NCBI RefSeq assembly: GCF_017868775.1
Contig: NZ_CP053381.1
Span: 2,418,001 to 2,482,000 of the forward strand
Length of the DNA stretch: 64,000 nucleotides
Source: Billgrantia sulfidoxydans
Lineage (GTDB): Bacteria > Pseudomonadota > Gammaproteobacteria > Pseudomonadales > Halomonadaceae
Direction of reading: 5' to 3'
Positions 1-64,000 of the stretch are shown here, one piece after another. The position numbers and the translations under genes are program-made. Numbering within the stretch: position 1 is the first letter of the stretch; each line of letters begins with the position of its first letter. A model generated the notes under the pieces. That model had not been told where the DNA came from and ran no database searches. It saw nothing but the letters and a program-made list of their open reading frames with translations.

Positions 1-1345
1 TGGCCGGGATGAAGGTCACCAGCAGCAGCGCGATCACCAGCGGCACCAGGAACGGCAGCGTGCCGCGCATGCACTTCTCGAAGGAGATGTTCGAGACCCG
101 CGAGAGCACGTAGAGCACCATGCCCACCGGCGGGGTCAGCAGGCCAATCATCAGGTTGAGCACCATGATCACGCCGAAGTGCACCGGATCGACGCCGGCG
201 TTCACGGCCAGCGGCAGCAGCACCGGCACCAGGATGGTGATGGCGGCGATGGTTTCCATGAAGCAGCCGACCACGATCAGCACCAGGTTGATCAGCAGCA
301 GGATGGCGATGGGGTTGTCGGAAAACGGCCCCAGCAGCTCCATCACATGGCGGGTGACCTGGTTGCTGGTCAGGATCCAGGCGAAGATCGAGGCGGCGGC
401 GACGATCAGCAGGATCACGGCGGTAGTCTCGATGGTCTCCATGCTGACCTTGAGCAGCCGCCGCCAGGTCAGGATGCGGTAGACCACGGTGCCGAGGATC
501 AGCGCATAGACCACCGCGGCGATGGCCGATTCGGTCGGCGTGAAGGCCCCCGAGATGATGCCGCCGACGATGATCACCGGCGTCAGCAGCGACAGGAAGG
601 CACGCTTGAAGGTCTGCCACACCAGCCTCGGGGAGAACGAGGCATCGCGGGGGTAGCCGCGCCGCCGGGCGAGGATGGCGATCATGATCATCAGGCTCGC
701 GCCCATCAGCAGCCCCGGGATGAGGCCGGCGGCGAACAGCTGCCCCACCGAGGCACCGGCCATCACACCGTAGATCACCATCGGCAGGCTGGGCGGGATA
801 ATCGGGCCGATGGTCGACGAGGCCGCGGTGATGCCGACCGCGAACTCCTGGTCGTAGCCGGCGTCGCGCATGGCCTTGATCTCGATGGTGCCGAGTCCAC
901 CGGCATCGGCCACCGCCGCTCCCGACATGCCCGAGAACACGATGCTGGCACCGACGTTGACGTGCCCCAGCCCACCGCGCATCCAGCCCATCAGCGCACG
1001 GGCGAAGTCGAAGATCCGGGTGGTGATGCCACCATGGTTCATCAGGTTGCCGGCCAGGATGAAGAACGGGATCGCCAGCAGCGGGAAACTGTCGATACCG
1101 TTGATCATGCGATGCGCGACCACGATGTCGGGCACCCGGCCGGTGAGGTACACATAGAGCAGGCACGAGCCCGCCAGGCTGACGGCAATGGGGAAGCCCA
1201 TCACCAGCATGGTGAACATGGCGGCGAACAGAAACGTCAGGTAGTAGCCCATGACCGCCATGAGCACGCAGAAGGCGACCGCCAGGGCGATGATCAGCGG
1301 CGGCACGACCGCCCCCTTGCGCTGCGCGCTCGATAGCTCAGGCAT
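1..1345 (-). CDS. TRAP transporter large permease, DctM family (partial, C-terminus off the left edge)
   Basis: Large integral-membrane subunit of a tripartite TRAP importer, which uses an ion gradient to bring in an organic acid delivered by the periplasmic binding protein. The frame starts at ATG 1345 (MPELSSAQRKG) and runs off the window after about 448 residues, so only the last few residues should be missing. It is rich in membrane helices and shows the repeated hallmark loops IPPSLPMVIYG in the first half and TPPVGMVLYV in the second. It lies 27 nt behind the DctQ gene and belongs to the same minus-strand operon as DctQ, DctP, the sugar-acid kinase, PdxA2 and SDR genes, so the substrate is probably a small sugar acid. 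Family assignment is firm; substrate is inference. Confidence 0.92.
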   Translation of the reverse strand, partial: MPELSSAQRKGAVVPPLIIALAVAFCVLMAVMGYYLTFLFAAMFTMLVMGFPIAVSLAGSCLLYVYLTGRVPDIVVAHRMINGIDSFPLLAIPFFILAGNLMNHGGITTRIFDFARALMGWMRGGLGHVNVGASIVFSGMSGAAVADAGGLGTIEIKAMRDAGYDQEFAVGITAASSTIGPIIPPSLPMVIYGVMAGASVGQLFAAGLIPGLLMGASLMIMIAILARRRGYPRDASFSPRLVWQTFKRAFLSLLTPVIIVGGIISGAFTPTESAIAAVVYALILGTVVYRILTWRRLLKVSMETIETTAVILLIVAAASIFAWILTSNQVTRHVMELLGPFSDNPIAILLLINLVLIVVGCFMETIAAITILVPVLLPLAVNAGVDPVHFGVIMVLNLMIGLLTPPVGMVLYVLSRVSNISFEKCMRGTLPFLVPLVIALLLVTFIPA

Positions 1346-1372
1346 GGCGCACTCTCCGGTAGCTTGTCGTCA

Positions 1373-1915
1373 TCATCGGTCCTTCGCCGTGGTCAGCTCG
1401 CTCTCGCCCTCGCGCCAGTGGCGGACCGTCACCTGCAGCGAACGCACCAGCATCAGCATGAAGCCGACCATCACGATGTAGTAGATGACGTCCTTGGGCA
1501 CGTCGATCGACACCATCATCGCGTTGGTCTTGGCCGCCAGGCCGTAGCTGATCCACACGCCCGCGGCATAGAAGACGCTGCGGCCGACATCCACCAGCAT
1601 CGACATCGCCCGGCCGACGTCACCCGGCATGTAGCGATAGAAGAACTCCACGGCGATGTGGGAGTTCTTGCGCGCGGCCATGGCGCTGCCCAGGAAGCCC
1701 ACCACGATCAGCAGGTAGCGGGCGATCTCCTCGGTCCAGCCCACCGAGCTGCCGATCACGTAGCGGCTGAAGAATTGCAGGAACACCACGCAGGCCAGCA
1801 CCCAGAAGATCACCAGCGTCGGCCAGTCCTCCCAGCCGTACGCCTTGTAGTCGAAGTCGTCCGCCTCGACGGGGTCGATGCTGCCTGCCTCGGGTGGCAG
1901 GGTATCGTCAGACAT
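1373..1915 (-). CDS. TRAP transporter small permease, DctQ family
   Basis: Small membrane subunit of the TRAP importer, about 180 residues with four predicted membrane helices (for example the stretch LVIFWVLACVVFLQFFSRYV and the VGFLGSAMAARKNSHIAVE segment typical of DctQ). I chose ATG 1915 (MSDDTLPP) because a GGGAG ribosome binding site lies 7 nt upstream; an in-frame start at 1933 would add MRRERA and has no better site. It sits between the DctP gene (54 nt upstream) and the DctM gene (27 nt downstream). DctQ and DctM form the transport complex together in the inner membrane. Confidence 0.9.
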   Translation of the reverse strand: MSDDTLPPEAGSIDPVEADDFDYKAYGWEDWPTLVIFWVLACVVFLQFFSRYVIGSSVGWTEEIARYLLIVVGFLGSAMAARKNSHIAVEFFYRYMPGDVGRAMSMLVDVGRSVFYAAGVWISYGLAAKTNAMMVSIDVPKDVIYYIVMVGFMLMLVRSLQVTVRHWREGESELTTAKDR

Positions 1916-1968
1916 GGCGCGCTCCCGGCGCACCGCCCCGCTGGCGGCGGGACGGCGCGCCTCGACGG

Positions 1969-2961
1969 TTACTGGCCGATTTCCTGCAGCCGGTCGTAGG
2001 TTTCCTGGTCCCAGGTGGCATCATCGCCGTTGTGCTCGGGAATGACGGCCTCGCGGAACGGCTCGCGATCGACCTCGTTGACCGTCACGCCCTGCTCCTC
2101 GAACCAGGCCACCAGCTCCTGCTCCTGCTGCTGGATGTCGGCGGTGATCTTCTTGCCCGCCTCCTGGTACACCTCGCGGAAGATCTCGCGATCCTCCTCG
2201 GAGAGGCGATCCCACAGCGGCCCGCCGATGATGGTCAGCAGCGAATCGGTGATGTGGCCGGTCAGGTTGATGTGATCCTGCACCTCGTAGAACGCCTTGG
2301 CACGAATGGTCGGCAGCGGGTTCTCCTGGGCGTCGACCACCCCCTGCTGCAGCGCCAGGTACACCTCGTCGAAGGCGATGGGCGACGGATTGGCCCCCAC
2401 TGCCTCGGGGAACATCATGTACATCGGCGCATTGGGCGTGCGGATCTTGAGGTTGCGCATGTCCTCTGGCGTCATGATCGGCCTGTTGGAGGTGACGTGG
2501 CGCTCGCCGTAGTAGTTGAGCGCCACCGGCACGTTGCCGGTCTGGTCCTGGTAGCCCTGGGCGATCTCCTGGAACAGGTCGCTCTCGGCATAGGCCTGCC
2601 AGTGGTCGAAATCGCGGAACATGTAGGGGGCGCCGGCGATGCCGATCGGCCCGTAGGCGCGGCCGGCGAACTGGCTGCCGGTATAGATGATGTCGACGGT
2701 GCCCAGGGTCAGGCCTTCATTGATGTCCTCCTCCTTGCCCAGCGACGAAGCGGGGTGGACCTCGATGGTGTAGCGACCGTCGGTGCGCTGCTCGATCTCG
2801 TCGGCCGCCCAGAGTGCCCACTCGTGGTAGGGCTCTGAGGTCTCGTAGACGTGAGCGAAGTTGAGCGACTCGGCGCTGGCCGCCCCCGCGGCGCTCAGCC
2901 CCGTTATCAGCAGCGAGGTCGACAGCCAACGACTCCACTGGCGGTTGCTCTGCTTGACCAT
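1969..2961 (-). CDS. TRAP transporter substrate-binding protein, DctP family
   Basis: Periplasmic binding protein (330 residues) that captures the solute for the DctQM permease. A Sec signal peptide covers roughly residues 1-30 (basic MVKQSNRQWSR, hydrophobic core, AAGAASAES cleavage region). The mature part has the DctP hallmark block DMRNLKIRTPNAP followed by GANPSPIAFDEVYLALQQG and VDAQENP, where the Arg in KIRTP normally binds the substrate carboxylate. ATG 2961 is preceded by GAGGGAG at good spacing; upstream in-frame codons up to 3090 are not needed. The gene follows the DUF1537 kinase after about 125 nt, a gap that carries a candidate operator (3027-3042), so it may have its own promoter. 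Substrate is probably a sugar acid, by context. Confidence 0.92.
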   Translation of the reverse strand: MVKQSNRQWSRWLSTSLLITGLSAAGAASAESLNFAHVYETSEPYHEWALWAADEIEQRTDGRYTIEVHPASSLGKEEDINEGLTLGTVDIIYTGSQFAGRAYGPIGIAGAPYMFRDFDHWQAYAESDLFQEIAQGYQDQTGNVPVALNYYGERHVTSNRPIMTPEDMRNLKIRTPNAPMYMMFPEAVGANPSPIAFDEVYLALQQGVVDAQENPLPTIRAKAFYEVQDHINLTGHITDSLLTIIGGPLWDRLSEEDREIFREVYQEAGKKITADIQQQEQELVAWFEEQGVTVNEVDREPFREAVIPEHNGDDATWDQETYDRLQEIGQ

Positions 2962-3026
2962 TTGTTGTTCTCCCTCGTGAGCGTTGCCGGCAACGGCGCT
3001 TGGCCGTCTACGGCGGATGGGTTCTT

Positions 3027-3042
3027 GTATACGTGTCATACC
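3027..3042. promoter_or_regulatory. Candidate operator, shared 15-bp element copy 1
   Basis: GTATACGTGTCATACC lies between the kinase stop codon and the dctP start. The first 15 bases match GCATACCTGTCATAC at 6158-6172 at 13 of 15 positions, in the same plus-strand orientation. Each copy holds GTAT/GCAT and ATAC half-sites 7 nt apart. Two such sites at the two non-coding gaps of one catabolic locus suggest a common transcription factor, perhaps of the GntR/FCD type; the regulator is not in the window. Confidence 0.45.
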
Positions 3043-3086
3043 ATCATAAGGAAACCTAGTCCCTCGCCTCGCTCGCTGCAAATGGA

Positions 3087-4283
3087 TCACTCCACCCGCG
3101 ACGAATGTCTAACCTGCTCGACCAGCCGGACCAGCAGCGCTTCCGCACCGAAGCCGCCCGCCTTGGTCATCACCGGCCGCCCGGCGTCGCCGTTCACGAG
3201 CCCCAACGGCACCCCCGGGCACCACTCGCCGAACAGCTCGACGTACTCGCCGCGGAGCCGCGCCAGCACGGCCAGGGCGACATCGCCGCCGGAGAGGAAC
3301 AGCAGGACCCCACGTTCATCCCCGCCCGCGGCAACGACCGCCTCGGCCATGGCCGTTGCCACCGCCTCGGCACTCGGCGCCAGCCCCGCGGGCACGCCAG
3401 GCACGATGACGCGAACGCCGCGCTCGCCATCGGCGCCTCCCGGGCCGAACGCCGGCTGACACGGAACCTCGGGGAACGCCTCACGCAGCAGGTCGAGCTG
3501 CCGCCGGGCACGTGGCGACCGCGAGCCCACCGCAAGCAGCGCACGCGCCGGCTCGGGCAGCGACGGTGGCCACGACGCCCAGGGCGGCCACGCCCGGCAC
3601 TGGGCCGGCGCCAGGCACTGGGCCAGCGCATGGGCCAGGCCGGCGGCGCAGACCGGCAGCCATTCGCCAGGAGCGTCGAGCAGCCGCGTGGCGAGCCGGG
3701 CCAGTGTTGCGTCGTCCGCCGCATCGGCGACGCAATCCCCCGCCGGCAGCGGCAGGCCCGCCTCGGCAACGTAGCGCAGCAGCGAGACGCCACCCGCCGC
3801 GAAGGCGCGGTCGAGCGGTCCGGCCAGCGGCGGCGACAGGGCATCGCGGGAAAACGCGGTGGCCGCGAGCGGCTCGCCATCGACCCACACCTCGCCGCCG
3901 ACCACGCTGCGGCCCTGGCTCGGCACCGCCGGGCACACCAGCAGGCGCCGCCCGCCGCTACGCCGCAGCGCCACGGCCTCGGCCACCACCTGGCCGCGCA
4001 GGGTCGAATCCACCTTCTTCAGCAACAGCCGCGGCTGGCAGGCATGCAGGCGCTCGGCGGCCTCCCGCGTTCGCCGGGCGGCGGTGTCAGCATCCAGATG
4101 CCGCGAACCGGTATTGACCGCCACCACCCGCGGAGCGCTCCCGCCATCGGCTAGCGCGGCCTCGAGCCCCTCCAGCGATACCGCGACTCGGGTGGCCATG
4201 CCGCGCTCGGCGAAGGGTGCCGCGGCGTCGAGTGCGCCGGTCAGGTCGTCGGCGACGATGGCCACCTCGCAGCGCGTGTTCAC
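3087..4283 (-). CDS. Four-carbon acid sugar kinase (DUF1537 family, D-threonate/D-erythronate kinase type)
   Basis: Likely phosphorylates a four-carbon sugar acid such as D-threonate or D-erythronate with ATP; the product is then oxidised by the neighbouring PdxA2 protein. The 398-residue protein has the N-terminal sugar-binding motif VADDLTGALDAA near residue 10, the block LKKVDSTLRG near residue 95, and the C-terminal nucleotide-binding motifs LFLSGGDVA and TKAGGFG. I place the start at GTG 4283, whose GTGA overlaps the stop of pdxA2 (TGA 4282-4280), the usual coupling in this operon; no ATG exists near the conserved N-terminus. The kinase-PdxA2 pair is known from D-threonate and D-erythronate pathways giving dihydroxyacetone phosphate. 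Exact substrate is not determined. Confidence 0.85.
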   Translation of the reverse strand: MNTRCEVAIVADDLTGALDAAAPFAERGMATRVAVSLEGLEAALADGGSAPRVVAVNTGSRHLDADTAARRTREAAERLHACQPRLLLKKVDSTLRGQVVAEAVALRRSGGRRLLVCPAVPSQGRSVVGGEVWVDGEPLAATAFSRDALSPPLAGPLDRAFAAGGVSLLRYVAEAGLPLPAGDCVADAADDATLARLATRLLDAPGEWLPVCAAGLAHALAQCLAPAQCRAWPPWASWPPSLPEPARALLAVGSRSPRARRQLDLLREAFPEVPCQPAFGPGGADGERGVRVIVPGVPAGLAPSAEAVATAMAEAVVAAGGDERGVLLFLSGGDVALAVLARLRGEYVELFGEWCPGVPLGLVNGDAGRPVMTKAGGFGAEALLVRLVEQVRHSSRVE

Positions 4284-5305
4284 ACCGCCGTCCGCGGTGA
4301 GGCCAGACGCCGCGCGTAGGCGATGGCCGCGCCCATGTTGGTGGCATCGGCGCGCCCCTGCCAGGCGATGTCGAAGGCGGTGCCGTGATCCACCGAGGTG
4401 CGCATCACCGGCAGCCCCAGGCTGACGTTGACCGTGGTATCGAAGGCGATCAGCTTCACCGGGATGTGGCCCTGGTCGTGGTACTGCGCCACCACCAGGT
4501 CGAACTCGCCGCGGCAGGCGCGGTAGAAGACGGTATCGGCCGGGATCGGCCCGCTGACCTCGAAGCCCTCGTCGCACAGTGCCCGCACCGCCGGGGCGAT
4601 GATGCGGTCGTCCTCGTCGCCGAAGATGCCGCCCTCGCCGCAGTGGGGGTTAAGCCCCGCCACCGCGATGCGCGGCCGCGGCGTGCCGAGCTCGACCAGA
4701 TGCGCGTGCCCGGCCTTCACCGTGGCGGCGATGCGCTCCGGGGTGACCCGTTCGATCGCCTCGCGCAGCGAGACATGGGTGGAGACGTGCAGCGTCGACA
4801 GCCGTTCGGAGGCGAGCAGCATGAAGGAGGATGGCGCCCCGGTGAGTGCGGCCAGCATGCCGGTATGGCCATCGTAATGGTGGCCGGCGGCATGCAGCGC
4901 CGCCTTGTTCAGCGGCGCGGTGACGATCACCCTCGCCCGCCCGGCCTGCACCAGTGCCACCGCGCGCTCGACGCAGCGAAAGGCCAGGTCGCCGGCGGCG
5001 GCACCGATCCGGCCATCGGCAATCGCCTCGCCCTCGGCTGCCCGCACCTCGGCCACGGCCACCCGCTCGTCATCGGCCCGGGCCTGCCCCAGCGGGACGA
5101 AGTCGAGCGCCGCCCCGACCAGGCCGGCGGCGCGGCGGTAGATGGCAGGGTCGCCGACCAGCACCACCGTGCGGCGCTCCTCGGGCGACATGGCAGCCAC
5201 GGCGCGGCAGATGATCTCCGGGCCGACGCCCGCGGGGTCGCCCATGGTGATGGCAAGCGCATAGTCGGGGCGCTGGGCGACAGAGGGCGGTGACGTCTCG
5301 CTCAT
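4280..5305 (-). CDS. pdxA2: 4-phospho-D-threonate/erythronate dehydrogenase, PdxA2 type
   Basis: NAD-dependent enzyme of the PdxA family, 341 residues. In the catabolic PdxA2 branch it oxidises and decarboxylates a 4-phosphorylated four-carbon acid to dihydroxyacetone phosphate. Visible family motifs are TMGDPAGVGPEI near the N-terminus, the metal-ligand regions HHYDGHTGM and QYHDQGHIPVK, and DHGTAFDIAWQG near the C-terminus. ATG 5305 (MSETSPP) overlaps the SDR stop codon as ATGA, and its own stop overlaps the kinase GTG, so SDR, PdxA2 and kinase are translationally coupled. The kinase next door argues for the catabolic PdxA2 role rather than vitamin B6 synthesis; a true biosynthetic pdxA would be expected elsewhere. 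Confidence 0.88.
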   Translation of the reverse strand: MSETSPPSVAQRPDYALAITMGDPAGVGPEIICRAVAAMSPEERRTVVLVGDPAIYRRAAGLVGAALDFVPLGQARADDERVAVAEVRAAEGEAIADGRIGAAAGDLAFRCVERAVALVQAGRARVIVTAPLNKAALHAAGHHYDGHTGMLAALTGAPSSFMLLASERLSTLHVSTHVSLREAIERVTPERIAATVKAGHAHLVELGTPRPRIAVAGLNPHCGEGGIFGDEDDRIIAPAVRALCDEGFEVSGPIPADTVFYRACRGEFDLVVAQYHDQGHIPVKLIAFDTTVNVSLGLPVMRTSVDHGTAFDIAWQGRADATNMGAAIAYARRLASPRTAV

Positions 5306-6066
5306 GGCATCAACTGGCCTCCGTTGACTTCGAGGATCTGCCCGGTCACGTAGCCGCTCATGCGGTCGGTGCCCAGGAACACGTAGGCGCCCACGCACTC
5401 CTCGGCGGCTCCCGTGCGCCCCATGGGGATGGAGGCGGATACCGCCGCCAGCTGCTCTTCGGTGGAGTGGCGCGCGTGGAAATCGGTGAGGATGACGCCC
5501 GGCGCCACGGCGTTGACGCGAATCCGGTCCTCCATCAGCTCCTTGGCCATGTTGCGGGTCAGGGTGCTGACGAAGCCTTTTGCCGAGGCGTAGAGCCCCG
5601 CCCCCGGCCCGCCGCCGTTACGCGCCGCGATCGACGAGGTATGGATGATGTTGCCGGCGCCGGCACGCTTGAAGTGCGGCAGCGCCGCCTGGGAGACCAT
5701 CACCACCGAGCGCGCGTTGAGATCCATCACGCGGTCGTAGTGCGCATCGTCGATCTCCGCCAGGGTGACGCGCCCCAGCATGTCGCCGGCGTTGTTGATC
5801 AGCAGGTCCAGTCCGCCCAGCTGCTCGGCGGCCTCGTCGACCACCCGCCGGGCCTCGGCGGAACGGCTGACGTCGCCCTTGACGACTACGGCCTCGCCGC
5901 CGGAAGAGCGAATGTCGGCCGCCACCGCCTCGGCGGCGTCGGCGCTGGCATGGTAATGCACAGCGACGCTGGCCCCCAGCGTCCCGAGCTGGCGTGCCAC
6001 GGCGGCACCGATGCCGCGACTGGCTCCGGTGATCAGAACGCGCTTGCCTTTCCACTCGTCGAGCAT
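5302..6066 (-). CDS. SDR family NAD(P)-dependent oxidoreductase
   Basis: Classical short-chain dehydrogenase of 254 residues. It shows the cofactor motif TGASRGIG (residues 13-20), the NNAG motif (91-94), and the catalytic Ser144/145, Tyr159 and Lys163 (YASAK). ATG 6066 (MLDEWKGKRVLITG) has GAGGGAGA at good spacing; the in-frame extension to 6132 lacks support. It is the first gene of the minus-strand operon and is coupled by ATGA to pdxA2. Its partner genes include a fuconate-dehydratase-like enolase on the other strand, and known L-fuconate pathways use an SDR on 2-keto-3-deoxy-L-fuconate, so oxidation of a keto-deoxy sugar acid is a reasonable but unproven guess. Confidence 0.88.
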   Translation of the reverse strand: MLDEWKGKRVLITGASRGIGAAVARQLGTLGASVAVHYHASADAAEAVAADIRSSGGEAVVVKGDVSRSAEARRVVDEAAEQLGGLDLLINNAGDMLGRVTLAEIDDAHYDRVMDLNARSVVMVSQAALPHFKRAGAGNIIHTSSIAARNGGGPGAGLYASAKGFVSTLTRNMAKELMEDRIRVNAVAPGVILTDFHARHSTEEQLAAVSASIPMGRTGAAEECVGAYVFLGTDRMSGYVTGQILEVNGGQLMP

Positions 6067-6157
6067 CGAAATCTCCCTCGCTGGTTGGTTGGGCCGTTCC
6101 CAGCGCCCAGGCATGTCGACCCGGCCCGGCATGGTGCGCTAGAGTGACCCAGACATG

Positions 6158-6172
6158 GCATACCTGTCATAC
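6158..6172. promoter_or_regulatory. Candidate operator, shared 15-bp element copy 2
   Basis: GCATACCTGTCATAC lies in the 172-nt divergent gap between the SDR gene (minus) and the fuconate-dehydratase-like gene (plus). It matches the element at 3027-3041 at 13 of 15 positions and would be well placed to control both directions. Confidence 0.45.
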
Positions 6173-6238
6173 AAGGCGACACCAATAACATGATAGGCGA
6201 GGCTTGGCCAAACGCCAGGCGCCTTGCAAGGAGGCCGC

Positions 6239-7540
6239 ATGACCGTCATCACCCGAGTCGACGTCCAGGACATCCGCTTTCCCACCTCGCGCAACCTCGA
6301 CGGTTCGGACGCCATGAACGCCGCGCCGGACTACTCCGCCACCTACGTGATCCTGCGGGTCGACGATGGCGGCACCGAGGGCCACGGCCTCACCTTCACC
6401 ATCGGCCGCGGCAACGAGATCGTGGTCGCCGCGGTCAACGCCCTGGCCCATCTGGTCGAGGGCCGCACGCTGGGGTCGATCACCGCCGACATGGGCGGCT
6501 TCTGGCGCGAGATCACCGGCGACAGCCAGCTGCGCTGGATCGGCCCCGACAAGGGCGCGATCCACCTGGCCACCGCCGCCCTGGTCAATGCGGTGTGGGA
6601 CCTGTGGGCCAAGCGCGAAGGCAAGCCCGTGTGGAAGCTGCTGGTCGACATGACGCCCGAACAGCTGGTGCGCTGCCTGGACTTCCGCTTCGTCACCGAT
6701 GCCCTCACCCCCGAGGAGGCCATCGCGCTACTGCGCAAGCGGGAGGCAGGCAAGGCCGAGCGCGAGGCCGAGATGAAGCGCGATGGCTTTCCCGCCTACA
6801 CCACCTCGGCCGGCTGGCTCGGCTACCCCGACGACAAGGTGCGTCGACTGGCCCGCGAGGCGCTCGCCGAGGGCTGGACCCACTTCAAGCAGAAGATCGG
6901 CGGCGACCTCGACGAGGACATCCGCCGTGCCGCCCTGCTGCGCGAGGAGATCGGCTGGGACAACGTGCTGATGATGGACGCCAACCAGGTCTGGGAAGTC
7001 GACGAGACGATCGCCAAGATGCGCCGCCTGGCCGAGTTCGATCCGCTGTGGATCGAGGAGCCCACCAGCCCCGACGACATCCTCGGCCACGCCGAGATCC
7101 GCCATCGCCTCGCCCCCATCGGCGTGGCCACCGGCGAGCACTGCCACAACAAGGTGATGTTCAAGCAGTTCTTCCAGGCTGAGGCGCTCGACTACTGTCA
7201 GCTCGACGCCGCGCGCCTGGGCGGGCTCAACGAAGTGATCCTGGTGGCGCTGATGGCCGCCAAGTTCGGCGTGCCGGTCTGCCCCCACGCCGGCGGCGTG
7301 GGGCTGTGCGAGTATGTCCAGCACATTTCGCTGTTCGACTACATCGCCGTCTCCGGCAGCCTGGAGGGGCGCGTGCTGGAGTACGTCGACCACCTGCACG
7401 AGCATTTCGTCGACCCCGTGGTGATCGAACGCGGGCGCTATCGCGTGCCCGAGGCCCCCGGCTACGGGATCACCATGCACGCCGAATCGCTGGCCCGCCA
7501 CCGCTTCCCGGACGGCGCCGCCTGGCAGGAGGAGAGCTGA
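6239..7540 (+). CDS. L-fuconate dehydratase-like enolase superfamily protein
   Basis: Acid-sugar dehydratase of the mandelate racemase/enolase superfamily, 433 residues, the length of L-fuconate dehydratase. It closely follows that family: N-terminal VDVQDIRFPTSRNLDGSDAM, FTIGRGNEI, LGGF-like capping region, SQLRWIGPDKG, then the barrel with the Lys pair K217-Q-K219, metal ligands D247, E273 and E300, and the catalytic H350 in CPHAGGVGLCE. The expected reaction is loss of water from L-fuconate or a related acid to give a 2-keto-3-deoxy acid. ATG 6239 has a strong AAGGAGG at 6228-6234. It is followed immediately by an FAD-linked dehydrogenase and faces the SDR-PdxA2-kinase-TRAP operon, so all may serve one carbon source. 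Confidence 0.87.
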   Translation: MTVITRVDVQDIRFPTSRNLDGSDAMNAAPDYSATYVILRVDDGGTEGHGLTFTIGRGNEIVVAAVNALAHLVEGRTLGSITADMGGFWREITGDSQLRWIGPDKGAIHLATAALVNAVWDLWAKREGKPVWKLLVDMTPEQLVRCLDFRFVTDALTPEEAIALLRKREAGKAEREAEMKRDGFPAYTTSAGWLGYPDDKVRRLAREALAEGWTHFKQKIGGDLDEDIRRAALLREEIGWDNVLMMDANQVWEVDETIAKMRRLAEFDPLWIEEPTSPDDILGHAEIRHRLAPIGVATGEHCHNKVMFKQFFQAEALDYCQLDAARLGGLNEVILVALMAAKFGVPVCPHAGGVGLCEYVQHISLFDYIAVSGSLEGRVLEYVDHLHEHFVDPVVIERGRYRVPEAPGYGITMHAESLARHRFPDGAAWQEES

Positions 7541-8962
<1,422 letters not shown>

Positions 8963-9027
8963 GCGCCTGCACGAGGCCTGCCCCCGCGACGACAGTGCGA
9001 TAGGAACTATCCTGACGGAGCAAGCCC

Positions 9028-9555
9028 ATGACCAGAGGAAGGTCGATGAAACTGTCCATGACATCGCTGCCGGCGGCATTCCTGACACTCGGCGTTGCCT
9101 TCCACTCCGTTCCGTCACTGGCCGAGTGCGAGCCGAACGAAGCGCAGCAGGAAATGCTCGAACGCGTCAACCAGGCGCGCAGCGAGGCACGCCAGTGCGG
9201 CGACGAGGAACATGAAGCGGCCGAGCCGCTGGAGTGGAACTGTCGCCTGGCCGAGGCGGCCCAGGCCCATTCACGAGCCATGGCCGAAGAGGAGTTCTTC
9301 GGCCATACCGGTGAGGACGACGAAGGGGTTGCCGCGCGGGTGAGCGAAGCGGGCTACGAATGGATGGCCGTGGGCGAGAACATCGCCGCCGGTCAAGCCG
9401 ATGTCGAGGCGGTCATGGCCGGATGGCTGGATAGCCCGGGGCACTGCGCCAACATCATGAGCGACGAATTCACCGAAATGGGCGCCGCCTCCGTCGAGGC
9501 CGAAGAGTCGCGCTATTCACCCTTCTGGACGCAGGTGTTCGCGCGCCCGAGGTGA
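9028..9555 (+). CDS. Secreted CAP-domain (SCP/YkwD-type) protein
   Basis: A 175-residue protein with a signal peptide (MKLSMTSLPAAFLTLGVAFH region, cut near SLAE) and one CAP domain. CAP hallmarks are the helix with ERVNQARSEARQC, the LAEAAQAHSRAMAEEEFFGHTG motif with a conserved His, the AVGENIAAG block and WLDSPGHCANIM near the end. Two starts are possible: ATG 9028 with GGAG, or ATG 9046 with a better-placed AGGA; the second gives a more ordinary signal peptide. The role of bacterial CAP proteins is mostly unknown. It stands alone between the sugar-acid locus and an intergenic stretch. Confidence 0.85.
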   Translation: MTRGRSMKLSMTSLPAAFLTLGVAFHSVPSLAECEPNEAQQEMLERVNQARSEARQCGDEEHEAAEPLEWNCRLAEAAQAHSRAMAEEEFFGHTGEDDEGVAARVSEAGYEWMAVGENIAAGQADVEAVMAGWLDSPGHCANIMSDEFTEMGAASVEAEESRYSPFWTQVFARPR

Positions 9556-9643
9556 GGTCGGCTCTTGCTGAAACACGAGTGGGGGTTAGGACAGCGAGGA
9601 GCAGAAACCGGACCCTCCCTGGTCCCTGGCGGCGCGTGCCGTC

Positions 9644-9751
9644 TCAGCGGATATAGGCAGCGATGGCGTCGCAAGCCGCCAATTGAGCCTGGGCTTGAGA
9701 GACCCAGTGTTCCAGCACTTCGCGCAGCACAGCAGTCGATTGTGTAGGCAT
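9644..9751 (-). CDS. Small 35-residue hypothetical protein
   Basis: A short frame with a convincing ribosome binding site (AAGGAG, 7 nt before ATG 9751). The translation begins MPTQSTAVLREVLEHW and ends CDAIAAYIR, with a central Gln/Ala-rich stretch that would form one amphipathic helix. The stop is TGA at 9646-9644. A short hairpin GGACC/GGTCC without a T-run follows. I recognise no family. The codon choice resembles the surrounding genome and the start signal is better than chance, but conservation would be needed to call it firmly. Confidence 0.5.
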   Translation of the reverse strand: MPTQSTAVLREVLEHWVSQAQAQLAACDAIAAYIR

Positions 9752-10088
9752 GAGGTTTCTCCTTTGTGACATCCAGAAACATCATGCCCCAGCTTTATCG
9801 ACATTTCATTAGGGTGACGAAACTTTGCTCTTGAAGCCTAAAGATACGCCGTCGTATGTCATGGATTGCTCACCTGCACCGCTCAGGCGCATGGAAAATG
9901 CTTCCACAACCGTTTTGGTGCGCGTATGTCCCAATTCGGTGCGAGAGGACCTGGATGCTGGTTTGGCTGGAGATTTCCCCAATGGGAACGAGCGGCGGGC
10001 GTGACGGCAAGGGAAGCGCACTGGACTTTAACTAATTTCCATCCATAATCTATCTGATGTTAGTTAAAGCCATCCAGAGCCTACCTCG
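9752..10088. other. Intergenic stretch without a convincing gene
   Basis: Between the small minus-strand gene and the nucleotidyltransferase I see no supported coding region. Candidate frames here lack ribosome binding sites. The only clear structure is the inverted repeat at 10026-10069. Confidence 0.5.
10026..10069. promoter_or_regulatory. Perfect 10-bp inverted repeat upstream of the nucleotidyltransferase gene
   Basis: CTTTAACTAA (10026-10035) is repeated inverted as TTAGTTAAAG (10060-10069), 24 nt apart and 19 nt before the ATG at 10089. The A/T-rich arms stand out against the GC-rich surroundings. It could be an operator bound by a dimer, or a weak hairpin in the leader. It is not followed by a T-run, so it is not a terminator. 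Confidence 0.5.
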
Positions 10089-11099
10089 ATGTCCTATCAG
10101 CGCCTTCAAGCGGAACAGACCCGGGTTGCCGTCAACGCGACGCAACTCTTCGAAGCGCTCGAGCAGCATCGCGCCCAGGCGCGCCAGGTCAAGGGCTCGA
10201 TGCACTGGAAGCGAATCCATGGACGCGAGTACCTGTATCGTGCCTACACGGGCGGCAAGAACCATTCGCTAGGCCCCCGCTCCGCCGAGACAGAAGCCAT
10301 TATAAAAGCCTTTGACGCTCGCAAGGCGGAGTACCAGGCGCGAGAGCAGTCGCTGAAGGAGCAGCTCCAGGTGCACTCCGCCTACATCCGAGCCAACCGG
10401 CTAAACCGATTCCCCATCGCCGGCGCCAGGGCGATACGGGCACTGCAACGCAAGCAGATCCCTTTCCGGGTCATCGGTACCAATGCCCTGTATGCCTATG
10501 AAGCTCGTGCCGGCGTGCTGATCGAGCCCGAACATCTGGCGACCGCCGATATCGATGTGCTCATGGATGCCCGGCAGGGCTTGAGAATCGTCACGGCCCT
10601 CGAGGGGGAAACACTCCTCTCTGTCCTGCAATCCAGCGATCGTACCTTCGAGCCGCTCACCGAGTCTCCTTTCGAGTTTCGGGCCGCGAACGCCAAGGGT
10701 TACATGATCGACCTGATCACGCAGGCCGCTGATCCCATGGCAATGAGCGATTTCGAGCACCATCTGGAGATGGGCGACTTGAAGCCGGTAGGCATCGACT
10801 CCCTGAAATGGGCCATCGCATCGCCACGCTTCGAAGCCGTCGTCTTTGATGAGCGAGGCATGCCGCTGCGCTTGTCTACCGTCGACCCCCGCGCCTTCGT
10901 GCTACACAAGTGGCACGTCAGCCAACTGCCCGACCGGGAACCGATGAAACGCCACCGCGACGAGGCCCAGGCTCGCCTGGTCGCCACCCTGCTGCGCGAC
11001 GAGCTGCGTGAACTGTCGACGACACAGGCTGTCGAGCGTGCCTTCCCCCACCTCGTCAGACAACGTGCCAGCCACCAGATCGACGAGTTCGACGTGTAG
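10089..11099 (+). CDS. GSU2403-family nucleotidyltransferase-fold protein
   Basis: A 336-residue protein with the DNA polymerase beta-like nucleotidyltransferase fold. The N-terminal third (residues 1-110) is helical and charged (GSMHWKRIHGREYLYRAYTG). The core carries FRVIGTNALYAYEARAGV followed by TADIDVLMDAR, matching the G-S/T-x-Asp...Asp-x-Asp active-site arrangement, with D-I-D near residue 156. The C-terminus is helical. Members of this family are widespread, poorly studied and often found in mobile or defence-rich settings. It is alone here, flanked by non-coding DNA, with the inverted repeat at 10026-10069 before it. Family call is fairly firm; target molecule unknown. Confidence 0.75.
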   Translation: MSYQRLQAEQTRVAVNATQLFEALEQHRAQARQVKGSMHWKRIHGREYLYRAYTGGKNHSLGPRSAETEAIIKAFDARKAEYQAREQSLKEQLQVHSAYIRANRLNRFPIAGARAIRALQRKQIPFRVIGTNALYAYEARAGVLIEPEHLATADIDVLMDARQGLRIVTALEGETLLSVLQSSDRTFEPLTESPFEFRAANAKGYMIDLITQAADPMAMSDFEHHLEMGDLKPVGIDSLKWAIASPRFEAVVFDERGMPLRLSTVDPRAFVLHKWHVSQLPDREPMKRHRDEAQARLVATLLRDELRELSTTQAVERAFPHLVRQRASHQIDEFDV

Positions 11100-11338
11100 C
11101 AAAGTTGGCAGATCATCACCATCTGCACGATTTGTACAAATAGGCACTATCATGCTCACTTTTACCCACATTTCGTGGTGTGGGGGCACCAGCCCTGACA
11201 CAGCGGCACATGGCAGCGACGGCTACCGGCCAGGCAGTGGATTGGCCAGGAGCGCCGCATGGCTGCTACACCTACCAGTACAGGACAGATGCAAAAGGCA
11301 AAGCGAATGTCACGAGGCCTCAGGCCAGGGAGGACACG

Positions 11339-11863
11339 ATGCAGCGCCTGTACTTTCTGATTCCCGACAGGGAGACCACCACTGACATCGTCAATGAACT
11401 GAACGTGATGGGGCTGACCAAGGACCACCTGCACGTCTTGGGCAAGGATTGGCAGCCTTTGGAGAAGGAGGGGGTTCCGGTCGCCACGCTGATACAGACT
11501 TCCGATGTCGTCAATGCCGCGAAGCGCGGCGCTATCGTCGGGGCCTTACTGGGCTTGGTGCTGGGCGTGATCGCTCACTTCGTCCTGCTCGATACGAATA
11601 TCGTCTGGATGGCCATCGGTGTGGCGATCTTCGGTGCGCTGTTCGGCGTCTGGGCCAGCACGATGGTCGGCGTCTCCGTGCGCGACATCAAGGTCAGCAA
11701 GTTCAATAAAGCGATCAAGAGAGGCGCAATGCTGCTGATCATAGACGTTCCTGACGAACGCGAAGAAGCATTCAGAACGGCGATCGAGAGCCACCACCCC
11801 GAAGTGGTCATAGAAAAGGTGAGCCCCCAGGAGCGGAAACAGCATGTGGATGAAGGCCACTGA
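11339..11863 (+). CDS. DUF1269-type small membrane protein
   Basis: A 174-residue protein. The N-terminus (RLYFLIPDRETTTDIVNELN) and the HLHVLGKDW block match DUF1269 proteins. Two membrane helices follow at about residues 60-110, rich in Gly and Ala (GAIVGALLGLVLGVIAHFVL and IGVAIFGALFGVWASTMVGV), and the C-terminal soluble part resembles a small alpha/beta domain (AMLLIIDVPDEREEAFRTAI). ATG 11339 has GGGAGG 5 nt upstream; the frame could extend left to 11180 but nothing supports it. Function unknown. It converges on the minus-strand operon ending at 11994. Confidence 0.75.
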   Translation: MQRLYFLIPDRETTTDIVNELNVMGLTKDHLHVLGKDWQPLEKEGVPVATLIQTSDVVNAAKRGAIVGALLGLVLGVIAHFVLLDTNIVWMAIGVAIFGALFGVWASTMVGVSVRDIKVSKFNKAIKRGAMLLIIDVPDEREEAFRTAIESHHPEVVIEKVSPQERKQHVDEGH

Positions 11864-11993
11864 CTCAACCGGCCTCGCCCAAGCCTGTTCCGACCAACCT
11901 CTCGCTCGGTGACTGCAGGCGCGAATCAGCCTCAAAGATCTCCGGCGAGTAGTTCTCGCGGACGCAGGCCGTTTCGAAGACAGTCAAGGCCGA

Positions 11994-12785
11994 TCAACGG
12001 AAAAGCACCGACCGGACCCGCCACCGGCTGAGCATGAAGAGCGCCATGCTGACACTGATGGACGCCAGCAGCGCCAAGACGAAAGTGGCCATGGGAGGCG
12101 CCGAACCGACCAGAAGCGCCGTGACGACAGCGAAGGCAACCAGGCTCAACATGCCATGCTGGGCCAAGGATATCGTACAGCGGGCGACCTCGGCCCCGTA
12201 GCGCTGATGAAGCGTCCAGCCGATGGTGAACAATCCCACGGGAAAGCCCACCAGCACACCGGACAGCACTGGCCCCGAACGTGCCGCAAGCGTGGTCGCC
12301 ACGCCCACCACGAGCCCCGCCAGCAGGCCGCGCAACAGCAGATCGAACCAACCCGAGCGGGCCACCACGACAGGCTGCTTCAGGTCGAGCGCGCGCCGAA
12401 TTCCCTCGGCCATTGCCAATACGGCAACGTACAGCAGCACCGCGGCCCAGATATCTCCCGGCAGCAGCGAGAACAGGAAGGCCGCCGGAATCCAGCAGAG
12501 CGTCGCCAAGCCAAGGCTGCCTAGCGCACCCAACCTGGCGGCGGTAATGACGTAGCAGCTACTGAACAGCAGGGTCGCCACCAGCGCATGCAGGGTTGAG
12601 AGCACCGCCGAGCGGACGAACTCGGCACTCTGCTCCTGCAGCATGAAGAAATAGCCAGGCCCCAGCACGATGGGCGTCCCGGCAAGAATTCCACCCAGGC
12701 GGGGGCCAAGTCTGGCCACCGTCACGGAAACGCCTATCACAACCAGGGCGGTGGCAACCAGCTTGGTCAGCAGCATGCTCAGCAT
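11994..12785 (-). CDS. Multi-pass membrane protein with an internal repeat
   Basis: A 263-residue integral membrane protein with about nine hydrophobic segments. I do not recognise the family. Residues 24-82 and 168-223 look like two copies of one unit: ARLGPRLGGILAGTP against ARSGPVLSGVLVGFP, each followed by a Gly/aromatic loop (GPGYFFMLQEQ against TIGWTLHQRYG) and a helix ending in VITA or VVTA. This suggests a duplicated transporter-like fold. ATG 12785 overlaps the end of the amidase gene by 7 nt, so it is the last gene of the DUF1445-TRAP-DUF2848-amidase operon; an ATG at 12776 is an alternative. A role in moving a substrate or product of that pathway is inference. Confidence 0.75.
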   Translation of the reverse strand: MLSMLLTKLVATALVVIGVSVTVARLGPRLGGILAGTPIVLGPGYFFMLQEQSAEFVRSAVLSTLHALVATLLFSSCYVITAARLGALGSLGLATLCWIPAAFLFSLLPGDIWAAVLLYVAVLAMAEGIRRALDLKQPVVVARSGWFDLLLRGLLAGLVVGVATTLAARSGPVLSGVLVGFPVGLFTIGWTLHQRYGAEVARCTISLAQHGMLSLVAFAVVTALLVGSAPPMATFVLALLASISVSMALFMLSRWRVRSVLFR

Positions 12786-14152
12786 GGGTGGCGCAGTGCG
12801 TCCTCCATGGCCTGCGCCTGGCGCAGCAGCGTATCGTCCAGGCCGTTGCGGCCCACCAGCATGATGCCACTCGGCAGTTCGCCCTCGGCATGGCTGGGCA
12901 GGGTGATGGCACAAAGATCCAGCAGATTGGCGACCGTCGGGTTGCGCAGCACACGCAAGTTGAGCCGCGTGTAGCCCTCGTCGCTCTCCAGCTCCTGCAT
13001 GCGAGGCGGCACGATAGGCACCGTGGGCGCAAGCAGGCCATCGTAGCCTTGCAGCCACGCATCCATCTCGCACATCCGTGCCTGCCTGCGCCTGCAAAGC
13101 TCGAGGTAATCGGCGGCCGAGATATTGGCCCCCTTCTCGATCCGCGTGCGTACCCGAGGGTCGTAGCTTCCCGCATGCTCTGCCAACCACTCACGATGCA
13201 GGAAATAGCTCTCGGCCGCCGTGAACCCGCCGCCCTCCATCAGCTCCGGCAGTGCGCCAAGCACCGGCACGGGCGCTTCGACGATCACCGCCCCGGCCGC
13301 ACGCAGCTGGCGCAGGCTGCGGTCGAAGGCCTGCGCCACCGTGTCATCCAAGTCCTCGAGCATGTAGGTTTCGGGCACCACGAAGCGGCGCCCGCGCAGA
13401 TCGTAGGCCGCCAGGGAGCGATAGGTACGCCCCGACAGCACGGCGTCCAGACGGGCACAGCAGGCCACGCTGCGGGCGATGGGGCCGATCGAGTCCAGGC
13501 TGTCCGAGAGTGCAAAGGTGCCGTCGCGGGGAATGCGCCGCTGCGAAGGCTTGAACCCCACCAGGCCGCAGAAGGCCGCGGGAATGCGCACCGAGCCGCC
13601 GGTATCGGTACCAATGGCTGCCGCCGCCATCCCCTGGGCCACGGCCACCGCGGAACCCGACGAGGAGCCGCCGGGGATACGCCCCGGCGCCAGCGGGTTG
13701 TCCGGCGTACCGAAATGCGGGTTCAACCCCAGGCCGGAATAGGCGAACTCGGTCATGTTGGTATGTCCCGTGATCACCGCCCCGGCCCGACGCAGCCGTG
13801 TGACGATGCAGGCATCCTCAATGGCCGGCTCACTCCGCCAGCGCGAGCCGGCATGGGACACTTTACCGGCCACATCGAACAGCGCCTTGAGCGCTATCGG
13901 CAGGCCGGCGAGTTCGCCCACCGGCACGCCGGCCCGACGCAAGGTATCAGCCGCCTCGGCCTCGGCGCTCGCGGCCTGCTCGAAGCGTGCCGTATACACC
14001 TGGGCCTGGGAATCGTCCTTCTCGTTGCTGTTCGCCCAGCACGCCTCGAGCAGCGTTCTGGCTTGAAGGTTACCTTTCTCCAGGTCATCGAGGAGCTGAC
14101 GAAGGGTGAGCCCGGCGGAGAGTTCAAGCGTCAAAGTATCCTGCGTCTTCAT
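12779..14152 (-). CDS. Amidase (amidase signature family)
   Basis: Hydrolase of 457 residues cleaving a C-N amide bond. It has the Ser-cisSer-Lys triad: Lys89 in LPIALKALFDVAG, the Gly/Ser-rich IPGGSSSGSAVAV block with the cis-Ser at 163-164, and the nucleophile Ser187 in GTDTGGSVRIPAA. It resembles GatA-like stand-alone amidases and allophanate/biuret hydrolases, but lacks any extra C-terminal domain. ATG 14152 overlaps the DUF2848 stop as ATGA. Its place in an operon with a TRAP importer and a DUF1445 hydro-lyase suggests that an imported or derived amide is opened here. The GatCAB role is unlikely since no gatB or gatC is near. Confidence 0.88.
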   Translation of the reverse strand: MKTQDTLTLELSAGLTLRQLLDDLEKGNLQARTLLEACWANSNEKDDSQAQVYTARFEQAASAEAEAADTLRRAGVPVGELAGLPIALKALFDVAGKVSHAGSRWRSEPAIEDACIVTRLRRAGAVITGHTNMTEFAYSGLGLNPHFGTPDNPLAPGRIPGGSSSGSAVAVAQGMAAAAIGTDTGGSVRIPAAFCGLVGFKPSQRRIPRDGTFALSDSLDSIGPIARSVACCARLDAVLSGRTYRSLAAYDLRGRRFVVPETYMLEDLDDTVAQAFDRSLRQLRAAGAVIVEAPVPVLGALPELMEGGGFTAAESYFLHREWLAEHAGSYDPRVRTRIEKGANISAADYLELCRRRQARMCEMDAWLQGYDGLLAPTVPIVPPRMQELESDEGYTRLNLRVLRNPTVANLLDLCAITLPSHAEGELPSGIMLVGRNGLDDTLLRQAQAMEDALRHPC

Positions 14153-14826
14153 GCGACCACCGGTAGCGTCTTGATACGGTAATGGTGCTCGAGCTCCCGC
14201 CCGCTGACCGGATCCGTCAGCACCACGCGAAACGCCTCGGCAGCGCGTACCTCGCCCTTGACCGGCAAGGTACCGCAGAGCATCGCCTGCCCCGGCGCCA
14301 GCCGCACCTCGTCGAGCCCAAAGCGGCGCAGCAGCTCCGCAGGATGCAGCAAGCCCGTTACCCCACCCTGCTGATAGACCACCTCCCGCCCTTCGATCGT
14401 AGCGTAAGACTTCATCTGCAAATCGTCCCAATGGTCGAGCACGCTCTCCAGGCGCCATACGCTGCGGCTGACCGGCTTGGCACAGACCTGCTTGGAATGC
14501 GCCACCGACCAGGCTTCCGTCTCGCGGTCGGTATGATCGGAGCCGATACCGACAAGCGTGCCCTGTTGCGTGCCGATCAGCACGACCTCCACCTCACCGC
14601 TCGAGGCCTCGCCGAGCACCTGGATCGTCGGCTCGGTGGTCAACTGGTTGGCAGCGACGCGATAGAACAGCGGCGTTGCCGAGGGCGGCCTCACGCCGAT
14701 CGCCTCGAGTTCTTCGATATGCTCATCGATGGCGGACTGCTCGCGCCCGGCCCACCCGGCGATGATCAGCTCCTGAATATCGACCTTCAGGGCCTTATCG
14801 GTCTCCGATACATGGAAAATCATCAT
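14149..14826 (-). CDS. DUF2848 family protein
   Basis: A 225-residue cytosolic protein of the uncharacterised DUF2848 family. Visible family features are the LFYRVAANQL stretch, EVEVVLIGTQQG, the signature GIGSDHTDRE near residue 95, and APGQAMLCGTLP in the last third. The fold is thought to resemble fumarylacetoacetate hydrolase-like enzymes, and GSDHTDR could hold metal or substrate, but this is inference. ATG 14826 has GGAG 8 nt upstream, and the gene is coupled by ATGA to the amidase. Proteins of this family are commonly next to TRAP or ABC importers and amidases, as here. Confidence 0.78.
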   Translation of the reverse strand: MMIFHVSETDKALKVDIQELIIAGWAGREQSAIDEHIEELEAIGVRPPSATPLFYRVAANQLTTEPTIQVLGEASSGEVEVVLIGTQQGTLVGIGSDHTDRETEAWSVAHSKQVCAKPVSRSVWRLESVLDHWDDLQMKSYATIEGREVVYQQGGVTGLLHPAELLRRFGLDEVRLAPGQAMLCGTLPVKGEVRAAEAFRVVLTDPVSGRELEHHYRIKTLPVVA

Positions 14827-14860
14827 TCGCTGGCTCCATTGAAACTTGTTGCAGGGGCGC

Positions 14861-16144
14861 TCAATTCAGCACGCCGGGAAGATAGAGGGCGACGGCCGGG
14901 AACAGCACGAGCACCACGGCCATCAACAGCATGATGCCGACATAGGGAATGGCACCGACCATCACGTCGTTGAACGATCCCCCCTGTCGCACACCCTGCA
15001 CCACGTAGAGGTTGAGGCCGACGGGCGGCGTGATCAGCGCCATCTCGATCAGCAGAATCAGCAGAATGCCGAACCACACCGGGTCGAACCCCAGCCCGAT
15101 CATGATCGGCGCCACGATGGGAATCGTGATCACCATCAGCGAGAGCGTCTCGATGAAAAAGCCGAGCACGATGTACAGGGCGATCACCATCAGCAGCGTG
15201 GCATAGGGCCCCAGACCAGCGGTCTCGAGGAACGTCCTCAGCTCCCGTGTGATGCCGGCCGACGCCAGCACGAAGTTGAGGAAGTACGACGCGATGATGA
15301 TCAGCATGATCATGCCCGTGGTCCGCATCGTGCCATCCAGGGCTTCGACGATGATCGCCAGCGACAGCTTGCGCATGGCCACGGCGATCAGCAGCGCCCC
15401 GATGACCCCGAGCGAAGCGGCCTCGGTGGGTGTCGCCCAGCCGGCGTAGATCGACCCCACCACGACGCCGAACAACAGCAGCACGGGCACCAGGTGGCGC
15501 AGGCCCGAGAAACGCTCCCGCCAGCTGTGGCGGCGGCTGGGCCCGCCCAGGCTGGGCCGCCACAGGCAGATCAGCGCCGTGCCCAGGATGAACAGCAGGG
15601 CCAGCAGCAAGCCCGGCAGCAACCCCGCGGCAAACAGCCGGGGAATGGAGGTTTCCGTCAGGAATCCATAGACGATCAGGTTGATCGAAGGCGGGATCAT
15701 GATGCCCAGGGTGCCGCCGGCAGCGATCGAACCGGTGAACAGGCGCTGGTCGTATTTCATCTCCTTGCCCTGGGGGATCGCCACGGTACCGATGGTCGCC
15801 GCGGTGGCCACGCTGGAACCGGAAGTCGCCGAAAACAGCGTGGCAGTACCGATGTTGGCATGCAGCAGGCCGCCCGGCAGCCACGACAGCCAGCTCTCCA
15901 GCGCCCGGTAGGTCCCCTTGGCGATACCGGTACGCACCAGGATCTCCCCCAGCAGGATGAAGAGCGGAATCGCGATCAGCAGGAAGCTGTCCGACGCCGA
16001 CCACAGGACATCGCCCAGGGCCCTGACCAGAGGGAATGGAGAAAAGAATTCGTCGAGAAACAGGCCAAGCGCAATGAGCGTGGCAGCCACCGGCACGCTC
16101 AGCACCAATAGCAGCAGCAGAACCAGCAAAGCCATCAGAATCAT
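14861..16144 (-). CDS. TRAP transporter large permease, DctM family
   Basis: Large TRAP membrane subunit, 427 residues, with about 12 helices and the paired signature loops MIPPSINLIVYGFL and TPPVGLNLYVVQG. Also typical are the FSATSGSSVATAATIG segment and the acidic-free helices near the C-terminus. ATG 16144 overlaps the DctQ stop as ATGA. It is the permease for the binding protein at 16796-17863 and is followed 34 nt later by the DUF2848 gene in the same operon. Confidence 0.93.
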   Translation of the reverse strand: MILMALLVLLLLLVLSVPVAATLIALGLFLDEFFSPFPLVRALGDVLWSASDSFLLIAIPLFILLGEILVRTGIAKGTYRALESWLSWLPGGLLHANIGTATLFSATSGSSVATAATIGTVAIPQGKEMKYDQRLFTGSIAAGGTLGIMIPPSINLIVYGFLTETSIPRLFAAGLLPGLLLALLFILGTALICLWRPSLGGPSRRHSWRERFSGLRHLVPVLLLFGVVVGSIYAGWATPTEAASLGVIGALLIAVAMRKLSLAIIVEALDGTMRTTGMIMLIIIASYFLNFVLASAGITRELRTFLETAGLGPYATLLMVIALYIVLGFFIETLSLMVITIPIVAPIMIGLGFDPVWFGILLILLIEMALITPPVGLNLYVVQGVRQGGSFNDVMVGAIPYVGIMLLMAVVLVLFPAVALYLPGVLN

Positions 16145-16734
16145 GAGGCGTATTCCTTGTTCTCTTCCAGCTGCTCATCCAGCGTGGGACTCCCGGCCAG
16201 TTGTTGAACGCGCCCGGTGTCGCCATTCAGCAGCGCGAAAAGCACACGCAGCAACACCAAGCCGACCGCCAGGGCGAACCAGGCCAGCCCAAGCAACCAC
16301 AGCGCCTGCGGTATCCAGACCGGCGTTCCCAAAGGAGTATTGGCGCGCGCCCCGCCAGCGTAAGAGCTTGCGCTGATGTCGAATGCCGCTCCGACCACCA
16401 GGATGCAGAAGAGCGCCATCGCCAGCAGCGCCACCAGGTCCAGCACGCCGCGAAGGCGAATCGGCAGGTTCACGTAGAGGGCATCGATACGAATGTGCGC
16501 CTTTTGCATCAGGGTGTAGGCGAACGCCCAACTGGAGCTGATCGCCATGATGTAACCGGTGAGTTCCGTGGCATGCACCGCCGACCGCCCCGTCAGGCGG
16601 CGAGACAGCACCTCCACCGTTACCATGGCCACCGTCAGAAGAATCAGTACACCGCCGGCACGCGCCAGCCATAGCGACCCCACCCGCACGACACCCAGCG
16701 CCCGGTCGAGCCCATCATTTACCCGCTGAAACAT
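16141..16734 (-). CDS. TRAP transporter small permease, DctQ family
   Basis: Small TRAP membrane subunit of 197 residues with four helices and the family block SSSWAFAYTLMQKAHIRIDA. I chose ATG 16734 (MFQRVNDGL) because GGAG lies 6 nt upstream; starts at 16785 and 16761 are possible but weaker. It lies between the DctP and DctM genes and overlaps the latter by 4 nt. Confidence 0.87.
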   Translation of the reverse strand: MFQRVNDGLDRALGVVRVGSLWLARAGGVLILLTVAMVTVEVLSRRLTGRSAVHATELTGYIMAISSSWAFAYTLMQKAHIRIDALYVNLPIRLRGVLDLVALLAMALFCILVVGAAFDISASSYAGGARANTPLGTPVWIPQALWLLGLAWFALAVGLVLLRVLFALLNGDTGRVQQLAGSPTLDEQLEENKEYAS

Positions 16735-16795
16735 AACGTTCTCCGAGGCGGACCGGGTCATGCCCAGCCCGCCGGTAACGGTCAAGTCCAGTTAG

Positions 16796-17863
16796 TTAGC
16801 GAGACGCGCTCAAGCCAGTGACTTCACCCACGGTCTCGTTCCAGCGGTCCACCCATTCCTGGTCGACACGGTTGGCCCAGTTGGGCAGCAGGGTTTCTTC
16901 GAGGTGACGCGAGACCTCCTGGAAGTCCTCATCGGTCGCTTCCACCAGCATCATGTCGCCCGGCTCCCCACGCGAGCAGTCGCCATCGCCGGTCAGGCAG
17001 GCGATGCCTTCGCGGGTCTCTTCCACGGCCGACTCCCATACGGGCGCCTCGTAGTTCTCGCGAATCTCCTCCAGCAGCCACTCCTGGGTATCGCTGGAGA
17101 GCGACTCCCACTTGTTGCCGTTCATGGCCGTGACCACGTGGTCCCAGCCGCCGACGGGTAGCGGATAGAGGTGCGTCGACACCTCATGCCAGCCAGAGCT
17201 GTAGCCGGAAAGCGAACCGGTTACGGCACAGTCGATCACGCCCCGCTGCAGGGCGCCGGGCACCTCACTGAAGCTGAGGGTGATACCCTCGGCACCGAGG
17301 GCCTCGAGAAACTCGGCCGTGGTGCGTCCACTGGCGCGAACCTTCTTGCCGGCAAGATCGCCAAGCCCCTCGATCTCGGCGTTACAGAACACCATCTGGG
17401 ACGGATAGGGCACCACCGCGAGGAGTTGCGCCCCCGAAAAGCGCTTGGCAAAGGCGTCCGCCAATACCGGACGGTAGGCCTCGGCCACTTCGCGCGCCGT
17501 TTCCACATCCGGCGCAATCATCGGCATGTCGAGCCCTTCGAGCTCGGGAGCGTCCTGAACGGCATAATCGGCCACGGTGGAACCTACCTCCACCACATCT
17601 CGGGCCATCAGGCGGTAGACCTCACCCCCGTCGAGCCCCATCTGGTCGAAGGTCGTCACCTCCGTGCTGATCCGCCCATCGGAGGCTTCCGGCAGGTGTT
17701 CCTCCCAGAAGGGGCGCTCGAAGTTCTGGAACAGCGAAAGGCTGCTCCAGCTGCCCACGTAGGAGAGGCTGGTCTGATCCAGCTCCTGGGCAGCCGCCTG
17801 CCCTGCCGAAACGCATAGACCAGCCGCAATGGCTGAGACGAGACTTGTTCTTGTAGTCAGCAT
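16796..17863 (-). CDS. TRAP transporter substrate-binding protein, DctP family
   Basis: Periplasmic binding protein of 355 residues with a signal peptide (MLTTRTSLVSAIAAGLCVSA, cut after QAAAQ). The mature protein keeps the DctP architecture: QMVFCNAEIEGLGDLAGKKV with the Arg in KVRASGRT and FSEVPGALQRGVIDC. A pair of cysteines near residues 290-297 (CLTGDGDC) is unusual and could form a disulphide in a surface loop. GAGGAAA precedes ATG 17863. It is the second gene of the operon headed by DUF1445. Substrate unknown. Confidence 0.9.
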   Translation of the reverse strand: MLTTRTSLVSAIAAGLCVSAGQAAAQELDQTSLSYVGSWSSLSLFQNFERPFWEEHLPEASDGRISTEVTTFDQMGLDGGEVYRLMARDVVEVGSTVADYAVQDAPELEGLDMPMIAPDVETAREVAEAYRPVLADAFAKRFSGAQLLAVVPYPSQMVFCNAEIEGLGDLAGKKVRASGRTTAEFLEALGAEGITLSFSEVPGALQRGVIDCAVTGSLSGYSSGWHEVSTHLYPLPVGGWDHVVTAMNGNKWESLSSDTQEWLLEEIRENYEAPVWESAVEETREGIACLTGDGDCSRGEPGDMMLVEATDEDFQEVSRHLEETLLPNWANRVDQEWVDRWNETVGEVTGLSASR

Positions 17864-17905
17864 GGTTTCCTCACTTATCTGCGTCGTGATGGTTGGTCGT
17901 GATGG

Positions 17906-18724
17906 TTATAGTAGGGCCAGCTCGCTGTCGGGAATGTCGGTCACCAGCATGTGGCCCGGGCTGTGGGTAATGGCGAATTCGACACCGGCATCCATCAGCA
18001 CCTGCTGAGGCGTTACCCCACAGGCCCAGAAAACCGGCAACTCGCCCTCGCCCACCGATACCGCGTCCCCGTAGTCCGGGGAGCGCATGTCCGCAATGCC
18101 AATCCGAGAAGGGTCGCCCAGGTGCACCGGCGCACCATGAGCCTGGGGAAAGCGTGTCGTGACCTGGATGGCACGAATGGCGTCGGCCGCCTTCATCGGG
18201 CGCATCGATACCACCAGGTGGCCTGCGAAGCCCCCCGCCGGCACCAGGGGAATCGAGGTCCGATACATCGGCACGTTGCGCCCCTCCTCGATGTGCCGAA
18301 CCGGCAACCCGGCCTGCTGCAGGGCATGCTCGAAGGTAAACGAACACCCCAGCGCGAAGGTCACGAGATCGTCGCGCCATTCGGCCTCGACATCGCTGAC
18401 GGTCGCCTGCAGCCGGCCTTCACGGAAGACTCGATAAGCGGGAACATCGCGGGCGAGATCGAGATCGCTACCGAGCGTGGCGCAGCTGCGGGCACCCGGC
18501 TCGCTGACGGCAAGCAAGGGGCAAGGTTTCGGGTTCGCCTGGCAGAATCGCAAGAAGCCATTGGCCTGCGGCTCGGGAAGGATGACGAGATTGGCTTGTA
18601 CGAAGCCATAGGCCAGCCCAGCAGTGGGCGCCTGCAAGCGGCCCTCACGCGCCGCCCTGCGAACCTCGGCAGGAGAGGAGTGGGCGGTAGGAAGAATGGA
18701 GTCGTCCGGGCGGGGAGTCGTCAT
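17906..18724 (-). CDS. Putative hydro-lyase, DUF1445 family (D-glutamate cyclase-like)
   Basis: A 272-residue protein of the DUF1445 family; characterised relatives include D-glutamate cyclase, which turns D-glutamate into 5-oxo-D-proline. Family blocks seen are [57 protein letters not shown], the long conserved VVSMRPM and PEDYGD-like [20 protein letters not shown], and [12 protein letters not shown] at the end. GAGG stands 7 nt before ATG 18724. It is the first gene of the TRAP-DUF2848-amidase operon and lies just behind a LysR regulator. The reaction in this operon may be a cyclisation or ring-opening step that links with the amidase; that is inference. Confidence 0.83.
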
Positions 18725-18799
18725 CGATCGTCCTCACTGACGTTTCCCTTCAGTTAAGGCAGAAGCGATGATTAATACAAATCGAAATTAAGTATCACA

Positions 18800-18822
18800 A
18801 TTGATCAGTTTTTTGGATCAAT
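18800..18822. repeat. 7-bp inverted repeat at the end of the LysR gene
   Basis: ATTGATC and GATCAAT flank a 9-nt loop (AGTTTTTTG) and overlap the LysR stop codon. It lies at the start of the A/T-rich promoter region of the DUF1445 operon. It could be a weak transcription stop for the LysR gene or a protein-binding site; no T-run follows the stem on the transcribed strand. Confidence 0.35.
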
Positions 18823-19732
18823 CGTCGGCTTCGGTCTCAACGAGAGGATCGAAACCCTCGAGGCGGGCGGTATGCAGCGAAAGCTCGGCCACCGCCCTTA
18901 CCACGTTGGCGCCGGGAGCCGTGCTGTAGGCCGCACTGAACGCCAGGTCGGGCAGTGCCGCCTCGACATTGAACTGGCGGAGCGTGCCGCTCTCTAGCTC
19001 CCGAGAGACGATCTCACGCGGCAGCGCACTCACCCCGATCCCATCCAACGCCATGCGGATGATGGTCGAGAGCGACGAGCTGGAATGAATTCGCGTGGAG
19101 TGGTTCATCGGATCGACGAGCGAGCGAATCACGGCATACGGTTCGCTGCGGCGCGGGTAGGTGATGATCGGCCACTGGGCCAGATCGGAGAGCGTGACCG
19201 GCCCGGCGGGTAACGCCAGCCTCGGGCTTGCCACCCAGACCAACGAATAGCGACACAGGTCCTCGCTGGTGAAGCCGGGCTGGTTCACCTTCCCCATCAG
19301 GAAGGCAATGTCGATATCATGGCTGGTCAGTTTGTCGGCCAGGTTGACCGAAATATCGATGTCCAGCTCCAGGTTGATGGCCGGATAGGCCTCGCTGACC
19401 CGCTCGATCAAGCGCGGCAGCCAGGTATAGGCGATGGTTTCCGCCACGCCGAGGCGAATGCTGCCCTGCAGGCACTCCGACTTGGCGACGACCTGCAGCA
19501 TCTCTCCGTGCAGGTGCAGCAGCTTCTCAGCGTAGGCGAGCAGCTCACGCCCCTTCGCCGTCAGCACCACCCGGCGGCCGGTACGCTCGAACAGCTCGAC
19601 CCCCAGCTCATCCTCCAGCCCCGATATGCGGGCGGAAACGGAGGGCTGCGAGGTATAGAGACGCTGCGCCGCGGCCCGAAAGCTGCCCAGGCGCGCAATC
19701 CAGACGAACGTCTCCAGGCTGCGAAAATTCAT
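18818..19732 (-). CDS. LysR family transcriptional regulator
   Basis: A 304-residue regulator with the N-terminal winged helix-turn-helix (ARLGSFRAAAQRLYTSQPSV, residues about 14-33, then ISGLEDELGVELFERTGRR) and a LysR effector-binding domain from about residue 90. It is on the same strand and 93 nt upstream of the DUF1445 gene, so it probably controls that operon from the A/T-rich gap 18725-18817, perhaps in response to the imported substrate. It also follows the gamma-glutamyltransferase homologue after a 66-nt gap, so it may be partly transcribed from there. Confidence 0.92.
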   Translation of the reverse strand: MNFRSLETFVWIARLGSFRAAAQRLYTSQPSVSARISGLEDELGVELFERTGRRVVLTAKGRELLAYAEKLLHLHGEMLQVVAKSECLQGSIRLGVAETIAYTWLPRLIERVSEAYPAINLELDIDISVNLADKLTSHDIDIAFLMGKVNQPGFTSEDLCRYSLVWVASPRLALPAGPVTLSDLAQWPIITYPRRSEPYAVIRSLVDPMNHSTRIHSSSSLSTIIRMALDGIGVSALPREIVSRELESGTLRQFNVEAALPDLAFSAAYSTAPGANVVRAVAELSLHTARLEGFDPLVETEADD

Positions 19733-19798
19733 GTCCTACCCCGATTCAGGCCGCTTTGTTGGAGTGTGCCTTGGCAAACCGGCCTTCGCCCTACCGCC

Positions 19799-21589
19799 CT
19801 ATCGCCCTACCGCATAACCCTGCATGTGCCTTGCCGAGGCGCCAGCGTGAAGCATACCGTCTCTCTGAGCCACGGCACACACCCGCCCCAGCGCCCAGTC
19901 GTCCTGCACTGCCAGCTCGTGGCCACGCTCGCGCAGTTCTGCCAGCACCCCGGCGTCGAAGCGTCCTTCTATCAGTAGCCGCCCCAGCACGCAGTCCCGG
20001 GGATGAAAGGAGGTCGGGAAGTGGCGAATCTGGAAGAGCGGCGCATCGATCGCCCGCTGCAGGTCGTAGCCATAATGCACGATACGCAGGAACGTCGTGA
20101 GGCTCCACTGGTCCTGCTGGTCACCGCCCGGGGAGCCTAACGCCAGGTACGGCTTGCCTTCTCGGGTCACCAGTGTCGGGGTCAACGTCGTGCGTGGCCG
20201 CGTGCCGGGGCGCAACGAACTGGCCAACCCCGGGGTTAACCAGGTCATCTGCGCACGTGTCGAAATCGAGAAGCCCAGACCTGGCACACTGGGTGAGCTC
20301 TGCAGCCAGCCACCGCTCGGCGTGGCAGATACCATGTTGCCGAACCGATCCACGATGTCCAGGTGCACGGTATCGCCTTCCACGCTGGGCAACGGGGCAA
20401 AGGTTGGCTCGCCACCCCCGGGGCCAATGGTCGGCTCGCTGCCGGCCAGGGCCATGATCGCAGCGATATTCGCCTCGCCCCCCACCAGGCCCGGACGCAT
20501 GACCTGGGAAGCCCGATCCCCCAACAGCACGCGCCGCTCGTCGTTGTACTCGACGCTCAACAGTCTTGCCAGCGGCACATCTGCCGCCGCCGGATCGCCA
20601 TACCACGCTTCACGATCGGCGAAGGCCAGTTTCGCCGCTTCGGCGACATGATGGACGAACGCGGCACTCTCGGCGCCGAAGGCCGAAAAGTCGACCTTCT
20701 CCAGCAACGCCAGTTGTTGCAGGAAAACCGGCCCCTGGCTCCAAGGGCCAGCCTTGTGCACCCGGTGGCCCGCATAGTCGTAGCTCACGGTCGGCTCTAC
20801 GGTGGCCGACCAGTTCGTCAGGTCGTCTCCGGCCAGGACCCCGGCATGGCGCTTGCCACTGCTATCCATCAGCGGATGGCGGTAGAACTCATCAATGGCT
20901 TCCGCCACGAAGCCCTCATAAAAGGTGCGTCGGGCTCGCTCGATCTGCGCCTCGCGATCCGGCCCGGCGATCTTGGCCTCCGCCAGGATCCGGCGATAGG
21001 TTGCCGCAATGGCGGGCGAACGAAACAGCGCACCCGCCGAGGGCGCACGGCCATCGACGAGCCATTGCTCCGCGGAGCTGGGCCACTCCTGCTTGAAGAA
21101 ATCCACTACCGGCACGATCGAGGAAACCGCCCGGGCAAGCAGCGGGTAGCCACGCTCGGCATAGTCGATGGCCGGCGCCAGCACGGTCTCCAGGGGCAAA
21201 CTGCCGTAATCGCGCAGAAGTCGCATCCACGCCCCGAAAGCGCCCGGCACCACCGCCGGCAACAACCCGGTACCCGGCACCGTCTTCAACCCCAGGCCGG
21301 CGAAATGCGCCTGCGTGGCTCCAGCCGGGGTCACCCCCTGGCCACAGATCACCCGCGGGGCCTCATCGTCATGGCGCATGGCGATGATAGGCACCTCGCC
21401 CCCCGGCCCGTTGAGATGCGGCTCCACGATCTGTAGCACGAAGCCCGCCGCCACCGCGGCATCGAAGGCGTTTCCCCCTTTCTCCAGCATCGCCATGCCA
21501 ACGCTCGAGGCCAACCAGTGGGTCGTGGAGACGGCCCCGAAGGTTCCCTTGATCTCGGGGCGTGTCGTAAAAGGCGGCAAGCTCGGCAT
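19799..21589 (-). CDS. Gamma-glutamyltransferase family protein, cytosolic
   Basis: A 596-residue Ntn-hydrolase of the gamma-glutamyltransferase family. The precursor's large-subunit part includes STTHWLASSVGMAMLEKGGN and GGEVPIIAMRHD. Thr407 in EGDTVHLDIVDRFGNMVS is the expected self-cleavage point and nucleophile, followed by ATPSGGWLQSSP and GSPGGDQQDQWS. No signal peptide is seen, unlike the periplasmic Ggt of enteric bacteria, so it should act in the cytosol on imported gamma-glutamyl or acyl-amino compounds. AGAGGA lies before ATG 21589. It is divergent from a HutC-type regulator and a TAXI TRAP system, which suggest uptake of its substrate. Confidence 0.87.
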   Translation of the reverse strand: MPSLPPFTTRPEIKGTFGAVSTTHWLASSVGMAMLEKGGNAFDAAVAAGFVLQIVEPHLNGPGGEVPIIAMRHDDEAPRVICGQGVTPAGATQAHFAGLGLKTVPGTGLLPAVVPGAFGAWMRLLRDYGSLPLETVLAPAIDYAERGYPLLARAVSSIVPVVDFFKQEWPSSAEQWLVDGRAPSAGALFRSPAIAATYRRILAEAKIAGPDREAQIERARRTFYEGFVAEAIDEFYRHPLMDSSGKRHAGVLAGDDLTNWSATVEPTVSYDYAGHRVHKAGPWSQGPVFLQQLALLEKVDFSAFGAESAAFVHHVAEAAKLAFADREAWYGDPAAADVPLARLLSVEYNDERRVLLGDRASQVMRPGLVGGEANIAAIMALAGSEPTIGPGGGEPTFAPLPSVEGDTVHLDIVDRFGNMVSATPSGGWLQSSPSVPGLGFSISTRAQMTWLTPGLASSLRPGTRPRTTLTPTLVTREGKPYLALGSPGGDQQDQWSLTTFLRIVHYGYDLQRAIDAPLFQIRHFPTSFHPRDCVLGRLLIEGRFDAGVLAELRERGHELAVQDDWALGRVCAVAQRDGMLHAGASARHMQGYAVGR

Positions 21590-21665
21590 GGGGGCAAATC
21601 CTCTTGTAGATGGGAAGCGTCAGACTGCGCTTGAAACTACCATGTTTTACAGGCAGGATCACTAG

Positions 21666-21677
21666 AGCTATATAGCT
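21666..21677. promoter_or_regulatory. 12-bp perfect palindrome in the divergent GGT/GntR promoter
   Basis: AGCTATATAGCT is a perfect palindrome midway in the 119-nt gap between the gamma-glutamyltransferase gene (minus) and the GntR gene (plus). GntR/HutC regulators bind short palindromes, often in their own promoters, so this is a candidate operator controlling both directions. Confidence 0.45.
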
Positions 21678-21708
21678 TTATGAAAACGGCACACCACAGG
21701 ATGCCCGC

Positions 21709-22488
21709 ATGACGCTGGAAAAAATCGTAGACGCCTGCCTACCGCACTTCGAGAACGCGCATATCGGCGTGCCCAAGTACGCGCGCTTCTACAACGCCAT
21801 CAAGGAAGCGGTACAGACCGGCAAGCTCGTGGCGGGCGACAAACTGCCCTCGGAGCAGGAACTCTCCGCGCGCCTTCCGGCCAGTCTGGGCACCCTGCAA
21901 AAGGCGCTCAAGGCGCTCTCGGACGACGGTATCGTGGTACGCGAGCATGGCCGCGGCACTTTCATCCGCGATCAGGAAATCAAGTTCGAAGACATTCGCG
22001 TTTTCCGCTTCCTCGACAACGGGCAACCGCTGCCGCTCTCCTTGCAGGGGCTGAACATTCGTGCGGTGGAACTCGACACCGAGCTGGCGACATTCTTCGG
22101 CCGGCCCCGGGCCGCCGTGGTGCAGCGGCTGGTGCAGGTCAAGGGCGAACCCTGGACGTTCAATGAATTCTTCCTGCCACTGGAGTGGGCCGGCGATCTC
22201 ATGGACAAGCCGGCGAGTGAGTTCGACGGCCTCTCGCTGCATGAGCACCTGTTCCAGACCCAGCGCATCCTCACCAGCCACTTCGTGCACCGCCTAGGGG
22301 TCGGCCCCTTTTCGGAGGACGCCAGGCGCTGTCTCGGGCTGGCCGAGGAGATCCGCCACGGCCTGCAGTGGCAGGTACGCGGCTACTCCCGCGACGGCAG
22401 CCCCACCACCTTCCAGCGCTTCGAAGTGCAGCCGGGGCACCGGGACATCGAGCTTAGCACCCAAGCAGGTCAGGCACGCGGCAACTGA
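21709..22488 (+). CDS. GntR family regulator, HutC subfamily (UTRA domain)
   Basis: A 259-residue regulator with an N-terminal winged helix (YNAIKEAVQTGKLVAGDKLP, SEQELSARLPASLGTLQKAL, REHGRGTFI; residues about 25-88) and a C-terminal UTRA ligand-binding domain from about residue 100 (VVQRLVQVKGEPWTFNEFFLP). It faces the gamma-glutamyltransferase gene and lies 58 nt before the TAXI TRAP genes. It is likely a repressor of one or both, released by a transported ligand. Confidence 0.9.
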   Translation: MTLEKIVDACLPHFENAHIGVPKYARFYNAIKEAVQTGKLVAGDKLPSEQELSARLPASLGTLQKALKALSDDGIVVREHGRGTFIRDQEIKFEDIRVFRFLDNGQPLPLSLQGLNIRAVELDTELATFFGRPRAAVVQRLVQVKGEPWTFNEFFLPLEWAGDLMDKPASEFDGLSLHEHLFQTQRILTSHFVHRLGVGPFSEDARRCLGLAEEIRHGLQWQVRGYSRDGSPTTFQRFEVQPGHRDIELSTQAGQARGN

Positions 22489-22546
22489 CCAGGCTCCTCA
22501 ATGCCGCCAACGTCACCACTCACCCAATCAACAAAAAGGTAGCGAC

Positions 22547-23590
22547 ATGACTCAGGACACCAGCCACAAGAACCTTTCCACTCTCGGCGCCCGGCGTCGG
22601 TTCCTGCTCAAAGCCGGCGTGGCCGGTGTCGGCATCGCCATGTTCCCAGGGATCCTGCATGCCTCTACCGGTCACAACCGTGAGCTGCGCTGGGGCTCAG
22701 CCAGCCTGGGCTCGACCGGCTACATCATCATCGAAGCCTTGGCCCAGGCCGTGCAGCGCAACAGCGATATGCGCAGCACCACGCTGGCCACGTCAGGCGG
22801 CGCCGAGAACATGGTGATGGCCAGCCGCGGCGAGATCGAATTCGGCCAGACCACCTCGACCGACTGGCCGCCGGCCACCCAGGGCGAACGCCCCTTCCCT
22901 GCGCCCATCGATGCCCGCCAGATGTTCGCTTACACGGTATGGAACATTCCGCTGATCGTGCGTGCCGACTCCGACATCCACAGCCTCGCCGACCTGGCGG
23001 GCAAGCGCGTCATGCCCTCCACCGCCGGCGGCGCTACGGCGATCATGCACCAGACGATCCTCGAAGCCGCCGGCGTAGCCGACCAGGTCAACTGGACCTA
23101 CGGCTCCTGGAATGACACCTTCAGTGCCTTCCAATCCGGCTCCGTAGATGCCATTCCCTCTACGCTCACCAACGGCCGTGCCTCGCCCGCCCTGGCCGAG
23201 ATCGACAGTACGGTAGAGTTCCGCGTGCTACCCATCGAGCCCGAGGTACTCCAGCGCGCCCAGCAGATCAACTCCGGCCTGCTCGCCAGCACCGTCAGCC
23301 AGGCACAGTGGGACAAGGCCGAAGGCGAAATGCTGATGCCGGCGATCTCCGGGGTCTTGGCGGCGCGTCCCGGCGTCACCGACGAAGAAGCCTATGCCGT
23401 GTGCCAGGCGATCTTCGACAACCCCGAGGACGTGCGCCGGGTCGGCTCGCAGCTGCAGGACATCGACGTGGAATTCGCCGTGCAGTACCTGCTCGAGGGT
23501 TACCCCGTCAACGCCGGCGCCGCGCGCTATTTCCAGGAACGGGGCGTATGGCGAGACGAGCTGATCATCGCCGATCCCGTGACTGCCTAA
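22547..23590 (+). CDS. TAXI family TRAP transporter solute-binding subunit
   Basis: A 347-residue periplasmic protein with a twin-arginine-like signal (ARRRFLLKAGVAGVGIAMFP, cut near LHAS), so export through Tat is likely. The mature part has the TAXI layout: LRWGSASLGSTGYIIIEALA, TSGGAENMVMASRGEIEFGQ, and VMPSTAGGATAIMHQTILEA. It serves the fused permease downstream. Such proteins often bind glutamate or other small anions, but the ligand here is unknown. Confidence 0.88.
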   Translation: MTQDTSHKNLSTLGARRRFLLKAGVAGVGIAMFPGILHASTGHNRELRWGSASLGSTGYIIIEALAQAVQRNSDMRSTTLATSGGAENMVMASRGEIEFGQTTSTDWPPATQGERPFPAPIDARQMFAYTVWNIPLIVRADSDIHSLADLAGKRVMPSTAGGATAIMHQTILEAAGVADQVNWTYGSWNDTFSAFQSGSVDAIPSTLTNGRASPALAEIDSTVEFRVLPIEPEVLQRAQQINSGLLASTVSQAQWDKAEGEMLMPAISGVLAARPGVTDEEAYAVCQAIFDNPEDVRRVGSQLQDIDVEFAVQYLLEGYPVNAGAARYFQERGVWRDELIIADPVTA

Positions 23591-23604
23591 ACCAGGCCTC
23601 CACG

Positions 23605-23632
23605 ATGCCATGCACGGCATGCATGGCATTTT
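23605..23632 (+). terminator. Intercistronic stem-loop with short T-run between binding-protein and permease genes
   Basis: ATGCCATGC (23605-23613) and GCATGGCAT (23621-23629) form a perfect 9-bp stem with a 7-nt loop, followed by TTT. The gap between the two genes is only 69 nt, so this is probably a partial terminator or an mRNA-stabilising hairpin that makes binding protein in excess of permease. Confidence 0.55.
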
Positions 23633-23659
23633 CATCCCCCGTTGGCGACGCTCCCGATC

Positions 23660-25594
23660 ATGACTCCCAAGCTCCTTGACGGCAGGCGCGGCTATCTCAA
23701 TGCCGCCAACCTCGTACTGCTCCTCACCCTGGTGATGGTGGCCACTCATCTGCTCCAGGTATTCCAGTACTTCCTGCCTTCCGGCCAGTTCAAGACCTTG
23801 CACCTCGGCCTTGCTCTGCTCGTCATCTTCGCCAGCGCCGCCGGGCATGCCGGCCACCTGGCGAGCAGACTCGCCTATGTCGCCTGTTTCGCTCTCTCGG
23901 CCTACGCGGCCGGCTACATCCTGATGGAGTATCAGGGCCTGATCTCCGACCGGGTCTTCGGACCGGAGCCCAAGGACGTGGTGGTCGGCTCACTGCTCGT
24001 CGGCATCTGTCTGATCGCCGCCTGGCAGCAATGGGGGCTGACCATCCCGTTGATCGGCGTGCTCGGGCTACTGTACGGCTACTACGGCAACTCCCTGCCT
24101 ACCGGCCTGCTCCACCACTCGGGCATGGGGCTGGAGCGACTGGTCTCCTACGCCTCGATTCCCAACTTTCAAGGTGTCCTGGGATCCCTCACGGAGCTAT
24201 CCGCCGGCACCATCTTCATCTTCATGGTCTTCGCCGGCCTACTCAAATCGACCGGCGGCATCGACTTCATCATGGGCTTTGCCACCAAGCTGGCCGGCAA
24301 CTCGCGTGGCGGGCAAGCCAAGATCGCGGTCCTGGCCAGCGCCTTCATGGGCATGATCTCCGGCAGCACCGTGGCCAACATCGCCAGCACCGGCACCATG
24401 ACCATCCCCACCATGAAGCGTACCGGCTTCAAGGCGCCATTCGCAGGCGCCGTCGAGGCGGTTTCGTCAACCGGCGGCCAAATGACGCCTCCGGTGATGG
24501 GGCTTACCGCATTCCTCATGGTTGGCGTCACGGGGCTCGGCTACGATCAGGTCATCCTGGCCGCAGCCATTCCCGCGGGCCTTTACTACTTCTACCTGAT
24601 TCTTGCCGTCCATCTGCAAGCCGTTCGCGATGGCGTCGGACTCCAGGCCGGCAATACCGCCACTCAGGCCCAGCCGCTCCCGGCCAAGGTGCTGATGGCC
24701 CGCTACGGCCATCTTCTGATCGCCATCGGCGTCCTGGTCTTCCTGCTAATCAGTCGCATGCCGCCCTCCTACGCCGCCGCCTACGGCTGCCTGGCGATCA
24801 TCGTGCTGGAACTTTTCAGCAGTGCCGCCCGCCAGTATCGCCAGCCCCTGCAAGGCCTTGTCGCCGCGGGCAAGCGCCTGATCGACGGCCTGAGGGAAGG
24901 CGGGTTCAGCGGAGCCACCATTGCCGTGATCGTCGCCGTGATCGGCATCTTCGTGGAAGTGCTCACCGCGACCGGCTTCGCCCAGAAGCTCTCCTACCTG
25001 ATGCTCGGCATAGCAGACGGAAGCCTCGGCGTGTTATTGCTCATTGCCGCCCTTGCCTGCCTGATCTTCGGCCTGGGTCTACCCACCTCGGCCGCCTACA
25101 TCCTGGTCGCGCTGCTTACCGCCCCGGCGCTGATCGACATGGGCCTGAGCATGATGGCCGCGCACATGTTCGTGCTCTATTTCGCCATCTTTTCGGCGCT
25201 CACCCCGCCGGTGGCCGTGGCTTCGCTGATCGCCGCCCGCATTGCCGAGGCGCCGTATTTCGCCACCGCCATGCAGGCCGTGAAGATCGGCCTGCCGGGC
25301 TTCTTCCTGCCCTTCCTGTTCGTGGCGAGGCCCGAGCTCCTGCTGCTGGAGGGCACCCTGCTCGACCAGATCAGCGTAGTCGCTATCAGCCTGCTGGCAC
25401 TCGCCGCACTCAACGTCGCCATGGTTGGACAAGGCTTCGTACGCACCACCTGGCCCGTTCGCCTGATCCTGCTGTTTGCCGCCACGCTCACGCTGATGCC
25501 TGGAGTATTGGGCACCCTGGTCGGCTGCAGCGCCATCGTAGTGATCTTCGCCATGCAGCGCGGCCTGAAAAACCGGCACGTGCTAGCCAGTTGA
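23660..25594 (+). CDS. TRAP transporter permease, DctQ-DctM fusion (4TM/12TM)
   Basis: A 644-residue membrane protein in which the small and large TRAP permease subunits are fused, as is normal for TAXI systems. The N-terminal 150 residues carry about five helices; the large part has the loops FMGMISGSTVANIASTGTMT, PPVMGLTAFLMV, GLGLPTSAAYILVALL and SALTPPVAVASLIAARIA. ATG 23660 (MTPKLLDGRRGY) is used; an in-frame TTG at 23642 is possible, and neither has a strong ribosome binding site, so translation may be low compared with the binding protein. Confidence 0.87.
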   Translation: MTPKLLDGRRGYLNAANLVLLLTLVMVATHLLQVFQYFLPSGQFKTLHLGLALLVIFASAAGHAGHLASRLAYVACFALSAYAAGYILMEYQGLISDRVFGPEPKDVVVGSLLVGICLIAAWQQWGLTIPLIGVLGLLYGYYGNSLPTGLLHHSGMGLERLVSYASIPNFQGVLGSLTELSAGTIFIFMVFAGLLKSTGGIDFIMGFATKLAGNSRGGQAKIAVLASAFMGMISGSTVANIASTGTMTIPTMKRTGFKAPFAGAVEAVSSTGGQMTPPVMGLTAFLMVGVTGLGYDQVILAAAIPAGLYYFYLILAVHLQAVRDGVGLQAGNTATQAQPLPAKVLMARYGHLLIAIGVLVFLLISRMPPSYAAAYGCLAIIVLELFSSAARQYRQPLQGLVAAGKRLIDGLREGGFSGATIAVIVAVIGIFVEVLTATGFAQKLSYLMLGIADGSLGVLLLIAALACLIFGLGLPTSAAYILVALLTAPALIDMGLSMMAAHMFVLYFAIFSALTPPVAVASLIAARIAEAPYFATAMQAVKIGLPGFFLPFLFVARPELLLLEGTLLDQISVVAISLLALAALNVAMVGQGFVRTTWPVRLILLFAATLTLMPGVLGTLVGCSAIVVIFAMQRGLKNRHVLAS

Positions 25595-25763
25595 GGCCAG
25601 CCAATTCGACGATTACGGCAAGCCGGCTTGAGGCCAGAAGCAACATAACTGGCGGGTCCACCTTTCTCGGCCTCGCACACTAATTTTCCATCGTCGTTCG
25701 TTCAATGTGAGTGAAGCCCTCACGGGAGATTCATCACGCAATGTTTATCGATATGCGATATAA

Positions 25764-25773
25764 AATAACTATT
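25764..25773. promoter_or_regulatory. AATAACTATT element before the ABC importer operon
   Basis: AATAACTATT lies about 90 nt before the binding-protein gene, inside an A/T-rich promoter-like stretch (25741-25800) of the 270-nt gap. The same 10 bases occur at 29571-29580, just before the IclR gene that follows this operon. It may be a shared promoter or regulator element. No other gene is seen between 25595 and 25864. Confidence 0.35.
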
Positions 25774-25864
25774 GCCGATAACTTTAACTTCGCCTAGGCT
25801 CGGGAAGGTGTAGTCGTAGAGCTACCTGACCATAACAACCTCAATAGCCATGCAAGGTGCTTTC

Positions 25865-26671
25865 ATGACCCTTACTCCCCTCGAGCCCAAACGCTCCGCT
25901 AGCACAACAAAAGCCTCCAGCCTGCGCCGCTACCTGCTGCCCGGCTTGTTCGGAACGGCACTGCTGCTGACCGGCGCCACCCTTCAGGCGCAGGAGACAC
26001 TGCGCGCAGGCGGCACCCCCAGCGGCATTCCCTTCACCTTCCTCGACGTACAGACCAACGAGATCACCGGCGCCATGGTGGACCTCGTGCAAGCGTTGGG
26101 CGAAGACATGGGCTATGACGTCACCGTGCAGGAGTCCCAGTTCAACGCACTGATTCCCTCGCTCACCTCCGGCAAGATCGACATCATCTCCGCCGCCATG
26201 CTCAAGACACCGGAGCGGGCGCAAGTGGTCGCCTTCAGCGACGATGTCTATCCCTATGGCGAGGGGGTGGTCATCAAGACCGACTACGAAGGCGAGATCC
26301 ACTCGCTGGACGACCTGGCGGGAGAGACGATCGGCGCCCAGGTGGGAACCACCTACGTCGAACAGCTCAACGCCATGGGCATCTTCCCCGAGATACGCAA
26401 CTACGACACCCTGGCGGACATGATGCGTGACGTCTCCCTCGGCAGGATCGTGGCCGGCGTGGGCGATGCGCCCATCATGGGCTACCAGCTGAGCCAAGGG
26501 CGCTTCCCCGATCTACAGCTGGCCGAAGGCTATGAGCAGCAGATGGTCGGCCACATCGGCCTGGCCGTGGCGCAGGAAAACACGGAACTGCTCGAGCAGC
26601 TCAATGCCTCGCTGGCGAAGCTGAAAGAGGATGGAACCGTGGAAGCCATCTTTGAGGAGTGGGGACTCTGA
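25865..26671 (+). CDS. ABC transporter substrate-binding protein, amino-acid type
   Basis: Periplasmic binding protein of 268 residues, family 3 (polar amino acids). A signal peptide covers about residues 1-42, with a basic start and a late hydrophobic stretch (LLPGLFGTALLLTGATLQAQ). The mature part shows AGGTPSGIPFTFLDVQTNEI, GAMVDLVQALGEDMGY, QFNALIPSLTSGKIDII and MLKTPERAQVVAFSD. ATG 25865 has AAGGTG 5 nt upstream; ATG 25850 is an in-frame alternative. It heads an operon with permease, ATPase and an FAD oxidase. Confidence 0.88.
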   Translation: MTLTPLEPKRSASTTKASSLRRYLLPGLFGTALLLTGATLQAQETLRAGGTPSGIPFTFLDVQTNEITGAMVDLVQALGEDMGYDVTVQESQFNALIPSLTSGKIDIISAAMLKTPERAQVVAFSDDVYPYGEGVVIKTDYEGEIHSLDDLAGETIGAQVGTTYVEQLNAMGIFPEIRNYDTLADMMRDVSLGRIVAGVGDAPIMGYQLSQGRFPDLQLAEGYEQQMVGHIGLAVAQENTELLEQLNASLAKLKEDGTVEAIFEEWGL

Positions 26672-26702
26672 GCTTCGCCTGAAGCACCTTCTCCACGTCC
26701 GC

Positions 26703-26729
26703 GCGCCGGCGGCAACTCCCGGCCGGCGC
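26703..26729 (+). repeat. GC-rich intercistronic stem-loop
   Basis: GCGCCGGC (26703-26710) and GCCGGCGC (26722-26729) form a perfect 8-bp stem with an 11-nt loop in the 138-nt gap between the binding-protein and permease genes. There is no T-run. It most likely stabilises the upstream mRNA end or reduces read-through, giving more binding protein than permease. Confidence 0.5.
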
Positions 26730-26809
26730 CTTCGACGATTCCATGAACAGCGCAACGCAGGCAGTGCCTTTCGGCATCGCCGGCATGCGCCTGGAAAAAA
26801 GGTTCTCCC

Positions 26810-27475
26810 ATGGAGTTCTCCGACGTAGCAGCCTTCCTGCCCATCTTGCTGAAAGGTGCGGTGGTCACCGTGCAAATCACCATCGGCGCCCTGCTGCTGA
26901 GCTCGTTTCTTGGCTTGATCCTGGCACTGATGAAGCTCTCGCCCTTCCGGGCCCTATCGCTGACCGCGAGCACCATCGTGAACGTGATTCGCGGCCTGCC
27001 CATCATCGTGCAGCTGTTTTACATCTACTTCGTCATACCCGAACTCGGCATTCAGCTCAGCGCGTTCCAGGCCAGCATCATCGGCCTGGGCATCGCCTAC
27101 AGCGCCTACCAGGCCGAGAACTTCCGTGCCGGTATCGAGGCCATCGACAGCGGACAGATCGAAGCAGCCAAATCGATCGGCATGAAGAGTCGCCTGATCA
27201 TGCGGCGCGTGGTGCTGCCCCAGGCCATTCGCATCGCCCTGCCGCCCTACGGCAACACGGCGGTCATGATCCTCAAGGACTCCTCGCTGGCATCCACCAT
27301 CACGGTGGCGGAAATGACGCGGGCCGGCCAACTGATTGCCGCCTCCACCTTCCAGAACACCACCGTGTACACCATGGTCGCGCTTCTCTACCTCGCGCTG
27401 AGCCTGCCGCTGATCTTCGGCGTCAACCGGCTGGAGCGTTACTTCGGCAAATCCGCGAAGGGGGCAGGCAAATGA
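26810..27475 (+). CDS. ABC transporter permease, polar amino-acid type (HisM family)
   Basis: Inner-membrane permease of 221 residues with about five helices. It has the N-terminal [20 protein letters not shown] segment, the [16 protein letters not shown] stretch, and the EAA loop near residues 120-140 ([20 protein letters not shown]) that contacts the ATPase. As a single permease gene it probably works as a homodimer. Its stop codon overlaps the ATPase start (ATGA). Confidence 0.92.
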
Positions 27476-28200
27476 TCACGATCGACAGCATCCACAAATC
27501 CTTCGGCGCCACCGAAGTGCTGAAGGGCGTCAGCCTCGAAGTGAACGCAGGCGAAGTCGTTTGCCTGATCGGCCCGTCCGGCTCCGGCAAGTCCACGGTC
27601 CTGCGCTGCATCAATGGCCTGGAGCGATACGACGGCGGCGCAATCACCATCAACGGCCGGCAGGTCAATGCCGACAGCCGGGACATCCACGACCTGCGCA
27701 CCCGCGTCGGCATGGTCTTCCAGCGCTTCAACCTGTTTCCGCATCGCTCGGTGGTGGAAAACGTGATGGAGGGCCCGGTTTACGTCAAGCACGAACCGCG
27801 CAGCGAAGCGCGCAAGCAAGCCATCGAACTGCTCGAAAAAGTCGGGCTGGGCGACAAGGTCGACGCTTACCCACAGCAGCTCTCGGGGGGGCAACAGCAA
27901 AGGGTCGCCATTGCGCGAGCCCTGGCCATGCGCCCCGATGCCATTCTCTTCGACGAACCCACCTCGGCCCTCGACCCGGAACTGGTCGGCGACGTGCTCA
28001 CCGTAATGCGCGACCTGGCAAGAGAAGGCATGACCATGGTGGTGGTGACGCACGAAATGAGCTTCGCCAAGGAAGTCGCCGACCGCGTCTGCTTTCTCTA
28101 CGGCGGCCAGATCGTGGAAGAAGGCAACGCCCAGGCCCTGCTCACCGAACCACAGCATGAGCGAACCCAGGACTTCCTTCGCCGAGTCCTCAATCACTGA
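27472..28200 (+). CDS. ABC transporter ATP-binding protein, polar amino-acid type
   Basis: Cytosolic ATPase of 242 residues of the GlnQ/HisP type. Walker A is GPSGSGKST (about residues 34-42), the Q-loop is [11 protein letters not shown], the signature is [15 protein letters not shown], Walker B is [13 protein letters not shown], and the switch His is in [13 protein letters not shown] 27472 overlaps the permease stop as ATGA. It is followed 23 nt later by the FAD oxidase gene, so import and oxidation are co-expressed. Confidence 0.94.
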
Positions 28201-28223
28201 ACCGCCCACAGGGAACCGAGCCA

Positions 28224-29516
28224 ATGGAAGAACTGCAACATATGCCCCCTTCGCTGTGGGCGGATACGGCGCCAGCGGCACCCGCCAGGCCCGCCCTGAC
28301 GGAAAGCCGTCGCGCCGATGTTTTGGTGATAGGAGGCGGCTTTACCGGGCTCAGCGCGGCACTGGCGCTGGCCGAGCGCGGTATCGATACCGTACTGCTC
28401 GAGGCCAACGCCATTGGCTGGGGCGCCTCGGGCCGTAATGGCGGCCAGGTCATACCGGGGCTGAAGTACGATCCCGAGACCTTGCGCCAGCGCTATGGCC
28501 AGGAGCGCGGGCAGAAGATGGTCGAACTCACCGGACGCAATGCCGATGTGGTGTTCGAGCTGATCCAGCGCCACGGCATCAACTGCGAGGCCAGCCGTAA
28601 CGGCTGGATCCAGCCGGCCGCCACGCATGCCAGTTTGAAGGTGATCGAGACACGCGCCCGCCAGTGGGCCGACCACGGCGTCGACGTGAGCTGGCTCGAC
28701 AAGGCGACATGCGCCGAGCGCCTGGGCAGCGAGGCCTATCTCGGCGCCTGGCTGGACCCGCGTGCCGGCGGCCTCAATCCACTGGCCTACGCACGCGGCC
28801 TGGCAACGGCCGCCGAGTCAGCCGGCGCACGGCTCTTCGAACGCTCTCCGGTACAGGGACTGAACGCCCAGTCAGGCCGCTGGGTGGCCGAGGTGCAGGG
28901 CGGCGCCACAATCGACGCCGGCCAGGTGCTGTTATGCACCAATGGCTATTCGGGAGGATTGCAGCCCGGACTGGCAAGAAGCGTGATAGCCGCCAACAGC
29001 TACCAGATCGCCACGCGACCGCTCACCGACGCGGAAGCGCAAGGCATACTGCCGGGGGGCGAAGTCGTCTCGGATGCCCGCAAGCTTCTGCTCTACTTTC
29101 GGCGGGACGCCAGCGGCCGGTTCCTGATGGGAGGGCGCGGCCCGTTCCACGAGCCCCAGGGCGAGCCCGACTTCCGCCACCTGCAGCGAGCCATCGGTAA
29201 ACTCTACCCAGCTCTGAAGAATGTGGAGATCGGCTACCGCTGGGCGGGCCGGGTCGCCCTGACACGCGACGCCCTGCCTCACGTGCATCAGCCCGCAGCG
29301 GGGCTGACCGTAGCGCTCGGCTACAACGGACGGGGTGTGGCCATGGGCACGCACCTGGGCAAGCTGATCGGTGAACACCTGGGCAACGACTCGCTCCACG
29401 AAGCCTTGCCCTTCCCGATCACGCCCATACAACCCATTCCCCTGCATGGGTTGCAGCGGCTCTATGTGGGTGCCGTGGTCAATTACTATAGAGCCCGGGA
29501 TTGGCTGGAACGCTAG
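28224..29516 (+). CDS. FAD-dependent oxidoreductase of the DAO family (amine/amino-acid oxidase, PuuB-like)
   Basis: A 430-residue flavoenzyme of the D-amino-acid oxidase superfamily. The N-terminal dinucleotide-binding motif is VLVIGGGFTGLSAALALAER (about residues 34-53), followed by LLEANAIGWGASGRNGGQV, where the SGRNGG loop binds FAD. The C-terminal part has YRWAGRVALTRDALPHV and LGYNGRGVAMGTHLGKLIGE. Relatives oxidise gamma-glutamylputrescine, sarcosine or other secondary amines and amino acids. As last gene of the ABC amino-acid import operon it probably oxidises the imported compound. Confidence 0.87.
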   Translation: MEELQHMPPSLWADTAPAAPARPALTESRRADVLVIGGGFTGLSAALALAERGIDTVLLEANAIGWGASGRNGGQVIPGLKYDPETLRQRYGQERGQKMVELTGRNADVVFELIQRHGINCEASRNGWIQPAATHASLKVIETRARQWADHGVDVSWLDKATCAERLGSEAYLGAWLDPRAGGLNPLAYARGLATAAESAGARLFERSPVQGLNAQSGRWVAEVQGGATIDAGQVLLCTNGYSGGLQPGLARSVIAANSYQIATRPLTDAEAQGILPGGEVVSDARKLLLYFRRDASGRFLMGGRGPFHEPQGEPDFRHLQRAIGKLYPALKNVEIGYRWAGRVALTRDALPHVHQPAAGLTVALGYNGRGVAMGTHLGKLIGEHLGNDSLHEALPFPITPIQPIPLHGLQRLYVGAVVNYYRARDWLER

Positions 29517-29570
29517 GCCACGCAGCCCCCTCTCTCCCTGGAGAGTCCGTGCATGGTAGGCTGGGCGCCT

Positions 29571-29608
29571 AATAACTATTTCAGTAACGGTATCTCAGCA
29601 ACGATACC
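29571..29608. promoter_or_regulatory. Candidate IclR operator: AATAACTATT plus inverted repeat
   Basis: The 10-mer AATAACTATT (29571-29580), also present at 25764-25773, is followed by GGTATCTCAGCAACGATACC (29589-29608), an inverted repeat of GGTATC with an 8-nt spacer. This lies 16 nt before the IclR start, as expected for autoregulation. That the 10-mer recurs before the ABC operon suggests one regulator or one promoter type for both. Confidence 0.45.
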
Positions 29609-29623
29609 TCAGGAGCCAAGCGA

Positions 29624-30418
29624 ATGGGCATCGGTGAAGAACAGAGTTCGCGCTCTTCCCTGTTCAACCAATCCATCGAGAAGGCATTCGCCATCCTGGA
29701 GTTGTTCGGCGCCCAGCATAGCCAGCTGAGCCTTTCCGAGATCGCCCGACTCAGCGGCATGAGCATGGGCTCGGTGCAGCGCATTACCCATACGCTGGAG
29801 CAGCTGGGCTACCTGATCAAGGTGCCCGCTTCGCGCAAGTACCGTATCGGCATCAAGATCCTGACCGTGGCCTCGCAATACCTGGAAGCGGACCTGCTGG
29901 TGGACTGCGCCAACCCCTACCTCTCGGACCTCAGCAACCGCTGCCTCGAAACGGTCTCGCTGACCGAGCCCAGTGGGCTCGAGATGGTCTATGTGGCCCG
30001 CTTCACCAGCCGCCATTACATACCCATCCACATGCCCATCGGCAGCCGGGTGCCCATGTACTGCACGGCTTCCGGGCGGGCCTACCTCTCAGCGCATGAT
30101 GAAACGACGATTCGTCGCTACCTGGAGGCCTCGGAGCTAATCCGCCATACCCCCGACACCGTGACGGATATCGATACCCTGCTGGAGATGATTCTGGCGT
30201 GTCGCAAGCGCGGCGTGGCCTGGAACAACGCTGAATACTTCCTGGGCGACATCAACGTCGCCGCCCCGGTACTCAATGGCTCAGGCGAGCCGGTAGCCGC
30301 GGTTCATGTCACCGCCCCCGGCAGCCGATGGACGCTCGATACCGCGCTCGAACGGCTGGCTCCACCGCTGATCGAGTGCGCGCGGGCGATCACCAAGGCG
30401 GCTCGCACGCGGATTTGA
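29624..30418 (+). CDS. IclR family transcriptional regulator
   Basis: A 264-residue regulator. The N-terminal winged helix (SLSEIARLSGMSMGSVQRIT, about residues 27-46, with HTLEQLGYLIK) is followed by the IclR effector domain (ETVSLTEPSGLEMVYVARF, GSRVPMYCTASGRAYLS, GVAWNNAEYFLGDINVAAPV). AGGAG precedes ATG 29624. It directly follows the ABC importer/oxidase operon and probably controls it. Confidence 0.92.
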   Translation: MGIGEEQSSRSSLFNQSIEKAFAILELFGAQHSQLSLSEIARLSGMSMGSVQRITHTLEQLGYLIKVPASRKYRIGIKILTVASQYLEADLLVDCANPYLSDLSNRCLETVSLTEPSGLEMVYVARFTSRHYIPIHMPIGSRVPMYCTASGRAYLSAHDETTIRRYLEASELIRHTPDTVTDIDTLLEMILACRKRGVAWNNAEYFLGDINVAAPVLNGSGEPVAAVHVTAPGSRWTLDTALERLAPPLIECARAITKAARTRI

Positions 30419-30428
30419 CCCCCCAAGC

Positions 30429-31223
30429 CTACTCCACCGCTTCGCGCTTGCGCACCACGTCGATCTGCTGTTGTTGCCGGGTCCACTTGCCCTGGGGCTT
30501 GTCGATGTACTGGAAGTACTCGTTGGTGAAATTGCCCTGGTTGCAGGTGGTGCGATAGCAGGCCGTGGGCACCTCGCCGCGCGGCAGCACCTGGTTGAAT
30601 ACCCCCGGCCCGGTCAGCTCGAAGATGTTCTTCTCGCTAGCGCTCTCGATATTGGCCAGAATGGCCTCGCCGATACGCACGATATTGGGGTTTGCCGGCC
30701 TGCTGGCGATGAAGTAGTTGCTAATCTCGCCGCGGCGGGTGGTGATGTAGAGTTCGTCCATCCTGGGCTTGACGATCCGCGCCAGGGGCCACACCGCATG
30801 GGCGTCGATGTCCAGGTAGACCCCGCCGTGCTTCTGCAGCACCAGCACGCGCCAGAAATCGGCCTGGGCGGCCCCCACCTGCAGGCGGGAGTAGGCCTCG
30901 TAGACGGCCGGCGAGAAATTCTCGCGGATGAAGTCGGCCCGTGCCTCGGTGACCATGAAGCGGTACTCGAAGGTCGGCGCCATCAGGCGGTTGAACAGGT
31001 AGTTCAGGTAGACCGGCAGCGTCGCCTTGTCGGTGAAGTTGGTCTGCCAGATGGTGCGCGGCACCTTGGCCTGTCGGCTCGATTTCCACCACGGCGCGGC
31101 CCGTTCGGGGATGATGAAACGCTTGTCGGGGAAGACGTAATGGAAGCCATACGAAGCCACCTTGGTGATGTTGGCCAGCAGCTTGACCAGCCTGGCGAAG
31201 GCCAGAATGCCTGTGTTCTTCAC
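30429..31223 (-). CDS. Glycosyltransferase, GT32-like (DXD-type sugar transferase)
   Basis: A 264-residue protein of the glycosyltransferase sugar-binding (DXD) family. It has VPRTIWQTNFTDKATLP near residue 53, a central SRLQVGAAQADFWRVLVL helix, and the metal/nucleotide-sugar motif GGVYLDIDAHAVWP near residue 135. Relatives act in capsule and LPS core building. It is convergent with the IclR gene and divergent from the GT4 gene at 31614, at the left edge of the LPS locus. Donor and acceptor unknown. Confidence 0.82.
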   Translation of the reverse strand: MKNTGILAFARLVKLLANITKVASYGFHYVFPDKRFIIPERAAPWWKSSRQAKVPRTIWQTNFTDKATLPVYLNYLFNRLMAPTFEYRFMVTEARADFIRENFSPAVYEAYSRLQVGAAQADFWRVLVLQKHGGVYLDIDAHAVWPLARIVKPRMDELYITTRRGEISNYFIASRPANPNIVRIGEAILANIESASEKNIFELTGPGVFNQVLPRGEVPTACYRTTCNQGNFTNEYFQYIDKPQGKWTRQQQQIDVVRKREAVE

Positions 31224-31613
31224 TCTGCATCCTCTGATGGTGTCACGCTCGGCCGAAGCTTCGAGCGCCCACTGCGATGAACCCCTCCATGGTGATTCGC
31301 CTCTGCTTGCCTCGAAACCGCACCGGCCTTCGCCTGGAACGGCTGCGATGGGCAGGCAGTGGCACCCCTACGACAGGGCCTCGGCCTGGCAGTTCCCCAC
31401 GGCCTCACGACGAGAGAGACCTACCGCGCCCCAACGAGCGCACTCTAGCATGCCGATACGATCCACAAGCGAGAAAAAACAGAGGAGGACTCAACGGACT
31501 GCGGTCAGGCAAAATCGCCGGTTCATGCCGCGCCGGGCGGGTCGCCTAGGCGTGTCGGCGGCGATCCGGTAAACTGGCCGGTCAAATACCATAAATCGTG
31601 GAGCAGGGATGCA
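31224..31613. other. 390-nt divergent intergenic region, no gene seen
   Basis: This gap separates the divergent GT32-like and GT4 genes and should hold both promoters. Open frames in it have no ribosome binding sites and low-complexity translations. I see no RNA gene, repeat or clear operator. Confidence 0.5.
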
Positions 31614-32672
31614 ATGCAAAAGCGTTTCGCCTTTGTCATTTCCGATCTTTATGGCGGTGGCGCGCAAAAATCACTGCTTTATACCGCAGAAGGGCTGCGC
31701 CAGCGCGGCCATGCAGTGAAGGTGTTCACGCTTCGTGAGCGAATCGAGCACCGCATCCCCGAAGGCCTCGAAATCGTCAACCTGGCCGTCATCAATCGCT
31801 TTACCAAGGCTTTCAATACGAGCTGGGTAGAGAAATGGCAGGCGAGGAACATCGCCAAGGCCGTCAGCGATTTTCGCGCCGATACCGTGCTCTCCTGCTC
31901 CTGCGACAGGATCACCCGGCACATGCAGCACCCCAACCTGTATTTCTGGGTAAAGGGCGATTCCTCCGCGCAGCTGCGCCACTCTCCCAAGCGTGAAAAG
32001 GAGTTTGCCAAGCAGCGCCGTTATTACAGTGGACGCAAGATCATTGCCGTTTCCCACGGGGTGGAGAAAAACCTGCAGGAAGTGATCGGCATACGGCCCT
32101 CTCACATCCAGACCATCTACAACCCCTACGAGCGCCACCCCTTCCTGGAGATGGCCAAAGAAGAGGTCTCGGTTCCCTTTGCCGAATACTTCATCCATGT
32201 CGGCGCCTTTACCCACGTCAAGCGGCAGGACCGCCTGCTTCGGGCCTACGCGCGCAGCGGCATCGAGACACCGCTGATGCTGCTCGGCAAGGGAGAAACC
32301 GAAGGGGTAATCAAGCAGCTGATCGCCGAACTGGGGCTCGAGGACAGGGTCGCCATGCTCGGCTACCGCACCAACCCCTACCCCTTCATCCAGCGGGCCA
32401 AGGCCCTGGTGCTGACCTCCGACGCCGAAGGGCTGCCCCGCGTTCTCATCGAGGCGCTGCTGCTGCATACGCCGGTGATCAGCGTGGATTGCCCAAGCGG
32501 GCCCAGGGAGATTCTCACGGGGGAACTGACCGACTTTCTCGTCGGGCAAGAGGACGAAGCAGGCCTGGCGGATGCCATGGCCCGGATGGATGCCGCACCG
32601 GTCAAGATCGATGAGCGCTATTACCAGCAGTTCCTGACCGAGAACGTGATTCCCCAGTTCGAAGCGCTGTGA
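31614..32672 (+). CDS. Glycosyltransferase family 4
   Basis: A 352-residue GT-B enzyme. The acceptor-side N-terminus begins FAFVISDLYGGGAQKSLLYT; the donor-side half has FIHVGAFTHVKRQDRLLRAY and the E-x7-E motif in SDAEGLPRVLIEALLLHTPV, ending with CPSGPREIL. An ATG at 31614 is used. With the following kinase and GT92-like genes it forms a plus-strand block likely to build the LPS core. Its C-terminal domain closely resembles that of the GT4 at 34567-35676 (CPSGP-EIL), so both may be core enzymes. Confidence 0.88.
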   Translation: MQKRFAFVISDLYGGGAQKSLLYTAEGLRQRGHAVKVFTLRERIEHRIPEGLEIVNLAVINRFTKAFNTSWVEKWQARNIAKAVSDFRADTVLSCSCDRITRHMQHPNLYFWVKGDSSAQLRHSPKREKEFAKQRRYYSGRKIIAVSHGVEKNLQEVIGIRPSHIQTIYNPYERHPFLEMAKEEVSVPFAEYFIHVGAFTHVKRQDRLLRAYARSGIETPLMLLGKGETEGVIKQLIAELGLEDRVAMLGYRTNPYPFIQRAKALVLTSDAEGLPRVLIEALLLHTPVISVDCPSGPREILTGELTDFLVGQEDEAGLADAMARMDAAPVKIDERYYQQFLTENVIPQFEAL

Positions 32673-32685
32673 GCGGCAACATGTC

Positions 32686-33393
32686 ATGAAGCTACTCGAC
32701 ATACCCTTCAACGACCGTCGGCGTCGTTACCTGATATTCCACGCCAACGGCCTACCCGAGCGGCTCGAGCTCGCCAGCACGACAACCACCGCGCAGTTCG
32801 AAGCCATCGGCAGCAGCCGATTCTTCGTTTCGCGTGACGGTACGCTATTGGCCAAGGTCGTGCCGGACAAATTCATAAAGGCGCAAACACCGCTGAAATG
32901 GCTGCTTCGCGATTACCTCGAGAAGCGCTGTCTGGGGCAATGCGATGCCCGGAAGGAGTACGACAGCCTGCAGATCCTGAGACATGCCGGGCTGGCCACG
33001 CCCCGCTGCCATGGCTGGGGCATCTCGCTCAACCCAGGCAACCGCAACGCCTCGCTGCTGCTGATGGAGCACGTTCGTGACGCCCGGCCTGGAGGCGAAG
33101 TGTTCGACGCACTCAACGAAGAAGACCGAATGGTCTTCTTGGAGCACTTCTGCGACGAAGTCGCCCAGCTCGCCCGCTTCGGGTACGTTCACCGCGACTT
33201 GCACTATAACAACCTACTCGTGACCACCGACGGCAGCTTGCTATGGATCGACGCTCACCTGCGCCGGCTGCCGAAGGAGAGCGGCAAGGCATGGAAGGCC
33301 CTGGAAGCCTCGCTAACGGAGAGCAAGCTGCGCGGTGCCGAGTATCGAGGATTCGTCCACCAGCATTTGCATAAAAACCTCGCTCCGCCATAA
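32686..33393 (+). CDS. LPS core heptose/Kdo kinase-like protein (WaaP/RIO-type kinase fold)
   Basis: A 235-residue protein-kinase-like phosphotransferase of the lipopolysaccharide kinase group. It shows a Lys-containing strand (GTLLAKVVPDK near residue 55), an Arg/Lys-rich membrane-facing segment, the catalytic loop GYVHRDLHYNNLLV (Asp near residue 168) and LLWIDAHLRRLP in the place of the DFG-type metal site. It starts 13 nt after the GT4 stop, so the two are co-transcribed. Expected role: phosphorylation of an inner-core sugar. Confidence 0.82.
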   Translation: MKLLDIPFNDRRRRYLIFHANGLPERLELASTTTTAQFEAIGSSRFFVSRDGTLLAKVVPDKFIKAQTPLKWLLRDYLEKRCLGQCDARKEYDSLQILRHAGLATPRCHGWGISLNPGNRNASLLLMEHVRDARPGGEVFDALNEEDRMVFLEHFCDEVAQLARFGYVHRDLHYNNLLVTTDGSLLWIDAHLRRLPKESGKAWKALEASLTESKLRGAEYRGFVHQHLHKNLAPP

Positions 33394-33419
33394 TACCGAC
33401 CATACCGACCATACCGACT
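33393..33419. repeat. Three tandem copies of a 9-bp unit
   Basis: ATACCGACC, ATACCGACC and ATACCGACT follow directly after the stop codon of the kinase gene. Such a short run can vary in copy number by slippage. No function is evident. Confidence 0.6.
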
Positions 33420-33454
33420 CCGGCCAAAGCCAACTTACTATTTAACGAAGCGAT

Positions 33455-34522
33455 ATGAACACTACGCTGAATACCGTACGCCTGCCCGAGCAGCTTGGGC
33501 TTCGCCGGGAGCCTTCCGCCAACGAGGCTCTCAGCAAGAATGAGCTGGAAAAGTTCGACGCCCTTACCCTCTTCTATGACGTGTTTCTGGATCAGGCAGG
33601 TAAGCGCCTTGTCGCTATCGGCCCGCCGGCAAATAACCTGGCTGACTACGTTGCTGCTGCCAAGCTGACGATTGATGGTAGGGCTCAGCGTTTCAAGTTT
33701 CGGGACCTACCCGACTACAAGCTATCCATCCTCGAAGCAAACGTTGCTGTGGGTACCCACTGCCTGGTCGAGTTCAGCTTTGCCGACTTCAAGGCAACGT
33801 TCCAGTTGAATCGAAATCAGGAAGCGCGTGGCAGGCGCATCCTTGCGGCTATTTCCAAAGACAATGCCCCTGAGTGGGTAGCCACTTGGGCGGATTTTCA
33901 TCGCCACAACTACGACATCGATGAGGTCATCGTCTATGACAATGGCAGCAACAATATCGATGAACTGAGGCACACATTGCGAGGCAAGGCGCAGATAATC
34001 GAGTGGAAATTTCCTTATGGCCCGCCAGGAAGAAGGTTTAATAAATTTGCTCAGCCTGGTGCATTGAACCATTGTCTAAGAAAGTTTTGCAAGGATGGGA
34101 CGCTCTTCAATTTTGATATTGATGAGCTTCTCATTGCCGATAAGAAAAAACTATTTGGCGAGATTAATAGAAATGGAACGTTATACTTGGACAGCTATTA
34201 TGTACCGAAAACTCAACCACTGAAACATCACTATACACACTACGATTTCAAATTCCGCGAGCCAAACAAAGTCAACAAAGCAAGAAAATTCGTGTGCTTG
34301 GAGAATTCAGTGGATATCATATCTCAGCATAACACATGGAAGAAAAACCCTATTTTAAATTATCGTCGCACTAAGCCAGAAAAGCTCGAAAGCCGACATG
34401 CATATTTTTTACATTTCCTTGCTATCACTACCAACTGGGAGCCAAGCTTAGGAAAACTAAACATGGCAAGCGAAAGTCGCCTACAAATGGATATTAGCCA
34501 TATTGAAAAAAAACCAATATAA
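33455..34522 (+). CDS. Glycosyltransferase, GT92/GT2-like
   Basis: A 355-residue protein with a central glycosyltransferase domain: ILAAISKDNAPEWVATWADF, then EVIVYDNGSNN near residue 165, and the acidic motif LFNFDIDELL near residue 222, matching the GT92/Glyco_tranf_2_4 families. The N-terminal 120 residues hold a small beta domain of unknown kind. The base composition drops clearly from about 34010 onward, so the 3' half is more AT-rich than the 5' half. It converges on the GT4 gene at 34567. Confidence 0.77.
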   Translation: MNTTLNTVRLPEQLGLRREPSANEALSKNELEKFDALTLFYDVFLDQAGKRLVAIGPPANNLADYVAAAKLTIDGRAQRFKFRDLPDYKLSILEANVAVGTHCLVEFSFADFKATFQLNRNQEARGRRILAAISKDNAPEWVATWADFHRHNYDIDEVIVYDNGSNNIDELRHTLRGKAQIIEWKFPYGPPGRRFNKFAQPGALNHCLRKFCKDGTLFNFDIDELLIADKKKLFGEINRNGTLYLDSYYVPKTQPLKHHYTHYDFKFREPNKVNKARKFVCLENSVDIISQHNTWKKNPILNYRRTKPEKLESRHAYFLHFLAITTNWEPSLGKLNMASESRLQMDISHIEKKPI

Positions 34523-34566
34523 AAACCAAAACATAATATTTAAACCAACGCCCCCTATACTAAAAA

Positions 34567-35676
34567 CTAACATTCAATCAAAGATAAGTAGCGCATAGCC
34601 ACACCATGAAAATTAAATTTTTCCACGTACTCATTGGGAATGACCGGAGGCGCTTCAACAACGCTTCTAATTGCTTTTGAAAAATCGCCCTCATTGCGAG
34701 GATCTATAAGATATTTTTTTAGCCTCCCAGCTAAAATTTCTTCAGGTCCCGAGGGACAGTTAGTGCTTATCACCGGAGTACCACACGCTAAAGCCTCCGC
34801 CAAAACGAGTGAAAAGCCTTCATAATCCGAACTCAAGAGAAGAGCCGTAGCTCTTTTCATATATGGGTAGGGGTTTTCACGATAGCCCAATAAAAAAACT
34901 GAATCCTGCAATTCAAAATCACGAATCATATTAACGATCTCGGCACGTCCTTCTCCCTCGCCGACAATAATTAAGGGAAAAGCAACTTTACTTCCACGAT
35001 AAGCACGAAGCAAGCGATCAAATCGTTTTGCGCGCAAATCCAAACGCCCTACAAAAAGAAGAAAATTTTGAGGCACATCATCGATCGGCTCATGAGAAAA
35101 ACTGCGGATTTTATCGACATCAATAGGATTGCTTATAGCGATATATTTCAAAGGCTTGCAACCAATCACATCAATTAACCTTTCATTTATACCCCTCGAG
35201 ACTCCCAGTACTTTCTTGCCACCGTACAGACTTTTAATCTTTTGTATTTTTATCAATCTACCCAACAAGCTTTTATTCCCCAGAAATGCCTCCACAGGGT
35301 CGGAGTGAAGACAGTACCATGCCTCACTTACAAGCACACTACGCCTAATCACTTGATGCGTGTAATGCAAGTTAGCTAAGACCAAGTCATAATTGGCCTC
35401 ACTCTGCCTCAGCCATGCGTTTATTAGCTCAGCATGCAAACGATAGCGTTTAAATCGTTGCCACCTCCCTTTATAGCGAAAAGGTATTTTGTGAACTCTT
35501 GAGCAACCCTCTAACACATGTGTTACTCGCTCACTTAAAACCAGAATTTCGACCTTTGCTCCTAGTCTAGACAATCCTTTTGCCAAATCTCTAATCACTA
35601 TTGGAGCGCCACCTGAGTCTAGATGATCTATAGCAATCAAAACATGCGCGCTATACGTATGAGAATCTACAGTCAT
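34567..35676 (-). CDS. Glycosyltransferase family 4
   Basis: A 369-residue GT-B enzyme. It begins with VLIAIDHLDSGGAPIVIRDL, and the donor half has NFLLFVGRLDLRAKRFDRLL, GEGEGRAEIV and the E-x7-E motif in SSDYEGFSLVLAEALACGTP with CPSGPEEIL. I use ATG 35676 with AAGTG upstream; a GTG at 35685 is also in frame. The gene is distinctly AT-rich compared with waaL next to it, 13 nt upstream in the same operon. Likely a core or O-antigen sugar transferase. Confidence 0.87.
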   Translation of the reverse strand: MTVDSHTYSAHVLIAIDHLDSGGAPIVIRDLAKGLSRLGAKVEILVLSERVTHVLEGCSRVHKIPFRYKGRWQRFKRYRLHAELINAWLRQSEANYDLVLANLHYTHQVIRRSVLVSEAWYCLHSDPVEAFLGNKSLLGRLIKIQKIKSLYGGKKVLGVSRGINERLIDVIGCKPLKYIAISNPIDVDKIRSFSHEPIDDVPQNFLLFVGRLDLRAKRFDRLLRAYRGSKVAFPLIIVGEGEGRAEIVNMIRDFELQDSVFLLGYRENPYPYMKRATALLLSSDYEGFSLVLAEALACGTPVISTNCPSGPEEILAGRLKKYLIDPRNEGDFSKAIRSVVEAPPVIPNEYVEKFNFHGVAMRYLSLIEC

Positions 35677-35689
35677 AAAAATCACTTAG

Positions 35690-36961
35690 CTAACGTGAGT
35701 TAAACTTAACCATAGTAGAAGTACGACCCCACAGCACCACAAGCCAGAACGCATACATCATCACACCGCTGTTGTGAGCCAGAAACACCTGAGACAGGCC
35801 GAAGTCGATATAGGCAACAGGTAGGAGAGCACCAGCTACTGCCAGCGAACGCAGCTCCATATCCTGCGTCTTGAAGTGCTGGATGAATAAACGGAGCGGC
35901 ACGAGATAGAGCGCCAACAGCACGGCCAGACCTATCAATCCTCGCTTGACAAGAGCATCGAGAAACTCATTGTGCACATGCCCGTAACGGGTTACGTAGG
36001 GGTTGATTACTCCTTTGTCCGCCAAGCGCTGCATACCTTCCTTGTAACCTTCAGTGCCCCATCCGATAAACGGCTTTTCCAGTACCAAGAGTGCGGAACC
36101 GCGCCACATTTCGAAGCGATCGCCAAGCGACGTGCGCCGATTCTCGCCGGAGGCATACTGCGAAATGTTGTCGAAGGCCTGATGGATACGTGGTTGCACA
36201 CCCGTTTGCGGCATTGCATAGACCAGCATCGCCCCCGTCACCATCAAAGCCAGCGCGGCTACCTTGAGCCTGGCAGAAAGCTGCCTGCCATAGCCACGGT
36301 AAAGCACCAACAGCACGAAGGGAAAACCGATCCAGCCACCACGGCTACCCGAGAACAGCGAGCCTAGAATACCCATAAGGGCACCGACCAGGAGCAGCAA
36401 CACCCAAGGCCAACGCCGTGGCTGCACTACCGCCCACCCCAACCCCGCCAGGCAAAAGATGCCCAGCAGCATACTCAGATTGCCGAACTGGATGACGTAG
36501 GTGTAACCCTCTGCTCGCGCCACCTCTGCCACCAGCTTCTGCCAGCCCGCCCAGCTCCCCGCGCCGATGGCACCCAGAATGATGCCGCTCCACATCCAAG
36601 CCAAGCGTGGTGGATAGGCCATTACCAGTAGCATGGCAGGCACGGCTAACAAAAAGCGTATCGGTTTATCCAATCCGCGCGCTCCCTGCCCGTCCACCCA
36701 TGCTGCCACCATGCCAACAGTGGCATAAGAGAACAACGCAGCGATCACCAGCCAGTCCTGGCGAGACAACCCCAGTGTAGGGCGCACCACCAGCAGCCAG
36801 GCACTCCCCAACAGTAGCAGTAGCGCCCCGACCGAGTAGCCACTGGGCACTACCAAGGCGATGGCACCAAACAGGAAAACGGCAAAGCTCGTGTACAAGT
36901 TTAAAAAAGCGGTTCTATCCGAGGCGCTGGGCAATGTGGTTGTTACGTTGTGGGCATTCAC
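35690..36961 (-). CDS. O-antigen ligase family protein (WaaL-like)
   Basis: Polytopic membrane protein of about 423 residues with around 12 helices and the Wzy_C/O-antigen ligase domain. The large periplasmic loop carries RRTSLGDRFEMWRGSALLV and the conserved GWGTEGYKEGM and YGHVHNEFLDALVKRG, where the His in HNEF is typical of ligases. It should join O-antigen from the lipid carrier to the lipid A core. The start is uncertain: GTG 36961 (VNAHNVTTT) gives a normal N-terminus, while the frame is open up to GTG 37024. With an ABC transporter exporting the chain, ligase is the better reading than Wzy polymerase. Confidence 0.82.
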   Translation of the reverse strand: MNAHNVTTTLPSASDRTAFLNLYTSFAVFLFGAIALVVPSGYSVGALLLLLGSAWLLVVRPTLGLSRQDWLVIAALFSYATVGMVAAWVDGQGARGLDKPIRFLLAVPAMLLVMAYPPRLAWMWSGIILGAIGAGSWAGWQKLVAEVARAEGYTYVIQFGNLSMLLGIFCLAGLGWAVVQPRRWPWVLLLLVGALMGILGSLFSGSRGGWIGFPFVLLVLYRGYGRQLSARLKVAALALMVTGAMLVYAMPQTGVQPRIHQAFDNISQYASGENRRTSLGDRFEMWRGSALLVLEKPFIGWGTEGYKEGMQRLADKGVINPYVTRYGHVHNEFLDALVKRGLIGLAVLLALYLVPLRLFIQHFKTQDMELRSLAVAGALLPVAYIDFGLSQVFLAHNSGVMMYAFWLVVLWGRTSTMVKFNSR

Positions 36962-37105
36962 GAGTCGATAACTTAGCTGATCCAGGGGGCAATATCCTAC
37001 CACACCCCAGCCAAGCCGGCGCACCCTTAAGCGGCCGTCTCATATGAATTTTCGCACATTCAAGGCAAGCTAGCCCTAGCAGGCGCCGCAATACCGTTTG
37101 ATACC

Positions 37106-38533
37106 TCAGTAAGCATTAGGGTTGGCGAATCCCTTGGCAATGGTCATCGCGATGATTCGCAAGTCCAGCCAAACCGACCAATTGTTGATGTACCAGAGAT
37201 CGTGCTCGACACGTCTTTCCATCTTATCCAAGGTATCTGTTTCCCCTCTAAATCCGTTAACTTGCGCCCAACCAGTCATTCCAGGCTTTACCTTATGGCG
37301 CTTCATGTAAGACTCAACTAGCTCTTTGTATTTTTCATTATGTGCCAACGCGTGAGGCCGAGGCCCGACGATCGACATACGTCCTTGAAGAACGTTGTAG
37401 AACTGCGGTAATTCATCAAGAGAAGTACGGCGCAGGAAAGCACCAAATCTCGTCACCCTAGGATCACCGCGACGCGCCTGAGTCACCTGGCCATTCGACT
37501 CCTCGTGAACCTCCATTGAACGAAACTTGTAGACCTTGAAATGCTTACCGTTAATGCCCATACGATACTGCTTGAACAATACCGGCCCTGATGATTGGCA
37601 TTTAAGTATTATGGCGATCACCAGGCAGACCGGCAGCGATATCAACAGGAAGAGCGACCCCAGCACGATATCCTCGACTCGTTTGACGAAACGCGCCGTC
37701 TCCACCATAGGTGTCACGCTCAGATCAATGGCGAAACGCCCCGCTACCTCGCTAATCTGGTGATTGAGAAGCTGAAGCTCGCCGAACTCGGGAATGAACC
37801 GCACCTCTACCGTCTGGTGACGCAGGGCATGCATGATCTCGCGTACAGTACTGCCCATCTCCAGCGGTAGGCAGATCCAAACCTCCCTAGCCTGAGATGC
37901 CTCGACCCGCTGCGCGAGACATTCCAGGAAGGCTTGGTCGGGTTTGTCCCTTAACCGTTGTATGCCGGCAATGGCGAAGCCTTCACCGGGCGATTTACGC
38001 ATACTTCTCCCCACATTGAGCAGGTTTTCAACCGGGCCGATCAGAAAGACCCCACGCAGATTCTTGCCCTTGGCACGGGCGTACTTCAAGGCCAGCATCA
38101 CTGCGACTCGAAAGCCCCCAGCCAGCACTAGCGAAAAAACCATCGTCATGCCTAGCCAGAGACGCGAGTAACGAACGGAAGCTTCGGCCAGATAGATGAT
38201 CGAGGTCGCCATAAGAGTGACCACCAACCAGACCCCCACCAAATGAAAAAGTATGGTGGCTAGGCGGGTCGTGCGCCAACGTACATAAGCGTCATCAATA
38301 AAATTGGCCATGACCACGAAAATTGCAATCAGGAACATCCCGATTACGAAGCGCTCATGTACGTCAAAAGTACCGAAGCGAAGGTAATGGGCCAGTACCC
38401 CACTCACGATAACCGAAAGTATATCCACCAGCGGTACGAAAACCTGCGCGGGATAGCGTTCAGTTATCGGACTTCTATTTCTTGCCTGCCCCATGAAGGC
38501 AACCACTCCATCAGCATTAACAGGTGAAATCAC
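37106..38533 (-). CDS. Undecaprenyl-phosphate sugar phosphotransferase (WbaP/WcaJ family)
   Basis: Initiating enzyme of 475 residues that transfers a sugar-1-phosphate to undecaprenyl phosphate. Four N-terminal helices (about residues 30-155) are followed by a Rossmann-like cytosolic part (GVFLIGPVENLLNVGRSM) and a C-terminal catalytic domain from about residue 290: one helix, FKVYKFRSME, RRTSLDELPQFYNVLQGRMS, IVGPRPHA and KPGMTGWAQVNGFRGET. GTG 38533 follows the upstream stop directly; ATG 38494 is the alternative. The sugar may be glucose or galactose. Confidence 0.9.
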   Translation of the reverse strand: MISPVNADGVVAFMGQARNRSPITERYPAQVFVPLVDILSVIVSGVLAHYLRFGTFDVHERFVIGMFLIAIFVVMANFIDDAYVRWRTTRLATILFHLVGVWLVVTLMATSIIYLAEASVRYSRLWLGMTMVFSLVLAGGFRVAVMLALKYARAKGKNLRGVFLIGPVENLLNVGRSMRKSPGEGFAIAGIQRLRDKPDQAFLECLAQRVEASQAREVWICLPLEMGSTVREIMHALRHQTVEVRFIPEFGELQLLNHQISEVAGRFAIDLSVTPMVETARFVKRVEDIVLGSLFLLISLPVCLVIAIILKCQSSGPVLFKQYRMGINGKHFKVYKFRSMEVHEESNGQVTQARRGDPRVTRFGAFLRRTSLDELPQFYNVLQGRMSIVGPRPHALAHNEKYKELVESYMKRHKVKPGMTGWAQVNGFRGETDTLDKMERRVEHDLWYINNWSVWLDLRIIAMTIAKGFANPNAY

Positions 38534-39727
38534 TCATCCAACACACGTGACCCGGCTCACATCATCCAATACGCTCCTCACCAAATGCTGAAACCGCTTG
38601 GCTACCACTGTCTCGGAAAACTCCTTGAGAAAGCGTTCACGGGCGGCATCGCCCAGTAAACGACGGTACTCGGGGTCTGAATCGAGCTTTTGAATGGCGG
38701 CGACCAGCGCCTCCACATCATGCGGAACCACGGTTATGGCACACTCCTTGTCGGGAGCCACCCAGTTAACACCGCTATTCAACCAGCAGTTGATGATCGG
38801 CTTGGCACAGGCCATGGCCTCCAGCTGGGCGATGCCGAAGGCTTCGGAAGGATACACCGAGGGGAAGAGTACCGCGGCCGAACGGGCGATCAATTGGTAC
38901 TTGCGGCGCTCACTGACGAACTCGGGAATCACCGTCACCTGCTGCGGAAACTCCATGGCCAGCCGGTCGAAGGCCCCCTGTTCCGGGCCACGGCCGAACA
39001 CCACGAAGCGAATCCCCGGGGCTTCCACCGCCAGCCGTCGCATAGCCGCCGCCATGGGGCGCGTTCCCTTGTATTCCACCAAGCGCCCGAAGAAGACGAA
39101 GTAGCCGGGTGCCGGCAGCTCCTGTTCCGCCTCGCGGGCAGTCGCCGTCGGGGCCAGTGCCGCCTCGACGAACCCGCCCTCCAAGGCATAGGGCAGAATG
39201 GCGATATCGCGCTCGATGGCCGAGAGCATCTCGGAGTGTTCACGCAGCTTGGGGCTGCCGGTGATCACCTGATCGGCACGTGTCAGCAGATAACGATCGA
39301 AGGGATAGGTCAAACGCTTCAGCCACTTCTGCCGATGCACATCCATGTGGTAGCTCACCAGCCATTGGCAATTACGCATGCGACCGAACAACCAATAACC
39401 CATACTGGCCCAGGGAAACTGCAGGTTCACATGGACCAGATCGGCGGCGCGCGTTTCCCGCCAGTAATGCCAGAAGAAGGCCGGTGACAAGGGGACCGAC
39501 TTCAAGTGGCCCCACGAGCCACAGCGAATGACCCGTACCCCATCGACGTATTCACGGCGCGTCGCGCTACTCGAAGTCGCACAACACAGCACAGTCACTT
39601 CATGGCCCATGGCCTGATACCACTGCACGTACTGCTTGACGGCGGTTTCGATACCGCCTGTGTCGGGTGCATAGTGCTTGTAGACCAGCAACACCTTCTT
39701 GACCGAGCTTGTCGCGCTAGCCGTCAT
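38534..39727 (-). CDS. Glycosyltransferase family 4 (O-antigen, rhamnosyl/mannosyl type)
   Basis: A 397-residue GT-B enzyme. It has VLLVYKHYAPDTGGIETAVK at the N-terminus, YFVFFGRLVEYKGTRPMAAA in the donor half, and the E-x7-E motif in PSVYPSEAFGIAQLEAMACA. It lies between another GT4 gene (12 nt) and the Wba gene (abutting). With rmd and gmd next door, transfer of D-rhamnose or D-mannose is likely; it may correspond to WbpZ of the Pseudomonas aeruginosa common antigen, judged only by context and general resemblance. Confidence 0.87.
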   Translation of the reverse strand: MTASATSSVKKVLLVYKHYAPDTGGIETAVKQYVQWYQAMGHEVTVLCCATSSSATRREYVDGVRVIRCGSWGHLKSVPLSPAFFWHYWRETRAADLVHVNLQFPWASMGYWLFGRMRNCQWLVSYHMDVHRQKWLKRLTYPFDRYLLTRADQVITGSPKLREHSEMLSAIERDIAILPYALEGGFVEAALAPTATAREAEQELPAPGYFVFFGRLVEYKGTRPMAAAMRRLAVEAPGIRFVVFGRGPEQGAFDRLAMEFPQQVTVIPEFVSERRKYQLIARSAAVLFPSVYPSEAFGIAQLEAMACAKPIINCWLNSGVNWVAPDKECAITVVPHDVEALVAAIQKLDSDPEYRRLLGDAARERFLKEFSETVVAKRFQHLVRSVLDDVSRVTCVG

Positions 39728-39739
39728 GACACCCCTTGC

Positions 39740-40933
39740 TCATGCCCCGTCCACCATGCGATATACCTCCAGCGTCTGTGCGGCGCAGCGTTGCCAGGAA
39801 AATTCTCCCGCTCGCTGCAACCCAAGGGCACGGAGTTTATCACGTGAGTTGTCGTCGCGGAGCAGCGACATTAGCCCATGCTCGATTGCCTCGATCTCGT
39901 GCGGCGATACCGTCATGGCCGCCCCGGAGGCGATTTCCCCCAGGGAGGTATTGTCGGAGGTGAGCACCGGGGTGCCACTGGCCATGGCCTCGAGCACCGG
40001 TAAACCGAATCCTTCATAGAGCGATGGATAGGCAAACACGGCAGCGGAGGCCATCAATGCCTGCACCTCGGGCCGTTGGAGGTAGCCTGTAACGATCACC
40101 CGATGCGGCGGTTTCACCTCGGCGATCAGACGCTTCAGCCCCGCTCCCTTCCAGCCACCGCCCCCGGCCAGTACCAGGGGATACTCGCGGGCAAGCTCGG
40201 CAGGTAGGGCCTGGTAGGCCCGCAGCAACCCCTCGAAGTTCTTGCGTGGCTCCAGGGTCGCCACCGCCAGCACGAAGCCCCGCCAACGCAACCCCAGCCG
40301 CTGCCGACATGGCTGGGTGGAGGCCTCATCGCGTGGATGAAAGCCCGCTTCACAGCCTAGGTGCGTCACATGGATGCGCGATGGGTCCGTCTCCAACCCC
40401 AGCTCGAGCAGCTCGCGCTTGGTCGACTCACTTACCGCGATAATAGCCGACGCCTGCTGGACTGCTTTTGGAAGGTGCCGATTGAGGTACGCCACCCGCG
40501 ACGGCGGATGGGCTTCCGGAAACCGGCTATGCGACAGGTCATGTACGGTAATCACCTTTTTCCCGCGAAACGGATAGCCGACGAAGTTGGGCTCGTGATA
40601 GATCGTGCGGCTATCCAGGCTCCCCAGCAATTGCCCGCACTTGCGGCTTCGCCACCACTTGGCGGCATAGTAGGCCGCCGGCACATCGCGGGCGGCCACC
40701 CGCAGGCGGTGCCATCCACTAGACGAAGTGCCTTGGCGTGCCTGAGCCGTTACCGGCTGGCTGAGTTGTGTCAGCGATTGTTCGATCTGCTCGCGGGACC
40801 AAAGCCCTTGATAGGAAATACCACTCAGCTCGATATCGGGATAATCTCGAAACGCTTCCAGCAGGCTCAGTGTGTAGTAGCCGATGCCTGTCAAGGGTGG
40901 AGTCAGTGCATCAAGGCCTATCGTCAACTTCAA
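39740..40933 (-). CDS. Glycosyltransferase family 4 (O-antigen, rhamnosyl/mannosyl type)
   Basis: A 397-residue GT-B enzyme. N-terminus KLTIGLDALTPPLTGIGYYT with the Gly-Ile-Gly acceptor loop; donor half with FVLAVATLEPRKNFEGLLRA, VIVTGYLQRPEV and the E-x7-E motif in PSLYEGFGLPVLEAMASGTP plus TSLGEIASGAA. ATG 40933 overlaps the rmd stop as ATGA. Context suggests a GDP-D-rhamnose or GDP-mannose donor, comparable to WbpY. Confidence 0.88.
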   Translation of the reverse strand: MKLTIGLDALTPPLTGIGYYTLSLLEAFRDYPDIELSGISYQGLWSREQIEQSLTQLSQPVTAQARQGTSSSGWHRLRVAARDVPAAYYAAKWWRSRKCGQLLGSLDSRTIYHEPNFVGYPFRGKKVITVHDLSHSRFPEAHPPSRVAYLNRHLPKAVQQASAIIAVSESTKRELLELGLETDPSRIHVTHLGCEAGFHPRDEASTQPCRQRLGLRWRGFVLAVATLEPRKNFEGLLRAYQALPAELAREYPLVLAGGGGWKGAGLKRLIAEVKPPHRVIVTGYLQRPEVQALMASAAVFAYPSLYEGFGLPVLEAMASGTPVLTSDNTSLGEIASGAAMTVSPHEIEAIEHGLMSLLRDDNSRDKLRALGLQRAGEFSWQRCAAQTLEVYRMVDGA

Positions 40934-41829
40934 GCCAACATTCCTTGTTCATGTGCCAGCATATCCTCCAACGTATCGCGCAGGGCGTAGCACGGCTTCC
41001 ATCCGGTGAGTGAATGCAAGCGGGTGCTATCGCCACGCAATCGCGGAATCTCGTTGGCCCGGACGAAATCGGGGTTCACCCTGACCTCGATCTCATAGCC
41101 CGCCAGTTCGTTCATGGTCTCGATCAACGTGCGCAGCGCCGTGGCCTTGTTGGAGGCGATATTCACTCGTAGCCCTCGGGCATCGCTGCCCAGCAACGCC
41201 AGATAGGCGCCGACCAGGTCCCGCACATCGGTGAAGTCGCGGCTGACATCGATATTGCCCAACTCGATGACGCGTTCGCCCCGCGCGAAGTGCTTGACGA
41301 TCTTGGGGATCAGGAAGCGGTCGTCCTGCCCTGGGCCGGTATAGTTGAACGGGCGGGTGATCACGATCGGCAGACGCTCGAAATAGTTGGCCACCATGTG
41401 TTCCATCGCCAGCTTGCTGCAGGCGTAATGGTTGACCGGCGCCGGACACACCGTCTCATCGATGACCTCGAGCCCCGGTGTGCCATATACATTGGCGCTG
41501 CTGGCCACCAGAATCCGTGAGGGCGGTGTGTCAATCTCCGCGAGCGCTTCCAACAAGTTCAGTGTGCCGAACACATTGATGCGATAGAACGCTTCCTGAT
41601 CGGCGTGGCCCACATACGACAGTGCGGCCAGGTGTACCACCCAATCGGGCTTCGCATGCGAAACGGCGGCCTGAACGGCCGCCGCATCGGTGAGATCGCA
41701 TGCCAGACTGTCGTCGGCCCCGGTGGGGTCCGTCCCCCACCCGACCACTCGAAAGCCCTTTTCCTGTAGCGCCTTGACCATGTAGCGCCCGGTAAAGCCG
41801 GACGCCCCTGTTACCAGGGCAGTTGGCAT
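40930..41829 (-). CDS. rmd: GDP-6-deoxy-D-mannose reductase (GDP-D-rhamnose synthesis)
   Basis: Extended SDR enzyme of 299 residues that reduces the 4-keto intermediate made by Gmd to GDP-D-rhamnose. The NAD(P)-binding motif TGASGFTGRYM is at residues 7-17, the catalytic Tyr and Lys are in NHYACSKLAMEHM near residue 133, and RPFNYTGPGQDDRFLIPKIV is typical of the subfamily. It lies 25 nt after gmd. The length and gmd partner favour Rmd over GDP-L-fucose synthase, which is longer and also epimerises. Confidence 0.83.
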   Translation of the reverse strand: MPTALVTGASGFTGRYMVKALQEKGFRVVGWGTDPTGADDSLACDLTDAAAVQAAVSHAKPDWVVHLAALSYVGHADQEAFYRINVFGTLNLLEALAEIDTPPSRILVASSANVYGTPGLEVIDETVCPAPVNHYACSKLAMEHMVANYFERLPIVITRPFNYTGPGQDDRFLIPKIVKHFARGERVIELGNIDVSRDFTDVRDLVGAYLALLGSDARGLRVNIASNKATALRTLIETMNELAGYEIEVRVNPDFVRANEIPRLRGDSTRLHSLTGWKPCYALRDTLEDMLAHEQGMLA

Positions 41830-41854
41830 ACAGCCTCCTGAAGAAACGTGTGGC

Positions 41855-42958
<1,104 letters not shown>

Positions 42959-44173
42959 TCACAACGCTTCTTTCAATGCTGCAGCTTTGTCCGTCTTCTC
43001 CCACGGGAAGGCGGTAAAGGTCTCGGTATGCTCCTGGCCGCTGATATCGGTCCAGTTGTAGCTGGCCTCGAAGGGCTCACGGCCAAAGTGACCATAGGCC
43101 GCGGTGAGCCGATACATCGGGTGAAGCAGGTCGAGCATGCGGGTAATAGCGAAGGGACGCAGGTCGAAGTGCTCGCGCACAAGCTCGATGATACGCGCCT
43201 CGTCCACCTTGCCGGTGCCAAAGGTGTTGATCGACACCGAGGTGGGCTCGGCCACACCGATGGCATAGGAGACCTGTATCTCACACTTGTCGGCGAGCCC
43301 TGCGGCGACCACGTTCTTGGCCACGTAGCGCCCGGCGTAGGCGGCACTGCGGTCGACCTTGGAGGGGTCCTTGCCGGAGAAGGCGCCGCCACCGTGGCGT
43401 GCCATGCCGCCGTAGGTGTCGACGATGATCTTGCGCCCGGTGAGGCCGCAGTCGCCCACCGGGCCGCCGATGACGAACTTACCGGTGGGGTTAATGTGAA
43501 ACTTGGTCTGTTCGGTGAGCCACTCGGCGGGGATCACCTCCTCGATGATCTCGCGCTTGACCATCCGCCGCAGCTCCTCCTGGTCGATCTCCGGCGCATG
43601 CTGGGTCGACAGCACCACCGCCTCGACGCCGCAGGGCATGCCCGCCTCGTCGTAGCGGAAGGTGATCTGGCTCTTGGCGTCCGGGCGGAGCCACGGCAGC
43701 AGGCCGTGCTTGCGCAGCTCGGCCTGGCGCTCCACCAGGCGGTGGGCATAATGGATCGGCGCAGGCATGAACGACTCCGTCTCGTTCGTGGCGTAGCCGA
43801 ACATCAGGCCCTGGTCACCCGCGCCCTGATCCTCCGGCTTGCTGCGATCCACCCCTTGGGCGATGTCCACGCTCTGCTTGCCGATCAAGTTGAGTACGCC
43901 GCAGGTCTCGCCGTCGAAACCGACCTCCGAGGAGGTGTAGCCGATGTCGATGATCACCCGACGCACCAGCTCTTCCAGGTCGATCCAGGCAGAGGTGCTG
44001 ATTTCCCCGGCGACAATCGCCACGCCAGTCTTGACCAGCGTCTCGCAGGCCACACGAGCATGCTTGTCGCGGGCGATAATGGCGTCCAGCACCGCATCGG
44101 AAATCTGGTCGGCGATCTTGTCCGGATGCCCTTCGGACACGGATTCGGAAGTGAACAGGGAGTATTCGCTCAT
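42959..44173 (-). CDS. metK: S-adenosylmethionine synthase
   Basis: Makes S-adenosylmethionine from methionine and ATP. The 404-residue protein shows [20 protein letters not shown] at the start, [19 protein letters not shown] and the glycine-rich [20 protein letters not shown], all active-site landmarks of MetK. ATG 44173 (MSEYSLFTS) has AGAGGA 6 nt upstream. It is a housekeeping gene of normal composition standing between gmd and the AT-rich O-antigen block, in the same direction as both. No SAM riboswitch is seen before it. The supplied SAM could serve the two nearby methyltransferases, but essential function is enough to explain it. Confidence 0.97.
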
Positions 44174-44238
44174 TAACATCCTCTTTTTACTATATGTTCT
44201 AATGATTAAAGCATCGAAATAATTTTGACGCCGAAGGC

Positions 44239-46497
44239 TCAATAGACTTTATTTATTTCATTCTCGTCGTTATCAACTGGGATGAGATGATAACCTTTAA
44301 GGGTAATCTGGTCCTCTTCACCAACAAAAACCCTCACCTCCAGATCTTGAACTTGCGTGCTAAGCTCAACATAGCCTTCAGCGATAATTCCGGAACCATT
44401 ATCCCTTCCTGAAATATGGAATTTTGCGTACTCAACTTTTCCTTTACCGCTGACCACATCAACCCATGCTGCGTTATTCACTCTAACCTCTCCACGGAGC
44501 ACAAGGTGGTATTTTCCAGGCTCAAAAGAAACATAAGGGCCAAAGTGGAGAAATCCCTCGTCTCCATCAGACACTATATTTCCATCACTCACCATCCCAA
44601 CTTGCCTAGGTGTTGATGATGAAAAGTGAGGCTGACGCAAACAAACAGGTTCAGAGCATATGCTTCTTGCCACTATAGATTCCAACCGCCCACTCTTCAA
44701 AAGTGGAAGATATTCAGTTTTTAAACGGATGACAGCATAATATTCTTCCCTTTCAATTTCCACAAAGCCAGAATTCTCAAGTTCAGAAGCCACAGGAGAA
44801 AGCTGTTCACGATATTCAACAGGATAAGGCCAACGGTGGGCCGCCCATAACATATCAATGTAAGGCAGCACAACCACATCTGCCTCATTTCTAGCGAGCA
44901 GAAGCAAGACGTCTTCAACGAAGTTATCGTGAACTTGTCCCATAGGGAACCGCAGAAGAGTACGCGGCCAGCGCTGCCTTGCATGCGAAAGATTCTTATC
45001 ACCACCAATATTATAAGATATTATGTCTAAACGTGAAGCAATGTAGTTAACAAGGAAGTCGTTTCGCCATGGCAAAAACACCACACGATCACCAGAATCA
45101 AGATCGTCCGCCATAACATCTACGAGTTGAGAGTCAATCTCCAAAAACATGGATCTGTTACGTACGTCTCTGACATGCTTATTAAACAAATCAGGGAGAT
45201 TAAACACAATCACAACCCCAAGAAAACAAATGCTTATTATAACCAAATTTTTTTTCTGGCTCCGAGAAACCCCAAGCATAATCAAACCCCATGCACCAAA
45301 TGCCCCTAAGCCCCCCCAGCGATAACTTGCCCTCATATTTCTAAAACCAGGAAGATTCTTTGAAAGAAGCTCTGAGCCTGTTGGCACAATAGCATACTCT
45401 TCATCCATCGTTGGTCCCAAACTGTAGTCTACAGGCTTTACAGAATTGAACTTTATTGATGGCCCCAAAGCCATGTAAAAGCCAAAAATAAAAATTAATA
45501 TTAGCGGGCATTTAGCAAAATGTTTCTTAACGAATATAGCAGAGAAAATAGCACCAACTAGGACCGGCAAAGCGAAAGAGGTAGTCCATACCGATGCGTC
45601 ACCAAAAAAAATATCCCCTGATCTTGGCTCACTCCACCCCAAAAAATCCGGTAGCCAATGGACACCCGCAGATGGGAACAAAAGGAACGTGACATCAACG
45701 CCCCAGCCACGAAAAAAATCAAGCGGAGCAGGATGAAATTGCGCCTTACCAATATATAAAGCATAACAGGCATATGCGATACCAAAACTAATTAAATGAA
45801 TACATAGCCGACCCAAAATTCGCTGACGTGAGCTTGACTCGCTAATAAACACCCAGCCACCAATCAAGCTGGCACCACTCGCAAACATCATAAAACTGTA
45901 TCCATCCATAAATATGGATAGTAGGCATACGGAAACGTAAGGGAAAAATATTTTGAATAATAACTGAAAATAAGTAGCATCAGACATAAGATCAATTCTA
46001 AACAGGGTAAAGGCAGCTAGAAAATATAGCGGAAGCAACGCAATCCCTGTAGATACCATAGAATAGCCAGAATGGTTCCACACCATTGGCATGGTTCCCC
46101 AGGCCAATGCACCTAAAATGGCAAGCAAGCGAGGCACATCAAACATGCGCCCTATCTTGTAGGCCGAAAAAAAAGCAACTGTTAACCACAGCACGACCAT
46201 AGCCGAATAGGCATCTATCGCATTCATGCCCAATGTCATAAAAACTGCTATTGGCCATACCCCGGCCAATCCAAATGCAATAGCAGCAGGCTCAGGGGCG
46301 CCGAAGTTGTGTGCGTAAATAGTTAGAAGAGATTCGTTAAGAAAAGATTGTGAAAATCCCGCTGCCCAGACTGCTTGCCCCAAGGTAGGACTAGCAAAAA
46401 ATGGCAAAGCACCATTGACGTGAAAAACAAACACCAAAGCCACAAGAAACATACAACGTACCAATGCTTCCTGTGAGTATCTAGCTGATCGATTCAT
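44239..46497 (-). CDS. Large multi-pass membrane protein, possible GT-C-type glycosyltransferase
   Basis: A 752-residue protein with about a dozen helices in the first 450 residues, then a soluble periplasmic part. The N-terminal half has the layout of GT-C/YfhO-like proteins, with acidic residues in the first loops ([20 protein letters not shown]). The part after about residue 450 includes [14 protein letters not shown], and the last 130 residues look like a beta-sandwich ([20 protein letters not shown]). No named family is certain. It is AT-rich and overlaps the flippase-like gene by 17 nt. With the GT2 and flippase-like genes upstream it may add a side sugar from a polyprenyl-phosphate donor in the periplasm. 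Confidence 0.7.
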
Positions 46498-47362
46498 TAT
46501 TTTTTCCCATACTTAACAACCAACTTGCCGAAAAATAAAACAAATCACCTGCTATAGTTACAACTCGCCCCAAAAGCACTGCTAGTAGCAAATCGGTAGG
46601 GGCTATAACACTACCCAAGAAAAAAAGAAGCACAACTTCTCTAACTCCGATACCAGCTGGCGCACCAGGCGTAACGAGTCCAGCAAGCCATGCGATTACA
46701 TAAGCGGCACACAATGCCGGAAAAGAGGGTAAAACAGTATAATCAGAAATGACAAGTGACAATACAAAAATAAAAATCACACCGGATATAGTTAGGAAAG
46801 CAACTTGCCAGACCAGAGCCATAGCTATATCACTAGAATACCATTGATATATCACAAAAATTAATGTGATGACTACCAGAGAAAACAATGCATAGGACAT
46901 CAGGTATGACAAGTCAGACCATACCAGGGGCACCACTAGTGACCCAAAAATGGCGCCAGCTATCACGATTAGCCCTAGTTCCCACAGCGCAGATTTAGCA
47001 AGAGCGCGAGCCGGAAAACCTGCAGCCATGCCCAAAGCCTGGCGTCCGGCTAGATGAAAGATATTGCCGGGTACGTATTTGGCTAATTGAGATAGCCCAT
47101 ATGTTTGAATTGCCCACTTCACACTTGACATTACTTTATTAAAAAAAAGTAAATGCCACCAAGCTCGGGCCAATAGAATGTTGGCGACACCGTAAAACAG
47201 TGAAAGTAAAACAACTATAAGCCAATCGGCAACATGAAATCGAGAGAAATCGATCTGATCAGAGTATGTGTCAAATTTCAGTAGGACAAAGACAACTCCC
47301 AGCAGACCAACCCCACCGCCAAATAAATGAAGCAAACGCTTCATTTGAAAACTTTTAACCAT
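46481..47362 (-). CDS. Flippase-like membrane protein (LPG synthase TM / UPF0104-type)
   Basis: A 293-residue protein with about eight helices. The family blocks are YGLSQLAKYVPGNIFHLAGR near residue 85 (the KYxPGxxxH motif) and LVTPGAPAGIGVREVVLLFF near residue 230 (the PGGxGxxE-like motif). Relatives include the membrane part of lysylphosphatidylglycerol synthase and AglD-type proteins thought to move lipid-linked sugars. It starts 4 nt after the methyltransferase stop. A role in flipping a polyprenyl-phosphate sugar made by the GT2 enzyme is inference. Confidence 0.78.
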   Translation of the reverse strand: MVKSFQMKRLLHLFGGGVGLLGVVFVLLKFDTYSDQIDFSRFHVADWLIVVLLSLFYGVANILLARAWWHLLFFNKVMSSVKWAIQTYGLSQLAKYVPGNIFHLAGRQALGMAAGFPARALAKSALWELGLIVIAGAIFGSLVVPLVWSDLSYLMSYALFSLVVITLIFVIYQWYSSDIAMALVWQVAFLTISGVIFIFVLSLVISDYTVLPSFPALCAAYVIAWLAGLVTPGAPAGIGVREVVLLFFLGSVIAPTDLLLAVLLGRVVTIAGDLFYFSASWLLSMGKNNESIS

Positions 47363-47366
47363 TTCT

Positions 47367-47936
47367 TCACCGCTTGATTCGGCAAAGCATCATAGTCCAT
47401 GGCAACGGTTTTTTTACCTCAACCACCTCAAAGTATCGACCGACAAAATCGATAATTCCCCTACTAGACCAATGCTGAATGTGGCCGGGCGTATTCCCCA
47501 GGCTACCGATATATTTTCCACGGGCAAGATTGAGTGCACGCCAAATTGGCTCACGAGGAACGCTAACTATTACATATTTATTAGCCACACGATGAAGGGC
47601 TTCAAGCCCTGATTTCGGATCTTCCAAGTGTTCTAGAACTTCGCAACACACAACAAGTTCAGCACTATCTTCATCATTATTAATTTCATAAATACTTCTT
47701 GTAGAAAACTTTTCTGTAGGCAGTCCGGCGCTCTTAGCATTTTCCTTAGCTAAACTAATAACTTTATCAGAAAAGTCACTACCACGCGCATCAATTCCCT
47801 GTTTATTCCAATCTATAACCCAGTAACCCTCACCACAACCCACCTCATGTATTGTTTTTGGCTCAACTTTCTCTACCAAGTCGGATAGGGAGGCAGAAAA
47901 CCCCTTCATAATTCGTCGCACAATGGGATTTTGCAT
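47367..47936 (-). CDS. Class I SAM-dependent methyltransferase
   Basis: A 189-residue methyltransferase. SAM-binding motif I is IHEVGCGEGYWVIDW near residue 38, followed by the acidic GIDARGSDFSDKVI, and motif IV-like SAELVVCCEVLEHLEDP. The C-terminus is short. ATG 47936 is used; a TTG at 47957 is in frame, and neither start has a clear ribosome binding site. The gene is AT-rich. It may methylate an O-antigen sugar or a lipid-linked precursor. Confidence 0.8.
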   Translation of the reverse strand: MQNPIVRRIMKGFSASLSDLVEKVEPKTIHEVGCGEGYWVIDWNKQGIDARGSDFSDKVISLAKENAKSAGLPTEKFSTRSIYEINNDEDSAELVVCCEVLEHLEDPKSGLEALHRVANKYVIVSVPREPIWRALNLARGKYIGSLGNTPGHIQHWSSRGIIDFVGRYFEVVEVKKPLPWTMMLCRIKR

Positions 47937-47994
47937 ATTTATCGTATGAATTACCAACGACTATGCCATCTTCTTTCAACCCCCTCAGAAATCT

Positions 47995-48987
47995 TCATTT
48001 AGTGACCTCCCGCATATTATTTAAATTTTCTTTTCCGTATTTAACACTATCAGAATACTGGTCAGATTTTAACCCATATCTTATATCCTCTAACATCTTT
48101 CGATTTGCAGCCAACAAATCTGCCAGAAAAGCGACAAGAATAGTTTGAAATCCGGCCCCCAGCATAACACTAGCTAATATGAGAGACTGCACATGCCCAT
48201 CACCTTGGCCGTTGAAATAGAACCAGAGGTAGCGTAATCCAATGAGAAAGCCGAAAACAAATAGGGTGGCACCAATAATGCCAAAAAAACGAAACGGGCG
48301 ATAAACGACAAATATTCTAACGATCGTTACAATGGAGCGGCGAATATAAGCAGGAATACTCTTAAACAACCTAGACGGTCTAAGATCTTCATTGACCCGT
48401 ACTGGTACGGATGTTATTGCCATATTTTTCTGTCCGGCTTGAATGATGGTTTCCAATGTATAGGTGTATTCGTTGAAAACCATCATCTGCTGAGCAGCTT
48501 TTCGAGACATGGCACGGAAGCCGCTGGGCGCATCGGGAATATCGGTTCGACTTGCAACACGCACGACCCAACTACCCAGCTTCTGCAAGATCTTTTTTAC
48601 GGGAGAAAAATGCTCAATCGTCGCGATTGGTCTTGCTCCAACCACTAGGTCCGCTTCACCGTCAGTGATTGGCTTGGTCAGAGCAGGAATATCCTCTGCA
48701 TTATACTGATTGTCAGCATCAGTGTTGACAATGACATCCGCTCCCAGGCGCAAACAGGCATCCAATCCGTTCATGAACCCTTTGGCCAGCCCCTCATTGC
48801 GAGTATGTCGCACAATATGATCGACGCCATTCTCTTGTGCAACTCTGATGGTCTCATCTTCGCTGCCATCATCAATAATGAGCCACTCAACCTTATCGAA
48901 GCCTGGAACCTCTCTTGGCAGTGCACCAAGTGCAATAGCAAGAGTTTCTTCTTCATTATAACAAGGTATTTGTATGATGAGCTTCAA
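47995..48987 (-). CDS. Glycosyltransferase family 2, polyprenyl-phosphate sugar synthase type
   Basis: A 330-residue membrane-bound GT2. It has IIQIPCYNEEETLAIAL, EWLIIDDGSEDET, the metal motif IVNTDADNQY near residue 94, and two C-terminal helices (about residues 230-300), the layout of GtrB and dolichyl-phosphate-mannose synthase. It is expected to load a sugar onto polyprenyl phosphate. It lies 16 nt after the two-domain GT4 gene and shortly before the methyltransferase and flippase-like genes, all AT-rich. Confidence 0.87.
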   Translation of the reverse strand: MKLIIQIPCYNEEETLAIALGALPREVPGFDKVEWLIIDDGSEDETIRVAQENGVDHIVRHTRNEGLAKGFMNGLDACLRLGADVIVNTDADNQYNAEDIPALTKPITDGEADLVVGARPIATIEHFSPVKKILQKLGSWVVRVASRTDIPDAPSGFRAMSRKAAQQMMVFNEYTYTLETIIQAGQKNMAITSVPVRVNEDLRPSRLFKSIPAYIRRSIVTIVRIFVVYRPFRFFGIIGATLFVFGFLIGLRYLWFYFNGQGDGHVQSLILASVMLGAGFQTILVAFLADLLAANRKMLEDIRYGLKSDQYSDSVKYGKENLNNMREVTK

Positions 48988-49003
48988 ACTAAATTCCTAA
49001 TTT

Positions 49004-51553
49004 TTAAACTGCCGACTCGTCTCTGGAGTTAGCATTGATTGTTTTAGATCCGAGTAAAGCCTCCTTGAGCTGCTCAGCACTCTGCTTCCATGTGAGCCAC
49101 GGCATCTTATCAGATTTAGCATGATTACCTGCTTTATAGAGTTCTAGCCATGCAGTGATTTCTTTGGCTAAACCGTGAGAGTCAACTGAGCTGAAATAGA
49201 AAGCATATTCTCCCGCCACCTCGCGAAATACCGGGATGTCACGAGCAATAATTGGTAATTTATACTGCGCTGCTTCTATAAGCGGCAGACCAAAACCTTC
49301 GCCTCTCGACGCGAATATCAAACAACTTGAGGCCTCATAGAGCTTCTCCAAGTACTCATCACTGACTCCCTCAAGCCAGAACAAGTACTTATCTCGTTGT
49401 GGATGTTTCCGCAACCGCTCAGCTAACGCATCTACCATCCACCCCTGCTTTCCGACGATTACAAGATTAATTCGGTGCCCTTGGGACCATAATACGTCAA
49501 AAGCATCTAACACTTGGTCTTGCCCCTTACGAGGCTCAACAGTACCCACCATCAAGAACGTATAAGACCTTTTGAGTTGTTCAATTACTTTTTCAGAATT
49601 GTCATCCAAGCCCTTGGAGGGAATAGAGCTCTTGATATCTGCCCCCAAATGAAACCATTTGATCGAAAATGGTCGCTGCCTATCGGTGATGTTTTCATTC
49701 ATCCATCCGGATAGTTCATCGGCCACAGACTTTGAAATGCAGAAAGCTCCATCGTATAGTGATAGTACCCTCAACCAACGTTCATGACCCTCCTTGGAAC
49801 CGACAGGGAAACTCTCTGGCAGCGTGATAGGAAGCAAATCATAAACAACAAAGAATATTTTCACCCCACGCTGACGCAATGCTAATAAATAATTTTCTTG
49901 TGCCTCTACCACATGATGCTGTAAATCAAGTCCCAAGAACACATCACCGACCTTGAATTCAATTGCATCATCTTCGTCATTTTGGCCATCGCGATTTAAA
50001 AAATGATTGATGAACTGAGTGGCGTAACGATAACCACAAGTGACTGTGTCGGCATATACAGGGCAAATACTGTATTCCGCCGGGGGGGTTCGCAACAACT
50101 CAGACAGCAAGCTACGTGTAACTCGCTGCACTCCCGTTCTTGCGTCTCTATTTACCAGCTCCGATATGTCGACAAATAGCTGCTTTTCTTTCTTGACTGG
50201 ATGATTAATTGAAATTGCATAAGCTGTTCGTATCAGATCGCTATCAGTTGGTTTATCAGATCTTATTTCCTTTACTCTATTTTTCAAGGCTTCCACAACA
50301 TCTGCAGTTGCAATCTTTCTTGTATCTTGGAGTTGCTGCACTACTCTTTCAAAGAAACGGATCGCTTGTTTGGCAGAGTAATCCCACGAAAACTCTTTGG
50401 CTCGCCTGATACCCCACCTGGACAACTCATCTCGAAACTCATGATTGCTGATCACTTCTTGAATTTTTTTGCTGATAGAAGTCTCATCATAAGGATCAAA
50501 TAGCGCATCACTTCGACCAATCACTTCAGGAATGCTTGTTGCCCTAGACCCGATAACAGCCGCTCCACATGACATGGCTTCTAGAGCAGGTAGGCCAAAC
50601 CCCTCATGCCAGCTAGGGAAGACAAACAAATCGCAAGTAGAGTAGAGAATTGAAAGGTCATGATCGGTCACATATCCAGTGAAGACCATATCATTTTTTG
50701 ACAAACCACTTTTCTTTGCTGTCTCTTCAAGCAAAGAAATTTCTGTAGCAGGCATCTTGCCTGCCATTACCAGCTGATATTTCTTTTTTATCGGTACTGG
50801 TAGCTTTGCAAATGCTCGAATCAACCGATGCAGGTTCTTTCTTTCATCCGCTCCTCCAGAATACAAAATGAAGGAGCGTTCAATTTTATGCATCGACTGC
50901 AATTTCGCTTTCTCGTCGCCCTCTCGCATGGCTGCATGAAATACGGAGTCGCATGCTGTCGATATATTGACGATATTATCTCTATCCAAGGAAAGAAATT
51001 TTATACCTTCTTTAAGCGTTGCTTCTGAAATAGCCAGCCAGCCATCTGCCTGCCTCAACGATTCAATTTTTCTTGAATAAAAACCTTTATATGACTTGTC
51101 ACGATCCAAATATTTCTCTGGATTTACGAATGGAATCAAGTCAAAAAGAGTCACAACCGTAGGAACACGAGTGTCCATTTTTTTTACGGATGTCACGGCA
51201 TCATCAACATACCCTTCGATCAAGCTAGAAACATAAATCACATCAGGCTCTAGGCTTTCAATGAAGGCTTCACGGATATATTCTGCAGCTTCACGTCTCC
51301 ATGCGTTGCCTGGCTCAATTTCTCTGCAGGGTACAACCGCATCCCATACACGGATATTATCTTGCGGTAACAACCCATCAAAGGATGCACGGATAGGCTC
51401 AATGGTATCTGGCAGCAATCCACTCAGCACAATTATAATGTCGTGTTCGCCACTGTTGCGCACGATGGCTTTTGCAAGTGAAAGGCTATAACGGCCGATT
51501 CCACGATAGCGGCTTTCTGTCTGCGCGCCCTGAAGATCAATGACAATACGCAT
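49004..51553 (-). CDS. Two-domain glycosyltransferase (GT4-GT4 fusion), WbdA-like
   Basis: An 849-residue protein with two complete GT4 domains. Domain 1 (about 1-400) begins MRIVIDLQGAQTESRYRGIG and carries the E-x7-E motif in PSWHEGFGLPALEAMSCGAA near residue 320. After a charged linker, domain 2 (about 460-835) carries TFLMVGTVEPRKGQDQVL and ASRGEGFGLPLIEAAQYKLP near residue 750. Such bifunctional proteins polymerise the repeating unit in ABC-dependent O-antigens, as WbdA does in E. coli O8/O9. Its ATG overlaps the stop of the methyltransferase gene by one base (TGATG). Two linkages made by one polypeptide is the expected role. Confidence 0.85.
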   Translation of the reverse strand: MRIVIDLQGAQTESRYRGIGRYSLSLAKAIVRNSGEHDIIIVLSGLLPDTIEPIRASFDGLLPQDNIRVWDAVVPCREIEPGNAWRREAAEYIREAFIESLEPDVIYVSSLIEGYVDDAVTSVKKMDTRVPTVVTLFDLIPFVNPEKYLDRDKSYKGFYSRKIESLRQADGWLAISEATLKEGIKFLSLDRDNIVNISTACDSVFHAAMREGDEKAKLQSMHKIERSFILYSGGADERKNLHRLIRAFAKLPVPIKKKYQLVMAGKMPATEISLLEETAKKSGLSKNDMVFTGYVTDHDLSILYSTCDLFVFPSWHEGFGLPALEAMSCGAAVIGSRATSIPEVIGRSDALFDPYDETSISKKIQEVISNHEFRDELSRWGIRRAKEFSWDYSAKQAIRFFERVVQQLQDTRKIATADVVEALKNRVKEIRSDKPTDSDLIRTAYAISINHPVKKEKQLFVDISELVNRDARTGVQRVTRSLLSELLRTPPAEYSICPVYADTVTCGYRYATQFINHFLNRDGQNDEDDAIEFKVGDVFLGLDLQHHVVEAQENYLLALRQRGVKIFFVVYDLLPITLPESFPVGSKEGHERWLRVLSLYDGAFCISKSVADELSGWMNENITDRQRPFSIKWFHLGADIKSSIPSKGLDDNSEKVIEQLKRSYTFLMVGTVEPRKGQDQVLDAFDVLWSQGHRINLVIVGKQGWMVDALAERLRKHPQRDKYLFWLEGVSDEYLEKLYEASSCLIFASRGEGFGLPLIEAAQYKLPIIARDIPVFREVAGEYAFYFSSVDSHGLAKEITAWLELYKAGNHAKSDKMPWLTWKQSAEQLKEALLGSKTINANSRDESAV

Positions 51554-52752
51554 CAGTGGCTTTCCTGCTGCTGACTTGAACTGGACTTAAATTCAAAATA
51601 TAGTTGCTTTGCCCTTGGTGGGAGCTCTTCAAGACTATTGGGATTCAACAACCCACCATAGCAACCAGATGATACCCCCTTGGAAGTGTTTTTGATAAAA
51701 CGTCTATAGATTGAGCGCAACACTGGATAAAAGCCTAAGCGATCCGCAACCACAATTATTTTATGTCTTACAATATCATTGGGGTCAAGACACTTCCTGA
51801 CGACCGCCTTACATTTATACGAAATTTTGTCGCCTCCAACTTTTAGTCGAGCCTTTAATCCGTAATTTCGCAGGAGGCGTAACTGTTGTTGAAGCCAACG
51901 AAGCGGAGCAGTAATACGCCAAGAACGGCTAATAAGCAGTTCACTAACTTCTTCTTCAGCTTTTTCTGCTCTAGCCTCAGACTGTTTTAACTGAAAATTA
52001 ATGTATTCATCATATTTGTTCGATAGTTTCTCTAAAGAGAATCCGTACTCTCGATCAAACAAAACACTCATTCGACTTAGCAGTTTTTCTTCACCATCTT
52101 TTTGTGCCACTACAGCATAATCAGGGCTTACTCCACTCAAGACATCATACAATCGTATTTGTTCTTTCTCAAAAAGAAATTCTGGTTCTTGGAGATACAA
52201 TGTTTTTACACGCTGAAAACCCAAGTACTCAGAAATGAAAGATAGTAATTGGGCTGGGATTGGACGCTGGTGTGTAGGATCCAAATAAAAACGCGAAGTA
52301 CCAACAACTATATTTTCCGAATTAGGTGTTTCTAAAATTAGTAGTCCACCCGGTTTAAGCACCCGAAAAGATTCTTTTAATAAGGACTGCAAATCATTAA
52401 AAGGGATATGTTCAATAACATGAAATGCAGAGATAATTGTTACGCTCTCATCATCCATATCGCTAATACAAGATAGCGCATCTGCTTTATTGACATGAAG
52501 CCCACACTCATGGCATGCCGCCAACATGTCTTCATCTAGGTCCACACCTTGCGCAACAACCCCGCTATCTCTCAATAATTCCAGCCACTCACCTCTTCCA
52601 CACCCCAAGTCAAGCCCTGTTACATCAGGCACAGACTCTTTCAGAGCCTCTACAAATGGTAGATACACTTCGAGACGCGATTTAATCTCTTCCCTGTCGC
52701 CTCGAAACTTGTCCTCGAATGCCTTATAGAACCCTTTTCTTGTAACGTTCAT
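51553..52752 (-). CDS. Methyltransferase with coiled-coil C-terminus, probable O-antigen chain terminator (WbdD-like)
   Basis: A 399-residue protein. The N-terminal class I methyltransferase domain (about 45-200) shows VTGLDLGCGRGEWLELL, VAQGVDLDEDML, SAFHVIEHIPF and LKPGGLLILETPN. Residues about 225-275 are rich in charged heptads (QSEARAEKAEEEVSELL), predicting a coiled coil, followed by SRSWRITAPLRW, a motif common at the end of O-antigen enzymes. The kinase domain of E. coli WbdD is absent. It overlaps wzt by ATGA and precedes the two-domain GT4, so methyl capping of the non-reducing end to stop polymerisation and permit export is likely. Confidence 0.83.
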   Translation of the reverse strand: MNVTRKGFYKAFEDKFRGDREEIKSRLEVYLPFVEALKESVPDVTGLDLGCGRGEWLELLRDSGVVAQGVDLDEDMLAACHECGLHVNKADALSCISDMDDESVTIISAFHVIEHIPFNDLQSLLKESFRVLKPGGLLILETPNSENIVVGTSRFYLDPTHQRPIPAQLLSFISEYLGFQRVKTLYLQEPEFLFEKEQIRLYDVLSGVSPDYAVVAQKDGEEKLLSRMSVLFDREYGFSLEKLSNKYDEYINFQLKQSEARAEKAEEEVSELLISRSWRITAPLRWLQQQLRLLRNYGLKARLKVGGDKISYKCKAVVRKCLDPNDIVRHKIIVVADRLGFYPVLRSIYRRFIKNTSKGVSSGCYGGLLNPNSLEELPPRAKQLYFEFKSSSSQQQESH

Positions 52753-53960
52753 ACTTTTATCTCGGGCTCCATCCAGTTACAACCACTAAACTGCACTTTT
52801 CCATCATTTACAACATCGAAAACTAGAATCAAATCACGCCACTCATAATTTACACCCATATGATCATCCTGCGCATGCAAGGCTGTGACTATAGAGTAAC
52901 CACCAACACCGAGATTAACTGGGAATGAAATCGTAAAAAGGTATTCCTCCCCTGATTTGGGATGATGTATAACCTTACCCATATGCCAAGTGTTGGTGCC
53001 ATACATCATTTGTCCTAACCGGTCCTTGATCCCATACCCCAGCACCAGGCTGTCGATATCCTCGAACACCTTGACCTTGACCCTCAGCTCAACGGCTTCC
53101 CCCACCGCGACATGGTCCGTTTTGTCGCCCTTACTATTGTACAGGGCGACATCCTGGACTCTCGCCTCACCGGTGCCAGAGCTGGTTTGTACCTTGCCGT
53201 TATCCAGGCGCTTGACCTCGACGGTATTTTTCTCTTTCTCGGAAATGATGGCGTTGTAGTAATCAAAGACTTCTTCAGGATTGCTATCCTTGAGAATACT
53301 GCCTTGTTCGAGCAGGATGGCCCGATCGCACAGGCTCTGTATCGCGCTACGGTCGTGCGAGACGAGCATCAATGTGGTGCCTTGCTCTTGGAATTCACGA
53401 ATACGGTTGAAGCTCTTGTGCTGGAAATAGCTATCCCCCACCGAAAGGGCTTCATCGACGATCAGGATTTCCGGTCGGTACGCCGTGGCCACGGCGAAGG
53501 CCACGCGCATCTGCATGCCACTTGAGTAGGTACGCACCGGCTGGTCAAAGTACTCGCCGATTTCGGCGAAGGCTTCGATATCCGGCATGGCGTCTTGTAT
53601 CTGCGGGGTAGAGAAGCCCATCAGGCCGGCGGCATGGAAGACGTTTTCCCGCCCCGAGAGTTCCGGGTTGAACCCCATGCCCAGTTCGAGGATGGCGGCG
53701 ATGCGGCCATTGACCTCGATACTTCCTTCGGTGGGTTGCAGGGTGCCGGTGATCATCTTGAGCAGGGTGCTCTTCCCTGCCCCGTTCTGGCCCACGATGC
53801 CGATGGCCTCGCCGGGCTGAATCTCGAAACTCAGGTGCCGCAGTACCCAATGCTCTTCATTGGGCTGACACGGAATTCCCAGCCAGCGCCCGAAGCGGTG
53901 CCACTCGGTCTTGTAGGTGCGATAGGCCTTGCCCAGGTTGTCTACGATCATCAGGCTCAT
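52749..53960 (-). CDS. wzt: O-antigen ABC exporter ATP-binding protein with chain-recognition C-terminal domain
   Basis: A 403-residue protein. The ATPase domain (about 1-240) has Walker A GIVGQNGAGKSTLLK, the signature YSSGMQMRVAFAVA, Walker B ILIVDEALSVGD and switch VSHDRSAI. The C-terminal domain (from about 255, EARVQDVALYNSKGD onward) is a beta-sandwich of the Wzt-C type that binds the capped end of the finished chain. ATG 53960 overlaps the wzm stop as ATGA. Base composition falls sharply near 53010-53040, inside the C-terminal domain: the ATPase part is GC-rich like the genome, the last third is AT-rich like the next genes. Confidence 0.93.
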   Translation of the reverse strand: MSLMIVDNLGKAYRTYKTEWHRFGRWLGIPCQPNEEHWVLRHLSFEIQPGEAIGIVGQNGAGKSTLLKMITGTLQPTEGSIEVNGRIAAILELGMGFNPELSGRENVFHAAGLMGFSTPQIQDAMPDIEAFAEIGEYFDQPVRTYSSGMQMRVAFAVATAYRPEILIVDEALSVGDSYFQHKSFNRIREFQEQGTTLMLVSHDRSAIQSLCDRAILLEQGSILKDSNPEEVFDYYNAIISEKEKNTVEVKRLDNGKVQTSSGTGEARVQDVALYNSKGDKTDHVAVGEAVELRVKVKVFEDIDSLVLGYGIKDRLGQMMYGTNTWHMGKVIHHPKSGEEYLFTISFPVNLGVGGYSIVTALHAQDDHMGVNYEWRDLILVFDVVNDGKVQFSGCNWMEPEIKV

Positions 53961-54751
53961 AAGGCATCCACCAATTCGGCACTCGCGCGACGGAACAGGA
54001 ACAGACCGAAGGCCAGGATCAGGAAGCCAACCGTCATGATGAGGATCACTTCCCCGAGGTGCGGCGCCTGGCCGTACACCAGCACGTCGTGGTAGCCGCG
54101 GATGATCGGGTAGATGGGGTTGAGTACCAGCAGCTGCTGCAAGCGTTCCGGAATGATATTCACCGGATAGACGATAGGCGTGAACCAGAACGCCACCTGC
54201 AACAGGATCGGCACCGCCTGGCCGATATCGCGAATGAAGACATTGAGAATGCCGAGCACCAGACCCACGCCGAGGGCCAGCGAAACCATCGCCAGGGTTA
54301 ACACCGGCAACCACAATAACTGAACCGTCGGGAAGTGCCCCAGCACCGCGAACACGCCGAGGATCGCCAGCAGCAGCATCACGTTGTTGAGCAGCGCCGA
54401 GCCGACCACGATGGTGGGTAGGGTGATCTTGGGAAACTTCATCTTCTTCATCAGGTTGCCCTGCTCGATGAACAGGTTGAGGCAACGGTTGATGATCTCG
54501 GAGAACAGCATCCAGCCCAGAAAGCCTGCGGTCAGGTAGATCGCGTAGGCGTACTGGCTGTCGATGCCGGGAAGCTTGGCCGAGAGCACGGCAGAGAGGA
54601 TCAATGCATAAATCAGCACCTGAGCCAGTGGCTGCAGGATCATCCAGAACCCGCCCAGCTTGCTTCGCGCGAAACGAGTGACGAACTCGTTCTTGATCGA
54701 ACTGACTACGAAGCCGCGATAGGCCCACAGGCCCTTCAACATGTCAGACAT
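53957..54751 (-). CDS. wzm: O-antigen ABC exporter permease
   Basis: Membrane subunit of 264 residues of the ABC-2 polysaccharide exporter, with six helices. It has the amphipathic N-terminus (MLKGLWAYRGFVVSSIKNEF), RFARSKLGGFWMILQPLAQV and the re-entrant region near ILNVFIRDIGQAVPILLQVA. With Wzt it moves undecaprenyl-linked O-antigen across the inner membrane. AGGAG lies 5 nt before ATG 54751, which overlaps the end of manB by 16 nt. Confidence 0.94.
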   Translation of the reverse strand: MSDMLKGLWAYRGFVVSSIKNEFVTRFARSKLGGFWMILQPLAQVLIYALILSAVLSAKLPGIDSQYAYAIYLTAGFLGWMLFSEIINRCLNLFIEQGNLMKKMKFPKITLPTIVVGSALLNNVMLLLAILGVFAVLGHFPTVQLLWLPVLTLAMVSLALGVGLVLGILNVFIRDIGQAVPILLQVAFWFTPIVYPVNIIPERLQQLLVLNPIYPIIRGYHDVLVYGQAPHLGEVILIMTVGFLILAFGLFLFRRASAELVDAL

Positions 54752-56112
54752 TGCCACTCCTGCAACCGGGCTTCCAGTTCGGCAACCTTGGCGTTGACCA
54801 GATCGGCATCGCCCCGGCTTTCCACGTTCAGGCGCAATAGCGGCTCGGTATTGGAGCCACGGAGGTTGAACCGCCAGTCGTCGAATGCCAGGCTGATGCC
54901 GTCGGTGGTATCGAACTGCTGCGCCTGGCCCCGATAGTGCTGTTCGAAGCGCGCCAGGGTGTCCTGCACATCGTGGACACGGTAGTTGCGCTCGCCGCTG
55001 CACGGATAGGCGGCCATGCGCTGGTCGACCAGTTCGGCAAGCGTTTTCCCGGTACGCGACATCAGCGCAGTGACCAACAGCCACGGGATCATGCCACTGT
55101 CGCAGTAGGCAAAATCACGGAAGTAATGGTGGGCGCTCATCTCGCCGCCGTAGATCGCGTTTTCCTCGCGCATGCGCTCCTTGAGGAAGGCATGCCCGGT
55201 CTTCGATTGCACGGCGATTCCCTGGGCCTGCTTTACCTGATCGAGCGTATTCCAGGTCAGGCGCGGGTCATGGATGATCTTCTCGCCGGGGTTGTCGGCG
55301 AGCAGCATCTCTGCCAAGAGGCCAACCAGGTAGTAACCCTCGATGAATCGTCCGTTGGCATCGAAGAAGAAGCAGCGGTCGAAGTCGCCGTCCCAGGCGA
55401 TGCCCAGATCGCAACCATGCTGCAGCAGCGCCTGACGGGTCTGCTCGCGATTCTCCGGTAGCAAGGGGTTGGGCACGCCGTTGGGGAAATGTCCATCGGG
55501 GGTTTCGTTGATCAATACCCACTCGAAGGGCAGCCGCTCGGCCAGTGCCCGGATCACCGGGCCGGCCGCGCCGTTGCCGGGGTCCGCGAGGACCTTCAGA
55601 GGCTTGAGTTCGGAGGGCGCCACATACTCGAGCAGCTTGGCCAGGTAGGCCGACTTGTCGAGGCGCTGCGTTATGCGGCCATGACTACCGGCCACATGGC
55701 CGAGATCCGCATTCTCGACGCGTACCTTGATCGCCTTCAAGCCGGTGTCGCCGCTGATCGGGCGAGATTCGGCACGCACCAGCTTCATGCCATTGTAGCC
55801 CTTGGGGTTATGGCTGGCGGTGACCATTACGCCGGCGTCGACCCGGTAGTGGCTGGTGGCGAAGTAGACTTCCTCGGTACCGCACAGGCCGATATCGATG
55901 ACATCGGCCCCGGCAACGGTGATGCCGTCCATCAGTGCCTCGGCCAACCAGGGGCTTTCGAGGCGCATGTCGCCGCCCACCACCACATTCTTGGCATTCA
56001 GCTCGGCGACCAGGGCCCGCCCAATACGGTAAGCCAGGTCGGCGTTGAGCTGCTCGGGCACTTGGCCGCGAATATCGTAGGCCTTGAAGCACTGGGTCGT
56101 GATCGGTTTCAT
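54736..56112 (-). CDS. manB: Phosphomannomutase/phosphoglucomutase
   Basis: A 458-residue alpha-D-phosphohexomutase that converts mannose-6-phosphate to mannose-1-phosphate. Landmarks: FKAYDIRGQVPEQLN, the phosphoserine loop VMVTASHNPKGYNGMKL (Ser near 98), the metal loop AWDGDFDRCFFFDA, the sugar-binding GGEMSAHHYFRDF, and the phosphate-binding FNLRGSNTEPLLRLNVE. ATG 56112 is chosen; the frame is open to 56196 but without a better site. It lies 17 nt after manC and feeds it. Confidence 0.94.
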   Translation of the reverse strand: MKPITTQCFKAYDIRGQVPEQLNADLAYRIGRALVAELNAKNVVVGGDMRLESPWLAEALMDGITVAGADVIDIGLCGTEEVYFATSHYRVDAGVMVTASHNPKGYNGMKLVRAESRPISGDTGLKAIKVRVENADLGHVAGSHGRITQRLDKSAYLAKLLEYVAPSELKPLKVLADPGNGAAGPVIRALAERLPFEWVLINETPDGHFPNGVPNPLLPENREQTRQALLQHGCDLGIAWDGDFDRCFFFDANGRFIEGYYLVGLLAEMLLADNPGEKIIHDPRLTWNTLDQVKQAQGIAVQSKTGHAFLKERMREENAIYGGEMSAHHYFRDFAYCDSGMIPWLLVTALMSRTGKTLAELVDQRMAAYPCSGERNYRVHDVQDTLARFEQHYRGQAQQFDTTDGISLAFDDWRFNLRGSNTEPLLRLNVESRGDADLVNAKVAELEARLQEWQCLTC

Positions 56113-56128
56113 CCTTATTGATCCCCAA

Positions 56129-57574
56129 TCACTGTTCATCGACACGGCCGTAGGTGTCCTCGAAGCGCACGATATCGTCTTCACCGAGATAGTCACCGCT
56201 CTGCACCTCGATGAGCACCAGGGGGATCACGCCGGGATTGGCCAGGCGATGATTGTGGCCAGCACGGATGAAGGTTGACTCGTTGGTATCCAGGTAGAAC
56301 TCCTGCTCCCCATTCGTGACGCGCGCCATACCGCTGACGACGATCCAATGCTCGCTGCGGTGATGATGCATCTGCAGCGAAAGCGAGGCGCCGGGCTTGA
56401 CCTCGATACGCTTCATCTTGAAGCGGTGGCCCTGCTCCAGGGTGGTGTAGGTTCCCCAAGGGCGATGCACGGTACGGTGCAGCAGGTGGGCATCGTGCTC
56501 GTTAGCCTTCAGGTGCTTGACGATCTGTTTGACATCCTGAGCATGGTCCTTGTGCGCGATAAGCACGGCGTCAGGCGTATCGACTACCAGCAGGTCTTCG
56601 ATGCCGACCAGGGCGGTCAAGCGCTCGGGGCTATAGACATAGTTGTTGCGGGCTTCGTGCACTAGCACCTCACCTTCACAACGATTGCCGTTAGCATCGG
56701 CCTCGGTCAACTCGCTCATGGCGTTCCAGGAGCCAATGTCGCTCCAGCCGATGTCGCAAGGCACCACGGCAACCTTGGAAGAGCGCTCCATCAGGGCATA
56801 GTCTATAGAGATATCCGGCACGTCGCTAAACTGATCAGGATCGAGCGACAAGCACTGATAAGCTTCCCCTTGGCTGCTGCGTGACGCAGCCAAGGTGGCG
56901 GCAACGGTTTCCATCACGTCGGGTGCATGTTCCCGCAACTCCTCGATCACCAGGCCTACGGGGAAACAGAACATGCCAGAGTTCCAGTAGTAGCGCCCAG
57001 CCTCAAGATACCCTTTCGCAGTTTCTAGATTCGGTTTCTCGACGAAACGAGCGACCCGATAGCCGCTGGCTAACGTGTTCGCTTTGTCGGCCTCGATGTA
57101 ACCGAACCCGGTTTCAGGATATTGGGGTTCAATACCGAACGTCACGAGCCAACCCTGCGAGGCGATTTCCTTGGCCTTGTTGACGGCTGCCGAGAAGGCC
57201 GTTTCATCCTGGATCAGGTGATCGGCCGCGAGCACCAGCATCAGTGTATCGGGGCCGTAAGCTTCGTTCAGTTGAAGCGCTGCCGCGGCCACGGCCGCCG
57301 AGGTGTTGCGGCCGAAGGGCTCCAGTACATAGCGTAGCGGGGTGTCTTCACTGCCCACCTTGCGGTACTCATCTTCCGTCTTGAAAAACAGCTCACGATT
57401 GGTGACCGTCAATACCTCGCTGACACCATCCAGGCCACTGGCTCGCAGGAAAGTCTTCTGGATCAGGTTCTGACCATCCGGGAGCGACATGAAAGGCTTG
57501 GGATGTGTTTCACGGGATACCGGCCAGAGGCGGCTTCCCACCCCCCCTGACATGATGACGGGTACGAAATGCAT
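56129..57574 (-). CDS. manC: Mannose-1-phosphate guanylyltransferase / mannose-6-phosphate isomerase
   Basis: Bifunctional enzyme of 481 residues supplying GDP-mannose. The N-terminal nucleotidyltransferase has VIMSGGVGSRLWPVSRETHP near residue 7, LVLAADHLIQD, and VARFVEKPN. The C-terminal cupin isomerase domain (from about 365) has RPWGTYTTLEQGHRFKMKRI, then HHHRSEHWIVVSGMARV with the metal His residues. Start ATG 57574 has AAGAGA upstream. GDP-mannose is the precursor for gmd/rmd and for mannosyl transfer. Confidence 0.95.
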   Translation of the reverse strand: MHFVPVIMSGGVGSRLWPVSRETHPKPFMSLPDGQNLIQKTFLRASGLDGVSEVLTVTNRELFFKTEDEYRKVGSEDTPLRYVLEPFGRNTSAAVAAAALQLNEAYGPDTLMLVLAADHLIQDETAFSAAVNKAKEIASQGWLVTFGIEPQYPETGFGYIEADKANTLASGYRVARFVEKPNLETAKGYLEAGRYYWNSGMFCFPVGLVIEELREHAPDVMETVAATLAASRSSQGEAYQCLSLDPDQFSDVPDISIDYALMERSSKVAVVPCDIGWSDIGSWNAMSELTEADANGNRCEGEVLVHEARNNYVYSPERLTALVGIEDLLVVDTPDAVLIAHKDHAQDVKQIVKHLKANEHDAHLLHRTVHRPWGTYTTLEQGHRFKMKRIEVKPGASLSLQMHHHRSEHWIVVSGMARVTNGEQEFYLDTNESTFIRAGHNHRLANPGVIPLVLIEVQSGDYLGEDDIVRFEDTYGRVDEQ

Positions 57575-57645
57575 GGTTTATCTCTTTAAGTATTGAGTCA
57601 GATTAAATCGGTTGCGCCACGAGAAAGTAGCATTAGCGTTCTACT

Positions 57646-57740
57646 GAACATGTTGCTCCCATCGAAGATCATCGGTTCGGCGAGCTGCTGCTTGATCTAT
57701 TCGAGGTCGGGGTGCGGGAGCACTGCCACTCGGAACGATC
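57646..57740 (-). pseudogene. Fragment of ugd (3' end), broken
   Basis: These 95 bases match the 3' end of the intact ugd gene at 61632-61728. The first 52 bases (57646-57697) differ at only 3 positions; the rest is similar with small indels. Read on the minus strand the frame gives [17 protein letters not shown], against [17 protein letters not shown] in the intact protein, but a TAG replaces the Leu codon just before it. The rest of the 57575-57775 gap holds no gene. The fragment lies in the same direction as ugd, so a direct repeat now brackets the cysNC-cysD-cysQ module. Confidence 0.85.
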
Positions 57741-57775
57741 TTGCATAGACTGGCTGCGGGAACGATTCCACGTTT

Positions 57776-59689
57776 TTACAGCTCCTTCAGTAGCCGGCTG
57801 ACGATTTCCTGCTGGCTCAGTTCTGCAGTATTGACTGTCAGTTCTGCTGATTTAGGCACTTCATAGGGGCTGCTGATCCCCGTGAAGTCCTTGATCTTGC
57901 CTTCCCGTGCCTTTTGGTAGAGCCCTTTGGGGTCGCGCTGCTCGCAGACATCCAGCGGGGTGTCGACGTGCACCTCGATGAAATCGCCTTCGCTGAACAA
58001 CGCCCGGGCGGCATCACGGTCGCTGCGGAACGGCGAGATGAAGGCGGTAATCACGATGATGCCCGCTTCGGCGAACAACCTGGCCACTTCGCCCACGCGG
58101 CGGATGTTCTCGGCGCGGTCTTCCTCGCTCATGCCTAGGTCCTTGCACAGGCCGTGGCGTACGTTGTCGCCGTCCAGCAGCATGGTGTGGTAACCACGGC
58201 GGTTTAGCTCCACTTCCAAGGCATTGGCCAGGGAGGATTTGCCTGCACCAGAGAGCCCTGTGAACCAGATGCACTTGCCCTGATGGCCGGTGAGCTGCTC
58301 GCGCATGGCTTGGGTCACGCTGGTGCGGTTCCACACCACGTTGGCCTTGCTCTCGTGCTCGCGGAATTCGTAGGGCAGTTCGCTATCCAGCGGCTGGTGG
58401 ATCATCCCCGCTCCGACCGTTACGTTGCTGAGGCGGTCGATGACGATGAAGCAGCCGGTACCGGGACTGGTGCGGTAGTCATCGACGGGCACAGGCGCCG
58501 TCAGTTCGATATGGCAGCGCGCGATGGCGTTGAGATCGAGATTTTCGGCGTGGCGGTGCTCGAGCGTGTTGACGTCGACCTGGTAGTCGATGGCCGTGAC
58601 CTTGCCGGCCACGGCCCGGGTGGCAAGCTTTAGGTCGTAGAGCCTCCCGGGCTCCAGCGGCGCTTCATGCATCCACACGATATCTGCATCGAAGCCATTG
58701 GCAAGCGGCACCTTGGCTTCCTCGGCGACGAGCCAGTCGCCACGGGAGATATCAATCTCATCCTCCAGGGTGAGGGTGATCGCCTGGCCCGGGTAGACGG
58801 CTTCGAGGTCGCCATCGAAGGTGACGATTCGTTCCACCTTGGACACCTTGCCGGAAGGCAACGCTCGCACGGCCTGGCCACGATATACGATACCGCTAGC
58901 GAGCGTGCCGGAGTAGCCACGAAAATCGAGATTGGGGCGATTGACGTACTGCACCGGGAAACGCAGGTCGCGCAGGTTCTGGTCGTGGCTGATCTCGACG
59001 CTTTCCAGCAGCTCCAGCAAGGCCGGCTTATCGTACCAGCCCATGGTCTCGCTCTTGTTGACGACGTTATCGCCCTTGAGGGCCGACATCGGCACGAAGC
59101 GAATGTCGCGGGCATGGAGCTTCTCGGCAACGGCCTGGTACTCCTCGACGATCTCGTCGAAGCGTGCCTGGGAGTAATCGACCAGATCCATCTTGTTCAC
59201 TGCCACGATCAGGTGCTGGATGCCCAGCAGATCGCAGATGAAACTATGGCGCCGGGTCTGGGTCTGCACGCCGTAGCGGGCATCGATCAGGATGATCGCC
59301 AGGTTGGCGGTGGAGGCCCCGGTGGCCATGTTGCGAGTGTACTGCTCGTGCCCCGGCGTATCGGCGATGATGAACTTGCGCTTGTCGGTGGAGAAGAAGC
59401 GGTAGGCCACGTCGATGGTGATGCCCTGCTCGCGCTCCGACTGCAGGCCGTCGACCAGCAGCGCCAGATCCACCTCTTCCCCGGTAGTGCCAACTTTTTT
59501 CGAGTCCCTGGCGATGGCGGCCAGCTGGTCCTCGTAGATCATCTTGGAGTCGTGCAGCAGCCGGCCGATCAGGGTTGACTTGCCGTCGTCGACGCTGCCG
59601 CAGGTGATGAAGCGCAGCAGGTCCTTGTTCTCGTGCTCGCGGAGATAGGCTTCGATATCCTCGGCGATCAGTGTCGATTGGTGTGCCAT
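57776..59689 (-). CDS. cysNC: Bifunctional sulfate adenylyltransferase subunit 1 / adenylylsulfate kinase
   Basis: A 637-residue fusion. The N-terminal GTPase (CysN, about 1-440) has [31 protein letters not shown] and AVNKMDLVD, followed by two beta-barrel domains. The C-terminal APS kinase (CysC, from about 460) has [34 protein letters not shown] and [10 protein letters not shown]. With CysD it makes APS from ATP and sulfate, then phosphorylates it to PAPS. The ATG overlaps the cysD stop. The NodQ-like fusion next to polysaccharide genes suggests PAPS for sulfated glycans as well as for cysteine synthesis. Confidence 0.96.
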
Positions 59690-60606
59690 CAGAAGTACCC
59701 CTCGCGCTTCTTCTTCTCCATCGAGCCCGCCTGGTCGTGGTCGATGGCCCGGCCGCTGCGCTCGCTGGTGCGGGTCAGCAGCATCTCCTGGATGATCTCA
59801 GGCAGGGTGTCGGCCCTGGACTCCACCGCGCCGGTCAGCGGGTAGCAGCCCAGGGTGCGGAAGCGCACCCACTTCTCCTCGGGCACCTCGCCGGGGGCGA
59901 GCGGCATCCGCTCGTCGTCGACCATGACCAGCATGCCGTCGCGCTCCACCACCGGGCGCGGGGCGGCGTAGTAGAGCGGCACGATGGGAATCTGCTCCAG
60001 GTAGATGTACTGCCAGATGTCCAGCTCGGTCCAGTTGGAGAGCGGGAAGGCGCGGATCGACTCGCCCTTGTTGACCCGGGCGTTGTAGAGGTTCCACAGC
60101 TCGGGACGCTGGCTCTTGGGGTCCCAGCGGTGGAACTTGTCGCGGAACGAGAATACCCGCTCCTTGGCGCGGCTGGCCTCCTCGTCGCGACGCGCGCCGC
60201 CGAAGGCGGCATCGAAGCCGTACTTGTCCAGCGCCTGCTTGAGCGCCTGGGTCTTCATCACGTCGGTATAGCCGCTGGAGCCGTGATCGAAGGGGTTGAT
60301 GCCCGCGGCGCGCCCCTCTTCGTTGATGTGCTCTATCAGCTCCATGCCCAACTCGCCGGCCATGCGGTCGCGGAAGGCGATCATCTCGCGGAACTTCCAG
60401 GTGGTGTTGATGTGCATCAGCGGGAACGGCGGCGGCCCGGGGTAGAAGGCCTTGCGCGCCAAATGCAGCATCACCGAGGAGTCCTTGCCGATGGAGTAGA
60501 GCATCACAGGGTTGCGGAACTCGGCGGCCACCTCGCGGATGATATGAATCGACTCGGCTTCGAGTTGTTTGAGGTGGGTCTGCCGTTCGGTAGAAATTTC
60601 AGGCAT
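59689..60606 (-). CDS. cysD: Sulfate adenylyltransferase subunit 2
   Basis: A 305-residue catalytic subunit of ATP sulfurylase. The PP-loop is [19 protein letters not shown] near residue 37; [19 protein letters not shown] near residue 135 and [19 protein letters not shown] near residue 168 are typical, as is the C-terminal [20 protein letters not shown]. It is coupled to cysNC by a one-base stop/start overlap and follows cysQ by 22 nt. Confidence 0.97.
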
Positions 60607-60628
60607 CGAAAAAACCTTGGGTTCTTTC

Positions 60629-61459
60629 TTAACTCTTCAGACTAGCCCGCAGGGCCGATTCCCAGCGCGAATCCCGCTCGCCGGCCACGATGAAGAACGG
60701 ATTGAGCACACTCTCCTGCTGGTTGCAGCGCAGCGGCTCTAGGGTATGGGCGTTCAGCACCTGGCCGCCCGCTGCAGTGACCACGGCCTGGGCCGCCGCC
60801 GTGTCCCATTCGCTGGTCGGTGCCAGGCGCGGATAAAGATCGGCCTTGCCCTCGGCAACGAGGCAAAGCTTGAGCGAGCTGCCCATGGTTGCACATTCAT
60901 GATTGGGCAGAATGCGACAGAAGGCTTCGAATTCCTCCGAGCCATGAAGACGGCTGCCCACTACCTGCCAGGCCTCTTGGTCGGGATCTGGCAGCGCGCG
61001 CACGGTGATGGTATGGCACGGCCCCTCGTCTACCTGTTTCCATGCGCCCTGCCCCTGTTGCCCGATCCAGGTGGTGCGCAGTACAGGCGCATGGACGATG
61101 CCGAACACCGGCACGCCATCCTCGATCAACGCCACGTTGAGAGTGAATTCGCCGTTCTTCTTGATGAACTCCTTGGTGCCGTCGAGCGGGTCGATCAACC
61201 AGTAGCGCTGCCAGGCCTTGCGCGTGGCGAAAGGAATCTCCGCGGATTCCTCGGAAAGAGTCGGCACCTGTGGGGCAAGGTTTTCCAGCAGATCCACCAG
61301 GGCGTGGTGGGAGGCCATATCCGCTTCGGTCAGTGGGCTCTTGTCATCCTTGGTCTCGACGCTGAAGCCGTGATCGTAGATCGAGATCACCTCGCGCCCC
61401 GCGGCAAGAACGCCATCGATCAAGCGGGCGCGCATGCGATCAGTAACGAAACTCGTCAA
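60629..61459 (-). CDS. cysQ: 3'(2'),5'-bisphosphate nucleotidase
   Basis: A 276-residue enzyme of the inositol monophosphatase fold that hydrolyses PAP, the by-product of PAPS use. Metal-binding motifs are [31 protein letters not shown] and [18 protein letters not shown]. The start is TTG 61459, supported by AGAGG 7 nt upstream; the next ATG (61435) has no ribosome binding site and would remove the first helix. It is the first gene of the cysQ-cysD-cysNC set. Confidence 0.92.
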
Positions 61460-61577
61460 AACAAACCTCTCAAGATGGCCATACCAGCGGCATGAGCCTT
61501 CATGCGGAAACGCCGACGATCAGGCTTGGGCAGACATAAGCAAGAAGCAAAACGTCGAACTCAACCTTCACCAAGAG

Positions 61578-62900
61578 CTATCGCCCCACCGAGTAATAAG
61601 TGAACCCCTTGATCGCCATGCGCTTCGGCTCGAACATGTTGCGCCCATCGAAGATCAGCGGCTCGGCGAGCTGCTGCTTGATCAGCTCGAATTCCGGGGC
61701 GCGGAAGCTCTGCCATTCAGTGACGATCACCAGGGCATCGGCGCCGCGCAGGGTGGCTTCCTTGGTACCGCACAGGGAGAGGTCATCGCGGTTGCCGTAG
61801 ATTCGCTGGGCCTCTTCCATGGCTTCCGGGTCAAAGGCCTGCACCTTGGCGCCCGCCTCCCACAACGCTTCCATCAGCACGCGGCTGGGGGCTTCGCGCA
61901 TGTCGTCGGTGTTGGGCTTGAAGGCCAGGCCCCAGATGGCGAAGGTCTTGTCTTTCAGGTTGCCCTGGTAGTGCTTGTGGATCTTCTGGAACAGGGTGGT
62001 CTTCTGTTCCTCGTTGCGCGCTTCCACCGCCTTGAGCACCTTGGCATCAAAGTCGATGGCGTCGGAAGTGCGAATCAGTGCCTGCACGTCCTTGGGGAAA
62101 CAGGAGCCGCCGTAACCCACGCCGGGATAAATGAAGTGGTAGCCGATGCGCGGGTCGGAACCGATGCCCTGGCGCACCATTTCGATGTCCGCCCCGAGGC
62201 GCTCGGCCAGGTTGGCCATTTCGTTCATGAAGCTGATCTTGGTGGCCAGCATGCAGTTGGCGGCGTACTTGGTCAGCTCGGCGCTTCGCACATCCATCAC
62301 GATCATCTTGTCCTGCTGGCGGCTGAACGGCGCGTAGAGTTCGCGCAGCATGTCTTCCGCCACCCGGCTGGAGGTGCCGATGATGATGCGGTCGGGCCGC
62401 TGGCAGTCGCTGACCGCGCTGCCCTCTTTCAGGAATTCCGGGTTGGAGACCACGTCGAAGCGCAGGTCCTTGCGCCCGCGGGCTTCCAGCACGTGATCCA
62501 CCTTGTCGCGCACCTTGTCGGCGGTGCCCACCGGCACGGTGGACTTGTTGATGATGACCTGGTCGCGCTCCATGTGCTGGGCGATGGTCTCGGCCACGGC
62601 CAGCACGTACTTGAGGTCGGCGCTGCCGTCTTCGTCCGGCGGGGTGCCCACGGCGATGAACTGCACCTGGCCGTGCTTGACGCCTTCGGCGGCATCGGTG
62701 GTGAACTTGAGCCTGCCGGCGGCATGGTTCTCCTTCACCAGCGGCTCCAGGCCCGGCTCGTAGATGGGAATCTCGCCCTTGCTCAGGCGCTCCACCTTGG
62801 CGGCATCCACGTCCACGCACACCACGTGGTGGCCCACGTCGGCCAGCACGGCTCCCTGCACCAAGCCCACGTAGCCGGTTCCGAATACGGTAACGTTCAT
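61578..62900 (-). CDS. ugd: UDP-glucose 6-dehydrogenase
   Basis: A 440-residue NAD-dependent enzyme making UDP-glucuronate. It has [20 protein letters not shown] at the N-terminus, [11 protein letters not shown] and the catalytic Cys in [15 protein letters not shown] near residue 263, then the C-terminal [25 protein letters not shown] stands 6 nt before ATG 62900. The last part of the gene is duplicated as a broken fragment at 57646-57740. UDP-glucuronate could feed the core, capsule or O-antigen, but no dedicated user is recognised in the window. Confidence 0.96.
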
Positions 62901-62985
62901 TGCCGTTCCTTTATGTACGCTCTTCTCTAAGAGATATAGCGGGCAATGATGTTCCCGCTACCTTGAATCTGTTGCGCGGCTCTGC

Positions 62986-64000
62986 TCACGCCGTGGCCGG
63001 TGCGAGTGCACCCTTCGCAGCGCCTGTGTCATCAGCGAGAGAATCGCCACCCAAGGTGACTCTCATCTCATGCCCTGCCTCTTCGGCCCACTCCTGCAGC
63101 TTGGCCTTGAGCGCGGCCTGGGCGTGGGGGTCGCCGTGCACCAGGCGCACTTCCCGCGGCGGGTGGCGCATGCGGCGCACGAAGTTGAGCAGGTCATGCT
63201 GGTCGGCGTGGGCCGAGTAGCCGCTCACGGTTTCCACCCGGGCGCGAATGTCGATGCGCTGGCCGTCGAGCATGACCCAGCCGCCCTTGGGCCCAAAGCG
63301 CTGAATGTCGCGGCCGGGGGTGCCGTGGGCCTGGTAGCCGGTGAACAGCACACAGTGGCGTTCGTCGCCGAGCATGCGCTGGAGGTAGTTCACCACCCTG
63401 CCGCCGCTGGCCATGCCGCTGGCGGCGATGACCACGGCCGGCCGGCCGCTCTCGGCCAGGTAGGCGACGGTCTGCTCGTGTTCCTGGTGGCTGTCCACGG
63501 TGTAGAGATTCTCGAAGCTGAGCGGATGGCGGCCGCTGCGCAGTGTCTTGTGCGCTTCGGCGTCCCACCACGGCTTGAGTTCGCGGTACACCTCGGTGAA
63601 GCGGGCGGCCAGGGGGGAATCGACGATGATTTCGAGCTCGCGCCAGCGCTCGTTGCGGGCGTTATGGATCAGCCCTTCCAGCTCGTAGAGCAGTTCCTGA
63701 GTGCGGCCCACGCTGAAGGCGGGGATCACCACCGTGCCGCCGTTGGCGAGCGCCCTGTCGATGGCGGCTTTCAATCGCACGCGGCGGTGGCGCCTGTCTT
63801 CATGCAGGCGGTCGCCGTAGGTGCTCTCGAGCACCAGCACGTCGGCACGATACGGCGGTTTGGGCGCGGGCAGCAGCGGCGCGTAGGGCGCGCCCAGGTC
63901 GCCGGAGAAAACGGTGCGCTGGGCCTGACCGCTTGCTTTCTCCAGCGTATCCACTTCCACGTAGGCGGAGCCGAGGATGTGCCCGGCGCGCTGTAGCTTG
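62986..64000 (-). CDS. MBL-fold beta-CASP metallo-hydrolase, RNA-processing type (partial, N-terminus off the right edge)
   Basis: The frame is open to the right edge; the first visible residues read KLQRAGHILGSAYVEVD, the His-containing motif in the middle of the metallo-beta-lactamase domain, so the N-terminal HxHxDH part lies outside. Visible further: LVLESTYGDRLHED, the beta-CASP block GTVVIPAFSVGRTQELLYEL, IAASGMASGGRVVNYLQRM and the C-terminal VSGYSAHADQHDLLNFVRR and VHGDPHAQ. Such proteins are RNA exo- or endonucleases related to CPSF73. It is likely a housekeeping neighbour at the right boundary of the LPS locus. Confidence 0.88.
   Translation of the reverse strand, partial: KLQRAGHILGSAYVEVDTLEKASGQAQRTVFSGDLGAPYAPLLPAPKPPYRADVLVLESTYGDRLHEDRRHRRVRLKAAIDRALANGGTVVIPAFSVGRTQELLYELEGLIHNARNERWRELEIIVDSPLAARFTEVYRELKPWWDAEAHKTLRSGRHPLSFENLYTVDSHQEHEQTVAYLAESGRPAVVIAASGMASGGRVVNYLQRMLGDERHCVLFTGYQAHGTPGRDIQRFGPKGGWVMLDGQRIDIRARVETVSGYSAHADQHDLLNFVRRMRHPPREVRLVHGDPHAQAALKAKLQEWAEEAGHEMRVTLGGDSLADDTGAAKGALAPATA

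Follow-up and report, generated by a model that had tools for sequence, protein, structure and literature searches.

The analysed window, a 64,000-nt stretch of the genome of the halophilic Billgrantia sulfidoxydans (GCF_017868775.1, NZ_CP053381.1, 2,418,001-2,482,000, forward strand), joins two types of polysaccharide locus that relatives carry separately: type 1, ugd-permease-cysQ-cysD-cysNC, and type 2, ugd-manC-pmm-wzm-wzt. This joining was overlooked in the first-pass annotation of the stretch. Our data suggest, with a probability of roughly 0.6, that the window is the joint of the two types and that a ugd-manC locus was resident and took up the cys module via ugd. The features concerned are as follows (G numbers are our handles for genomes).

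52749..53960 (-), wzt-type ABC exporter ATPase, 403 aa (PF00005, PF14524), common to G041
53957..54751 (-), wzm-type ABC exporter membrane protein, 264 aa (PF01061), common to G041
54736..56196 (-), pmm/manB (PF02878, PF02879, PF02880), common to G041
56129..57574 (-), manC (PF00483, PF01050), first gene of the block common to G041
57575..57645 (-), decayed or deleted ugd end and manC leader, from alignment with the G041 ugd-manC leader
57646..57740 (-), ugd relic, 3' part of a second ugd, codons ~391-423, with two 1-nt deletions and a TAG
57741..57775 (-), 35-bp spacer from cysNC stop to relic, from comparison with relatives' cysNC flanks
57776..59689 (-), cysNC, fused ATP-sulfurylase GTPase subunit and APS kinase, 637 aa (PF00009, PF22594, PF01583)
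59689..60606 (-), cysD, ATP-sulfurylase small subunit, 305 aa (PF01507)
60629..61459 (-), cysQ, PAP phosphatase family, 276 aa, TTG start (PF00459)
61470..61526 (-), permease relic (CitMHS/TrkA_C), last 18 codons and stop, one internal TGA
61578..62900 (-), ugd, UDP-glucose dehydrogenase family, 440 aa, intact (PF03721, PF00984, PF03720)
62986..63999 (-), beta-CASP/RMMBL protein gene, continuing beyond the window end (PF10996, PF07521)

The layout is that of a scar of recombination anchored in one gene: a complete ugd, the cargo, and then a ugd 3' part in direct orientation. The first-pass annotation had read 57646-57740 as a repeat of the ugd 3' end, and this reading holds. A gapped alignment with the window's own ugd (57646-57740 against 61632-61728) extends over 97 columns at 84% identity and covers ugd nt 1173-1269, or codons ~391-423 of 440. 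Its local score is 110; in sets of 1000 shuffled sequences, the highest score was 28 with mononucleotide and 35 with dinucleotide shuffling. A DNA search within the genome matched the relic to ugd with an E-value of 6.1e-21. The identity of 49/52 claimed for the first part was borne out by three differences over the first 52 bases, and an independent repeat search returned 57646-57712 and 61632-61698 as a direct repeat (67 nt, 87%, spacing 3986). As had also been claimed, the copies share one orientation and lie about 4 kb apart with cysNC, cysD and cysQ between them. Two 1-nt deletions and the TAG leave the relic without a reading frame, and its length is insufficient for dating it by divergence. 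Homology ends outside the 97 columns: the preceding 35 bases are identical at only 13 of 35 positions, and the final 17 ugd codons are recognisable only with large gaps. The proposal that a loop-out between the copies would delete the PAPS genes and leave a hybrid ugd is doubtful. A match of this length and identity, with a longest exact run of only 21 bp, would probably offer little for RecA-dependent exchange.

On the manC side, the comparison hangs on G041, the one other genome of 275 in the family with this manC (the next best is 71% identical). There a single ugd, without cargo, adjoins the manC-pmm-wzm block at the same place, 55 bp separating ugd from manC. The genes cysNC, cysD and cysQ are absent from the 17.5 kb of this locus, and fused cysNC was not found in the G041 genome (a single match, residues 1-434). 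Relic and manC leader in the window are collinear with the G041 ugd end and leader, and the 27 nt directly before manC are identical at 24 positions. The block itself is closely shared: manC is 98% identical in amino acids and 95% in nucleotides, pmm is 94.7% identical in nucleotides, and wzm is 97% identical in amino acids over 264/264 residues; wzt is more diverged (77% over 403/403). Values against G041 at fourfold sites are 0.159 for manC, 0.123 for pmm and 0.261 for ugd. Since manC and pmm are nearer to G041 at these sites than ugd is, the block has also moved between lineages rather recently. The G041 ugd-manC locus and the collinear relic and leader give good support to the claim that an insertion or recombination left a scar at ugd. 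Among the relatives, we saw none with cysNC directly beside manC and unrelated DNA in the gap, and the match is more than a short peptide.

On the cys side, type 1 loci are present in G009, G074, G084, G089 and G025 (5 of 40 loci), with other genes downstream of cysNC; in the last three of these, ugd is of another type (65-66% amino acid identity). A CitMHS/TrkA_C permease precedes cysQ in these relatives, and the window retains only its last 19 codons. This tail, a second scar that the first-pass annotation overlooked, is settled by an ungapped scan of all 57-nt windows on both strands of the 64 kb: 61470-61526 ranks top for the permease tails of all five relatives, with 36-40 of 57 positions identical and 29-32 in the runner-up windows. 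Gapped-alignment scores (35, 30, 24, 33 and 25 for the five relatives, the ends being approximate for G009) are borderline against their shuffle maxima (29, 32, 29, 36 and 31) and were set aside as proof. The beta-CASP gene is the usual neighbour of this ugd type (16/20 fetched loci). By rpoB, the nearest relative is G043 (96%; G008, 94%), which is without fused cysNC. G008 is nearer than G043 in nucleotide identity of both ugd (92.5% vs 90.8%) and the beta-CASP gene (91.2% vs 88.9%), as if the ugd stretch had been exchanged. The cysD gene is 93-96% identical in nucleotides to its four nearest relatives. A donor with ugd and cys genes near identity was not found, the best matches being 96% for cysD, 92% for cysNC and 86% for cysQ; this counts against entry of the cys module.

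The cys genes form a PAPS module, with fused cysNC, cysD and cysQ in one direction, and their products probably make the sulfate donor PAPS and remove PAP. The module has no whole sulfate permease gene; the nearest whole homologue, 46% identical, lies elsewhere in the genome. None of the 20 locus proteins scanned from 26743-52752 was recognised as a sulfotransferase, two of them having no Pfam family, and two sulfotransferase candidates lie far from the locus. The module may thus serve a distant sulfotransferase or be a leftover. We take Cobetia marina to belong to the same family as the window organism. Its capsule PAPS operon, in the part of the account available, likewise combines fused cysN/cysC, cysD and cysQ in a surface-sugar locus, but it has a sulfate permease where the window keeps a 19-codon remnant, and its cluster has sulfotransferases, none of which turned up among the 20 window proteins scanned (PMC11766843).

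Second copies of ugd, partial or whole, recur in G068, G052, G024, G082, G016 and G010. Nine of 11 partial copies are 3' parts and none is head-only. The two counted copies that are not plain 3' parts, a point against the proposed history, are both in G016: C2 has head 1-31 and tail 338-444 around ~1 kb of other DNA, and C47 has an inner piece of about 216-332. The partial copies are not independent, as five of the 11 come from G016. In G010, cysQ and a cysC gene are bracketed by two ugd copies, which lie within a 1471-bp direct repeat of 97.5% identity; in G052, pieces of two parts of a second ugd lie behind ugd-cysQ. The count omits contig-end pieces (G051 C6, C16 and C51; G054 C10 and C22; G061 C134), a gene with a run of N (G056), a gene that is whole apart from a frameshift (G070) and fragments of remote paralogues below 45% identity (G005, G053, G084); in 44 of the genus's 90 genomes, the search covered only the matches listed at E 1e-20. 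Outside the loci examined for brackets, G012, G031, G028 and G047 each have a pair of whole ugd genes of the other type. In the open-access literature, seen mostly as listings, we recognised no published report of ugd remnants in this family.

The tail-type scars and the fresh ugd-cysQ-cysC-ugd repeat of G010 suggest that ugd served as the homology arm. Incoming DNA bearing the cys module together with ugd, or with a flank of ugd, would have recombined with the resident ugd-manC locus, ugd being the anchor. The simplest route would be a single crossover with a truncated circle. Alternatively, entry could have been through one-sided homology with an illegitimate second end. Either route would place a complete ugd ahead of the cargo and a ugd 3' part behind it, beside manC, where it then would have decayed. 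The non-homologous joint probably falls within or next to the 35-bp spacer 57741..57775, which by eye has no kinship to the DNA behind cysNC in five relatives. No junction microhomology was definable at the two joints, which contain 35 bp and 51 bp of unassigned sequence, and a plasmid collection searched with 57400-57900 gave no match. A consensus scan of 57500-57900 found neither promoters nor terminators, leaving unsupported the idea that the relic is kept as a promoter or terminator for manC.

Of the two halves, we lean towards the cys module as the one that arrived last. The relic is 87.4% identical to ugd of G043, 86.3% to G009, 85.3% to the window's own ugd and 80.0% to that of G041; at 11 sites where own and G041 ugd differ, it agrees with its own at seven and with G041 at two. 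These alleles, the recurring second ugd copies in other genomes and the presence of both locus types in relatives speak for entry of the cys module. The event order, though, is read from a small number of sites in a decayed piece of 97 columns. In addition, ugd could recombine on its own, and the ugd now in G041 may therefore not stand for the one that arrived with its manC. In the opposite order, ugd-permease-cys would be resident, and manC-pmm-wzm from a G041-like locus would have brought a donor ugd tail behind cysNC. The recent between-lineage movement of the manC-pmm block fits this order, as do the restriction of this manC to two of 275 genomes and the five relatives with type 1, but the relic alleles are not G041-like and the nearest relative by rpoB lacks fused cysNC; we consider it unlikely, if far from negligible.

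An initial tandem duplication of ugd that enclosed the cys genes from the outset, followed by wear of the second copy to 97 columns and no displacement by incoming DNA, would find a parallel in the G010 repeat and the G052 pieces. Wear of a whole gene, however, predicts something other than a preponderance of 3' parts with no heads, and it leaves the type 2 locus of G041 unexplained, making this account improbable. That there is no scar at all, the match being a chance or short conserved-peptide likeness, has next to no chance of being right: although short and not in frame, the match scores 110 against at most 35 in shuffles, which rules out chance, and it is collinear with the G041 ugd-manC joint. 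Transposition of an insertion sequence was rejected, since none of the scanned proteins in 52749-63999 has a transposase domain. None of nine inverted pairs listed brackets the cys cargo.

Entry of the cys module through ugd would be an event of a known kind, here with a good fossil record, and no new system. As described in the accessible portion of an E. coli study, a PCR product for a duplicated gene part was obtained in 56/60 tested clones, and in the 14 clones that were sequenced the duplicated stretches measured 109-950 bp, which was attributed to a single crossover of a truncated circle (PMC3240628). The window has the same layout, although its event is natural, old and decayed. According to the same portion, classical one-sided insertion, or homology-facilitated illegitimate recombination, was rare and is expected to delete part of the resident gene and not to duplicate it (PMC3240628), which counts against the proposed history. 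In Vibrio type VI effector-immunity arrays and Rhs loci, as far as the consulted section of that report goes, repeated events yield strings of 3' ends (PMC5361080). As there, the window has a conserved upstream anchor, new cargo behind it and an old 3' part shifted downstream; unlike there, a metabolic gene of a polysaccharide locus acts as the anchor, and what was displaced is a dead piece rather than a functional orphan. As in the galF/gnd/ugd cps loci of Enterobacteriales, in the extract available, ugd borders a surface-sugar locus of variable content and passes from one locus family to another, whereas the window ugd adjoins a beta-CASP gene; ugd remnants are not a subject of that extract (PMC7305143).

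In this genus, ugd may be a recurrent anchor for capture of polysaccharide cassettes, every capture leaving a 3' piece, a tentative generalisation to which we give somewhat less than even odds. If true, past swaps could be read from strings of ugd tails: G010 would be a fresh case, G052 and G024 intermediate stages and the window an old one. Sulfate-activation genes in a sugar locus need not imply sulfation of its present sugar. With relatives of both parental arrangements, this one locus shows a surface-sugar locus rebuilt from parts, and ugd tails provide a simple marker of past swaps in related genomes.

On the minus strand, the genes of this region run from a beta-CASP gene through ugd, cysQ, cysD and cysNC to a decayed piece of ugd (hereafter the relic), manC, pmm, wzm and wzt, followed by methyltransferase and glycosyltransferase genes. 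An S-adenosylmethionine synthetase gene (42959-44242, minus strand) also lies within the polysaccharide cluster, co-directional with two methyltransferase genes. The genome is a single contig of 4.49 Mb, and its nearest relative by rpoB (96%) is G043 (G-numbers denote genomes of relatives). The argument turns on four features:

61578-62900, minus strand: intact ugd
61470-61526, minus strand: permease-tail relic within the 118-bp ugd-cysQ spacer; 18 codons and a stop, with one internal TGA
57776-61459, minus strand: cysQ, cysD and cysNC (the cys module), all intact reading frames
57646-57740, minus strand: ugd relic, corresponding to ugd codons ~391-423, with two 1-nt deletions and one TAG inside

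The first-pass annotation held that 57646-57740 repeats the 3' end of ugd at 61632-61728, and alignment bears this out: identity is 84% over 97 columns, and none of 1000 dinucleotide shuffles scored above 35, against 110 for the pair itself. The longest exact run is 21 bp; 97 columns at 84% are short and diverged for RecA-dependent exchange, which makes the loop-out envisaged in the first-pass annotation doubtful. A search of the genome with the relic region returned the intact ugd (6.1e-21) and no second match of comparable strength, the next lying at 0.2. With up to nine candidates scored per genome (E 1e-3), the 201-bp gap between cysNC and manC had matches in 21 of the 90 genomes of the genus (the window's counts among the 90), and among the matches listed only the window's own genome covered its full length. 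Coordinate comparison with our ugd searches assigned the 20 matching rows from other genomes to intact ugd genes (17) or ugd tails (three, in G024, G068 and G016).

The relative G041 shows what the locus may once have resembled. There the beta-CASP gene and one further gene are followed by ugd, manC, pmm, wzm and wzt in turn, and ugd is separated from manC by 55 bp; cysNC, cysD and cysQ are absent from the 17.5 kb read of this locus, and a search of the G041 genome found no fused cysNC. Comparison of related loci for ugd beside manC without cys genes found this arrangement in G041 alone. Aligned to G041, the window is collinear: the ugd 3' part is followed by a shortened and scrambled stretch and then the manC leader, 24 of 27 positions being identical just before the start codon. 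The relic is therefore best read as the probable remainder of an ugd that formerly abutted manC. Further along (52749-54751), wzm is 97% identical to that of G041 at the amino acid level but wzt only 77%; the block common to both thus changes in character partway through the exporter pair.

A trace of a different arrangement survives on the far side of the cys module. Five of the 40 loci of relatives that we read (G009, G074, G084, G089 and G025) have ugd, a permease, cysQ, cysD and cysNC, then other genes. This permease is a 588-aa CitMHS protein with TrkA_C domains; the accompanying ugd is of the window's type in G009 and G074 and of another type, 65-66% identical, in the remaining three. 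The permease occurs in 18 of the 40 loci, always upstream of cysQ when coordinates are compared, and is whole or nearly whole in 16. For all five permease tails, 61470-61526 is the best 57-nt window of the whole 64 kb on both strands (scores 40, 39, 36, 37 and 39 of 57; runners-up 29-32). The permease tail is a second scar, at the opposite end of the cys genes from the ugd relic. G006 likewise retains only the tail (residues 523-588) ahead of cysQ, and the closest permease homologue elsewhere in the window's genome is 46% identical. Against G084, divergence of the cys module is uneven (cysD 96%, cysQ 83% at the nucleotide level), a hint of further exchange.

Which block was the newcomer bears on how the relic arose. 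Incoming ugd-cys DNA would have displaced a resident, native-type ugd, leaving the relic as the displaced piece. Conversely, the manC block could have arrived last, bringing the relic with it from a G041-like donor. At fourfold sites manC (0.159) and pmm (0.123) have diverged less from G041 than ugd has (0.261), and just two genomes among 275 of the family have the window's manC; on these grounds the manC block, too, has travelled. However, a relic that came with manC from such a donor should resemble G041 ugd, and it is closer to the ugd of G043 (87.4%), G009 (86.3%) and the window itself (85.3%) than to that of G041 (80.0%). At 11 sites where the window's ugd and G041 differ, the relic matches the former at seven and G041 at two; at seven sites separating the window's ugd from G043, it matches G043 at four and the window at two. 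Its TAG is one change away from the CAG of G043, G009, G008 and G068, the window's ugd having CTG and G041 CTA. Because the relic's alleles are not G041-like and its TAG lies near CAG, we favor displacement of the resident ugd by arriving ugd-cys DNA, with a probability of roughly 0.6, and consider late arrival of the manC block less likely.

Partial ugd copies recur among relatives. Full-length ugd queries against 21 genomes with the window's ugd type and 25 others, counting separate partial copies and leaving out pieces cut by contig ends, yielded 11: one each in G000, G068, G024 and G052, two in G082 and five in G016. Nine are 3' parts without a start, those of G052 and G024 with an additional internal deletion; the G016 C2 copy is a head and tail flanking other DNA, the G016 C47 copy is an inner piece, and none of the 11 is head-only. 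The pieces of G068, G024 and G052 have the same direction as the intact ugd and follow it 0.2-1.8 kb further downstream. A second ugd piece appeared in one of the best 80 of 583 loci from a named genome collection, the G052 genome again. G010 shows the window's layout in fresh form: a 1471-bp direct repeat, 97.5% identical (6812-8282 and 10202-11672 of locus L127), takes in ugd together with the end of the ligase gene upstream, and brackets cysQ and a cysC gene. Two further loci have more elaborate arrays. On G016 contig 37 (locus L128), three ugd 3' pieces lie in tandem, separated by other reading frames, two of them similar by eye, and are followed by a cysNC 3' part. In G082 (locus L272), two ugd tails (11326-12042 and 15537-15626) sit downstream of a manC-cysC-pmm cluster and precede a beta-CASP gene fragment and permease.

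A related Cobetia marina operon, with cysNC, cysD, cysQ and a sulfate permease, is described as serving a sulfated capsule (PMC11766843); the window has the same cys genes. Sulfotransferase genes lie downstream in the G074 and G089 loci. A G025 candidate had no domain match, and one in G009 was ruled out as a pyruvyl transferase. None of 20 proteins from 26743-52752 has a sulfotransferase domain, two of them (46481-47362 and 44239-46497) matching no Pfam family, and the genome has two sulfotransferase-like genes outside this region, near 2643485 and 1888294. The cys module may thus have been left over, or it may supply an enzyme encoded far away.

Comparable events are on record. In E. coli, a donor homologous at one end gave a product with part of a gene duplicated in 56 of 60 tested clones, with duplications of 109-950 bp in 14 sequenced clones; the authors invoke a single crossover of truncated circles, the classical one-sided route being expected to give a deletion (PMC3240628). 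Displaced 3' ends are known from Vibrio type VI loci and Rhs genes (PMC5361080), a pneumococcal deletion left a 25-bp fragment of the lost capsule gene (PMC8515895), and some genes in Acinetobacter sugar loci are termed remnants (PMC3628348). In Enterobacteriales, ugd flanks variable sugar loci (PMC7305143). The window is a further example of this already known kind of event, one for which the comparative evidence is good.
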